A stretch of DNA of 64,000 nt from Arctopsyche grandis (Eukaryota; Arthropoda; Insecta; Trichoptera; Hydropsychidae). Location of the stretch: contig NC_135358.1 in NCBI RefSeq assembly GCF_051622035.1, positions 8,535,001 to 8,599,000 of the forward strand, in the 5' to 3' direction. The notes below the pieces were generated by a model that saw only the letters and a program-made list of their open reading frames with translations, ran no database searches and was not told the DNA's origin. Made by a program: the position numbers and the translations under genes. Within the stretch, counting starts at the first letter, position 1; each line of letters begins with the position of its first letter. Below are positions 1 through 64,000 of the stretch, one piece after another.

Positions 1-150
1 TTTGTAAATGTAATTACTTTTTTGTTTTTTAAAATTTTTACAAGAAAATTTCAACAATTTATAAAGAAAAGATATATTATATAAATGGCTGATAAATCCT
101 ATTTTTAATAAAAATTTGTACTAATCATCTATGCGTGTTTGTTTTTTCAG

Positions 151-3100
151 GAGGACGTAAATGAGTTTAGTTTGACAATGCAAAGTGAAAATACCGATAT
201 CAGTGCCATAGAAAACAATTCAAATAATAATGTAGAGTATAATGACAGCTGTTTCAAGATGAAGTTTGAAGATTCTAATTTTGATGGTTTCATGGATAGT
301 CAAATGACAAATGAAACGGACAGTGTTTTAAAAATCGAATGGATGGGCAACACAATGCAAAAGGAAGAAATGTCGCTAAGAGTGAAAACAAAGAAAACTC
401 CACGACCCATTCCCAATTTAATTCCATTGCACATGCAAAGCTCCAATCAACTTAGTAAAAATGTAAATATGAATTCTACACCTTTAAATTTAAGTGTAAT
501 TTCAAAATCAATGGAAAATTCTGCCAATGATTTTAAAATTCTTCCTTCGTCCGAAGTGTACAAAATGGATATTCAATGCAATGATGACAGCGTGGATCAG
601 TCTCAGTTTGATTATCTGTCGACTAAAAGCGACGAGTCGTCACAACATTCCTTACCGAGAGTAGTGAAAACTATTACTAAAAAGAAAAATTCGTCCATAT
701 TCGACAAATTATATAAAGAAAAAATGATCGCTGCAGTTGAAAATGGAAACCTGTCGTGCAAAGACTGTGGACATGTTTCCAAAACTCTTTCTGAACATAC
801 TCATCATGAAAAACTTTGCTCATCGGTTGACACCAAGTTGAATCATGTCACCATCCCGTCTGGTTTACGATCTACGAGATGTCAAAATTGTCGACATAGG
901 TGTAAATCAAGCGCAGATTTGGTTGTGCACTTACAAACGTGTTTATTGACAAATAAACTTTCCGATGCTTTAAAAACTGATACTTGCAAAACTGAAAAAG
1001 TAGATTTTACTACCAACAATCGAGTAATATCTGAAGAAGAAGCTTCCGCAGACGATCCACAAGTGCCACACCCAATGGAAAATGTGGTTTTTGTATGGAA
1101 TCCCATAATGAACAATAACCTGTCACTCGCATCTGTTGATAATTTTGATGTAAATGTGGACAACAGCAAAGTATTGACATCAACGCCAAATATCAATCAG
1201 CCTGCACGGGAACAAGAAAACGCAAATACTGGAAAAAAAGTTTTTAAATGCCCTCATTGTACTTTTTGGGCGTCAACAGCATCTCGGTTTCACGTTCATA
1301 TTGTGGGACATCTGAATAAAAAGCCATTCGAATGTTCTTTGTGCTCATATAAATCGAATTGGAGATGGGATATTACAAAACATATACGATTGAAATCGGT
1401 TCGAGATCCTGAGCATACCAAGGCAAAAGTTTTGATGACAGATGAAACTGGTAGAAGAAATTATAGCAAGTACAACAAATATTTAACTTTAATGCAAATT
1501 TCGGATCCCTCCGTAGATGTAGCTTCTGCATCGTTGCATTTGTTTAATAGGAAATATAGAGAAAACGTCGGGAACACATCAGCCAATTATGAAAATTTTT
1601 CAAGCTTGCAATCGGAAATGCTGGAAAACTCGTCTGATAATCCTTCAGACTCCCATACGCAGGGTTCTTCTCAGCTTGAAGATTATAAAGTTGAAGAAAA
1701 TATAGAAAATAAAAAATCTAGGAAATCTATGTGGAAGTGCAAAAAGTGTGATTATAGGTAATTATATCACTTTTTGATGCATGAATTTTCGAAAGTGTTC
1801 ACTTATGTAGATTGTTAATTATACACATTTATTTTTGTTATAGATGTAAATTAATCTATAAAATATTAACCAAATTTATAATATATAATCATATTTTTAC
1901 TAAGCATGAATCTTTTCTTTTTCTTTATATTTATTTATTTCCCAAGCTTTCTTCCTTTTGTGTTTTGCGTATTGCTTTATAAAATACATCTTTCTATCCA
2001 AACTTTTTAGAAGAGCACTTTTTGTTTTAAAATTCTTTAAATATATTCATTTATTTCGCATGGTAGAGTTTTGAAACTATCAAGTGATTACTATGTTTAT
2101 GTAGTTCTTTATTGATTTCAATTTAAAAGTAGTAAACATTAAAAAACCAGTAATTATTTTAGAAATGATAATATTTATATAATGCTTAAATTCGGTGTTA
2201 ATAGAATTTAAATTGCGATTTTCTATTTCCTCTTATTGGAGAGACATCTACATGTGTATTATATAAAATACTACCACAAATATGTAATGATTTGTTTTTG
2301 TAAATGTATCTTCAATCCTTGTGTTGTCATTTGCGAAACGATAATATTGTTTCTGTGATAAGAGCTGCACACTTATGATTATATGTGAATTAATAAAAAA
2401 CCTTCACAAATTTTGACCCATATTCAGTTAAAGTAATCGAAAGAAAATTTACTCTTTTGATGGATAATTATTTTAAAATGTTCAGCTGCAAATTTTTTTA
2501 ATAAAATCAATAATTAAAAATTGATTTTACCAATAAAATTAAAAATTTCAATAATTCTCTTGCATGTGTCATTATTTTTGCATCAAATTGTATAGTAATT
2601 TTATTATATTTTAAATTGAGTAATTTGTGTGTAGTAGCAGTTTTCATATTTATAAGTACGCATACGATAGTATTGCATTATCCTTTCATAGAAGACGTTT
2701 TATATTCTTTTTATTATTATTTTCCATTTAAGATTTTATTCGCTTTTATTATTTGTTTGAAATGTAAAATATATGTATACAAAATTAATTTTCAATTTTA
2801 ATTTCCTTTACTTGTCAGTAGAATATTAAATATACTTCGGTATGTAGATAGGTTTTACTAAAACTTAAAAATCTTTCGATTTTTAATTTAAATTACAGAT
2901 TAAAAAAAATACAGAATTTTTACCATTTAAATGTGATATTATTCATTTTGGAATGGATGGCCGTCAATGAAGATAATGAGTTGGTCATTGGCTCTTCTAT
3001 ATAATATTCTAGGTTTTTGACGCAAATTGATTTCTTAAGGATAAGAAGTACTGCAGGCAGAATTGGTGAAGTTTATTTTCATCTATGTACAATTCTAAAC

Positions 3101-6100
3101 ATGTTTAAATAAGTTTTTATATTATATAATTTATATGGAAGTCATATTGAAAGACATACATACATACACATTTTGAATTACAATTACGTATATGTATAAT
3201 ACATATATTCAAACAAAAAATTACATTTTTCGATTAGTGCATTACAGTATATAAATATACATATATTATCGTCAAATAACCTACAACGTTTGTGGTGAAG
3301 GGTAAAAGAAATAAAACATTTTGATAAAAAAAACTTTCATGCAATGGTAATTATTGAATTAATAAATATATTAGAGTAACGGTTGGTACAATATTTGTGA
3401 ATACTGTTATCGATTATGTTTTGATTGACTGGATAATCTTTTTCACAGCTCTTCTAAATACTTCCTGTCTTCCATTATTCCTCTCAGGTTGCACTCACTA
3501 TACTTTTCATTTCACATTACTCTAATGCTTTATGTATTGAAATGTTTCCATTAATACAAATTATAACAATGTGTTTTTAATTTTGGGTGAATATTATTTA
3601 ACAAAATCAAATGATCATTCATCATTCACATAAAAATATGACAATCCAACCTGTTATGTAGGAATGCGAGCAAAGACGCCTTACTCATGCATGTACGAAA
3701 ACATTCAAAATCAAGCACAACTCAACCTCAAGAAGAAGAGCCAGCTGAAGGGCCAGATACTTCAGAGGTGATCAGTGCTTCTGACACGTCAAGCATATCA
3801 TATCGATGTGGTCATTGCAACCAGGTATCCAATTGGAAGCATGTAATTCAGGTATCTACTATCGCCTTACTAACCCAATAATACTACTAATGCACACGCA
3901 TTTTGGTGATCATGACTTGGTAAAAAGTTAAGAGTTTAGGTATGTTTTTTTATATGAAAAGTTATACTCAGCATTCACGTCTCAGTATGTAAATCCTATT
4001 GAAAACTTAAATTTTTTAAATTTTGGAAATGTAGTACCCTAATCATATTAATTTATTCAATATTATATAATATAATCGCATGTTTTATTTCATATTATAA
4101 ATAAAATATAAAATCAAAGCAATTCTATATAATATTCTAATACCTATTAACTTAACAATAATATTCAGAGGGGGGGGGGGTAATTATTATGGTATGCATG
4201 TCTTCAATTATTTGGAAAAATAACCTTAATTTAATATAACAACTTCTGTAATTTAAAATTAAACCGTAGTAAAGTTAGTATTCGTTGATTTTTTTGCTTT
4301 CAAATATTTTAATATATTATTTTATATCTTTCAGCGCCACTGTCGACTAAAGCACAATGGAGATGTGAAAGTGGTTGTCGGCTCAAAAGTCATCACATCC
4401 AAGAATTCTAATTCAAATGGTGTGCAAAGTATTTCAACACATATAAAGTGTTCAAAATGTCCATTCACTACAACATCTAAATCGGCGTATGAAAATCATC
4501 TGAAGCAGCATTCGATCACATCAGAATCTACTTTCAAATGTTTCATATGTCCATACTATGTTAAAACTGAAGCTGAATTGATGCAACATTTACCACTGCA
4601 CGGCATATCGGACCCTGAAAAGTACGGCGTCCAAGTCCTCACCTGCAAATCACCGATAGCAGAAAATACACCGATAAAAAGATACAAGTGTTCAGACTGT
4701 CCATACGAAAGTAACAGTAAATCTCAATTTACCTACCACGAACAGTTTCACAAAGCCAACGATGCTCCGTTTAAATGCGACGTTTGCAACTACCAAGTGT
4801 CGAAACGTCACTTACTCCATCAGCATATGAAAGTTCACGGTTTCATCCCACCACAAAAAGATGCCGCAGAAGTCGTCAACACGTCAGTATCAGACACTTC
4901 GTCTACATTAAACAATTCAAATCAAGATGCATCCGATTTGATTCAAATGTGGGTATCGTATTGCGGTGAATTTCAAAAGATGTTCAAATGCAGATCATGT
5001 CCTTATGTGAATTTAAGACGGAATAATATCTTCGATCATGAAAAGATGCATTGCATTGATTCACACATGCCAAGTTTAGATTCACAAATGCCAAACATGC
5101 ACAAATGCTCAGAATGTAACTACACTTGTAATAACGTAGATGTTTATTTGTCACATTCCAAAGTCCACAAAGAAGACTATGTCAAAGTGTTTTGTCCTGT
5201 AAATCATCTTAAAGCCGACGATCAACAAATATTAGAATTAAAAGAAATTTTAAGTGAATTAAATTTATATAAATATAAGCTGGACCCGTTACATAGTACC
5301 TCTAAAGATGAAACCAATGATGCAAATGAAAGCAAAAAAATATCTGTCGATAGTAATCTGCCCAATAAATTCATGTATTTTTGCTCAGATTGCCCAGCTA
5401 GATTTATTTTCGAAAAAGAATTGCAAATACATTATAAATTTCATTGCATACGTTTACCTTATCAATGCCAAATATGCTCATATACAGCACGTCAACTCTC
5501 ACATTTGTTGGCTCATAAAAATGTACATTTTAAGAATTATCAAGAAAGAACTGAAGCACTGCAAAACTACCACATTCCTCATCCTGAACATCCTCAGCCT
5601 AAAATAGTGGCAGTCGCTACTTTTGTAAACGAACCCGAACCAGTCTGGATAGTAGTCGCCGATGCGATCAAAAATAAAACTATCGAGTACGAACCAGTAG
5701 AAGCAGTTACAAAAGAAAACGTCAGCACTTCAAAACAATCCACAAAGCAGCATATGTGCACTCAGTGTCCAGCAAAGTTTTTCAAAAGTGCAGCTCTCAA
5801 TTACCATTTAACTCTTCACGGTGGACAGGGTAGCTTCAAATGTCGTCAGTGTGATTATGCCGTGAAGACTATAGGCAATCTTGCTAAGCATGAAGCTGTT
5901 CACGTAAATGTAACATGTGACGCACAAATGGAATACGAATCAAGTGAAGAAACGAATTATAAAAATATACCTATATCTGGAACTGATTTATATCAGCATA
6001 AAACTAAAGCTGAAAAGAAGGCTTTATCTGAAAAACTCGTTACTAGACCAAATGATCATTTTCCACCAGTATTACAAGCAGATCCTCAGTTCGGGTTGTT

Positions 6101-6935
6101 GATGCACGGTAACCCAGAATTTATCTATCCCACGTACTTAAAAAATGGCAGACCAAAAGAAAAGCGTTATAAATGCCACAAATGCCCTTCTGCTTTTGAA
6201 AAGAGAGAACAGTATAAGGTCCACTTGTCGTTGCATGGATCTAAACAAAGATACAAATGTGAAATTTGCGATTATTCCGTTAAATATTATGCAAATTATG
6301 TTCAACATATGCGCAAGCATCAAATGAATGCCGATGCCCAAGCAGCTCGTCAAGGTATCTCCAAACCGGAACCGTTGGAAGAATTCACTTTACAAAGCAA
6401 AAGCGACACAAAATTAGCCATAAAAAGTCTTCCCAAACAATCATACAAAGATAGATCAAAGTTATCAATAAGTGACCAACAAACATTGAAACTTTTACAT
6501 AGAAGACGTTCAAGCGGTGCCAGTAACAAAGATATTCCCGAAGAACGTAAGGTGTACAGATGTACTTATTGTCCTTATACTAACCAGAGACGAGACGCTT
6601 TGGATAATCATATGAGACGTCATGCTTCTGTCTCTGGTATCAATGGTAACTTTACATGCCATTATTGTGATTACGCAGCTCCGCAGTCGCAATTTTTACG
6701 AGATCATATGAAAGTTCACTTCCATCAACCAAAGCACATAGCTCCCGATTACTTTTCTAATTTTGAAGGTTTGAAAATATCTATTTCTAAATTAAGCGAT
6801 CCAGTTTCAAACACCTCTGATATTTGCGATCAACAATGTTTGTTTAATGCAAATCATAGTGTTGACACTATTTTTAATAACAATAACGAAAATAAAATAT
6901 ATGTTATACCTAATACAGGAGAAAAACTCATTTAA
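151..6935 (+). CDS. Large C2H2 zinc-finger protein, charlatan/REST-like; 5' end outside window
   Basis: Three exons are readable: 151-1757, 3662-3851 and 4335-6935. Each has an AG acceptor and GT donor, with phases 2 then 0, giving 1465 residues in the window. The first exon opens after a polypyrimidine-AG acceptor, so the start codon lies upstream. The protein has about 18 C2H2 fingers of the C-x2-C-x12-H-x3-4-H kind plus two degenerate ones. Fingers are often in spaced pairs whose second Cys is followed by PY, DY or NY, as in REST-type repressors. Both introns cut inside a finger, between the Cys pair and the His pair. An N-terminal PLNLS motif resembles a CtBP-binding site. The likely role is a nuclear DNA-binding repressor. 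The finger containing SNWRWDITKHIR and the TDETGRRNYSKY stretch after it suggest insect charlatan (chn), but this is from memory and not confirmed. AATAAA signals lie at about 7070-7080. The 1.9-kb first intron and 0.48-kb second intron hold only AT-rich sequence and a G10 run near 4171. Confidence 0.85.
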
Positions 6936-7763
6936 AAACATAAATGTCAATCCACCAAAAGTAACGGAAATCTTTGATCTAAATCTAAACTTTCCTATAT
7001 TTCAATTTTATTGGTAGTAAATTAAAATAAATTTGACTTGTATATAATGTGATATAACAGCTCAAAACTGATTAAATAAAATTTGTTATATAAAGTTCCC
7101 TAACATTTTTATTTTGTATTAAATTCAATTTACTACTCAAAATTTATAAGTGTTGAATAGTCACATATTTTAAAATAAATAAATTTATGTGATTCATTTC
7201 TGTCGTCTTTTTAAAAGTTAAGCATGTCCTAGATTTTCCTACTATCCACTTTCTGGTCCCATTCATAATTTCTGATGATAGCTATTTGAATTGTGTTTGT
7301 GTAAGTGGTTTCCATAGTCAGGTTACTCCACCTAATCAGTAAGTGACTTTTGAATAGTCGACTATTGAAATATCCAAAATTTCTGGCATTAAATGTATAT
7401 ACATATGTAATTGAAAAATTGGAATATTTCACAAGCAAACACAATTTTTCAATAAAGTTAGTTACTAAACAATATTTTAACTGTTAGCCCGTAGATAAAC
7501 ATATGAACGATGAAAAATTCAGAAAAAACATGAATAGTGAATAAATTGTATTGCTTGACTTTAAGATATATGTACAAAAGGATGTAGAAAATAAAACCTA
7601 AAAGTAATGAAGTCAAGAAGATATACATAGAACAATAAAATAAAATAAATATTATATAATCATAATCGATTTATTTAGAATCAATGTTCAAAATCAATCA
7701 ATGCATATTAACTAGACCTTTTTCGTTTTGTTTTTAGTTTATTTTATTACATACATACATATA
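6936..7763. other. 3' UTR and AT-rich intergenic DNA
   Basis: This is the untranslated tail of the zinc-finger gene, with AATAAA-type signals near 7025 and 7075, followed by AT-rich sequence without a credible gene. The segment at about 7678-7745 matches 53090-53165 in inverted orientation. It therefore belongs to the edge of the duplicated repeat block described elsewhere. Confidence 0.5.
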
Positions 7764-7767
7764 ATAT

Positions 7768-8150
7768 TGTTGCGTAGGGGTGGGTGGAGGATCCAAGTAA
7801 AAGGCCAACAGTCGTTTCACAGCATTTATTGATGATTAAGGAGATACACGCATTGCCAATGCTCCGTCCAGAATGACATGATATCGCCTACGTACCGCCT
7901 TATAAGGGGTAGATCTCTCAGGACGTCTAATCTGTTTACCTACTGTATAGTCACGTATTCGGATATGTATTCCCACGGTATGAGAAGTGCAATCATTGTT
8001 TAGCTTTCATGCACTTAGCTTGTCGCTAATCCTTCAAACCACTTATACCAGTCTCACGGTATGCACTTAGTTAATCCGTTAAACAGATAATCCTTGAACG
8101 GTCACACAGTCTCTGGGATTCTATTCGATTAATCCGCGGCGTACGTAACA
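7768..8150 (-). mobile_element. Solo LTR, family 1 (copy 1)
   Basis: A 383-bp unit begins TGTTGCG and ends CGTAACA, and is flanked by the 4-bp direct repeat ATAT. Read on the minus strand it carries an AATAAA signal. The unit recurs at 52568-52935 in opposite orientation with the same ATAT flanks. It has no internal region, so it is a solo LTR fossil of an LTR retrotransposon, recent enough that the two copies still align almost base for base. Confidence 0.7.
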
Positions 8151-8154
8151 ATAT

Positions 8155-8618
8155 TATAATGATAGAAGTGGCTTTAGGCGTTATATTGTTGTCAAGTGTC
8201 GATTGTCCACAGACAATCCTAAATAATTTTAGCATCAGTCGTATTTGATGCTTGGTGGTCGACGTATGTCCGATAAAAAATTCTCTGGGCAAGTGCATCG
8301 TTAAAAATTGCACGATGTATTAAAAAACACACAATAAACAACATGGGATACATTTTTATAAGTAAATTGATCATTTAAGTAACATATTATTCAATTAACA
8401 TCGTATATGAAAGCGTCATGGCGACAGCTAGCATACGCGTACAATATTGCGTAATTATGGAAACGGTACGCGTGTTATTGAAAGAAAAAATGTATTCGAA
8501 AGGGTGCTTCTATTATTATAACATTTCTCTGCATACATATGTATGTACATCACATGTACCATGACAGGAATTACTTCAAGGCAACGCATACAGTTAGATT
8601 ATTTGTGCACATACGTAC
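8155..8618. repeat. Unclassified repeat between two solo LTRs
   Basis: This 464-bp stretch is repeated almost exactly, inverted, at 52104-52563. It contains an 80-codon open frame on the minus strand in this copy that is not clearly a gene. It presumably belongs to an older element into which both LTRs inserted. Confidence 0.5.
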
Positions 8619-8806
8619 TGTAACATGGGAACATGAGAGAGAGAGTATCCACTGTCCAAGTATATTCGTAGGTGAACAATAGAGACCCTAGATTGGGCTA
8701 ACAATAATCAGTAAGTTCCCAAAAGATACGCTGGAGTTCTCACAGACTTGGGCAAGTGCGTACGTAAACAATAGACTCGCCAGGGTAGACCTTTAAGTGC
8801 CTAGAC

Positions 8807-8947
8807 CAGTGGTTCTTAACCTGGGTTCGGCGGAGGTCAAGACACACACCCGACTCATATGATTCGGGTGCCAATTAAAAAGGCTTCGGTGAATGCGCAT
8901 ATGAAACTGGTGGGGGTCAGTACCTCCAACAAGGTTAAGAACCACTG
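8807..8947. mobile_element. hAT-type MITE, 141 bp (copy 1)
   Basis: Terminal inverted repeats begin CAGTGGTTCTTAACC and end GGTTAAGAACCACTG. They are flanked by the 8-bp direct repeat GCCTAGAC. CAGTG ends with 8-bp target duplications are typical of hAT elements. An identical-length copy with the same target duplication is at 51773-51913. Confidence 0.85.
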
Positions 8948-9038
8948 GCCTAGACAATAAACACATGAATGGATCGGGGAAGCTGTGCTGTGCAAATTGT
9001 CCTTTATAAGGAGATACACACATTAGATCAGATTATTC

Positions 9039-10104
9039 TGTGGCGGCTCGCTTATACGACATGGTCGAGTTTGGTTGCCTTCCTGCGAGTGGGGACCAAC
9101 CCGGCTGGGTTCGGAGAGCCGCTACTCACTCTGTCTTCAGCTGTCATATAATAAACACGTGCATTAACATGCCAGTCGTCTCATTCGTTCATCCTCCATA
9201 CTGGTGACCCCCGACATCGAGCCACGCAGCCTCGATCAATTTCAACATGCCACTCATCCCTGCCTCGCCGAGCCATGCGGGGAAGCTACCCGCCGCGCCC
9301 CCATCGCCATCAACACGCGTCGCGGCCCGCGGGTGACAATAAACGAGCAGACACGGCTACCTACCTACCTACCTATCGACTGGAGTCCAGCCACAACGTT
9401 GACGACAGGTGCTTTAAAAAAATGGGGGAGCGAATGAGACGACGATCTTGACAGCTGGATGTGGAGTCATGCGCGATCCACTACACATAGAACGGTCATC
9501 CAGCACCACAAGACATACACCACCTCAGCACCATCATCATCATCATCATCAAGGCCCCGTCCGTCCCCACGAGCGTCGTCACGCCGAGACGGGCGGTAGC
9601 GCTACAACACCTCCACGAGCCACAACGACTCACGGTCCAGCTCGGAGTATCATCAACCACATCGATGCCCCTGCCGCCCCTGCCGCCCCCGCCGCCCCAC
9701 CAACCGACATCAGCCTCGGAATAGCGGCGCCGCCGCAGCATCGCATCGGCGCGACCATCGGACCACCCACCGTCCTGCTCGCGACGTCACCGCCCTCGAA
9801 TGTACCGACCATTCAGGGCGGTACACCTATACAGCGGATGACCCACGTCAACATTTTTTTTTCTCCCCACTTAATAATTTTTTTCTTTTGTAAAATTTGT
9901 TTCTTTGTAATTTTGGTATCGCTGATGCTGGGGGGGGAGTGATGTGGCGGCTCGCTTATACGACATGGTCGAGTTCGGTTGCCTTCCTGCGAGTGGGGAC
10001 CAACCCGGCTGGGTTCGGAGAGCCGCTACTCACTCTGTCTTCAGCTGTCATATAATAAACACGTGCATTAACATGCCAGTCGTCTCATTCGTTCATCCTC
10101 CATA
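9039..10104 (+). mobile_element. Short non-autonomous LTR retroelement (TRIM-like), complete-looking
   Basis: Two 162-bp LTRs (9039-9200 and 9943-10104) flank a 742-bp interior. A primer-binding-site-like TGGTGACCCCC follows the left LTR and a G-rich polypurine tract precedes the right one. ATTC is duplicated on both sides. No gag or pol reading frame is present, so the element would have depended on a relative for movement. The near identity of the LTRs suggests a young insertion. Related pieces lie at 28657-28816 and 38276-38437. Confidence 0.8.
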
Positions 10105-10269
10105 ATTCCATGTGGGCCTCTTGAATCGTTGAATAAATGCTGTCAAGCAACTTTGGCCTTTCATTTGGATCCTGAACCCATCCCTACGCAATAGTACTAA
10201 CAATTTTTCAGACATAATATACAATAGAGACATCTATGGACAGTAAAAAAAATCGATTTAAGGCAAATT

Positions 10270-10437
10270 TAAAAGTCAGCTGCATAGCTCGGTCGTGAAG
10301 CTTCTGCCTATCACCGAGAGGCACCGGTCTCGATCTCACGAGGTGACCTCGATTGAAAAGAATTTTTCTGATTATATCTGTAGGTCGATCGTTTTCTTTC
10401 AGACATTGCCAATTTCTCTGATATCATTGTTGACGTA
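10270..10437 (+). repeat. tRNA-derived SINE-like repeat (copy 1)
   Basis: The sequence carries a Pol III A-box-like TAGCTCGGTCGTGAAGC and, about 35 bp on, a B-box-like GGTCTCGATCTC. A tRNA-unrelated body follows and ends near TCTGATATCATTG. The inverted copy at 51328-51530 has about 30 extra bases in the body. The A and B box spacing fits a tRNA-headed SINE rather than a functional tRNA, since no cloverleaf arms pair cleanly. Confidence 0.5.
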
Positions 10438-10555
10438 ACCTGGGTTCGGCGGAGGTCAAGACACACCCGACTCATATGATTCGGGTGCCAATTAAGAAGG
10501 CCTTGAACGGTCACACAGTCTCTGGGATTCTATTCACTTAATCCGCGGCGTACGT
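10438..10555. repeat. Fragments of the hAT MITE and LTR family 1
   Basis: Bases 10438-10502 repeat half of the 141-bp hAT MITE. Bases 10503-10550 repeat one end of LTR family 1, ending GTACGTAACA. Both are truncated pieces in the repeat cluster upstream of Asx. Confidence 0.6.
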
Positions 10556-10559
10556 AACA

Positions 10560-10659
10560 ATACTAACGAGAACTCGAGTGCCAAATATTCCATATTCGCG
10601 ATTTTCATGGCAAAAATTGTCTTTTGGCCAATCGCAATGTGACTAATAATCCAATTACC
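10560..10659 (-). mobile_element. Half copy of the GGT...ACC foldback MITE family
   Basis: Read on the minus strand it begins GGTAATTGGATTATTAGTCA and continues through a shared GCACTCGAGTTC core. It matches the left half of the full copy at 42815-43026. The right half is missing. It lies about 400 bp upstream of the Asx start codon. Confidence 0.65.
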
Positions 10660-10689
10660 TGAAAGACAATTGTTCAGGAATCGGATTGC

Positions 10690-11051
10690 AGAGTAGCTTT
10701 TACGCGGCGGGCCGAGTCGAGTCGAGTCAAGAGGAGGGAGACGAAGAGGTAGGGGGCGGGGGCGGGAGAACAGAGGGGGCGACAGCTCCAGTCGTGTTCG
10801 TTTGTCTGCGATCGCGACTGCCACTGCGAATGCGAATGTGAATGCGATTACAGCTGGGACTTTTGTCGTCTTTCGAGTCGTTGGTGGCCGATGCCGATGC
10901 TGATGCTGATGCGAATGCGTATCGACAACCTCATCTGCGAGTGACGGACGAAGACGGAGACGGTGACGGTGACAGTGACAGTGACAGTGACAGTAACAGG
11001 AACACCCCCAAACCGCCACCGCCGCTCGCCCGGATGGCTATGGGCTGAGGC
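10690..11051 (+). promoter_or_regulatory. GC-rich promoter and 5' UTR of Asx, with upstream ORF
   Basis: Base composition changes sharply from AT-rich repeats to GC-rich DNA with GGGGCGGGGGCGGG at about 10755. Short tandem units follow: GATGCT-like repeats near 10895 and GTGACA repeats near 10965-10995. An upstream frame of 68 codons runs 10842-11048 and ends three bases before the Asx ATG. No TATA box is evident. Confidence 0.5.
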
Positions 11052-14000
11052 ATGGAGGAGGGCGGCGGGGATGGGGGCGCGCCGGGGGGCGGAGGCGCCC
11101 CCGCTTCGGACGAGAGCGGCGGCGAGTTGGGGCGGAGGCGCGGCCTGTCTCGGCTGATCGTGAAGCCGGTGGTGGAGCCGCGAGCGCCCACCATGCGCGA
11201 AGTCCTCGCGTCCATCCCCGGGTTCATGATCCCCCCTCGAGCCAGGGGCCGCGCCAGGGCCGGCCGGAGACTCTCAGCCGCCGCTCAGTTGCGCCAGACC
11301 AGGGAGGGTCGCATAGACCTGGAGACGCCCGACTCCATCCTGGTCAACGCCAACTTGCGAGCCCTCCTCAACAAACACACCTTTGCCCTATTGCCGAGTC
11401 TCTACCAACACAAACTAGCCCAACTCCTCCCGGCCGTAGACCGACCGGCTCCCGGAGCCAGACTACCCGCGTCCACCCTCAGCAACGAGTTCTTCGCCAG
11501 AGCTTGCCTCGACTGGCAGGACGGACTCTCCGAAGGCGAGTTCACACCCGAAAACCAGCAAAAGCTACGCACCGAAGCCGAGCGGGACAAGAGCCGTCTA
11601 GATCCATGGAAGCTTAAACATTTCGAACCGGTGTGGGGCGAAAAGCGAGAAAAGCGACAACCTAGCGTATTGTATTATCACCCAGAACGGCCCAAATTAA
11701 GGCGAGCGCGTAGGGAAAGGGAGCGGGACCGGGATCGTGATCGGGACAGAGACCGGGAGCGAGACCGAGAAAGGGAGCGTGAACGGGAACGGGAACGCGA
11801 GCAAAGACGGGAGAGACAATGCGAACGGGAGAGGGAAAGAGAACGTGCCGGTGGTGCTGTAACTCGTTCAGCGACGAGAGCTCATCGTCACCGCGGTAGT
11901 CGTACCCAGCAAAGTATCTCGGCAACCGCTAGTACGGGTGCCGAACGAGCTCCAGACTGCTCGCATTACGTAGACTCTGCCGCTGCACCTCCTACTCCTT
12001 ACTGCCACGATCACAAACACGAAGATCCATATGCGGTCGATCCTCTCCTTATACCCGACACCGATCCCAGATCCACTACTCACGTTGACCCCCATCAAAA
12101 TCCTACTGACGATTCTACCGATGCCGCTTCGCACGAATCTGCCGAAAAGAGATCTGTAACCAATTTGCCGACCGCTTTCAATAACAAAAAAGTCAAGTAC
12201 GACGAAGAACACAATGACATCGTAGACTTTCCATCGTCGTCGCAGACTAAATTAGACGACAGTCAAACTGATAAATATTACAAGGAAGATCTCAAATGCG
12301 ATGATATGTATGATCGCAATTCATTGTGCGTCTCGTTTGACGGTCATCTAGAACAGTACAATTTCGACGATAAGAATGAATTATCCGATGGTAGTAAAAG
12401 AGACGATTACAAACCCAAAGTTGAATGCTCGAGTGATTCCAACGACGAATCGTATACGAATCAACTCTTCTCCAATGTTGAAAATCCGTCGAAGCAAACT
12501 TTAGATGAAATTATCGGCACTGAAATTTACACGTCGGCTAAGAGCGATCAGAGTGAAGATTGTGCGTCTCAATTTTGCGGGGAAGATGTCGACGCTTGCC
12601 GTGCGCAAATTTTGGACAATTCCTCCAGAACCGACGAGGAACAACAAACCGCCGATTTGGTCGATGATAGTTTATTCAATGGAGTCATGCAAATGCAGTC
12701 CAACTCCCATATGCCGCAAAATAGTGAGAATAATTTTACAGACATTACCGATTACTCCAACGATGTCGAAGAAGACTGTCCTCATCAATCTATGGAAACG
12801 AATGAAATTCTCGATGATAAAGATACACTCGATACTGAAGACCGTTTCCATGATGCAGAATCTTTCGTATTAGAATCTGGAGCCATCTCAAAAAGTAATT
12901 TATTATATTTCATATGTGGTTATTTTTTTGATGTTTTCTTTTTTTAATAACGTTGTCTATATTTTTAGATGTCGCTGAAATTCATACTGTAAACAACAAT
13001 ATTACATCCCAAACGGAAGACGTAAACACATCTTTATTCAACTTTAATGTACCTACAGGTATATTTTTATGTTCTTTTATTCAGGGTAAAATGGTTTAGA
13101 AAAAAACACAAATGATTCATTTACTTTATTTGTAATAATGTACATAATACTGCTCAACAGACGTATCATTCTAATTAATCACACTAGTTTCAACATAAAT
13201 ACAAAACAATTTTCATAATATATAATCTTCTTCTTTTTAAGGTATCAAAAAATCTGACGTTGAAGATATACTTGAAGGTGATCCTAGGATTTCAAATGAA
13301 GTTTCTCAAACAGAATCAATTCCGATGACGATTATATCAAATCCTCATAATGTAAATCCTTCAGTATGTGTATAGATATTTTGGATTTTTTATTTTAAAT
13401 ATGAAATAATCTTAAATAACGTTATATTTTTTTTTTTCAGGTTGCATCGGTACCGGAAGAATTTCAAGTAAAGTTGGAGCAAGTTTCATTGTGTGACCAG
13501 CAATGGAATCCGCATAGTTTAGACAGTCATTGGAATGAAAAACTCATAACGGAGACAATGAAAATTAGTGCAAACTCTGACAATTCAGTGTTTTCCGAAC
13601 CGCTAGTATTACAAGCCGATTTGAAGCACGAAATTGATGTAAATATTATCCCAGGAAAGAACTTTTCTAAAAATGTGATAAACAGTGATAATATTATGGG
13701 CAATGAAATCCCATCCCAAGTCCCCGAAGTCCTTAACACTACTCCAATTGTAAATAGTCTTCCCTCAATAGAAATAAACACTTGTGATATATCTAAAAAT
13801 ACCTTAGTAACCTCCAGTAACATCACGTCTCAGCCACCTGTCTCAAATACAAAAACTATAACCGTAACTAAATCAAAATCAAAATCTGTCTCAAAGGAAT
13901 CTGCAAACAGCAGGTATATAAAATTTACTTTGCTTTTAATAATGTTCATTTCGTCCGATGACGTTGTAATATCGATTTAAATATATTTCAGAAACCGCAG

Positions 14001-15264
14001 CACGAACAATAGACCACCTCCTGGTGCTGTGAATTTAGAAAGAAGCTATCAAATCTGTCAGGCCGTCATCCAAAACAGTCCCAATCGTGATCAGTTGAGA
14101 TGTCAACTCAAACCACCACCTTCAATGCTCAACAATTCGATAAGAGGTGCCATATCTACAAAACCGACTCCTAGACGTTTCACTCCACCTCCGTTAGCGA
14201 CCGTGCCTACAATCAAACATCAACCGAATCAAGTCATGGTTAGACATGTCTTCAACCAAGGGATTCCCGTCAACATGGCTGTACTTCCCCATCCGGAGGT
14301 AATGCATTATATATTGCAAACATTGAAGTAGAATGGGTAGAAGCGCTCTTTGCTTCCAAAAATGTTGCTACAAAAACTCCGTGCAAACGGAGATTTCGGC
14401 TGTTTTGCTCAGTTGATTGTTAAACTCTGTAGCAGTAGGATCTTTTTGAAATAGGCTCTACTAGTGAAATTGTGTGGTAGTATTAGTTCGACAAAGTCCG
14501 AACATCTGTATGTGCCCGTGCGTCCCTGAACGTCAAGGGACGATCACTTCCACGAATTTTTTTTCCTCACTCTTTTGTCTCTCTTCTGACTTTCCGTCTC
14601 TCTCTTCGATGGCTCGCTTTTAAGCGATACTTTTGTTAGGAATGACTATTCTATACATTATACTTCAATGATTGCAAACGTATTTCAACTTTCGAGTTGA
14701 ACCTAGCTAAATATTGGTTTTTGTACGTTCCAGATGATGGAAACACGTCCGAGTGGAATGGGGCAATACATCCTCGTCCAAAGAACTTCGGGAGTGGCTC
14801 CGAGAGCTTCGAGTGCCCCGCCTTCAAACAATCCCAATATGGTGATTTGTAATTGCATGTTTTGTAAGTGTGAAGTGTTCGTTTAAATTATTAATTGATT
14901 GTAATTATTTTAGATTCAGATGTGTATTGGAAGCAATAGAACTCAAAGCCGTCCGTCAAGTGCTACAGAATCTCAAAATATGGAGGATGCGCCTTCACAA
15001 TCCCACAGTCCGAGTCCGGCCACCCAGGCGGTGTCCAGACGGCCGACGTGCTACGCCGACGATTCGCACTTTCTTGCCACGATGGATCCGACTCGGTGCC
15101 CCGACGCGAGTGTCTACCCGAGCACTCACAAGGAGACTCTGCCGAGTGATTCGGCTTGCGTCTGCAACCTGCGTGCAATGATAGTGTGTAAAAAATGTGG
15201 GGTGTTCTGCCATGACGATTGCATCGGTCCTTCGAAACTCTGCGTAACCTGTCTCGTCAGATAA
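11052..15264 (+). CDS. Asx: Additional sex combs (ASXL-family Polycomb/Trithorax regulator)
   Basis: Seven coding exons: 11052-12894, 12969-13058, 13242-13363, 13441-13913, 13992-14298, 14734-14841 and 14914-15264. All joins keep frame with GT-AG sites, giving 1097 residues. Residues about 90-200 form the ASXH/DEUBAD domain, recognisable by [40 protein letters not shown] and [12 protein letters not shown]. In this family that domain binds and activates the BAP1/Calypso H2A deubiquitinase in the nucleus. An alternating Arg-Glu/Arg-Asp tract spans about 215-270. The middle is acidic, Ser/Asn-rich and probably disordered. The last 35 residues are the conserved ASX PHD finger, from [11 protein letters not shown] through CHDDC to CVTC. 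The ATG at 11052 is the first in frame after the 5' UTR. Codons in exon 1 are much more GC-rich than in the later exons. AATAAA lies near 15546. Confidence 0.95.
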
Positions 15265-15590
15265 ACTGTAATTATGTGCTTACAATAGATACAAAACATT
15301 TAGTGATATTGAAATGCTATCGTATGTTTCTGAAGTAGTTGTAAGGCTTTTTGTATATACTCACACAAGACACAACATAATTTATATACTATGTATGTAT
15401 CTATTAAAGGTTCACTTAATCGAATTCAGCAATACGGCGGTCGAGCGGATATCCGGTCGATCCATTATTATTTATCTAATGTAATCATTTGGTTTGAGTT
15501 ATGAACGACGGATGGGTAGTCATCTGTCCAACAATGTAGTCGGACAATAAATTAATCGATGCCTTTTTTTCGTATCATATTTTCTTTAAT

Positions 15591-15625
<35 letters not shown>

Positions 15626-17013
15626 TTCTAATTTATTAAGTTTATAATATTTGAAAATTAATCTTTAAATTATTTTATAATGGATAATTTAAAACTATTT
15701 TGAAGATTATTATGTTTTCAAGATGACAAATTTTTGAATTACAAAATATATTATTACTGAGTATCCCGAATGAACGTGTAGCAACTAATATCTCAATAGG
15801 AAAATGTGATGCAAGAGGTCTTTACTAATTTTAATTCGCTTTTCGGTACCGGTGGTCACCAATTACCCGACTTCTACGATTGAATGTAGTCGTATGGAAT
15901 TTGTATCTGCTTAAAAAAAAACTCACAATTAGAAACCTGTAAATATTGATAGATTTTAGTTATCATATACATTAGATATGTTTCTTTTTTCAAAATTAGA
16001 AGATACGATCAAATGTTACGTTTGAATGCAATCGTTTGCATCCAATGCAAATTATAATATTTATGTTATCGTATATATTATTTTTTATAATTTGGTTTAA
16101 GTTGCAAAATATTTAATAGTGAAATTATTGTTTAAAATCACCAGTTTGTTTAATTGGAAGTAAATTATTTTTTTGAAGTGCTGTATGTGTTTTGTTATCG
16201 CAGTCGAGAGTTCGTTCTTGAATTGAATCAAAGAAATCCATTACATAATGTTTGGAATGGGCACCTTTTCAAAGCTTTGTTTTTGTATTGATCGTTTGTC
16301 AGCGTAAAATTTTGCATGTGCCACGAAAATACTACAAGAGGAAAAGTGAATTATAAGAATTGGTTTGTTTTGATCAAATATCAAATAACTAGTGGAATTT
16401 GAAAAAACAATAAGGTAATGTCAGAATTTTAATCGTACGATAATTGGTGAACTAAAATTAAGGAAATAATAACAAGACACTGATTTGAAAATGTGCCTAA
16501 AGATTGACTTAAATGTATTTTAGATATTAACAAAATAACAATCATAGTTAATTATTCATATTTTTGAACAAACTATAAGAGCGTTATAATTGTTTTTTAT
16601 TTAATATTACACTATTATTCATAATCGTATTTTATTTTTGATGAATACAATTGTCAAAATTCTTGTCATTTTTAATGTCCACTCCATAAAAGTGAGGTAC
16701 AAAGAGGAAAAAACTGCAGATTTGCAATAGCGGTCAGTATATTGTAATGGAAGGATACTGAGGTAAAATTAATTACATTTCTAATCATAAAATAAAATGG
16801 TGTAGGAAATGAATGAACAAACTTCTGATTCAAGTATTTATTTTTATAAGTGATGAAATATCAAGAGGTATTTATGAAATAATAATTTTAATTACAATTT
16901 AATGTGTTACCACTTTGGAAATTGATATAATTTTCATTTAATTTTGAATGAGTGCGCGATATCAATACCTAAAATCAAATTCTGCGTTGACGTTATAATT
17001 TGGACGGTCTATT
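15265..17013. other. AT-rich intergenic region with a (TA)n tract
   Basis: This holds the Asx 3' UTR and a (TA) microsatellite at about 15595-15621, then AT-rich sequence with no supported gene. The 3' UTR of the minus-strand DNAJA2-like gene must end somewhere in its right part. Confidence 0.5.
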
Positions 17014-19380
17014 TTACTGCTGATTGCATTGAAGACCGGGTCCGCCGTGACCGTGCAGCTCATCGTCATAATTGTTGTACGCTTCTTCCCTTCTGTCGTC
17101 GGAATATTCACTTAGATCCACCTCTTCGACGTTATCTCCGATGGGCATCACGAAGGGCGGACGAGGCGGGAAGAGTTTCTCTAAGCATTGCAAAGTTTCC
17201 TCAGATTGAAAATTGTTGTCGGGGAAAGTAATCGCGAATTCTATGTATAGATTTCCTTTTTCAAAAGGATTTTTGAAGTGCGGCATCCCTTCGCCCTTAA
17301 TACCTTTAATGTCTCCAGGTTTGATTACATTGCCCGGCTCGTTCTTTATGAGCAGGTCACGTCCATCGAGATGTTTCATGATGTAACTAAATCCACAGAG
17401 GGCTTCTGTTAAACCGACAGTGTGAACCATGAACAAATCGTCTCCCCTGCGTCGAAATTGGCTATGACTTTTCTGCTGCAGCACAATGATGACATCACCC
17501 GGCTGCATGTCGGGCTGCTGATCACCTTCGCCTGCGAAGCAATACTTATGCGAGTCTTTCATTCCCTTATCAATATGCACTTCAATAATTTTCGTCTCGT
17601 TAATGACTTTCTTTCCCTTGCAAGTCCAACAACGATCCTTTTCGTTGAAAGTAGACCCTTGTCCGTGACATTCAGAGCACCGACTCTGTATTTGCTGTGT
17701 CATACCTGGACCTAACATCTTATAAGTGATTCTGATGCCGTGACCTTTACAATCTTTACAGACTACAATAGCCTTAGCTTTCCCCCCGATGCCTTTGCAC
17801 GTTTTGCAAATCACATTTTTGCTCAGTTCTAACTTAGAAGTTTTGCCATTGTACATATCTTCTAAAGAAACTTGCAGTGGATGAATAGTGTCTTCTCCAC
17901 GTTGTCGTTGCCTCATGCCCGGACCTCGCATTCCACCCATGCCGAAGATACTGCCGCCGCCGAATATATGCGAAAACAAGTTTCCAGACATAAAATTTTC
18001 ATCATAACCGCCTTCTTGCATTCCTTTTACACCATGCATATTGTAGAATTCTCTCTTTTCTGGATCCGACAGTATCTCATAAGCGTAAGTAATTTCTTTG
18101 AATTTATCACCCGACTCGGGATTTTTGTCAGGGTGGAACTCCTTGGCGAGCTTCCTGTAATTCTAGAAAAAAAAAAAGAAAAATTAATATTTAACAGAAG
18201 TAACTTTAATATCAAATACAAATATGCTTTAAATTTTTTAAGGCGATTAAAATTAAACGCTATGTACTCATAGATATTTTTATCTCTGATTCGCAGAACA
18301 TTCAAATACACTTGCCAATTCATTTTGAATCAATAAAAAGTTAAAATTTATATCCAAATTTAAGCGATCTATGTAGATTCCAGGACTGTGGAGTTGGAGA
18401 ATTTCAAACAGTAAAAAACCAACCGACTTTTACTTATTTTCGACGTCAACTTATAAGTCCACTAATAAATTGTAATTTAATATTTTCTTTATAAAAATTA
18501 TTAATTTAATTTACACTTTAAATAAAATTGCACGCATTTTCATGTGTTTTGACCAAAATCAATCGTTTTCTTCGTCTCATATTTATTGATTTAAATGATA
18601 TTTTTGTGTACGAAATTCATACACATACGCTTTGAATGGAATTACTTTTTATTTATACCTATTTCATTTCATTACCAATAATTCAATAAATTGGGTTAAA
18701 TATAAATATTTAATAATATAAAAAAAAAATATATATTTTGAAAATTGCTTTTATTTTCATTTTCATTACTAATAATTTTATACGTTGGCAAGAAAAGCCG
18801 ATCTTACTAAAATCGTAAAATAAATTAATAGTCAGTCGGTAAATTTTGATCAGACTCCACAGCCCTGGTATATTTCGAATACGTTTTTTTTTTTTTTTTT
18901 TTTTTAATTTTCCTTCATTCGATAGATTGAAATTGTAACCACGGCATAAACATAATGTAATACAAAGGAATTATGTAAGAAATCGGGTATTATATGACGA
19001 AATGCGATTCCATATTGACAGTAGAAGGGGCGTATATCCAAAGAGTCAGATGGTTGAAATGACAGCGAAATGTCGAATGGCGAATCGCGAAAAGCTATCT
19101 CGACTAGCGATCAATGACAGCTAGTCCCGTTATGATAGTGGCGAAGCAATTGAAACAAAATGGCACTAGATTAGTACAGGTCGAATTTGACAGACAATAG
19201 ATGGAGGGGGGTGGGGGGGGAAGCGGGTAGTGAATGGAGGGTTTGAATGGAAGTGCAGGTGGAGGCGGGGGTGAGGTGGGGGAGGGGAGTTGGGGGGGCG
19301 AGGGGTCTCACTCGTTTGATATCAGCGTCGGTGGCATCGCGGCGCAGCCCCAAAACCTCGTAGAGACGATCGTCGGCCAT
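17014..19380 (-). CDS. DNAJA2: DnaJ homolog subfamily A member 2 (type I Hsp40 co-chaperone)
   Basis: Two exons, 19312-19380 and 17014-18162, join in phase 0 to give 405 residues, the usual DNAJA length. The intron splits the J domain (LYEVLGL, then [13 protein letters not shown] with the catalytic HPD). A Gly/Phe-rich linker ([15 protein letters not shown]) follows. Then come four CxxCxG zinc-binding repeats ([32 protein letters not shown]) and the C-terminal substrate domains. The protein ends CNQQ, a CaaX-type farnesylation box like CAHQ of DNAJA2. It should stimulate Hsp70 ATPase and deliver unfolded clients in the cytosol. The [11 protein letters not shown] start and the [15 protein letters not shown] block favour DNAJA2 over DNAJA1. 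The 1.15-kb intron has a poly-T run near 18887. Confidence 0.93.
19195..19310 (+). repeat. G-rich tract at the start of DNAJA2 intron 1
   Basis: Successive runs of 3-9 G on the plus strand, such as GGGGTGGGGGGGG and GGTGGGGGAGGGG, lie directly inside the 5' splice site of the minus-strand gene. The G-rich strand is the template strand. It could form G-quadruplexes, but that is only inferred from sequence. Confidence 0.5.
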
Positions 19381-19640
19381 GCTCGTTGCTCGTTGCTCAC
19401 TGCTCGTCGTTCTAAGCGGGTTGGATGCTGACGAAGCGGGACGGACGCTTCAGGGGTATCTCGTCGAGTTGTGGACGCCGAATGAATGGACAATGGGGAA
19501 TGGTGAATGGTGATTAGTGAATGGTAGACAGCGAGTGGCGAATGGCGAATGGCAAGCTACGACTATCCGAATGGTCCGACAGTCGTCAGCCGCACTCCCA
19601 CCCCCACTCCCACTTCCACTTCCACTGAACCCGCCGGCGC
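19381..19640 (-). promoter_or_regulatory. Upstream region of DNAJA2 with degenerate short tandem repeats
   Basis: The region directly 5' of the start codon contains imperfect repeats of GAATGG/CGAATGGC (19480-19555) and CCACTCCCA/TTCCACT (19590-19630). It is GC-richer than its surroundings, as expected for a housekeeping promoter. No clear TATA box or perfect heat-shock element is visible. Confidence 0.35.
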
Positions 19641-19736
19641 GACTTACCAATGTTGCCAACGCTAATGCGAGATGCTATGCTACTTCCATACGTGTTTTCG
19701 CCGGTAGCTGGTCACAAAGTCACTAAAATCTCTATA

Positions 19737-19947
19737 GGTCTGTTCATACTTAACAGCATTGCACGACTCCGTTTCAAATATGTCATTTTATTACATTTCT
19801 ATTCATATCTACCCACACGTCACGTTTACAGCAATTTGGCCGAGTGCAAGGCAAAATCGGCTTACTTATACATTACAGGCCATGGCGATACGGCGCAATA
19901 TTGCTTACGTCGTATTGTCGAGTACTTACAATATGAATGCATACACA
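19737..19947 (+). mobile_element. Truncated PIF/Harbinger element (left end)
   Basis: It starts GGTCTGTTCATAC and matches about 210 bp of the left part of the neighbouring element at 19960-21459, including the segment ending TGCATACAC. The right part is absent, and a short CAGTGGCGG-type hAT-like end follows. Confidence 0.7.
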
Positions 19948-19959
19948 GTGGCGGATTAA

Positions 19960-21459
19960 GGTCTGTTCATACTTAACATATGATAGTAGATAGAATGCAA
20001 ACAGACACCGGGAATCTAACCTTGGATGGAGAGGTGATAGAAAGAGTAAAAAGATTCAAATACCTGGGTACTTGGCTGAATGAAGAGATGGACCCAGATG
20101 AAGATCTAAGAATCCGCATCGAGATGGCTAGAACAGCATTTGTAAAAATTAAGGCGGCGCTTACAAACAAGCATCTCAATCTTCATACGCGGTTGAGATT
20201 CGCGAAGAGCTACGTCTGGACATTATTACTACACGGATGTGAGACGTGGACTCTGAAAACCAAGATGATCAGCCGCATTGAAGCTTTTGAGATGTGGGTC
20301 TATAGGCGTATGCTGAAGATTCCGTGGACCAAAAAGATATCAAACGAAGCTGTCCTCGGCATGATGGGGAGAGACAGGGAACTTGTTTCTGTCATCAAGC
20401 GGAGAAAGATGGAGTACCTCGGACACATGATACGGGGTCCAAAATACGAATTTCTCCGTTTGACAACCATGGGGAAAATAGAAGGAAAAAAATGGATTGG
20501 CAGGAAAAAGTTATCTTGGCTTCGAAACATGCGCATGTGGACCGATATGGGCGCCGAAGAGCTGTTCCGAGCCGCTGAAGACCGATGCGGATATATTCAA
20601 CTAATCGACGAGGTGGTCGCCAACGTCCGGATGCGGACAAGGCATTAACAAGAAGAAGAATACTTAACAGCACTGCACGGCTTCAGCACTGCACGATCCG
20701 TTTCAAATATGTCATTTTATCAAATTTCTATTCATATCTACCTACACGTCACGTTTACAGCAATTTGGCCGAGTGCAAGGCAAAATCGGCTTACTTATAC
20801 ATTACAGGCCATGGCGATACGGCGCAATATTGCTTACGTCGTATTGTCGAGTACTTACAATAGCAATGAATGCATACACGTGCGTTCGTAGCTACGCGTC
20901 AGAATACAAGTCAGCAAAGATGTTTCGGCGTTTATCGAACGAAAAATTATTAATAAACGCGTTGTTGTTGGAAGAAGAAGCTCAAGGAGGCAATAAAAAA
21001 GCACGGAGGCGTTTTGATGTGCATCCCATGTTAAAAAATAGAAAAACCGAAGGAGAGTTTTGGATACTGTATAAGGAGCTTGTGGATGATGGACAAAAAA
21101 TTTTTAAATATTTCCGTAAAAAATTTAATTTTTTTTTAAATATTTGCGCCAAAACCATGTCGAAAGATTGAACAGCTGTCAACTTTCACTGTCGATAATT
21201 GGTCCAAAACAGCAAAGCGGCAGACTCATGGCACGTAATTCGCGTGTATATTTCCACGATGGCCAAAAAAACGGATCGATACGTTGACGGATGTTGCTGT
21301 TAGGTATGAACAGGAAATGTCGGGTACTGATGTAAGCCTGTCGTGGCGTAAACGTGACGGTTGAAATGAACATACCCATACAAAATCTACCAAAGAATAC
21401 TTTTCGTACGGCCGGATACCTGCTGAAGTCGGTACGTGCCGACTAGGTATGAACAGACC
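19960..21459 (+). mobile_element. PIF/Harbinger DNA transposon, internally deleted, carrying a LINE insertion
   Basis: Terminal inverted repeats GGTCTGTTCATAC and GTATGAACAGACC are flanked by the 3-bp duplication TAA, diagnostic of PIF/Harbinger. An 83-codon frame (20920-21171) encodes the start of a Harbinger transposase, with a long EEE stretch, RRRFDVHPMLKNRKTEGEF and LYKELVDDGQKIFKYFR. It stops before any DDE catalytic region, so the element is non-autonomous. A 681-bp LINE fragment (19979-20659) sits near the left end. Without it the transposon is about 0.81 kb. Confidence 0.85.
19979..20659 (+). mobile_element. 5'-truncated RTE-like LINE 3' end
   Basis: An open frame (19980-20648, 222 codons) matches the C-terminal part of LINE reverse transcriptases: FKYLGTWLNEE, LLHGCETWTLKTK, FEMWVYRRMLKI, YLGHMIRG and GRKKLSWLRN. 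The element ends in an AGAAGAAGAA tail. It is flanked by the 10-bp target duplication ATACTTAACA (19969-19978 and 20660-20669). The intact frame suggests a fairly young insertion, but the endonuclease and most of the RT are missing. Confidence 0.85.
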
Positions 21460-21472
21460 TAAAATCTCTATA

Positions 21473-21970
21473 AAGGTCTGACCGCACTATATGACAACCG
21501 AACGATCCTTCACTTAACAACAGTGTGCGACAGTGGCGGCTCGTGAGAATTCATAGAGGGGGGGCTGCAGAGATTAATCGGGCTGTAGTAGCTCGTTGAC
21601 CATACCGGTGATCAAATACAGACAAAAATAGCATGCATATGTACTATACTGGGAGGTCTGCAGCCCTGCAGCCCATATGAACGGCAAAAAAAGCATGCAT
21701 TTTTACAATTCTGGGAGGACCGTAGTCCCGCAGCCCATATAGACGAGCCACCACTGGTGTGCGACAATATTAGGTAAACCGCACCTGATTATGTCAATCA
21801 TTCGTTCTATACCTCGGAGAAAAATGGACGACACGGCTATTATAGTATCTTTGATATGCGAGGAAGAAGAACAATCGAGAAAACCCAAAAGAGTATGGCT
21901 ACATGCGATTTCAAAGTCACGATATGAAGAAGGAGAATAATTGTCGCAAGGCAACCAAGTGTGTGAGATC
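21473..21970 (+). mobile_element. Second PIF/Harbinger remnant
   Basis: It begins near AAGGTCTGACCGCAC. A 38-residue frame (21824-21940) reads like a Harbinger transposase N-terminus: MDDTAIIVSLICEEEEQ, then KRVWLHAISKSRYEEGE. The frame ends there and no right terminal repeat is visible, so only the left part survives. A hAT MITE interrupts it at 21531-21756. Confidence 0.55.
21531..21756. mobile_element. hAT-type MITE, 226 bp
   Basis: The ends are CAGTGGCGGCTCGT and ACGAGCCACCACTG, 13 of 14 bases inverted-complementary. They are flanked by a perfect 8-bp target duplication GTGTGCGA (21523-21530 and 21757-21764). Internally it carries two copies of a GCAGCCCATAT-containing unit and has no coding capacity. 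Confidence 0.9.
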
Positions 21971-22644
21971 GCAAGTGCGAAATATTCCGTTAACCATTTT
22001 TGTGAGATGTACGATTATACAATAAAATAAAAAATTATCAGTTTCTGAAAACATTGAACCATAAATCATTGATAAATTAATTTTTAATGAACTTAATACT
22101 AATTTATCCTAATTTTATTTTTATTTTACACACGGTTGATGCCATTAGTACAATTATCTACTAATTTATCATACAAGATTTTTCATAAAATATTACATTC
22201 ATAATGTAAGAATAATAGAAGTATTCTTTCTGTTCCACGACAAAACATCCTCAAACAAAACGGCGTATTCTTTCAATTAATGAAAAAAAGAAAAGCATGC
22301 TCCATAATATTTTTTCAGCTTCTTCAACTACTACTCATTCTGGTTGAGTCATTTTAAATGTCTTGGCTTTAAATTTGAAATAAAATGGTCACCTTAGTAA
22401 TGACTATAGTAAACATGATAGATTTAGCTTATTTAAATTAATCAACAAATAGAATATATTTTGGTGTAAATTGGGTAACTTTTTGCTAAATGATTTAAAT
22501 CTATTTGAGCGGAATATTTTGAACATTCTATTTCAATTTTTGAACAACCATATAAATATTTTAATTTTTTAGGGTCTTTTGAATAACTTCCTGTATTCGA
22601 ATTTGACATATTCGATTGATAACCTCAAACTGTCAAATTGTACG

Positions 22645-24556
22645 ATGTTCAAGTGGGGGCGCACGGCGTCACTGTGGGGGCGAAGTCTCGCTTGCAAATA
22701 CACGAGTTATGCCAACTATGGTGATTATCAATTGACCATATTGTAAAGTTTCTTAATTAATTCACACTTATGGTATATTGTTTGAAAATTTCAGCCACAA
22801 CGAAGAAATTTTTCAAAAACACCGGCATAATTTATAGCGATGGAAGATATGAAATTACATTAGATCAACGCAAACTTAAAACTCCATCTGGTAGGCCGTT
22901 CTATGTCGAAAGCGAACCCCTCGCCCTCGCAATTTCGGAAGAATGGGATTCGCAGAGGGATACAGTTCAACGGAGCTCCATGCATCTGGTGAATAAGTCT
23001 CACTGAATTGATATTTGGAAATGCAAAAATAAAAATTATGAATTTTTAATAAAAATGTATTGTAATATTTCTCTGTTATAGACATCATTGTGCAGTACGG
23101 CATTAGATAACCCGAATCATTTAACTAAGTTTGATCTTGCAAACTACTTAATTAATTATCTCACTACAGATACTTTGCTATTTCAATCACACGTAAGTTT
23201 ATGTTTTGGTAGGCTTATATTTTTCATTACATTGTATATTAAATGAATATTGTCGGTCGCTTAAAGTTATGTAACATAAGATGTATGTATTTGTCTTTAA
23301 TAATTTACTTAATTGATTAATTGCGCTGCAGGATGATGATGCTCTCTATGAAATGCAACAGAAAGAATGGGATCCTATTATACAATGGTTCTGTGACCGT
23401 TTTGCAGTTAATATGAAAAAAGTTAGGGGATTTGACGCTCCGACAATTGATTCAAACACTAAAAGCATTTTAACCAGGCATCTTTTGTCATATGATTTTG
23501 CAGCAGTACATGGTTATTTAAATTTTTTATTTATATACATTTTATCGACGTTTTTCATCCAGTCTTTTATTATTTAATTATTAAGAGGGCTGTACACCCA
23601 AAACCTTAATTATGTTGCCGTTCCTTTCTTCGATATATACATATATTGAGTGAATGCGACAATATATATCATCAATATATATATTGAGTGAATGCGACAA
23701 TTGCGCTTCGGCCAGATAATACGTATTTTAAATCGACAAAATCGAGGTTTCGTATTCTCCAATTTTCTCCAACGAAACTGGACCAATTTTTAAAAAAATT
23801 TCATCATCGGTATGAGAAAGATATTTTCTATGCAACTGTGCGTGTATTTTTTTTTAAATCGACCGTTAAATAAGCACGCTGGACTCTTTTCGTGGGTGTA
23901 AATAAGAGACAATTTTATATGTTTGGCAGCTCCTAGCTCCTTTAAAAAACAACTAATCAAAAAAATAAAAGCACAGATGCATGCCAATGGTATCCATAGC
24001 ATATTAAAAAATAATTTCTCTAGTACCATAATTGAGGAAGGGAGAAGTGTAATACGTTTGTATGGACAAGACGCTGGTGTCCAGCCCTCTTAACATAAGT
24101 TTAATTTCCTATATTTTGAGTCAAATTATCTAATGATGTCTATAACTTTAATATTCCATACAGCGATTATTTATATTCATTTGTATTTATCATTTCAAGG
24201 TTATACTTTTGGTGTGGATACATTAAAATCCGTCATTTTAATGTTAGCTGCTGTTGAAAGGCAGATCACTGCTGAAAGAGCGGTGTATTTATCAAGATTA
24301 GAAGAAGAATTTCAGGTTATTATTTACATACTTGATGTTTAGTTATAAATTTATATATATATATACATATGTGAGTTTTTGTGTAAATATTGTATTAAAT
24401 GGCATTATTTTCTTTTAGTGTGGATATTGGGGTAGAGTAGAATGGTCTCATGATCTGAGTCAACAAGATTTGCAATCAAGGCTTTCAGCAGCTATGTTAA
24501 TTATCCATTTTCAGTCATCAAACATTAAGAAGCAATCAAAAGGTATCAGTGTGTAA
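22645..24556 (+). CDS. ATPAF2: ATP synthase mitochondrial F1 complex assembly factor 2 (Atp12 family)
   Basis: Six exons: 22645-22720, 22795-22988, 23082-23192, 23332-23512, 24200-24315 and 24419-24556. All are frame-consistent and give 271 residues, close to the family length. The first exon is Arg/Lys/Ser-rich and lacks acidic residues (MFKWGRTASLWGRSLACKYT), as for a mitochondrial targeting peptide. The body carries the Atp12 blocks FFKNTGIIYSDGRYEITLD, KTPSGRPFYVESEPLALAI, EEWDSQ, LTTDTLLF, EWDPIIQWFCDRF and VLMLAAVERQITAE-like sequence. In this family the protein is a matrix chaperone for F1 alpha subunit during ATP synthase assembly. Intron 4 contains a 505-bp TTAA-flanked MITE. The gene converges on the mTERF gene; stop codons are about 230 bp apart. 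Confidence 0.95.
23585..24089. mobile_element. TTAA-flanked MITE, 505 bp, in ATPAF2 intron 4
   Basis: The ends GAGGGCTGTACACC and GGTGTCCAGCCCTC are inverted with one mismatch and are flanked on each side by TTAA, as for piggyBac-type insertions. About 420 bp of it recur in opposite orientation at 63073-63485. A roughly 50-bp internal segment (TATTGAGTGAATGCGACAAT) is tandemly duplicated at 23645-23702. Confidence 0.75.
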
Positions 24557-24790
24557 AAATGTTGATATTACAAAATATATTTATTTTATAGATTAAAAAT
24601 AAAAAAATGTTATTAAATATGAAAAAATATTGTTTTTTTTTTATTATTTTAAAATATTGGTGTTTGTGTATATTTAATATTTTCTTAAATCTAAAAAAAA
24701 ACATTAAAAATTTGATTTAAATATATTATATGTAAAATATAGCAATCTCGTTTTACATTACAGCAATAAGAACTTGATTTTTTTTCACGT

Positions 24791-27718
24791 TTAGTTATTC
24801 AATTTACCACTTTTAAGGGAATCCATTGATTGTTCAAGTAATTTTTTATCTATTTTAGAATTCTGTCTTTCCAATGTCGAGATATAAAACTCGAATTGCC
24901 TTTTAGATAAACATAAAATGTTCAGTGATTTAGGTTTTATTCCGAATACGGACTTCAAAATTTCAAGTCTCTTCTTTAAGGTTTTTAATGAATGAGACAG
25001 AACTCGCGGTACATATATTATATTACTTGCTGTGTATCCTTCAGCAAAAAAGAAGTCTACGACGCTTTCGATCTGTAAACAAAAAAATCTTTCATTGCAT
25101 TTGTAAAAATGAAACACTTATTTTAAAGTTACAAAAATGATATAATTAATAAAGTTGTTAAGAAAGAAAATTGCCTTCGAAACTCGGACATTAACAATAG
25201 CTGGAATTTTATAAGACATTTCATTTATGGTGTATGCAGGACATTGCAACCGATTTGCTAAATAATTCATGTTTGTTTCATTTTCTCCAAGCAATCGTTT
25301 TGTTTCTACCGTAATATCTATTGACCTGAAATGACACACGTTTCAAAAAAGCTGTATCAGTGATTATCCTATTTTTAATGCACATGCATATGTATATGCC
25401 TCCTAATATGACAATGGTTTAAACTTTCAAGTCAAAAAATAGTTTAATTATTTAACTTCGTTAAATTTTATGAATATTTGAATATTTAATACAGTAGAAC
25501 CTCGATTATCCGGATTGTTAACCGTTTGCCCGCGGCCGTCTTCTATGGAAGCTTTGCGCGGCAAGTCTGTAGCGCGGCTGTCTTCTATAGAATTTCTAAA
25601 CTTTGCATGGGATTTTGAGCCTTATTTCAACTGTTTTAAGGTTCAAAATTGGTTGAATATATTACTGAGAGTTGAATGCCATCTATTCAATTTGCTTAAA
25701 ATAAATATATACCAATCAAAATTAGTTTTTTGTGGAACCATACTGAAACCTCGTTTATGTGACGTCACGTCTATTGAACAATGGCGACGATACGTCTTAA
25801 TTGTATGAAGAATGATTATTTGACAATTAAGCCAAAACTACGAGATAACAAAACTACATAAATGTATTTTATTGTTTAAAATAATACTTTATGTGTTAAT
25901 TAACATATCTGGTTACTTGAGTAAATATTAAAATCTGTATTTAAGGTCGAAAACTCGATTGCCAAATTCGCGAAAAAGGTGCCGTGTACAGGGCTTGTTC
26001 GCCATATTTATTGCCATGGTCAAAGGGTTAAAAACAAACACAAATTTTACTGCTTTGAAAAGCATAACATAAAAATTCGACAATAAGACGGAGAAATCAG
26101 TCAGTTGTCTTCAAAATTCAATACTCAAAGGACGTTTGTTTCTTGAAAATTTGATTGTGATTTAAATATGTATTTTTAATATTACCAATATGGAAAAGAA
26201 AACGTGTTTTATTATCATTAAAAGACAAATTAGATATAATCAATGTTTTAAAAAGCGGCGTCTTCGGACGTTTTTTGTCAAATAAATATGGTGTTGGAAC
26301 GTCAACGACCTCGGATATAAAAAAACAAAGTGAAAAAACTATGAAGTTGACTGATTCTTTAATGTCAGAAGATGGAAGCTCAGAGCGTAAGGTTATGAAA
26401 AGATCAGGAAATGAAGTCGAAGAGTGTATTTTTATGCGGTTCGTTCAAAGACAATCGTCTGGACAGCCAATATCTGATCCATTATTGTGTGGAACAGCTA
26501 ACTTTAAGCAAAAATCCATAATTGAATTTCTTAATAAAGAATAATTTAATATTGATCTTCATGTTATTATATATGTATGTAAACGTAGACAAATAAAAAT
26601 TATTCATACTGAATGATAATCGAGGTTCTACTGTATAAAATATTTAATATAATTAAAATATATACTTGCAAAACCACTGTCATATTAAAATAATATTTTA
26701 ATTGATATTTACCTTTCGAGTACTTTGTTTGTACATTTCACCACCCATGGCTTCATATTCAATCTACCACATTTATGAAATAGTTCTAACCTTTGTTTAG
26801 TTAATTCTGGATTATATCGTAAAACCCATAAATCGTTTACCACATATTCAGAATTAATGTTGTAATCTGATTTGTAACAATTTTTTTTTATAATTATACA
26901 TACGACAAAATATTAGATTAATATATGAAATTAAATCTCACCCAATAACAATTGTAAATTTTTTTGAAGAGTTTCAAATGGAATTGTATAAATGAAAATT
27001 CGTTTTGGCAATTGATTGGCTAATTTTCGAGGTTCAATCTAGTAATGAAAATTCATATTTATTTCATTTGAATCGTAAAATTAAATTTCGTCAAACTTTC
27101 ATTAAGTCAAAAATAATTTACCTGTAATTTTTCACTTAAATAATATAATCTATTACCATGTGGTATTTGTAATGCTTCATTTTTAATATGATTATACACT
27201 CGTACTAAAGATTTTTCTTCTAATGACAAAAAGGGAAGTCCGTCATTCATATCTACAAAATGCATTTTTGATAATGTGGCAAGTTTCCTCATAAGAAGAT
27301 CTGAAATGTTAAAAATATATTTTACAAAGCCTTGGTTATCGGTATCGGAATTGGTTTAAATCATTATTTATTATTTAATTTTTTGAGACACACCTGTGTT
27401 CAGCAACCACATATCTCTGTTGATTAATTGCACACTGATACTATATGTTGCACACAATTTTAATACTGATTGAATTTTTTGAATGTGGTAATTTAGAATA
27501 TGCTTATTTGAATCTATTATTGATTCACACAATTCAGTATTCAAGTCTAAATGTATTGATAATTCCTTTATAATTGCAATTCTTTTAGAAGTGTCATTGG
27601 CGTTATTTCTTATGATGATATTATTATGATTGAATTTAGATGAAAAAACTACATTTTTCATATAAAAATTACAAAGATTACGACATGTGTTATACATTTT
27701 AAATTGGCGAGTTAACAT
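24791..27718 (-). CDS. mTERF-family mitochondrial transcription termination factor
   Basis: Six exons on the minus strand: 27394-27718, 27122-27300, 26942-27038, 26713-26866, 25175-25325 and 24791-25072. They join in frame to 395 residues, matching mTERF1/mTTF-type proteins. The mTERF repeat pattern is seen throughout: helices followed by a Pro, as in LANRLQCPAYTINEMSYKIPAIV, then FFFAEGYTASNIIYVPRVLSHSLKTLKKRLEIL. Members act in the mitochondrial matrix, binding mtDNA as a superhelical clamp. The N-terminus is basic and Asn-rich, fitting a targeting peptide. The intron after exon 5 appears to use a GC donor (AAG|GCAATT). A GT alternative 48 bases further would insert 16 residues in the middle of the repeat and fits the family less well. 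A Tigger-like transposon sits in the intron between exons 4 and 5. The exact mTERF subtype is not settled. Confidence 0.88.
25492..26633 (+). mobile_element. Tigger/pogo-like DNA transposon remnant, 1.14 kb
   Basis: Perfect 19-bp terminal inverted repeats CAGTAGAACCTCGATTATC lie between TA dinucleotides, as for Tc1/mariner-superfamily pogo/Tigger elements. A frame ending at 26544 encodes the N-terminal helix-turn-helix region of a jerky/Tigger transposase: LSLKDKLDIINVLKSG, LSNKYGVGTSTTSDIKKQ and the CENP-B-like FMRFVQRQSSGQPIS block. It terminates before the DDE domain. It lies in an intron of the mTERF gene, on the opposite strand. Confidence 0.85.
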
Positions 27719-28084
27719 GTTTAATTACAATCCATTGATTATTTAGAATGTGATAAACTTAATAACATAACCTATAAGTTTTGTGACAGTTCATGTCAGT
27801 GTCACCAACCCTATTGGTTAAGTGCTGTGTTTTAATCGATTGAAGCCTTCACTATATTATAAATATGTACTTATTTTCGAGTATGTTACTCGAGTGGGTA
27901 AAAATTTTGTGAATTTCAATCTAAAATGAAAAATTTAACTTTTTCTAAAAATGTTGTATCCACAATTGAATTTACCGTAAATTGGATTGCAATTTACCGT
28001 CAAATTTCATAAACCAGTAAACGGTAAATGATTTTTCCTACTTCGGTATACTGGTAAATGAAAAAAAAAAATCGTAGGAAAGCT
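27719..28084. other. Upstream region of the mTERF gene
   Basis: AT-rich DNA 5' of the mTERF start codon with no other gene visible. It presumably holds the promoter, but no core elements stand out. Short duplicated CGGTAAATTGG/CCAGTAAACGGTAAATG motifs occur at about 27975-28065. Confidence 0.35.
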
Positions 28085-28291
28085 GGTAAATGGATTATTT
28101 CGCAAATTGTGATCGTGCGCACGACAATCGTTGCCACAAAAATTGCGAATGCGGAATATTTAGCACTCGAGTTCTCGTTAGTACAATATTTCGCGTGTTC
28201 AATTGATAGAGTTTTTGGGTGCCAAATGTTCCGTGATCGAGATTTTAGTGGCGTGCGCGAGATTGCTTTTTTTGCGGAATAATCACCGAAC
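28085..28291 (+). mobile_element. GGT...ACC foldback MITE family, diverged copy
   Basis: It starts GGTAAATGGATTATT and ends AATAATCACCGAAC. It shares the GCGAATGCGGAATATTTAGC and GCACTCGAGTTCTCG core with 42815-43026. No clean target duplication could be matched here, which fits an older copy. Confidence 0.6.
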
Positions 28292-28656
28292 TGTATGGGG
28301 GTTCCTTTTCCTAAAAACGTTAACCTAGATTGAATTAAAAATAAATCTTATGTGAATAATGTCATATAAAAGCATTAAAGTAAATTCGTAATAAAAAAAC
28401 TATTTATTTTTATTTTACCCAACAATATTTATTTATTTAACGTTTGAACCATTTGAAAGTTGGATCATAATTTTATTGAAACAATTGTCTGATCACATTT
28501 ATTAACATTTGGTTGGTCTGAGCTGCCAGTGAATTCATCAATTTGAAATTGCCACATTTAATACTGAAAATAAACAAATTCCAGACTACCCAATCTACAA
28601 TATGCCATTTGCATTGATTTTTACTGTGATGCAAAGTTTCACCGAGGGTATGATGT

Positions 28657-28816
28657 TGTGGCGGCTCGCTATACGACATGGTCGAGTTTGGTCACCTTCC
28701 TACGAGTGGGGACCAACTCGGCTGTGTTCAGAGTAGCTACCTCACTCTGCCTTCAGCTATCATAAATAAAGCACGTGCATGAACATGCCAGTCGTCTCAT
28801 TCGTTCATCCCCCATA
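28657..28816 (+). mobile_element. Solo LTR of the TRIM-like element
   Basis: About 160 bp matching the 162-bp LTRs at 9039 and 9943 (TGTGGCGGCTCGC to CATCCCCCATA), with more differences than those two show from each other. There is no adjacent interior sequence. It is a solo LTR fossil, older than the complete copy. Confidence 0.75.
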
Positions 28817-28911
28817 ACGTTAACGATCTTGCCGAGAGACTTGATATAGTTCGTGGTAAATTTACACTTAAACGTACACTTAACGAAGTGAGAGCTATTG
28901 ATTGGTCATAA

Positions 28912-29046
28912 GTAGAGGTAGGATAACCAAGGTGCCGTTTACTGTTCAAATGTTGTAAATACATTGTTAAAGGTTTGCCGAACCTTTTTTTATAAAGGAT
29001 TTACAACAATTGAACAATGAGCGGCACCTTGGCTATTCTACCTCTT
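28912..29046. mobile_element. Small foldback MITE, about 135 bp
   Basis: The arms AGAGGTAGGATAACC and GGCTATTCTACCTCT are inverted copies of about 45 bp around a short loop. They are flanked by the 7-bp direct repeat GTCATAA (28905-28911 and 29047-29053). There are no coding features, and the superfamily is uncertain. Confidence 0.6.
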
Positions 29047-29290
29047 GTCATAACTATAAGGCCTCATTGGATGTTGAGCGCTCCTTGCTAATAGGCATTG
29101 AACGATGAGCGCCAGCCACTCACTAGTCGACGAGCAACGATTTAGTACCTACATGTAGGTCTAAATTGAAAACTTTAGTTTTGCATAGCGAACAAACAAA
29201 AAAAACTCATCTGTATATGGCGCGAAAAAAAAGAAATAGTCAATGAATTGTATTCAGATGAAGAAGTAATTTTTTGACAGTTGTATTTGG

Positions 29291-29510
29291 GGTTCGGTGA
29301 TTACTAGTCAAATGTGAACCGGTCACAGGACAACCGGTCGCTCTAGATCGGTCACACGTGATCACCCGTCACACTAAAACTGGTCACACCCTAAAATCAG
29401 TCAACCAGTTTTAGGGTGTGACCAGTTTTCTCGTGACCAGTTTTAGTGTCCGATCTAGAGCGACCGGTTGTCCTGTGACTAGTTCACATATGACTAGTAG
29501 TCCGTTTACC
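29291..29510. mobile_element. Foldback MITE with long arms, 220 bp
   Basis: An almost complete palindrome: the left half from GGTTCGGTGATTACTAGTCA is the inverse of the right half ending GTAGTCCGTTTACC. Inside are repeated CCGGTCAC/GGTCACA units. The element is flanked by the 8-9 bp direct repeat GTATTTGG(G). Its ends match those of 42815-43026, so they are probably mobilised by the same unknown transposase. Confidence 0.75.
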
Positions 29511-29582
29511 GTATTTGGGCATGAATCGAATTGTTACGAGCATGGTCGTGTTTAGGGCAGAGTTTACGCTCTGAGATACACG

Positions 29583-29743
29583 TCACACGTCACAGGTCCG
29601 AGCCCACAGCGGCTGCAGCTTCGGTTGCGGTTGCGGTCGCGATTGCAGTTGCAGTTGCAGTTGCAGCAGTGGCGTGAATAAGACTGAAACAACGGGTAGA
29701 GAGTAGAGAGGAGTGCAATAGCAGGTGCAGGTGTGGGTGCAAC
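29583..29743 (+). promoter_or_regulatory. ERGIC-53 promoter/5' UTR region
   Basis: A locally GC-rich stretch directly 5' of the ATG carries GCGGTTGCG and GCAGTTGCAGTTGCAG tandem hexamers. It stands out against the surrounding AT-rich DNA. The transcription start is not determined. Confidence 0.35.
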
Positions 29744-32700
29744 ATGCAGCTGTGGTGTTTGGCCCTGTTGTGCTTCGTGTGGGTGGCGCTGGTGAGAGCG
29801 CAGCCGCCGCAGCGTCGCTTCGAATACAAATACTCATTCAAACCCCCGTATCTTGCACAAAGGGATGGCTCCATTCCCTTCTGGGAGTATGGCGGAAGTG
29901 AGTTCCTTTCATCTCTTTTCATTCTGAAGCTTTTCCCTCGTATGCATATACATATACACGTCGCTCTTTTGACACGTCGTCTGCCAGCTGCTAGTGTTGC
30001 CAGCGCGTGGCCTAGACAGAGACGGAACGCGCCAACTGCTGTGCGAGGAAGCGAGACGCAATCATATGTAAACGTCAACGAGCCGGTCAAGCGCGCACGT
30101 GCGTCAGCTTGACTTTTGGCGCCAATACTAATTTTGAATTTAAACATTTAATTATGATATTTTAAATAGACTCGATTCTCACTATGAATTGTTTCATCCG
30201 AGTTGACCGTGATAAATACTACAAAATAAAACATATTTATAAATGACAATTTTTTCATAAACTCGATTGTTATAAGAAATTGGACGCGTTTTTAAAAACA
30301 CACTTTTGAAAAGTCTGAAATTATCACAAAAAAATTTTACTTTCTAAATAAGAATGTTTTGTTGAATTTGGTAAGTTGAGTAAGTCAATTTATCGTTATC
30401 ATATTAGTTTTAGTCATAGATTTACTTTTTCAATCTTATCAGTATGTTTATAAAATCCCATAATATAACATACGTATACAATTGTGCTACTTTAGAATCG
30501 GACTTATAAATTTATCAATTGTTCGATTGTATTACCTGCAAAAAAATGGTTGGTATTAAATTTTATCTACACTCGCTATAAATTCGTTAAATTATCGATT
30601 ATTTATACAACTTGGCGATAAATCAATACAATCTCACCAAAAAACAACGTATCACTCACTATAATAATTTATATTTTGATGAATTTCAGATGCCATCGCG
30701 TCTTCTGAAAACGTGCGCCTTGCACCATCGATGAGAAGTCAAAAAGGTGCGATATGGACCAAACAAACAGTCAATTTCCAATGGTGGGAAGTAGATGTTA
30801 TGTTCAGAGTATCTGGACGTGGCCGCATAGGTGCCGATGGTTTGGTATATACCACTTGTCGTTTATGAATTTACATTCAATTCATTCCAGACAGGTTTTT
30901 ATGAATAAATTTCCACGGTTTTAGGCCTTCTGGTATACTCGCGATAAAGGCGCATATGATGGAGACGTTTTTGGCTCATCAGATGGCTGGTACGGTTTGG
31001 GTGTGATTTTGGATTCATTCGATAATGATAATAAGCATAATAATCCATATATCATGGCAGTTGTAAACGACGGAACGAGAAAGTTCGACCATCAAAAGTA
31101 TGTATTGTATTAAGTTTTTTTTTTGTAGTTTTTTGATTTTTATTTAAATTTCGTGTAACCTTTTTTAGTGATGGATCAACTCAGCTCCTATCCGGTTGTT
31201 TGAGAGATTTTAGAAATAAACCATTCCCGACTAGAGTGCGTGTGGAATATTATCAAAATACGCTCACAGTACTCTTCCATAACGGTGAGTAATACATATT
31301 TTAAAGAATTTTACATAAAATTAAGTTTATATTTAGCAAATGTTTAAAATATGAGCCTCAGACTAATTGCACAATGCTAAAATTTAATTATTCATGTTAT
31401 GTGTATTGTTCATTTTCAGGCATGACAAACAACGAGGCCGACTTTGAAATGTGCTTCCGTTCCGAAGGCGTTATTCTTCCACCCAATGGATACTTTGGCG
31501 TATCGGCAGCTACCGGTGGATTGGCTGATGATCATGATGTAATTCACTTTTTGACTTCTTCGCTACACGTCCCTGGAACTGCTCAAGCTCGTAAGTACCT
31601 TTATTTTTTTTTCCACTGCACTCGATTGCTTAATTTTTTTTATAGATTTAATTTAAACTTAATGTAATTGTTTAGCATCACATATTACCCAAGAAGATCA
31701 GACGAAATTAAGTCAGGAATATCAAGATTATCAAAAGAAATTGGAGCAACAAAAGGAAGATTATAGAAAAGAACATCCTGATGAGGTGTTTATAGTGTTA
31801 CATTTTAAAATAGTTATATTGTTATGGTTTTTATTAATTCATATTTTATTTGTTCCAGACCCGAGACAAAGAATCAGAGTTTGAAGATTGGTTTGAAACT
31901 GATTATCAACGTGAATTGAAACAAGTTTTTCAGGGACAGTCGAGCATTATAGGAATTGTAAAAGATGTAGACAAGAAAATTGATGAGGTAATAAATACCA
32001 TTAGTTACCAGCAGTTTTAATGAGTATGCAAAATTTGTCTTTCCAATTTTCAAGGCTGTGGCAACGGAACGCGTTTAGCTTGATTTTAATCGTTTCGAAA
32101 GAAAATGCTTAGATACACAATTCTCACTGAACTATTTTATTATTATAGATTTTAGGAAAGCAAGTGAATTCATTGAGCGTTTTAAGCACAGTGTATCAAA
32201 TGCAGCAAAGTCAATGCGCTCTACAAGGTCAACCTCAAGTACAACAAGTAGGACAAGCTCCACCTCAGCCATTACCCCAAGTATGTTTGTTTTCTAACTT
32301 GTGATATGAATAACTATAAAATGAATAAATAAATTGTAATTATTTGTTGTATTATAGATGGGCGCAATGCCGATACAAAGACACGAAGTGGAAGGACTGT
32401 TGTCGAGTCAAAGTTTGAGCATATCCGGATTAAATGAACTCAAGTTAGTACAGTCTCACACTGATTTTATCACTGTCGGTTGTGTGCTGAATGTTTCTCT
32501 CGTTTTCAGGACATACACTTTGGACGTTTCGAGAAAAGCTGATGCGATTTTACAGGCCCAAGCTCGAGCACCTACAGCTCAAGTCCAATCAGTGGGCTAT
32601 GAGCCTCAAGCTGCCATCAACGAATTGCGAGACGGTGTCAACACTTTGAAACAGAACCTGGCTGCTCTCGGACAAAGGTACTTTCTTTCTATTTAAATAC

Positions 32701-32974
32701 GGCATATTATTTGATTATTAATACATTATTATCGTTTTATAGGTTGGCTTCTCAACAAGCACAAGTATCGTGCCCTGATGCTAAATGCGTTTCATTGGGA
32801 ATGGTCGCTCTCATGCTCGCTGTACAACTTGTGATTATGTTCGCTTACAGTTTATATAAGTATGCTTCTGTTCGATTGATTTGATTTAAATAGTTCCTTC
32901 AATTTCGTTTTAATGATTCATTTTTAATTCATCTTAGGGAGAAGAAAGAATCACAAGCAAAGAAATTCTACTAA
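29744..32974 (+). CDS. ergic53: ERGIC-53 (L-type lectin cargo receptor, LMAN1)
   Basis: Twelve exons, all GT-AG and in frame: 29744-29897, 30690-30844, 30925-31097, 31169-31284, 31420-31590, 31676-31785, 31859-31987, 32149-32280, 32358-32443, 32510-32677, 32743-32859 and 32938-32974. The product has 515 residues. A signal peptide covers about residues 1-19 (MQLWCLALLCFVWVALVRA). The L-type lectin domain follows, with AIWTKQTVNFQWWEVDVMFR, GLGVILDSFDNDNK and DDHDVIHF among the mannose- and calcium-binding segments. A coiled-coil stalk (KKLEQQKEDYRKEH and onwards), one membrane segment (ALMLAVQLVIMFAYSLY) and a cytosolic tail ending KKFY complete it. The dilysine gives ER retrieval; other ERGIC-53 proteins typically end KKFF. 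The family cycles between ER and ERGIC as a receptor for glycoproteins such as secreted hydrolases and clotting factors. Confidence 0.96.
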
Positions 32975-33797
32975 GGTTGCAGTAGTGTTGCTCAATTTAG
33001 AAAATATATTGAAATGAGAACTTGACAGTGCATACTGTGTGACATGTTAGTTGTTTTTCTTGTGAAGATGACATTGTTTTTATTGATCTTGTTTTTCTTG
33101 GGAAAAGTTTATCAAATTATTATTAATATATATATATATTCCATCAGCGGCATTGTACATATGTTTATTTTTTATAGACATATACCGTAACAGTTTAAAT
33201 TCTCCAACGAACATTTGGTACCGTAATACATTTTGTACATATCACCGCATCATCGTTATTTAAGTTTTATTTATCAGTGAAATAAAATTTTGTGATAGCA
33301 AGGAGTGTCAAATTTCAATATTTAAAAATGAATTTTTTATAGTGTCAAATATTAATACTGTAATATTTAAAGCGTGTAACTTGCATTTACATATGTATCG
33401 ATGAGTTATTTTCTATTCCCTGTATTGTGCATTTGTTCTTAAATGTCAGCATTTCTTATTTGTTGTAAAATTAAGGTTTCCGAATGTTGGCAATTTAATT
33501 GGTGTCGTTGTTGATCTCTAATGATTTACAAGAAAATGGCGAACAATCAATGTGTATGCTGTGAATCGATACATTTGGCCGAAACATTTGTGTGAGATTT
33601 ATGAAGTAATTTTTTTTTTAAAACAAATTTCTAGATAGTATTTTTTAAATTATTAAAATTATTTTTATTTACAAAACTTGTTTTATTTCAATGTAAAATA
33701 AAAATGTGTTTGGTTTGAGAAATAAAAAAACCATTATGGGTGGTGACTTAAATAAAAATATAATTTTATTGTGAATATAAAGTCGATAAAAGTACAA
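32975..33797. other. Convergent 3' UTR region between ERGIC-53 and NOG1
   Basis: AT-rich untranslated DNA between two converging genes. AATAAA signals for the plus-strand gene are at about 33281 and 33697. A (TA)n tract lies at 33126-33138. No further gene is visible. Confidence 0.5.
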
Positions 33798-36700
33798 TTA
33801 ACGCCTGTCGGTTTTTCCCATACCCCTCTTTCCAGAGAACAAATGCTTGGGCATTTTATTACCAATGAAACGATCTGCCTCACCTTTGAGACCCCTGCTC
33901 TTTACTTTCTTACTTATAGCCTTTTGGCTGATTTTGTGCAACCTTGACTTCATCTGCAATAAATAAAAAAAGTATTTTTTAAATATTCATCAACCTATAC
34001 AGGCAAGAAAACATTATTAACATAATACATACAGCAACATCCTTGACTCCCTGTTCATCTCTCGGCACAGTGCTAGCACTTCGTCCACGACTCAATGAAC
34101 GGCCAGATACTGATTTAGACGCCTCTGATAAAGCACGAGCTTTCTTGGCAGCAGGTCCTCTTGACATGGAACGTGAACGAGCACGAGAGAAATGTGTATT
34201 CTGTGTCTCAGACATATCAACACCTATAAAAGAATGTGTTATTTAACATTCAAGATGAAAATATTATATATTACACATAAAAAAATTATCATTTCTAAAT
34301 TACCGAGTTCTTCCATTTCATCGACCAATTTTGATACAGTGCGGTCTTTAGCTTTGCAGACTGTATTACGTGGCATCACCGGTTTAGTTGATTGTTTAAC
34401 TATTCTCGATTCATCCTTCATGATCGCACGTTTATTTCTAAAACATTTTAATTTAAGAATCAATATAAATTGCCATTATTAGTCAATCTGGGTGAATTTG
34501 TATATTTTTAATTAAATAACCTGATTTGCAATGCCAATTCTTTGATTTCCATGAGAGTTTGATCCAATTCAATTTTGGGAACAACATACATTCCAGCTTC
34601 TTCTCTGAGTTCTTCATCCTTTTCGAGTTCTGCCAGTTTCTAAAAGGAGCAGTTTTTAGCCGTTAATTGAAAGATAGTTTTAAAAATCTACCGATTTGTT
34701 ATGACTGTTTAATTCTAACCTCAAATATTTCAGGATCAATATAATCTGCAACATTGTGTCCTTCCCAAAATTCTGGTATAATATCGTATCGCTCATCTGC
34801 TGGGATCTCATAATAGCTCTTTTTCAAATCTATATAAAAGAGTCGTTATTTATTTGGTTTTTATATTACAAATGAGAATTTTATTAGCAAAAAAGTACCT
34901 AAAACGTAGTCGATGCCTTCTTCTAGTTCAATTTCTCTCTCCAAGCGACGTTTTTTGGAAGCGGCAGACTTTTCTTTCTTTTCGGCAACCATTGGAGGAA
35001 TGAATGCTGGACGTGGTTTATCATCTCTTGGTGCTGGAATAGCTACATGAAGGCGGTTCAAAATACCGTCAACCTATTGAAAATGATTAAATCAGACAAT
35101 GATAATCAATAATAAATCCACATCACAAGCTAGGCTGGAAATGAACCTTTTTGGTCCTCATTTTTGCATCGACACGGAAACTGAGAAGTCTTTCGCATGC
35201 TTCATTTTTTACTTCCTGTACACCTTCACCGGAAATAGTAGACATTTCCAACATTGGAATTTCAATATCTTGCTTTTCACCACTGAAAATAATAAATCAA
35301 TTCATTATTGACTCTTTCAACTTATATATATTTTTAAAATTTAAATTGACACGCTTACTTTTCACTGGTCACATTACCAGCAATCCGTTTTTGGAACTCC
35401 ATCATGATTTCTTTTTTATTTTGTGGCAAATCTTGTACTCGTGTCACATCAACTTTATTCAACACTACCAGTAAAGGTTTGTTGCTGAACAGAGGTCTTA
35501 TGCTGTCGAATAAAGCCACCTAAAATGAGTAAAATGATTGAATAACCAACAAAATATTAATAAAGATTTAATGATACTTAGAATGACTTTATTTATTTAC
35601 CTGTTCCTCCAAGCTATGACCACATTGTTCACTCACATCCATGACATATAAAGCACAAGCTCTCAAATGAGCCAAGGCTGTCACAGCCTGCATTTCAATA
35701 ACATTACGATCTTCCAATGGATGATCCAATATACCAGGAGTATCCAACACCTGAAATTTTCCCGAATTACAAACAAATCAAAATAATCGAGAAAATAAGA
35801 AAAAAAAGAATAGTATTTTACCTGCCAACGAAGATATTTATAATCTGTATGACCGACGTATAAACTTTTAGTAGTGAAAGCATACGGTTGAACTTCAACA
35901 TCAGCCCTTGTAATCTAAAAAATATATATAAATTTTTAATATTGACACATACTGATGAATTTTGCAGTAATATTAGAAGAAAATTTACCTTGTTGATGAA
36001 ACTTGATTTTCCGACATTAGGGAAGCCGCAAATGATTATGGTTCTTGTATATGGATCTATAGACGGCAGCCGAGACAAATGTTGACGCACCTATTAGATT
36101 GAAAATTTTAATAAAAATAAAGTGTACTTTTAAAACGATTTAGGTACATTATAAAACGTTTAGATTTACTTGTTCTAAATATGTGAGATTCGCAGCTTGC
36201 CTCTTCATTATAGTAGCCATTCGGCCTAAGGCAGCCCGTTTCAACTGTTTACATCTGTATAAACTGTCTCCGTATTTAAGTAGTCGCACATATTCTTTAG
36301 AGACACTGAAAGAAAATAGTTTAAAGTAATTAAAAATAATAAAAAAAATAAGGAAATATCACAAGATTCCGGAATAATAACATACTTGTCAATAAGATGT
36401 CTGGCAGTGTTTAGCTGTCCCAAACCCAGCTTGTAGTGATCCTTATCGTAGAGGACATTCATGAGATCTGCATAGAAAGGATGAACGTCATCTAGTTTGG
36501 GAAACTCTTGAATAATACGCGACAACCGATCGTGAAAGTTCTGCTGAGTGTATTTCACTTTACGCATATAAAATCCACGGATACGAGATATCTTGTAATG
36601 TTTGTGCACAACAGTGGGAGTCTTGCGCTGGGTCTTCGATAGCATAACATCTATGAATTCCTAAAACAATCGTAATAAGACAGTGTTGAGAAAATAATTA

Positions 36701-36974
36701 AGTAAATGTATATCGTTTTGCACCATGCTTCTGCAAAGACGCATGGGAGTTTGTTTTTCGTTTTGGTATAGTTCATATATGTGCTACGAAAAATAAGTGA
36801 ATACAATCAGTAGCATGAATACAAATTGAATTTACATCCCTTGAATGAACAGTTAGAATCGATTAGAAGTAATTGCAGGTTTGAGAGATAACCTAAAATT
36901 ATGAATAAGACTGTTTTTAGTGTAACCTTGGCGCTGGGAACAACGGCTATCCTCTTGAAATTGTAGAGACTCAT
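33798..36974 (-). CDS. GTPBP4: Nucleolar GTP-binding protein 1 (NOG1/GTPBP4), 60S ribosome biogenesis
   Basis: Fourteen exons on the minus strand: 36927-36974, 36386-36660, 36170-36305, 35989-36090, 35822-35914, 35601-35750, 35359-35519, 35147-35282, 34899-35073, 34720-34829, 34521-34639, 34304-34437, 34033-34223 and 33798-33953. All phases agree, giving 661 residues. The N-terminal NOG1 helical domain opens [20 protein letters not shown]. The Obg/HflX-type GTPase domain has G1 GFPNVGKSS (about 175-183), G3 DTPG (about 221-224) and G4 NKVD (about 289-292). The basic C-terminal NOG1 extension includes Arg/Ser-rich [20 protein letters not shown] and ends [11 protein letters not shown]. The protein acts in the nucleolus on pre-60S particles. 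Ordinary short introns lie between the exons. Confidence 0.97.
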
Positions 36975-37395
36975 GATGAGGCTGTTGGCAGTTCAAGGGG
37001 TTGAAAATGTTGAGCCCGAAGGCGAGGGAGCAGCCGATTAGACGGCTTCGACCCTCACGCTCCGCCACGTGCTGCAGCGGAACGTCAAAAGAGTCATGCT
37101 TGCGATCCAAACGCTCTATTACACCACCATACATCTAAATTAACTCAAATATGTACTTTTTTGATAAATGATCCGACCGCTGCTTAGGATCCACAAAAAC
37201 TATGTCATAATGCGTCGCATATGATACAAATGGCTAAATACCCATATAATTATGTAACTATACGTATATAATTTGGGTTTCAATATATGTAGATAGGGGA
37301 AACATTACAGTCGTTCATCATCCAATACTAGTTCGCCACTTAAATTCAAATTATACAATAGCGATAATAGACGATAAATCAATATATTATTATTG

Positions 37396-37749
37396 GGTCT
37401 ACCTCACGGGCCCGAAAGTGAAACGCCCGAAAACGCAAATATCAGAAGGCAAAGATCGAAAATCGAAAGGTCAAAAAAAAAAGGGTGCATATGTATATAT
37501 AATATATATGAGTGGCATGCGTTGAAATTATCTGTCTTTTTGTCATACAGCCTTGTTTAATGTGCGCACGCAGAATACGGGAGGAAAAGCCTGTTCCTGT
37601 TGTATCCTGCTCGCGCAAATTAAGTGAGTATGTACCGTTTCCCATGCACCCTTTTTTTATCTTTCGACTTAAGATCTTTCGATTTTCGATCTTTGCCTTC
37701 CGATATTTGCGTTTTCGGGCGTTTCACTTTCGGGCCCGTGAGGGAGACC
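37396..37749. mobile_element. Foldback MITE with ~95-bp arms, 354 bp
   Basis: The ends GGTCTACCTCACGGGCCCG and CGGGCCCGTGAGGGAGACC are inverted. The inversion continues through AAAGTGAAACGCCCGAAAACG for about 95 bp on each side. A 10-bp direct repeat ATTATTATTG lies at 37386-37395 and 37751-37760. Long arms and a 9-10 bp duplication suggest a Mutator-like MITE. It is about 260 bp upstream of the NOG1 5' end. Confidence 0.75.
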
Positions 37750-37760
37750 AATTATTATTG

Positions 37761-38275
37761 TAGAGACAGGGACGTCATTTTAGTTTTTTCAGGGGCGCCA
37801 AAAGTTGACTAGTTTTTGTTTGTATTTTATTTTATCAAATGACATGCATGCTCCTGGCTAGACTAGATCTGAGACATCCATGCGAAGAGAGACATCATTG
37901 AAGGCCCAAAAGTTTCGAAGTAATGTCACAGGTTTCATGTTTTTCCACTTCGAAATCTAAGTGAACAGCGATTGTCGTACAGCTAACGAGTATAGTGTTT
38001 CCCTATTCAACAATGTTCTTATTTTTCAACTTTGAAATCCAAATTATCAACGAATTTAGTAATACTTAAGTACAACAACTATAGCGTATTTTAAGACCAA
38101 GCAATTGACAATTTTTATTTTATAAACAATTCAAGGGTTGAAAATATGAGACGAATGCTTTGTAAGTTCTTTGTTCCCTGGCCATACATTTGGAAATACC
38201 TCAATTTGTATTTTAATTAATTTGCTTTCTACGTCTGATTTATTAAATCATGGAAGATGAAAAATTTAAATATTT
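37761..38275. other. Intergenic DNA, no gene seen
   Basis: AT-rich sequence between two repeats. No coding frame or recognisable RNA gene could be supported. Confidence 0.4.
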
Positions 38276-39180
38276 TATGGGGGATGAACGAATGAGACGA
38301 CTGGCATGTTAATGCACGTGTTTATTATATGACAGCTGAAGACAGAGTGAGTAGTGGCTCTCCGAACCCAGCCGGGTTGGTCCCCACTCGCAGGAAGGCA
38401 ACCAAACTCGACCATGTCGTATAAGCGAGCCGCCACATCACTCCCCCCCCAGCATCAGCGATACCAAAATTACAAAGAAACAAATTTTACAATAGAAAAA
38501 AAATTATTGTTACACAAAGAAAGAGAAAAAAATTATTGAGTGGGGAGAAAAAAAATTGTTGACGTGGGTCATCCGCTGTGTAGGTGTACGGAAGGTCTCT
38601 GGATACGGCAGTGTGTTGCTGGCTCGTCCGGCTGGTTGATCTTCCAAGTCCGCGTAGTGTAGTGGTGGCTGGTCAAGAGCTGTATGTCGACGCTTGCTGC
38701 TGTGGGTCGACTGGCGTTGTTTGGGTTGTACCTCCTTTTATAGTGTTTCTGGAATCACCTGATCGATGGTGGTGGTTTGTTGATGCGTAAGAAAGGAATT
38801 TGCTTTTGTCGAGGCGTAGAATTTTCTGGAATGATTGATGGAAGTGGTTGTTGATGCGTAAGCGCATGTGGTTGTTGATGCGTAAACGAGGAATGCACTT
38901 TTGTCGAGGCGTAGAATTTTCTGGAATGATTGGCGCCGTTCCGCTCGATGTAGTTTAATGGTGGCGGCGTGTTTCGACCGTTTTGGTTCCACTCGACTGG
39001 TAGGGGCGTTCCGCTTGAGTTTAATATAATGGTTGCAGGTGTGCGACGTCTGGTTTTCGGGAATGTATTCTGCGTCGCAGTAACTGCTTTGATGAATGTG
39101 AGTTCCGCAAGGAATGTGGTTTGTTGTTGCGGAATATTCTCGAATGTTTCGATGACGATGACTATGACGAGATTCCTACA
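38276..39180 (-). mobile_element. Partial relative of the TRIM-like LTR element
   Basis: A 162-bp LTR in reverse orientation (38276-38437) is followed by a polypurine tract and about 140 bp that match the 3' interior of the element at 9039-10104. Sequence then continues with a different interior containing a tandemly repeated unit (CGAGGCGTAGAATTTTCTGG at about 38799 and 38905). No second LTR is seen, and it looks incomplete. The right boundary is approximate. Confidence 0.55.
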
Positions 39181-39391
39181 ATACCTATCCAGCACGACCC
39201 GAATCCTGCAAATATCCTGCAAATACGGACAGTATTCTTTAGTACATTCTATATGGACGCGCATGAATGCGTAAATGCGCATGCGCGAATGGAGTATGAA
39301 TACGTCCATATAATGTACCAAAGAATACTATCCCCACTTGCAGGACACCTGCAGGATACGGGTCGTGCTGGATAGGTATGAACAGACCTTA
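39181..39391. mobile_element. Foldback MITE with a Harbinger-type right end
   Basis: Bases 39181-39379 form a palindrome with arms of about 85 bp, from CCTATCCAGCACGACCCG to CGGGTCGTGCTGGATAGG. On the right it continues into GTATGAACAGACC, the same terminal repeat as the Harbinger element at 19960-21459. The matching left terminus is missing, probably removed by the adjacent element. Confidence 0.65.
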
Positions 39392-39598
39392 AATAGTTAA
39401 AATTAAAATGAAATAGATTTAATTAACACAGTAATTTTTATTTTGTGCTCCTTTACTAACTACTTGTGATTACAATTATTGATAATTTATCTTATATATA
39501 AATGATAATTTATCTTATCAATATTCAATTGTATATATTGTTAATATACACTAAATGAAGTACACAATTAATAGATATGAAAGTATTAAGCAGTTCAA

Positions 39599-40008
39599 TT
39601 ATTTTATTGTACTATTTCCAGATCCTGTGCTTGCGTACTTGTTGGTATCTGGAGTTGATAACGTAAATTGTATAAGAATTATGAGATATGTTGTTGCAGC
39701 TCCAACCATCTAAAATTAAATTTTAAACAGAAGACATTTTATTTACAATAAATTCACTAAATTAATTCTGCTTACCGTAAAATATAGTGTATTATCTATT
39801 GGAAAAAAACCACAAGCAGAAAATTTCGGATTCCTATGCAGCAAATAAGTTGAAAAATGATGCAACTGAGACAAATATTTGTAATTAAATAAATGTTTTC
39901 AAATTTCATTTATAGAGTTAGGTTTTGTTAAGTTTATACCTTTCTAATGATATTTTCGTCTTCTTCTTGTATCATCATTTTATTTATTAATATTGTTGTT
40001 TTCTTGGC
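39599..40008 (-). CDS. Gustatory receptor: shared C-terminal exons 2-4
   Basis: Three small minus-strand exons: 39940-40008 (23 codons), 39776-39865 (30 codons) and 39599-39709 (36 codons plus stop). All are phase 0 with GT-AG sites. They encode an amphipathic segment (MMIQEEDENIIRK), the conserved SACGFFPIDNTLYFT block, then MVGAATTYLIILIQF. The last is the TYhhhhhQF signature in the seventh membrane helix of insect gustatory receptors. No second set of such exons could be found between 41080 and 50388. All six upstream first exons end in a phase-0 donor after Glu that fits this acceptor. The products would be seven-helix ligand-gated cation channels of chemosensory neurons, 415-434 residues long, differing in their first 326-345 residues and sharing the last 89. 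Confidence 0.88.
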
Positions 40009-40101
40009 CTGAGAAATATAATTGAGAAAAAAGTTTAAAAAGTCATTAAAATACTGAAATTTTTACTAAAATAATGGAGTTTTAAATACAAAATGAAATA
40101 C

Positions 40102-41079
40102 CTCTGCGATACACTTATTACATTGGTATATTGTAATAACAATATTGTTAATATGAACTAAAGTGTGATTTATAGAGAAAAAAAGAAATTCGTATAGTTT
40201 ATTAGACCCGATGCCATTAAGTATCCAACCCACAGTAATCATAATGTAAAATATGTTAAGCACAATAGACAAAAATGATATAGCCATAATAACAAGTATG
40301 CTTAGGGAAAAATGATCATTAATTGCTTCAGCGACATGACATAATTCACTATAAATTTTCATCATAACATGCAATTGTAACTCTTTTACAGTGTTATAAA
40401 ACGTAGGATTTTTAGACTGCTTTCGAACGAATTTGGCTTTTGATAATTGAGTATTCAGCAATTGAATGCAAGTAGACACTTCATGAATGCTCACTATGTA
40501 AGAAATAATAGCACTCACAGTTATATAGTTCGTCAAAAACATGGTAGCAGATACACGAAAAGTTACTTTCTTACTCCATTGATTTAAAACAAACAAAGTG
40601 ATTATCATATAAAATGAGTGATATAATTGATTAATTATAGCTATGATGATAATACGAATTTTCACATCTTTGTAATTCCTTTGAACGGCTATTAATTTAA
40701 ATAACTTATCCATTTTGGTAAAAATAGTCAAAATAATTCCAATTTTATTCTTCTGTATAAACACGTTCATATAAATGAAGATGATACAAACTAAACCAAG
40801 AGTGAGACGTAACTTGTCTGCTATTTTAAAGATACTTGCTGAATAAAGGTTCCCTATCATCATTTCTGATCTTAAAATGACCAATATGAAGCATATAATG
40901 AATGATATGAATCCAATCATCAGGTGAATTAGAAATATAATGTGGTAGGTCACTTTATAAACATCTCCTTCTTTGTATATGTGAAATGGGTTAAGCCCGA
41001 TAACTTTTCCCACAAAAAATAATGGCTTTGTGGCTTCGTACATGTTTTCAGAATGTAACAGATTTTTAAAGAAACCCAT
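40102..41079 (-). CDS. Gustatory receptor alternative first exon 1f (proximal)
   Basis: Starts MGFFKNLLHSENMYEATKPL and runs 326 codons to a GAG|GTATTT donor after CNKCIAE. It contains six predicted hydrophobic membrane segments and the family blocks ADKLRLTLGL, MDKLFKLIAVQRNY and HVMMKIYSELCHVAEAIN. With the shared exons about 90 bp downstream, it makes a complete 415-residue receptor. It is the least similar of the five proximal copies to the others. Confidence 0.88.
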
Positions 41080-41515
41080 GACTAAAATTTTTATTTGAAA
41101 GAGCTACTTTACAAACAAATATTGAAATGGGTAACACGTTATAATGGTAAAATCGATATTGACTCAAATTATATAAATGTACATTTACTAATTAAAAATG
41201 ACAGAAGACACGAAAATGTATGTACAATACACTTAAATATACAAACATGACGCTCTAATGAAGTGTTTTCATTAAATACAATATAAAATATAAACTGATT
41301 TTATGTTTTCTAAAGATATCTGCTTTTAAGTCGATATTCGATACCTAGATTTTTTTTTAAATCAGCTTAGATTTCGATATATCAGGAGACTCAGTTTCTA
41401 AATATTCCATAGAAAAAAAATATTTTTATTTGGTGTAATAATTATTAAAAATACAAGTAATTGATATTGTTGAGTGTGTTCATTAATATACATATATATA
41501 TTATTAGATATTTAC

Positions 41516-42532
41516 CTCTAATTCACAATCATTGCAAATTTTTACAGCATACGCAATATTAATTGCGTTATTGATTCCTTGCTGGAGTGAAAAACATAGA
41601 AATGAGGTAAGTGTAATGGTGTTTCTGCCCCCCAATATAAACACTATGGTTATCAGCACATAAAATAGATTGAATACAGTTGTCACAAATGATATTCCCA
41701 TAATAACTAAAATGCATTGAGCATTATATATATTCAAAATATCAGCAGCCTGGCACAATACATCATATATTTTTACAATAACAAGAAGTCTACTTTCATT
41801 CGTTTGCGCATTTAATCGAAATAAAATCGGCGGAACTCTTAATTCTTTTATATTGAACGGTTTGATATACTCAAAATTATTTTTCAACATCAAGGCAATT
41901 TGCCTATTTACTAATTCCAGACTCATAGTCAAGAAATTTATGTAACAACCATAAAAAATGATAATTGCAGTAACAAAGTAAGTGGGTGAATACACAGCTA
42001 CGTTCAAATAAAATGAGGGTATATGGTTCCATGACTGGACCAGGAACAAAGTAAAAAATGTATATAAGAAGGACATAGTTTGAAAAAATATAAAACGTAT
42101 AATAAAACGCACTTTAGTATTACTGTAATTTCTTGTAACTCCTATCAATTCAAACAATTTATCAATTTCTAAGTATTTGTTTAATATTTTAATATAAAAA
42201 TTCCGTTTTGTAAAACAATCAATGACTGAAAATATAATAGCAATCAATCCGAGGGTCATTCTGAATTTATCTGACATTTCAAAGATTTTCGACGAGTATA
42301 TGTATCCTGTGACAGTTTCATTTTCTTTTATTACAAACCAAAAACATATACTATAGAAGCCGTAAATAACAAGCATAAAAAGTAATGTTGGAAAGTGAAG
42401 TTTAGTTTTAAATTGGTGTTTCTCTTTGACTATATAAAATGGGACAAGACCATTAAATTTCCCCATAGTCATTAATATATCAAATGGCTCCCTGATGTCT
42501 TGGCAGTATGAAAATTTTCGAAAAAATTTCAT
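41516..42532 (-). CDS. Gustatory receptor alternative first exon 1e
   Basis: Starts MKFFRKFSYCQDIREPFDIL and runs 339 codons, ending CNDCELE with donor GAG|GTAAAT. Family blocks include MSDKFRMTLGLIAIIFSVID, IDKLFELIGVTRNY and IVKIYDVLCQAADILN. It is a close paralogue of exon 1c. No C-terminal exons follow it before exon 1f, so splicing to the shared exons at 40008 is inferred (predicted receptor 428 residues). Confidence 0.85.
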
Positions 42533-42814
42533 TCTGTCGAAATGTGTACAACGTTAAAAGAGTCAATATATACTCAATTTTATCAGACAGATATTTACAT
42601 TATTGAAATAACTGACTATTAAACAAAATTAGTCATTATGACAAAGAGCACTATTATTATTTTAGGTTTGTGACTAATTAGTTAATGACTGTACAATTTA
42701 AAGGGAAATAATGAGCAAATTAAAACATTTTGATCAATATAAATTTAATTGGACCATTTGAAATGAATTTTTTAAATATTATATTTAAAACAAACAAAAA
42801 TTATTATCAAGACT

Positions 42815-43026
42815 GGTAATTGGATTATTAGTCACATCACGATCGCCCAAAAAACAATTTGTGGCATGAAAATCGCGAATACGGAATATTTGGCACTCGA
42901 GTTCTTGTTATGTAGTATAAGAGTTATCGTTAGCATGATGGAATTTTCGGCTGCCAGATGTTCCGTTATACATAGAGATTTTAGATACTTTTGGGCGAGC
43001 GCTTTGTGACCAATAATCACCGAACC
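42815..43026. mobile_element. GGT...ACC foldback MITE, full copy, 212 bp
   Basis: It begins GGTAATTGGATTATTAGTCA and ends GTGACCAATAATCACCGAACC. The arms are imperfectly inverted and the element is flanked by the 8-bp duplication TCAAGACT (42807-42814 and 43027-43034). This copy gives the clearest boundaries for a family that also includes 10560-10659, 28085-28291 and, by its ends, 29291-29510. Confidence 0.8.
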
Positions 43027-43034
43027 TCAAGACT

Positions 43035-44025
43035 AGTGTTGTGGCCGATGAAATATCATCGCAGGGCATATTAAGCTATTAATTAAAAGAAATGTGTCAG
43101 TCCTGTGTTCGATCCGCACGCGGTCGGATTTATTTCAAATACCTTCTAAATATATTTAATTTAATATTTATATTTTATTCTTTAATATGAAAAAAATGGT
43201 TAAAATTACCTACATATAAACAATATAAAACACCAATAGGAAAAATAATTAATTGATTAATTAAATACACTTTCAATAGGTGGCGGTAAATGCTCTGAGC
43301 CTATTGCCCTAGAGGAAAAATTAGCAAAAACTAGCAAACAGTATATATAGAAGATTTTTCGGCAAAGGTCCAGCGCCGGGTCAGTTTCTGTTCAGTGTGT
43401 GAGTGTGTGTGAAAGGGGAACCGGAATTGAAAAAGGAATCCGCATCCGGATCTGAGAAAAGAATTGAAATCGATATCGAAAGCGTCGTCATAGAAAATTT
43501 AATTTTTTCGATAACGTCACGGATTCTACGAACCAAAACTTACATACGTACATACAAAGTCTCTTTTGAAATTATATATTAGATAAGCTACTTAAGAATG
43601 TTTTTGGATCTATAATCTTGATGCGTTTACATAATATTAATTTATTATTTATTAAACATAATATTAGTTTATATTATATTATATTTTTTAAATATATATT
43701 ATTCATTACAAAATACTATATAGTATTCTTTACAAAATACAATATATTTTTGAAATATATAAATATTATACATAATATAAAGATTACCGAAAAATCTTCT
43801 TAATAAGTAAAACGAATTTGGAGACACCCAAAAGAACCTCATCAGTTGGTTGAAATAGATAAACACAATCTGTGAAAGATTAGGAGTTCAAAGAAAGCAT
43901 ATGCCTTTAGTAAAGGAAGATAAATTCTGTTGGAAGAACATTATTGAGACGCTAAGACCCCAACCGATCTTGAAAAAGGCGTAAATAAGATGAAAGAAAA
44001 TCAAATACAATAATAATACACTTAC
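43035..44025. other. Spacer between receptor exons 1e and 1d
   Basis: Contains a tRNA B-box-like GTTCGATCC near 43111, which may be a SINE fragment. A plus-strand TATATATA about 35 bp before a TCAGT initiator-like sequence (43338-43385) could be a core promoter or part of an old element. Very AT-rich DNA follows at 43615-43800. No exon with the receptor C-terminal signature was found. Confidence 0.35.
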
Positions 44026-45045
44026 CTCAATTTCGCAGTCATTACACATTGTTACGGTACACATTATATTAACAATACTAGTAAAGGTTTGATGCAGAGA
44101 AAACATCAAAAACGATACGTCTTCAATGGTTGGACTATTTTTTAAAAGCCAAACAAGCTCATTCAATATATAAAATATATTGAAAACAATAGATACAAAT
44201 GATATGCCCATAACGACTAGAATACATTTAGTATAGTATTTATTTATAATATCGGCAGATTGACATAGGCAGTCATAAATTTTGATGAAAATATAAATTC
44301 TATATTCGATTACGTCGGGAGGATTTCTTGTAAAAATAACATTAATTTTGGAATTTTTTAAATTGATAAAGGTATTCTTGATTTCACCAGATTTTATGAT
44401 AGCCAAGCGCAGCTGTTTATTTAACAGTTTTAATGTGACAGTTAAAGCTTTTACATAACAGCAATATATTATAATAATAGTGGTAATAAAGAATGCAGGT
44501 GTATAAATAGCTAAGCTTGTAGTTAGTGCTATTTTCGAAGGCCAAAGGGATATCAAATACGAATTTGTCAGTAAACTAACAATATTCATCAATTGGCACG
44601 AAACTGTTAAAAGGATACAGATAAATTTTACTTCGTTATAATTTCTAATTACACCAATTAACTTGAATAAATGATCGATCTGATTTAGCTTGTTCAATAT
44701 GTCGCTATAAAAGTTTTTCTTCATCATACAATCTATATACAAAAGCAACGTTGTAATAATACCGACGAACACTCGAAACTTATCTGTCATGTTATATATC
44801 ATAAAAATATAATTGGATTCTGTAACGGGGTTGTATTGTATCAATGAATGAATGCTGCAAGAAGTGTAAATACCAATGCATATAATTGACATAAGGAAAA
44901 TGGGAATATTTAGTTTTGTGACATATTCATGTTTTGACTTTATAATTTTGAATGGAATAATTGTGTAAAAATTTCCCACTAGCAATAATGGTGCAAATGC
45001 ATTTTTTATATCTTTTGCTGTGTGCATTCTTTTAAAGAATACCAT
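44026..45045 (-). CDS. Gustatory receptor alternative first exon 1d
   Basis: 340 codons from MVFFKRMHTAKDIKNAFAPL to CNDCEIE with donor GAG|GTAAGT. The open frame extends 27 codons further upstream, but alignment with exon 1b supports this Met as the start. Blocks: MTDKFRVFVGIITTLLLYID, LNQIDHLFKLIGVIRNY and FIKIYDCLCQSADIIN. It is a close paralogue of 1b. Predicted receptor with shared exons: 429 residues. Confidence 0.85.
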
Positions 45046-45364
45046 ATCTAATTTAAAGATACTGATAAAATGTAGAATAAAGGCTAGTGATGTCTTTATG
45101 ATAATATTGGAAATATTAAATTTCAATTAATACTTTAATTTTGAATTAAAATGAGTACTCAGTTTGAACAAGCACTTAATTATAATCAAAATTAATTAAA
45201 AATGTCATTATGAGTGTCTGCCCAAAGCATGGTTTAACGGTATTAGCAAATATTTGTCTTATTTTATAATTAAAATGCAATTGAAATAGTTTTCACAATA
45301 GGTTAGTTATTTCTTTTTATATGCATTTTCGATATTGAAAATCAAATACAAAATTCATTCTATA

Positions 45365-45665
45365 TGTATACACAGATTACCTAAACACAATCTGCTTTAG
45401 GTCATCGACTTTAGAGAGTCTTTAATTACTATTATGTATTAGATGTATTGTGAGCATTTATAAGGATTGTAAATAGGTTTTTGAGCTCTTTTTCCTATTA
45501 TGCTGTAGATTAACATTAGAATAATATAATATTATGATTACTGACCAAATTAAATTAAATTGTAAAATACAAAATGATCAGTAGATCAGTAGCTATTAAA
45601 ATATATATAAGATGTATTGTGAACATGCTTTCGTAATAATAAAAAGCATTTAAAAATCAAAATCA
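45365..45665 (+). mobile_element. 5'-truncated Jockey-type LINE tail
   Basis: About 300 bp matching the 3' end of the longer copy at 48617-49294 (CACAGATTACCTAAACACAATC onward). It is flanked by the 15-bp target duplication AAAATTCATTCTATA (45350-45364 and 45666-45680). The duplication shows an independent retrotransposition event. Confidence 0.8.
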
Positions 45666-45890
45666 AAAATTCATTCTATAAAATATTATAGAACTACGTA
45701 ATACTGGTTTGTATAATGGTTTGCCCTAGATAAAAAAAATAATAATGTTTTATAATTAGGCACTTACGTATGTGTGCAATTTAATAAACTATAAAAAAAT
45801 CAAACATCGTTACAAATAAATGTTGAGTGCCCTATAATAACTGATTATAGTAAGTGTGCACATATATTATGTATGTATTTATATATTTAC

Positions 45891-46925
45891 CTCTAATTCA
45901 CACGCATTGCAAATTTTTACACCATATGCGAGGTTAATCGCGTTATTGAAGCTTTGTTGAAGTGAGAAAAAGAGAAATGAGTATAGAACGATGCCGTTCC
46001 TGCCTCCCAATATAAATACGGTGGTTATCAGCACGTAATATAGATTGAAAACAGTTGTTAAAAATGATATTCCCATAATGACGAGAATGCATCGAGCGTA
46101 ATATTTATTCAAAACATCAACAGCCTGGCACAGTAAATCATAAATTTTTACAATAGCAAAAAGTCTGCTTTCATTCGTTTGCGCATTTAATCGAGACAAA
46201 TTCGGCGATACTCTCGATACTCGCAATTTTCTTATTGTAAACATTTTGGTACATTCAAAATTGTTTTTCAACAGTAGGGATATTTGTTTATTTAGCAATT
46301 CCAGGCTCAAAGTTAGGCAATTTATGTAACACCCATAGATAATGAGAACTGTGGTCATAACGTAACTAGGTGTATACACAACTGTGTTCAAGTAGAATGA
46401 TCTCCATAAAGAATTTTGATTCCATAACTTAACCACGTACAAACTAATCCATGAAAACACCACGTTTGAAATTTGATGGAATATATAACGCATAATAAAA
46501 CGCACTTTAACATTAATGTAATTTCTATGAACTCCCATTAATTCAAATAATTTATCAACTTGTGTGTATTTGTCATATATGTTGCTATAAAAATTCTTTT
46601 TAATAAAACAATCTAAGATTAAGAATATCATAGAAAACAATCCGAGGATCATTCTGAATTTATCTGACATATCAAATATTACCGACGAGTATATGTATCC
46701 TGTGACAGTCACATTTTCTTTTATTATGTACCAACAGGACATATAATACACCGATTGTATACAAAACATAAAAATCAATGATATAATATGAAGCTTAATT
46801 TTAAGTTGAAGTTTCTCTTGAACTGTATAATATGGAACGAGGGTACATAATTTCCCAATAATCATTAATATATGCAATGTTTCTCCGATGTCTTGGTTGT
46901 ACCAAATTTTCCTCAAAAATTTCAT
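45891..46925 (-). CDS. Gustatory receptor alternative first exon 1c
   Basis: 345 codons from MKFLRKIWYNQDIGETLHIL to CNACELE, donor GAG|GTAAAT. An in-frame Met lies eight codons upstream, but the MKF start matches exon 1e. It has blocks MSDKFRMILGLFSMIFLILD and VDKLFELMGVHRNY, with several strongly hydrophobic segments. Predicted receptor with the shared exons: 434 residues. Confidence 0.85.
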
Positions 46926-47361
46926 TTGTGTTAAATGATATCCACCCAAGAAGAATAAATACTGAATACTGAATTTTACTCAAGTTATTGAATTTTATAA
47001 TTGTATATAATTATACACACGCTGATTAGAAAATCAATATGTTAGCATTTGCGTTATTGAAATGAAAATTATTAAAAGGTCATATCTATGTACATATACT
47101 TATTTTATGACTTACTATTAGGTAAATTAATTATTATTATCTATCATCACAGAGAGTACCATCATTACTTTAGGTTTGTAGCTAATTACTGGAAATAGAA
47201 TGTACAGGCAAAATAATAGCATTTTAATCAATACAAATTCAATTTCTTAGTTTGGTAACGAATTATTTATACAATATTACACATGGAGAATTTGAATTTG
47301 CGCATTTTTGAGATTAAAAGTCAAATACAACATTCGCACTTAGAAATAAAACTATACCTAC

Positions 47362-48360
47362 CTCTAATTTACAATCGTTGCACATCTTTACTGCAGATAT
47401 TACATTAATGATACTGATAAAAGTTTGCTCTAGAGAAAAAATTACAAACGACACTTTTGCACTGTTTGAATTGAGATATAAAAGCCAAACAAGACCAGCT
47501 AACATATAGAATATATTGAAAACGATAGATAAAAATGATATAGCCATCACAACAAGGATAAATTTGGTGTAGTAGTTATTTATAATATCAGCAGATTGAC
47601 ATATGCAGTCATAAATTTTGATGAAAGTGTAAAATTTATTTTCTATTATGTCAGAAGGATTAAAAAATTTTGAATTTTTTATATTGAAACCTTTGATTTT
47701 ACCAGATTTTTCAATTTCTAAGTGTATTTTCTTATTTAATAGTACCAATGTGAACGTCAAAGTTTTGATATAACAGCAATATATTGAAACAATAGTGGTT
47801 ATTACGAAGCCTGGTGTATAAATAGCCATGCTCATATTAAAAGATGCCTTTGAAGCCCAAAGATTTACAAAATACAAGTTAATTAATGAGCACACCGTGT
47901 TCAGCAATTGGCACGAAACTGTAAACAGGATACAGCTCAATTTTACTTTGCTATGGTTTCTGATAACACCAATTAGCTTGAATAAATGATCGATCTGATT
48001 TAACTTGTTCAATATGTCGCTGTAAAAGTTTTTCTTCATCATACAATCTATATATAATAGCAACATTGTAATAATACCAAGGAACACTCGAAACTTATCT
48101 GTCATCTTATATACCAAAGAAACATACTCAGATCCTGTAACGGTATTGGGTTGTATTAATGCAAGAATGCTGCAAGAAGTGTAAATACCAATGCATATGA
48201 TTGACATAAGGAAAACGCGAATGTTTAGTTTTGTGATATATTTATGTTTGGACTTCATAATTTTGAATGGAATAATCGTGTAAAAATTTCCCACGAGCAA
48301 TAAAGGAGCAAATGCATTTTGTAAATTTTTTGCTGTGTAAATTTTTCTTAATAATGCCAT
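47362..48360 (-). CDS. Gustatory receptor alternative first exon 1b
   Basis: 333 codons from MALLRKIYTAKNLQNAFAPL to CNDCKLE, donor GAG|GTAGGT. It is a close paralogue of 1d, sharing LLLVGNFYTIIPFKI and MKKNFYSDILNKLNQIDHLF. Predicted receptor with the shared exons: 422 residues. The splice to exons at 40008 would cross more than 7 kb and four other first exons. Confidence 0.85.
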
Positions 48361-48616
48361 TTCAAAACCAAAGATACTGGCAAAATGTATGAGTATGAAC
48401 TATTAATGGCTCGTAAATTTTATTGAACTATTAAGTTTTAATTTAAAATATTGCTTTTATTTTGAATGAAAATAATTGTTAATTTAAATGACCACTTACT
48501 ATGATTATCAGTAATCAAGATTATTGTTTTGATGTGGACCAAAGCATTTTTAGTCGCATTAGTAAAATTTTTTAGTCAATTTTGCATATACATATATACA
48601 TGCATTTTACCATTTG

Positions 48617-49294
48617 GCGATGCGGGGTATATCCTCAATATATCCAATATTTAATCGCCATAGTTCTTTATCAACTCAAAATAAAATAAAATTATATCGC
48701 GCGCTCATATTATGTACCATTATTAACCTACGCTTCACCTGTATGGAATAACGCCTCGAATACTAACCTTTCCAAGCTCCTAGTAATACAAAATAAATCC
48801 ATAAAAATAATGTATAATACACCCATATATACTAACTTGAAAAAACTGCATGCCATATATGTATAATATTCCGTTTGTTACAGACATTACTAACAAACTA
48901 ACCAGTAGATTCTATGACAGAATCACTAATAACCATACTAACACACTTGTGAAGAGTCTCGGTGATTACAACAAAATGTCTATACCCTTCAGGTATAAAC
49001 ACAGATTACCTAAGCACAATCTACTTTAGGTTATCGACTTTAGTGAGTCTTTAATTAATATTATGTATTAGATGTATTATGAGCATTTATAAGGATTGTA
49101 AATAGGTTTTTGAGCTCTTTTTCCTATTATGCTGTACATTAACATTAGAATAATATAATACTATGATTACTAACCAAATTAAATTAAATTGTAAAATAGA
49201 AAATGATCAGTAGATCAGTAGCTATTAAAATAGATACAAGATGTAGTGTGAACATAATTTCGTAATAATAAAAAGCATTTAAAAATCAAAAAAA
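48617..49294 (+). mobile_element. 5'-truncated Jockey-type LINE
   Basis: Translation gives Jockey reverse-transcriptase C-terminal sequence: LTYASPVWNNASNTNLSKLL and VIQNKSIKIMYNTPIY, then, in another frame, TNKLTSRFYDRITN and LVKSLGDYNK. The 13-bp duplication ATTTTACCATTTG flanks it (48604-48616 and 49295-49307). One frame change within the RT region marks it as non-functional. Confidence 0.8.
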
Positions 49295-49389
49295 ATTTTA
49301 CCATTTGACGTTATGTTTTTAAAAATTAATATTTTTTGATATTGAAATTCAAACATAAAGAAAAAGAAAAAATAAGAGAATACACGTAC

Positions 49390-50388
49390 CTCTAGTTTGC
49401 AGTTATTGCAAATCTTTACGATGAAAATGACGTTACAAGAGTGAGTAGCAACTTGTTGGATAGAAAAAGCGAGAAATGCAAGCTTTTCATTATCTGCGCC
49501 ATCTCTGATAATCCAGGTCAGTGCATTTAATAAATAAAATATATTGAAGACGACAGACACGAAAGATATTCCCATAATTACAAGAATACAGTCAGTATGA
49601 TGATGATTTATAAAATCAGCAGTTTGGCAGACATAATCATAAATTTTAATGTAGACGGTAAGCCTATTTTCAATTGTATCAGAATGATTTCTCTTCAAAA
49701 TTACGGAAACTTTAGAGCTTTTTGAATTGGTCCAATTGCTTTCAACACTACTTCGTGTATGACATATCAGCTTGTTGAGAAATTCTAGACCGAGTGTCAA
49801 AAAATTTACATAAGAGCAAATTACAATGAGAATCGATGATATCACAAATCCTGGCGTAAAAATAGCTAAATTCATAATAAACGCATGTTTCAGATTCCAA
49901 AGAGACATTAAATGCAGATTAATTACTAAGAATATAATATTACTGAACAGATTTACAACAGAATATACTATTATACGCAATTTCGCCCTAGTGTAAGTCC
50001 TCACAATACTAATTAACTTAAACAATTGATCAATCTCAATAAATTTATTTAAGATGCGATCGTGGAATTTCTTCTTCGATATACAATCAATAGTAAGGAT
50101 GGACTGTGCAACGATCCCGCTGATGATTCGAAAGTTATCTGATATCTTAAAGAGAAGGGGTTTCGCCGAGTCAACATCATTTATTACTGCAAAAATGGCG
50201 CAAACCATGAAAAATGTGTAGGATGTCATGAACAAGAGAAATATTGGAATATTTAATTTAGAAATGTAGCCGTGTTTTGATTTCACTATGTCGAACAAAA
50301 TAACACAATTGAATTTTCCCACGAACATCAGTGGTTTCATCACGCTATGAATGTCTTTTGCAGAGAAAATTCTCTTAAAAAATTCCAT
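49390..50388 (-). CDS. Gustatory receptor alternative first exon 1a (distal)
   Basis: 333 codons from MEFFKRIFSAKDIHSVMKPL to CNNCKLE, donor GAG|GTACGT. Blocks: ISDNFRIISGIVAQSILTID, EIDQLFKLISIVRTY and YIKIYDYVCQTADFIN. It is the most diverged copy. It begins about 95 bp from a 384-bp palindrome that therefore lies in its promoter or 5' UTR. Predicted receptor with the shared exons: 422 residues. Confidence 0.85.
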
Positions 50389-50483
50389 ATTCGTCTGACA
50401 AAATCGATAGTATGTATGTATATTTGAATACGATCTTTACATCGTATGAAAAGTGGACTGAATGCCACTCAATGGGCAATTAT

Positions 50484-50867
<384 letters not shown>

Positions 50868-50885
50868 TATATATATCTATCATAT

Positions 50886-51327
50886 ATCATCATCATCATC
50901 ATCATCATTTACAGCCATTCGCCATCCACTGCTGGATGAAGGCCTCTCCAACACGCTTCCACTCGTCTCTGTTTTGCGCAACATTCATCCATCTCACCCT
51001 GCATATTTTTCTAATTTCGTTCACCCATTTTCCTTGAGGTCTTCCTTTTACCCTTTTGCATTCTCTCGGGTACCATTCAAGCACATCTTTTGTCCACCTT
51101 TCGTCCATCCTCCTAGCTACGTGACCCGTCCATTGCCATTTCAATCTCTTCACTCTACCCACTATGTCCACTACTCTTGTCATAATTCTCACCCACGTGT
51201 TCCGCTTTCTGTCTTTCCTCGTTATAAGCGTTTCCAAGCATACAGCGTTCCATACTTCTTTGAGTGCATTGGATTTTATGTAGCATCTTGGCATTCAGTG
51301 TCCAAGTTTCACATCCATACGTCAACA
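50886..51327 (-). mobile_element. RTE-type LINE 3' end, part 1
   Basis: Minus-strand translation contains RSMERCMLGN, KRLKWQWTGHVARRMDERWT, GRPQGKWVNEIRK and GEAFIQQWMANGCK. This is the C-terminus of lepidopteran-type RTE endonuclease-reverse transcriptases. The 3' tail is a GAT trinucleotide repeat. It is cut off at 51327 by the nested repeat block. A more upstream RT piece appears at 52940-53090 on the same strand. Confidence 0.8.
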
Positions 51328-51530
51328 ATGATATCAGAGAAATTGGCAATGTCTGAAAGAAAACGATCGAACTGGAGTCACAACTATTCAGGTCTGACCA
51401 GCAGCACTACAGATATAATCAGAAAAATTCTTTTCAATCGAGGTCACCTCGTGGGATCGAGACCGGTGCCTCTCGGTGATAGGCAGAAGCTTCACGACCG
51501 AGCTATGCAGCTGACTTTTAAATTTGCCTT
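51328..51530 (-). repeat. tRNA-derived SINE-like repeat (copy 2)
   Basis: Inverted copy of 10270-10437 with the same A-box-like and B-box-like sequences. It has about 30 additional bases in the body (51391-51420) that are missing from the other copy. Confidence 0.5.
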
Positions 51531-51596
51531 AAATCGATTTTTTTTACTGTCCATAGATGTCTCTATTGTATATTATGTCTGAAAAATTGTTAGTAC

Positions 51597-52099
51597 TATT
51601 GCGTAGGGGTGGGTTCAGGATCCAAATGAAAGGCCAAAGTTGCTTCACAGCATTTATTCAACGATTCAAGAGGCCCACATGGAATAATCTGATCTAATGT
51701 GTGTATCTCCTTATAAAGGACAATTTGCACAGCACAGCTTCCCCGATCCATTCATATGTTTATTGTCTAGGCCAGTGGTTCTTAACCTTGTTGGAGGTAC
51801 TGACCCCCACCAGTTTCATATGCGCATTCACCGAAGCCTTTTTAATTGGCACCCGAATCATATGAGTCGGGTGTGTGTCTTGACCTCCGCCGAACCCAGG
51901 TTAAGAACCACTGGTCTAGGCACTTAAAGGTCTACCCTGGCGAGTCTATTGTTTACGTACGCACTTGCCCAAGTCTGTGAGAACTCCAGCGTATCTTTTG
52001 GGAACTTACTGATTACTGTTAGCCCAATCTAGGGTATCTATTGTTCACCTACGAATATACTTGGACAGTGGATACTCTCTCTCATGTTCCCATGTTACA
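51597..52099 (-). mobile_element. Solo LTR, family 2 (copy 2), with hAT MITE inside
   Basis: Bounded by GTAC on both sides, like the copy at 8619-10193. A 141-bp hAT MITE lies inside at 51773-51913. It lacks the TRIM-like insertion, so it preserves the older state. It is a fossil with no coding capacity. Confidence 0.65.
51773..51913. mobile_element. hAT-type MITE, 141 bp (copy 2)
   Basis: Same ends as the copy at 8807-8947 (CAGTGGTTCTTAACC). It is flanked by the 8-bp duplication GTCTAGGC, the complement of the one in copy 1. The identical target site shows that the surrounding block was duplicated after this insertion. Confidence 0.85.
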
Positions 52100-52103
52100 G
52101 TAC

Positions 52104-52563
52104 TTATGTGCACAAATAATCTAACTGTATGCGTTGCCTTGAAGTAATTCCTGTCATGGTACATGTGATGTACATACATATGTATGCAGAGAAATGTTAT
52201 AATAATAGAAGCGCCCTTTCGAATACATTTTTTCTTTCAATAACACGCGTACCGTTTCCATAATTACGCAATATTGTACGCGTATGCTAGCTGTCGCCAT
52301 GACGCTTTCATATACGATGTTAATTGAATAATATGTTACTTAAATGATCAATTTACTTATAAAAATGTATCCCATGTTGTTTATTGTGTGTTTTTTAATA
52401 CATCGTGCAATTTTTAACGATGCACTTGCCCAGAGAATTTTTTATTGGACATACGTCGACCACCAAGCATCAAATACGACTGATGCTAAAATTATTTAGG
52501 ATTGTCTGTGGACAGTCGTCACTTGACAACAATATAACGCCTAAAGCCACTTCTATCATTATA
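52104..52563. repeat. Unclassified repeat, copy 2 of 8155-8618
   Basis: Inverted, nearly identical copy of the segment between the two solo LTRs in the left block. The family is not recognised. Confidence 0.5.
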
Positions 52564-52567
52564 ATAT

Positions 52568-52935
52568 TGTTACGTACGCCGCGGATTAAGCGAATAGAAT
52601 CCCAGAGACTGTGTGACCGTTCAAGGATTAACTAAGTGCATACCGTGCGACTGGTATAAGTGGTTTCAAGTATTAGCGACAGGCTAGGTGCAAGTAAGCT
52701 AAACAATGATTGCACTTCTCATACCGTGGGAATACATATCCGAATACGTGACTATACAACAGTGGGTAAACAGATTAGACGTCCTGAGAGATCTACCCCT
52801 TATAAGGCGGTTCGTAGGCGATATCATGTCATTCTGGACTGAGCACTGCCAGTGCGTGTATCTCCTTAATCATCAATAAATGCTGTGAAACGACTGTTGG
52901 CCTTTTACTTGGATCTTCCACCCACCCCTACGCAA
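52568..52935 (+). mobile_element. Solo LTR, family 1 (copy 2)
   Basis: A 368-bp unit TGTTACGTACG to CTACGCAACA with ATAT on each side, matching 7768-8150 in reverse. It carries AATAAATGCTGTG near its 3' end. Solo LTR fossil. Confidence 0.7.
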
Positions 52936-52939
52936 CAAT

Positions 52940-53090
52940 ATCATCGAACATGTCAATGATGTGATCTAGATACAAATAATTTTCAACTACTTCTACCGTC
53001 TTATTGTCTAAGGTCCATGGCGGGCATGCAATACTTATTATTCAGTAATTTAGTCTTATCTATATTAACTCTTAGTCCTACTTTTCCTAT
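52940..53090 (-). mobile_element. RTE-type LINE fragment, part 2
   Basis: Minus-strand reading gives short RT-like segments (GLRVNIDKTKLLNN and VEVVENYLYLDHI) that precede the region found at 50886-51327 in RTE elements. It probably belongs to the same LINE, now separated by the nested repeats, with some intervening sequence lost. Confidence 0.55.
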
Positions 53091-56000
53091 AACAAATAAA
53101 CTAAAAACAAAACGAAAAAGGTCTAGTTAATATGCATTGATTGATTTTGAACATTGATTCTCTATTTTCATTTTCATTTTCATGTGAACGAAAAAACAAA
53201 TGAATTAAAATGGTGTTTGAGGAGAATATTTGAACGGTATGGGATTGAAAACAGTTAATTAATACTAATGCTAAGAAAGGCATATAAAAATATAATAAAA
53301 TAAAACTTTAGAAAATGTGTTTGTATTTATTTTATAAATTTGCACAATTTTCTTGAGGTAAATATATTCAAAACATTCTGGTTATAAGCGAATATTTCTC
53401 TCTCTTCAATTAAGACACATTGATGACCCTTCATTTAATATTCATAATATATGAAAAACAAAAACAAGTTTGACATGCAAAATAAAATGATGGTCACAAC
53501 AGCCTCGACATGTAACATAATATCCACATACGAACAATATTATGATCTTACATACGTACATGCGCACACGGCGAACAATGTGCGAGTGGAAAGTGTGCGA
53601 ACGGACAAGACCATCTATCTGTATTTACGTAAATAACTACATCAAAAATACATAAGACTTTTCTGAATAAAAACTAGCACCATAAGACTTGTCTTACAAA
53701 AATATCCATTATCTGGTCTCTGAGTGGTAACAATAAGTGTTTTATACATACACACAATTTATAAAAAATATTTACATATATTTAACATTAGTTTAATATT
53801 TAATAACTCAATTGTGGCACTCTCCCTACTGATGACACGATACCCATGGTGTGAATATTTTTCAATAAATAAGACTACACGACTATTTTTATGATGCACA
53901 AGAAAAATCCACTCCGTTTCATTGTATTTTTTATGTATTACAGTGTTATATAATAAACAGTTTAAAGATTATTTTGAACATTTGTCAATAGTATGAAAAA
54001 AAAAACTAATACGATAACAATCAATTCAAATTATATTTCGTAAACAATAGATACAGATAAACGAAAATCGTACGCTATATTTAAATAAAAATTCATTTAG
54101 TGTGATATAATTTTATGTACATATATGCATTGATGAGAATTTATGTATGTATATACAATTTAAGAATTTATTACATATTTTGGACGGTCACTTTTATTTA
54201 TTTTCATTCTATTTATTTTTAAGAAGAACATATGCAAAAAATTGTACTTTAATAAGTTGAATCAACTGAATACTCAATTGTATTTATTGCCTATTTTTAT
54301 TGTCGGTATGTTTGTTTTTAATAAATTTAAATAATTGAGCAGCACTTTGTACTAGAATCCATAAACGGCGAGGAATCGGTCATCAATTGAAAGTCCAACA
54401 TTGAAAGTGTACGAAAAACTTAGTTTAAAAACTTGTGTTTCACAACCAGATGTATATGTATACAAATATAATATCTTATGTGTATTTTTGTTGTGGACAT
54501 TTCTACACAGATTCTGAACAATCATCTTTACTGAAGCAAGCTGTGAATATAATGGTTACTTTAGTTCACAATCAATCGCTCAAATCAAAACGGTTTCGAA
54601 AACAAAGATGAATTCAACCCCTGCACATGCTTCTTACACTTTTTTTATTATTTAATTTTCATTATTAAATAAGATAAATACTAGTTACTATAATTAGAAT
54701 ATAATAGTTATTAATATATCATCACAATATCAATCCTTACTTTTATAATGCAGTGTGTTGAGCTAGTATGTGCCAATGGTAACAAATTAGATTATACGTC
54801 TATGGGAGTCATAGGTAAATAATAACATACACATTGCGGCTACTCATAATCATCTTATAGAATGCAACTCACTTCATTTTGCAAAGATTCAAATGTGTAT
54901 TTATTATTCACAGCACAGAGTATATTATTGCAAGCGAAAGATAGAAGTTAAAAAAATATAATATATTTATATGGTTAAACTTAATATAAATGTGACTAAC
55001 ATTTTTTAAATTTATTTTACGTATCAATGTAAGTGCGATGAAGATTGAAAGTGTTGTGCATTAAGTGAAAAAAAATTAAAAGCAGATTTTATGAAACAAT
55101 TCAATGACATTCATAAAATTCAGCCAAGGGAAAAATGCATAATATACAAATATATAGACACACACATAGTGTGCATTTTTCTTTTATATAAATAAAATAT
55201 TAACTGATTAGAAATATGGCAACATAATATGGCTATTACGTTAGTAAGAATGTGCTATCGATCGCAGATGACACAATACATCGACAGATCTAGCGACGAT
55301 GGGCGACAAAATCAGATGTACGTATCTTAATTTATTTGACTGAATCGAAAACAAATACATCAGATAGCACATTGATACATTTGACAATTTATTGTATACA
55401 TGACTATTACCGTTACATTATTTTTGGCACATAAATAACTGACATTTTGTAAAGTTATTAAAAAATATCAATATTGACTATAAGCACTTATTAATATTAG
55501 GTTTATGTATATAAAGTGACAAGTTACTTTCGATAATTGAAAATATTACGTTCGACTCGAACAATGTCCACGATCATCGTGCACGGAGGTAATTTATTTG
55601 TTTTGTAAATGAAACGAGTGTCAAAATCCACGATACGTTATATTTTAATTGTATTATAACAATTGACCCACTTAAACAGAATGTTAGATTGAAAATTGGC
55701 ACATCGAGGCGTTAAAAAGTATTCCATGTTAACATAAAACCCAGTTAAAATATTATTATACCTATATAAATGGTTAACAATTAAATATTGTATACATCAT
55801 GAGTCACTTTCAATACTTTTACTTTAGAATCTATAATACATATATATATTATATATAAATATAAAACATCTGCTTTCTTAATACATATATGTATGTATAT
55901 ATAATATCAATATTTCACTTTTTTATAATTAAATGGTTAAAATCTTAAAGCACCATCGTAATAACAATTTGAAGTAATATCACATAGCAAAATTTTAAAG

Positions 56001-57271
56001 TCTTCAATCCTTATTTATATTAAGTTTAGAAGACTAATAAAACATTTTTCAATTTGTCAATATAAAATATCATAACGACTGAAACACTATAAAATATGAA
56101 TTACATTGAAAAATTTGTAGATTCAACATTTTAGCAACAATTGGAAATTTTGAAATAAATTAAAAATTTTCAAAAATTAACAAGATAGACGGGCGTCTTT
56201 AGCTATTTAAACAATTTACATGAAAAAATATACATAATATTGAAATATTAATGAAAGTATAACTGTTAGTAAATTGATTAATAATTTGTATTAAAAACAA
56301 CAACCAGATGAATAGTTTTTAAAACAAATTAATAAAGAAACAAAACAAAAAGATGGTCATAACAGCATTAAAATCTCGTTAAAATTAAAAAAAATCGTAC
56401 AATATATATATATATGGATATATTAATTAACTTATGAATTAAGTAAACAACAATACAACAGCTGATTCATATTGCTCTTCAGTTTCTTATTATACATATA
56501 ACTTATTGGGTGTATAAAAATTGCGATAATAGTAATCCATATAACTGAACAGTTGCACCGATTGTTGATATGTACATTATATGAATAAAATTATCCTCTA
56601 ACTGGAAGAGAAGTAATCTGTTAATTCTAAGAACTGAAAAACAATACAAATGAAAATCACCAATATAACTATGCATTTTAAACCTGTTTTAAGCATTTTA
56701 TTAATCTATGCAAAAAGGACAACTTAATTTTCCTCAACAAATGTGCGGTAACTATGTAATGTATTAAAAGAGTATTATTTTGTAGAAAATAAATTCTCAA
56801 ATATATGTAGAATATTTTCTTTTAAAATCAATAAATCTTGAACAATGCTACAACGCATAATTAGGATAGTTAAATTTCCCAGATTCGCTAAAAGTTTATC
56901 AGAATGAACTTTGACTTCCCTTTTATTTATAATTTTATATTAAAAGAAATCATATAAAATAAATATTAATTTGTTTTCTTAATGAACGGTATTTTATAAT
57001 ATATTATTGATTTATGTTTATAAATCCCCCGTTTATCGTAAATTCGCCACTACTAAAAGTGACTCGCTAGAATAAGCAAGATAAATGTGTAGCGGCTGCT
57101 CATCTCGAATATATCCGAAAAGAAACATAGCCTTTTCTACCACTTACGGGATTAAGAGAAGCCAACATGTTGAGAATATATCTTATCAATATTTATCACT
57201 TTCTTGCTCAGTTGCCACTCATGTAGTAAACATAAATAATTTGTTAGTACACAAAAGTGTAAAAACAAACA
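53091..57271. other. 4.2 kb AT-rich region without a supported gene
   Basis: Only short frames are open and none resembles a known protein. Bases 53091-53165 match 7678-7745 inverted. The rest may include a long 3' UTR of the minus-strand Myb/SANT gene, as is common for developmental regulators. No splice-linked coding exon or RNA gene was recognised. Confidence 0.45.
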
Positions 57272-59027
57272 TCACTGATTGCTATTCTTTTCCAAAAAGT
57301 CCATTTTCAATTTGAGTTCTATCAAAAACAGCTGCTTCTGAAGTGAAAACACTTCTTCTTTATTTTTAAGCTCCATGTTTAACGTTTTCATCCTTAGGTC
57401 ATGTTCGTAAATAGCATGCTGCCTTTTAGTCAGATAGTACAACTTCTCTTCCTCGGTTGGTGATGAGTTTGAACAGAAATTATTTGCTAAATTGTTATTA
57501 TTATGGTAGTTGTGGGGCGAAACTGAATCCAACATGGTAGATCGATCACAACAACCATTCTCTTGTGAATTTCCCGCACGGGAAAAATACCGTGGTTTTG
57601 GGTGCTTTTTGTTGGGGAATATTTGTGAACTTGGCAAATTTAAACGGTTCGGATAGTTAATCATATTAGAGAACGACGGCGAACTATCTCTGGCTTCTTC
57701 CGGCGGCGAAGAAGTGTCAATGCGTATATTCGGCTCCAAGTGACTCAAATTCAGCGGAACATTAGACGTCGAATCCTGGTTTATAAGACAGGGGTTTATA
57801 ATGTGTTGTGTCATGTCGAGTACACTTCTCGATCTGATATCGGCGTGAGGCAACGGCGGCGACTCTTGCTTGACAATAGGCGACGAAGCACCAGGTGACT
57901 GGACAGACACAATATGGGGATGATCTCTAGAAAGTACTAGTGGCGTTGGCTCGATTGGATCCATTTCTCTCGTTTCTCGATCGGCCAAACGGTCACTGGA
58001 CATCTAAACCCAAAATGAAGGCTTTTATAGATATTTCAAACTAAAATCGAAAAAAAATGAGTGTACAAAAAAAAAAAACAAATTTACATTGATTGGCAAG
58101 TGTTCATCGGTTGTGTCCATTATTCCGACAGATTCTATTCTTTCATCTGAAATGCAATAACCAGATTAAGTAATTAAAACCTATGCACACAACATATTAA
58201 AATGGGTATACACAGCATGTTTCATAATAGTTTTGTTGTGGAAACATGAAACTTACTATAATAATAAAGATACAATATTTTATAAATTATAAACAAAACG
58301 TTTTATATTTGCCTTTAACTATAGAATCGGATGGGGCATTAATGTTACGCCATAGCAATACATCTATAACTCCTGAGCTGTCTTCAGCACCGGGCTAAAA
58401 TTGAAAAAATAATTTTTATTCTTTTGATATTGAAGTTAGTCAAAAGAATTATATGATTTCTTTGAATACGTGACAAAAAAACAAAAATAAAAACAATGAA
58501 TAACCTCGATGTGACGCATCTTACACTTCTTTTTATAATTCTCATACCACATTTTCACTTGCGCAGGAGTTCTCGGACATTCGGCCTGACACCGATTATT
58601 TACTTCGGCACAAATCTGAGACCACACCAACTGCAACGTAAAGCAGAAATAAAACTACTGCAGTTGTGTTTAAATTTCACGTTTCCAAATGACTTGTATT
58701 TCTTTTGAAGTTGGCTATTTTTAATGCAGTTTAAGTAATTTTCATTATACAATATTGAATTACTATGTATACAGTACAAAAACTTTTACAAAATATGCAC
58801 GCAATTTCATTTTTTTATATGTTTATATTCAGTACACATAGATACATTGTTAAATGTATTAAAATGATTACCTGTTTGCTTTTGTTGGCGGCATTATTGG
58901 AACGGCCCTGACGTAGAACTTCTCTATGCTGACTGATTAGTTCTAGAACTGTCTTTTTCTCCAATTCCGTAAAATTTTTGGATCGCTCCTTGTTCTTCCG
59001 GGCTCTAACGCCATTTCGGGCAGACAT
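57272..59027 (-). CDS. Myb/SANT-like DNA-binding domain transcription factor (FSBP/apontic-like)
   Basis: Five exons: 58872-59027, 58505-58630, 58313-58394, 58088-58146 and 57272-58003. They join in frame to 384 residues. Residues about 8-95 form a Myb/SANT-like trihelix domain split by intron 1: RSKNFTELEKKTVLELISQH, then LVWSQICAEVNNR and QVKMWYENYKKKCK. The middle is Ser/Pro-rich with a PLNLS motif that could bind CtBP. The C-terminus is a predicted coiled coil (LYYLTKRQHAIYEHDLRMKT onward, about 50 residues) typical of dimerising members. The third intron appears to use a GC donor (AAAG|GCAAAT), because the only nearby GT site would put a stop codon in frame. An acceptor-like TACAAATGCAG four bases before the ATG suggests a spliced 5' UTR. 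It is probably a nuclear transcription factor; the exact orthologue is not identified. Confidence 0.85.
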
Positions 59028-59039
59028 CTTGCTGCATTT

Positions 59040-60275
59040 GTATATATTTTTTGATCTATGTATACATATAAAAAAAATTTGAAGTCATTCTTATGATTAG
59101 TATTACCGATGAATTATTATCTATTCTTGTAGCAGAATATGTGTATAATATGTAGATAGTCTAGATCAGTGGTTGTTAACTTTTTCGAGGTGTTAGAACA
59201 CTTTGAATTGTATAAAATGTTTGTGTAACTCATCCATCTCAAAAAGTAGCTTTCCCATTCATTCATAAGAAATAAACAAAAATAACAGAATACTTAATTT
59301 ACATCAAAAGTGGTTATTATTATTTTTAAATACACACAGACAAATTTGTAATATATTTTTCGGTTTCGAAAATTGCGCCTAGGACGAACATATCTTTTTA
59401 GCAAATAAAAGTTTTTCCACATACATTTTGGCAGGCTATTTCCATTTTATTTATGTTTGAATTTTTTAAGATTAGAGTCGAAAATATTTTTTTTCATTTT
59501 TCATTCTTATAGCAAAAAAGCTTTTGCATTGAACTCACAAGTGAATTAAATACTTCCAATCAAGATCATAGGAAATATTTCCAAAACCTACAAATTAATT
59601 TCTCTCTAGAAAATCATGCATGTTTCGATTCATATTCGTTACTTGCATATCTCAAGAAAATATTTAAAATATATAAATTCATTTCGGATACATTGGTTAG
59701 CCTTAAAAATCCCAACTCAATATCAAAAGTTCACTAAGAATGCAGATTTTTATATAAATTATATATATGGGAGAAAGCAAACTGAGGCACGCAGCCCGTG
59801 ATTTTTTTTAGATACTTTTACACGTAAAAATAATGAAAGTACGCGTAAGCATTCCTGAGACAGGCAGTCCCAAAAATCACCCTCTGGAGTGTTTCCCGTG
59901 ACATTTTATCCCTTGTATTGACATAGGCTTGACAGTGATCGATAATGGTGATTCCTTATTTCCATGTGCTTTATTTTCCTACTCTTTTCTTATTTTAAAT
60001 GTTTGAGCTTTTCTTTTTTTTTACCTATATGTGAAAATTATTAATGGTTTACTTAACATAATTATATATTTTTTACTATCAATCTATGTAACTTAATAAA
60101 CTGTAAATTTTCCAAATAAATAAATAAATAAATAAATAAATAAATATTTGAAGAAATGTAGGAGAAACAAGTTGAAATAATAAGGTCGTACGAATAAACA
60201 ATGAACTGGGAACGTTCTTCCTTAATTGGAAGCCATGAAGATGTGCCGTGCCGTTCCCTCAGTGTTTTCGCCTTG

Positions 60276-60363
<88 letters not shown>

Positions 60364-62400
60364 TTTGGTTGGAAATTTTTGATGTTTACCCCTTTGAATG
60401 CTGACCAACGCCGATCGGCGTTTTGCCAACAAGTCCATGGACCTGAAAAACGCCGATAGACATTGTATTTTGAGTGTGTACAAAGTAAATAAGAATGCTA
60501 TCCGCTAAGCCTTTCCAGGTAACATTGATAAAAAAAATGCATTGAACATCATTCGTGTAATCCGTGTCAATGTTTATAAAGATTGGTTTACATTGGAATT
60601 TCTGAATTTATAACCATAGCGGAATTTCCCGCTAGAAATCCCTAACTGCTGAGTATTTTAGATTGTGGCTTGGCTTTTAGATTGTGAGCATTACATTTTA
60701 ACAACAAGGCAGAAGATGGAATTGGTTTTGGAGAAATACATTCATTAATAGACTTCTCTTGTTTATTTTATTGCAAGATATATTAGAAAGTCTAAACACA
60801 CCTTTACAAAACCCGAAATCCTCGGCGGTAGTTATCTAGGGTTTGTTTGGATTCGCTACAAATTTTTATACCGGCTTTCTATTGGATTTGTAAATAGTTC
60901 TAGTTGGAAATGTAGGCGAAATTTTCAGCGTGGCAGGCTTTCAAAAGAAAAAACGTTAATCTTAAGAATTAAGAAGCACTGGTCTATTTATAATATAAGC
61001 GAGAATAAGAAATAAATTTGATTTGATTAGTATCTATAGATTTTTTATATTTTCTTGATCACCATCAGTTACATAATTGTTGAATTACTAATTCATGTTT
61101 GTTTCAATAGATAAAACACATTTTGAACTATTGTATCATCGTTATTTCAGGTATAGTAAAAAAGTGATGACAAACAATGTTATAAAAATTGCACAAAATT
61201 TAGATTATGTGTTTTTATCCATATTGGGTATGTATGATAGTAGCAAAATATTTATCAAATAAATCGCCAAAAAGAATTTAAAACGTGTGTTATTTGTATT
61301 TGCATCGAATTTAACCATCTCTCTAATCAACATGTAACTCGTAATGCAAGAAAAATTTCAGTATATGACAAATCGATTTCTTATCTCATGACAATGAGTG
61401 AGATAAAATATAACAGTTGCCATTTTAATTTTGAAATCAAAAAAACTTTCATTCAATAAAAATCGAGTGATATGTATATAAAATTTACATTTTTAAATGA
61501 AAGCTGTATTGTATTTGCAATCGTTTTTTTTTTGTTCATTACCTTTGATACAATGAAATAACACTTGAAAATTATTGTATAAAACCATATTTAGATTTGA
61601 AATAGTAATAATAAAAAAACAATGGATTCACACTATCAGTATTATAAAAAAATAACATGTTTTATAAAACCAAAGCCACACAAAGGAATCAACAAGTTGA
61701 ATTAGGTTTCCTTAAAAATTATCACAAATGTAAAAACAAGTAAACCGGAAAATGTGGCCAACCGTAGAATTATTTTTTCGGATTTTTTTATTATTTTACT
61801 TTTGATCTGAATTCAGTTTGGAATATATGTAGTTTGAAAATTATATTCGGTATTGAAATTTATAGTTGTTATAATTTTTTTTATATTTGATTTTCTTTGT
61901 AAAAAACCTACACTCTTTATATAAATTCTATCATATATGAAATTTTAAATCAAATAATAAGGCATTTCGATAGAAAAAAATTGTATTTATATTCTTTATA
62001 AAACTATTAATGCAATTTTAACTATTATTCTTTAATATCGTCAATAGAATATGACCTAATTAATTTGACTTGTCACATTCATACTTTCTAAATTAATGAA
62101 AATACATCGAAACGTTCATAATAATAAGGTAGAAGCGTTAGTAATATTTAAATGTGGCGTAAAAATGGCGACACATCAATAGTGGCGCGAAACATGCAAT
62201 AAAACAAAAACAAGTGAAATCAACATAAATAACATTAAACAGAAGAATATAAAAATTGAAATTTTGACAGATGTAATCGGCATTACGTATTTAAGATTAA
62301 GAATACAGACGCGGACGATGGAGAAATAGTGAAAACGGTAGGAGTGAGTAAGGCGATTTGACATATCGGAATGTGACAGTTGTGACACTTGTTGAGTAGA
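59040..62400. other. 3.4 kb AT-rich gene-free region with microsatellites
   Basis: Contains an (AAAT)n tract at about 60115-60143 and a (TA)n tract at 60278-60355. A repeat-like segment at about 60388-60470 (CCCCTTTGAATGCTGACCAA, ACGCCGATCGGCG) could be a piggyBac-like end. It may be the first intron of the Myb/SANT gene. No protein-coding exon was recognised. Confidence 0.4.
60278..60355. repeat. (TA)n microsatellite
   Basis: An uninterrupted run of about 39 TA units, followed by a T-rich stretch. Unlike the tract at 50603 it is not embedded in inverted arms. Confidence 0.95.
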
Positions 62401-62880
62401 TGAGTCACGCAGGCTTAACGTCCACGGACGAAGAGTATGCGTGGATGAGGACTAGGACTGGGGTGGAGGTGTGGCCGGGGAGGGGGATGATTGAATGGAC
62501 ACTCCCGAAGGATCGGATCGGATCGTCGGGAGTGAGGCGAGTGGCGAGTGGGATGCGCTCGTACATGTACATGTAGACGTAGGTGTGGGTGGGGGTGGCG
62601 ATGGAGGCGCGCGGGTGTCGCGGGGGCGCGCGGCGACTCACGTCAGGGGGGCGGGGGCGGGTGCAGGGCGACGCGGGGGGCGCAGGCGTCGGGGCGGCGG
62701 CGCGGGGGCGCGGCCCACGAAGGAACCCGCTTCTGTCAAACCGCGCACAACTGCCAACCAAACTCGCACCAACACTCGCACTAACACTCACACATCCGCG
62801 CATCGCACGCCACACACAACAGACAACACACTTGCAGTTGCATCACTGCTTCTGTCATGTCATATGTTCCCCCGATAATT
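62400..62880 (-). promoter_or_regulatory. GC-rich, CpG-dense island, candidate distal promoter
   Basis: About 480 bp of G+C-rich DNA, such as GGGGGCGCGCGGCGACTC, stands in a very AT-rich neighbourhood. It resembles the promoter-side islands of Asx and DNAJA2 in this window. The nearest gene without a mapped 5' end is the Myb/SANT gene on the minus strand, 3.4 kb away, which has a splice acceptor just before its ATG. Open frames here are most likely composition effects. Confidence 0.4.
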
Positions 62881-63072
62881 CGAAATTTCAAACATCAACA
62901 ACTTCACCTACCGTCTCCTCTCTACATTTGTGTTTAATATCCCTAAATAATTTAAATCTGGTTCTAAAAATGTAATGCTGTCGATCGAAATGTACAAGAC
63001 AACACTCTAGCCTTGTTTATCACTGCCTCTAAAATAAGTATTTCACTTTTCATTTCATTCCAATCTATTAAG

Positions 63073-63485
63073 AGGGCTGGACAGCAGCGCCTTGTCCATA
63101 CAAACGTACTATACTTCTCCCTTCCTCAATTATGGCACTAGAGAAATTATTTTTTAATATGCTATGGATATCCACCATTGGGGTGCATCTATCGTTTTAT
63201 TTTTTTGATTAATTATTTTTTATATGAGCTAGGAGCCGCCAAACATCTATAAAATCGCCTCTTTTTCACACCCACGAAACGAGTCCAGCGTGCTTATTTA
63301 ACGGTCGATTTTAAAAAAAATACGCCGATAGATGCACAGAAAGTATCTTTCTCATACCGATGAAATTTTTTTAGTAAAAATTGGTCCAGCTTTGGAGGAG
63401 AAAATAGTAGAATACGAAACCTCGATTTTGTCAATTTAAAATACGTTTTATCTGGTCGAAGCGCAACTGTCGCATTCACTAAATA
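63073..63485 (-). mobile_element. TTAA-flanked MITE, truncated second copy
   Basis: It starts directly after TTAA with GAGGGCTGGACAGC and matches the 505-bp element at 23585-24089 in reverse orientation. The far end is missing where the LINE begins. Confidence 0.7.
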
Positions 63486-63489
63486 TATA

Positions 63490-64000
63490 TCATCATCATC
63501 ATCATTTACAGCCATTCGCCATCCACTGCTGGATGAAGGCCTCTCCAACACGCTTCCACTCGTCTCTGTTTTGCGCAACACTCATCCATCTCATTCCGCA
63601 CATTTTCCTAATTTCGTTCACCCATCTTTCTTGCGGTCTTCCTTTTACTCTTTTGCCTTCTCTCGGGTACCATTCAAGCACTTCTTTTGTCCACCTTTCG
63701 TCCATCCTCCTAGCTACGTGACCCGCCCATTGCCATTTCAATCTCTTCACTCTATCCACTATGTCCACTACCCTTGTCATATTTCTCACCCACGTGTTCC
63801 GCTTCCTGTCTTTCCTCGTTATGCCAAGCATACAGCGTTCCATACTTCTTTGAGTGCATTGGATTTTATTTTGCATCTTGGCGTTCAGTGTCCAAGTTTC
63901 ACATCCATACGTCATCACTGGCAAAACGCATTGATCAAAGATCCTTTTCTTCAGGCAGAGTGGCATTTTTGATTTAAAAACAGCATTCATCCGTCCAAAT
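63490..64000 (-). mobile_element. RTE-type LINE 3' end, running off the window
   Basis: A 162-codon open frame on the minus strand (63502-63990) encodes an RTE C-terminus: VLPVMTYGCETWTLNAKMQ, RSMERCMLGI, LKWQWAGHVARRMDERWT and GEAFIQQWMANGCK. The tail is a GAT repeat. It is the best preserved copy in the window and uninterrupted here, so a longer element may lie beyond 64000. Confidence 0.85.

Follow-up and report, generated by a model that had tools for sequence, protein, structure and literature searches.

The closest described systems are found in Drosophila and in beetles, and the published accounts are drawn on here in part. For the Drosophila gustatory receptor (Gr) gene Gr39a, exon duplication together with purifying selection has been reported (PMC2204066). 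Alternative N-terminal exons are also on record for beetle Gr genes: TcasGr214 has 30 variants, AglaGr99 has up to 17, and DponGr38a-d are further examples (PMC6720082). A survey of Papilio set the expansion of moth receptors via gene duplication against the combination of duplication and splicing in a beetle (PMC9500883). In the sections of PMC3732137 used here, alternative splicing of Gr genes is undescribed in Bombyx and merely suspected in HmGr18, for the last two exons; the same source gives TYhhhhhQF as the C-terminal signature of insect gustatory receptors. In the portions consulted of a limited open-licence literature (including PMC4804390, PMC11102633, PMC10210156, PMC7079503, and PMC6171000), no alternative first exons of Gr genes were found in Lepidoptera or Trichoptera.

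In the window, that is, the whole 64-kb stretch of DNA analysed here, six long exons lie on the minus strand within 39599-50388 and were named A to F from the shared tail upstream. They comprise 326-345 codons each, and their pairwise amino acid identities are 29-68%. Exon A (40102-41079; 326 codons) is the nearest to the tail and is followed by exons B (41516-42532; 339 codons), C (44026-45045; 340 codons), D (45891-46925; 345 codons), E (47362-48360; 333 codons), and F (49390-50388; 333 codons), the last being the most distal. Every long exon, B and C included, shows an in-frame stop, then an ATG, and a frame that is open through to a phase-0 GAG/GT donor (the slash marks the splice border); the donor of exon A is unusual, GTATTT. 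Directly before the donor, all six peptides end in C-N-x-C-x-x-E (A, CNKCIAE; B, CNDCELE; C, CNDCEIE; D, CNACELE; E, CNDCKLE; F, CNNCKLE). The initial annotation had described six long minus-strand exons with phase-0 GT donors after this motif; the borders and frames agree with it, and its donor coordinates (40102, 41516, 44026, 45891, 47362, and 49390), its acceptor at 40008, and its span were all correct as read. Searching the 64 kb with a profile of the six exons recovered all of them with E values of 7.9e-132 or better; the best further match had an E of 0.13, and neither a seventh long exon nor a pseudo-exon was found.

The neighbourhood of the locus was named by eye. On the plus strand, the window carries ORFs resembling a C2H2 zinc-finger protein (112-6932) and an Asx-like protein (11049-12944), and on the minus strand a DnaJ-like ORF (17017-18162) and a NOG1-like GTPase ORF (35821-36660). 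Fragments resembling the end of a non-LTR reverse transcriptase were seen at 19977-20645 on the plus strand and at 50908-51294 and 63505-63999 on the minus strand. Just upstream of exon F lies a long palindrome (50484-50867) that is rich in (AT)n and whose arms measure about 190 bases.

Behind an intron of 93 bases, exon A is followed by three small exons on the same minus strand, e2 (39940-40008; 23 codons), e3 (39776-39865; 30 codons), and the last exon e4 (39599-39709; 36 codons plus the stop). All three are in phase 0 with AG and GT borders, e4 ending in the stop instead of a GT, and the acceptor of e2 reads TTTCTCAG/GC. Together the three exons translate to MVGAATTYLIILIQF, in which the insect gustatory receptor signature is present as TYLIILIQF, encoded by e4. 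When each of the six long exons was joined in silico to e2-e4, the frame stayed open and gave a protein of 415-434 amino acids. An e3 profile made from 12 sequences and an e4 profile made from 13, all taken from other receptor genes in the same genome with the window tail excluded, each gave a sole significant match in the window (e3, E 1.5e-16, next best 0.35; e4, E 1.5e-8, next best 1.9). For e2, one full match was obtained by tblastn (E 1.2e-11), the next among the matches listed having an E of 0.56. The claim that only one C-terminal exon set with TYhhhhhQF exists is thus borne out by the single e3 and e4 matches. Separate C-terminal exons behind each first exon, which the initial annotation had named as the counter-case, were looked for with the tail profiles and none was found in the window. 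A second tail between the long exons was detected neither by the e3 and e4 profiles over the five intervals of 436-1493 bases nor by tblastn among the matches listed, all of which were to e3.

The Pfam family PF08395 (7tm_7) covers nearly the full length of spliced A (E 1.5e-50) and spliced B (E 1.7e-45). When the long exons C to F were scanned alone, the E values ranged from 1.2e-14 to 6.4e-12, the latter for exon F, and the matches ended at profile position 280-299 of 370; the end that is missing there is therefore provided by the small exons. By sequence, spliced B matched the solved gustatory receptors 8vc1 (E 1.7e-6), 8uvt (E 4.8e-6), and Gr43a 8jm9 (E 3.8e-4), and the part of it that matches best, residues 272-408, includes both the exon border (339/340) and the protein end. 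The last helix of a gustatory receptor lines the pore, and the ligand is held by earlier helices. The idea that the shared tail would provide a fixed channel end agrees with the way in which the tail aligns to the C-terminus of the solved receptors.

Other receptor clusters of the same genome were used for comparison. The 475.7-Mb genome contains at least 91 matches to PF08395. Among 31 loci (L001-L031), L001, L003, L009, L026, L029, and L030 represent the window locus, and L006, L028, and L031 represent a gene in cluster C13, which has a tail. The control consisted of 18 long exons of three clusters, C11 (13), C6 (3), and C12 (2). All 18 control exons have a last exon of their own, 15 by a strict last-exon pattern and the others, two of C6 and one of C12, by a looser one, whereas the window locus has one tail for six. 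No tail was found by pattern within a 1500-base flank of L018, L023, and L024 (C9) and L025 (C3). A shared-tail layout was considered for C12, in which the first of the long exons at 24557539 and 24564406 is without a tail within 1500 bases; however, the gap holds a tail at 24560511, and the C12 cluster is therefore ordinary. Of the 13 long receptor exons of cluster C11 (24607888-24665429), 12 lie on one strand and one on the opposite strand. A candidate tail of its own was seen for every one of them; one exon carries a TGA, and three are nearly identical recent copies. For the C11 long exon at 24657285, two candidates for the last exon, at 24658737 and 24662762, precede the next long exon, and the second candidate looks like an orphan.

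The exon structure, the single tail, and the contrast with the 18 control exons support the earlier reading of one locus with six alternative first exons and a shared C-terminus. Judged from the DNA, the locus is very likely one complex gustatory receptor gene of the Gr39a type, which would yield six receptors from alternative first exons and one tail. The architecture of that type is present, with several long exons having their own ATG and donor and one small 3' exon set. According to this model, each of the six long exons would start a transcript, probably from its own promoter, and its phase-0 donor would join the tail acceptor at 40008. Since first exons have no obligate acceptor, the intervening long exons would be spliced out as intron. 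The predicted products are six receptors of 415-434 residues with the last 89 residues identical, which would differ in the portion that the long exon encodes (transmembrane segments 1-6 by analogy).

One promoter per long exon is favoured, because each exon has an ATG of its own with an in-frame stop upstream of it and because an initiator-like TCAGT is found near the ATG in four of the six. We take TCAGT to be the arthropod initiator. Within 120 bases before the ATG, it gave five hits in these four exons (shuffled mean 0.64, P 0.001), the pattern having been chosen after the window exons were viewed and four other patterns having been counted beside it. In a count independent of the window, seven of 18 other genes had TCAGT within the same distance (mean of 1.6 in shuffled sequence, P 0.0007), with three of the seven hits coming from near-identical paralogues. 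The shuffling preserved base composition in 30-base blocks, not dinucleotides. No TCAGT lies in the 120 bases before the ATG of exon A or of exon E, and exon E carries CCAGTATCTTT at the place where exon C carries TCAGTATCTTT.

Alternatively, a single distal promoter could give a non-coding leader exon that any of the long exons could follow in the spliced transcript; the long exons would then be mutually exclusive internal exons chosen by splicing. An AG does occur shortly before the ATG in several of the exons, at -2 in B, -3 in A and C, -7 in F, and -17 in C and E. However, the pyrimidine tracts are poor by eye, in exon D no C/T-AG is found nearer to the ATG than -37, and the initiator-like TCAGT near the ATG is also enriched upstream of family members that are single genes, so that we regard a common leader as improbable, though it is the strongest of the alternatives. 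Against the preferred model of separate first-exon promoters, poly(A)-like hexamers were noted between the donor and the exon that follows it in five cases out of six; these are as expected of AT-rich DNA, yet they could end distal transcripts early. The unusual donor of exon A and the missing TCAGT of exons A and E count against it as well.

It was also considered that the gene consists of exon A and the tail alone and that the five distal exons are functionless, tail-less duplicates, given that A alone adjoins a tail. The constraint on the long exons speaks against this. Of the 15 exon pairs, 13 are synonymously saturated, and dN/dS is usable for B/D and C/E only, A and F being too diverged. 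For B/D, dN was 0.214, dS 0.525, and dN/dS 0.41 by NG86 (0.222, 0.493, and 0.45 by YN00), and for C/E the corresponding values were 0.171, 0.526, and 0.33 (0.186, 0.399, and 0.47). Both young pairs thus have ratios below 1, and purifying selection on alternative exons, as in Gr39a-type loci, is seen at 0.33-0.47 for these two pairs, a pairwise ratio being an average over both copies and their past, which does not prove present-day use of every exon. Stops or frameshifts occur in none of the six long exons, and all six donors are kept. In a neutral simulation with our own simple substitution model without indels, run 4000 times per exon at half of the NG86 divergence, exons B, C, D, and E acquired a mean of 9.5-12.1 stops per exon; none of the 4000 simulated copies of B, of C, or of D and one of the 4000 of E were still intact (1/16000 overall). 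Because the dN/dS values are 0.33-0.47 and the frames and donors were kept against about 9-12 neutral stops per exon, decay of the distal exons as tail-less copies is unlikely, and we consider a gene made of A and the tail alone very improbable. A very recent loss of function in distal exons may have occurred. Least probable of all, and hardly to be expected, is that separate genes acquire the common tail through trans-splicing or that their tails were lost in assembly: this is compatible with the DNA alone, but the exon order on the strand suits ordinary splicing, and the five intervals of 436-1493 bases hold no significant tail match in a window that is free of N.

The relationships of the exons were examined in a midpoint-rooted tree of 27 rows, which contained the six exons of the window, all 18 exons of the control, and L018, L023, and L024, but neither the C3 and C13 loci nor any match without a locus. 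The six window exons form one clade (support 96/94), in which A branches first, followed by (B,D) and (F,(C,E)). B and D are sisters with 63% amino acid identity, and C and E are sisters with 68%. With this midpoint root, the window clade groups with the own-tail exons of C11 and C6 (support 88/88), the supports around the group being moderate. The DNA similarity found by blastn stops 17 bases past the donor in C/E and 23 bases past it in B/D; upstream, it is limited by the ATG in B/D and reaches about 200 bases before the ATG in C/E. Further similar patches upstream of B and D were seen in a MAFFT alignment. The simplest history is that the long exon of an A-like gene was copied upstream several times without its tail, and we infer that in the youngest step the E-D pair was copied into C-B, or the reverse. 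The locus would thus have expanded from an A-like gene through duplication of long exons without tails.

Two features of the spacers were recorded. The E-D gap (46926-47361) and the B-A gap (41080-41515) are both exactly 436 bases, which is probably a coincidence, because these gaps do not correspond in a duplication between E-D and C-B. A 305-bp repeat lies upstream of C (45367-45671) and of E (48996-49297), and its copies, 93.8% identical, are far more alike than the neighbouring exons (about 77-80% DNA identity); the repeat is perhaps a mobile element or a product of gene conversion.

Since the window exons group with same-genome receptors that have one tail per gene, a separate origin from Drosophila Gr39a is suggested by the tree, which was built without Drosophila sequences. 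We tentatively propose, as a possibility with somewhat less than even chances, that in a moth, a butterfly, or a near relative, insects whose receptor gains are attributed to the duplication of whole genes, a Gr39a-like six-in-one gene arose independently by the copying of first exons alone, its nearest relatives in the same genome keeping one tail per gene. The locus offers a clean case, with a same-genome comparison, of receptor diversity through the copying of the first exon alone. It raises the questions of why duplication involves whole genes in some receptor clusters and first exons alone in others, and of whether one common tail couples the channel ends and the expression of the six receptors.

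Compared with the known systems, in the parts of the accounts used, the locus has the same layout as Drosophila Gr39a, including a seventh segment encoded by three small exons and a CAG/GC acceptor (PMC2204066). A unique N-terminal exon with common C-terminal exons is likewise found in the beetle genes; however, the number of shared exons is one in most D. ponderosae cases and two in DponGr38 (PMC6720082), against three at the window locus. The lepidopteran bitter receptors resemble it in having three introns near the 3' end, but the intron phases are 0-0-1 in a number of them and 0-0-0 at the window locus (PMC9500883). Of two protein families that mark Lepidoptera, Gloverin gave one match in the genome (E 2.6e-5, over the cut-off) and Chorion_1 gave none, a result that does not demonstrate absence. 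If the host is a moth or a butterfly, the shared-tail layout would be unusual among Lepidoptera, as far as the limited literature covered goes. The layout itself is already known from flies and beetles, and the window locus is a further case of it.
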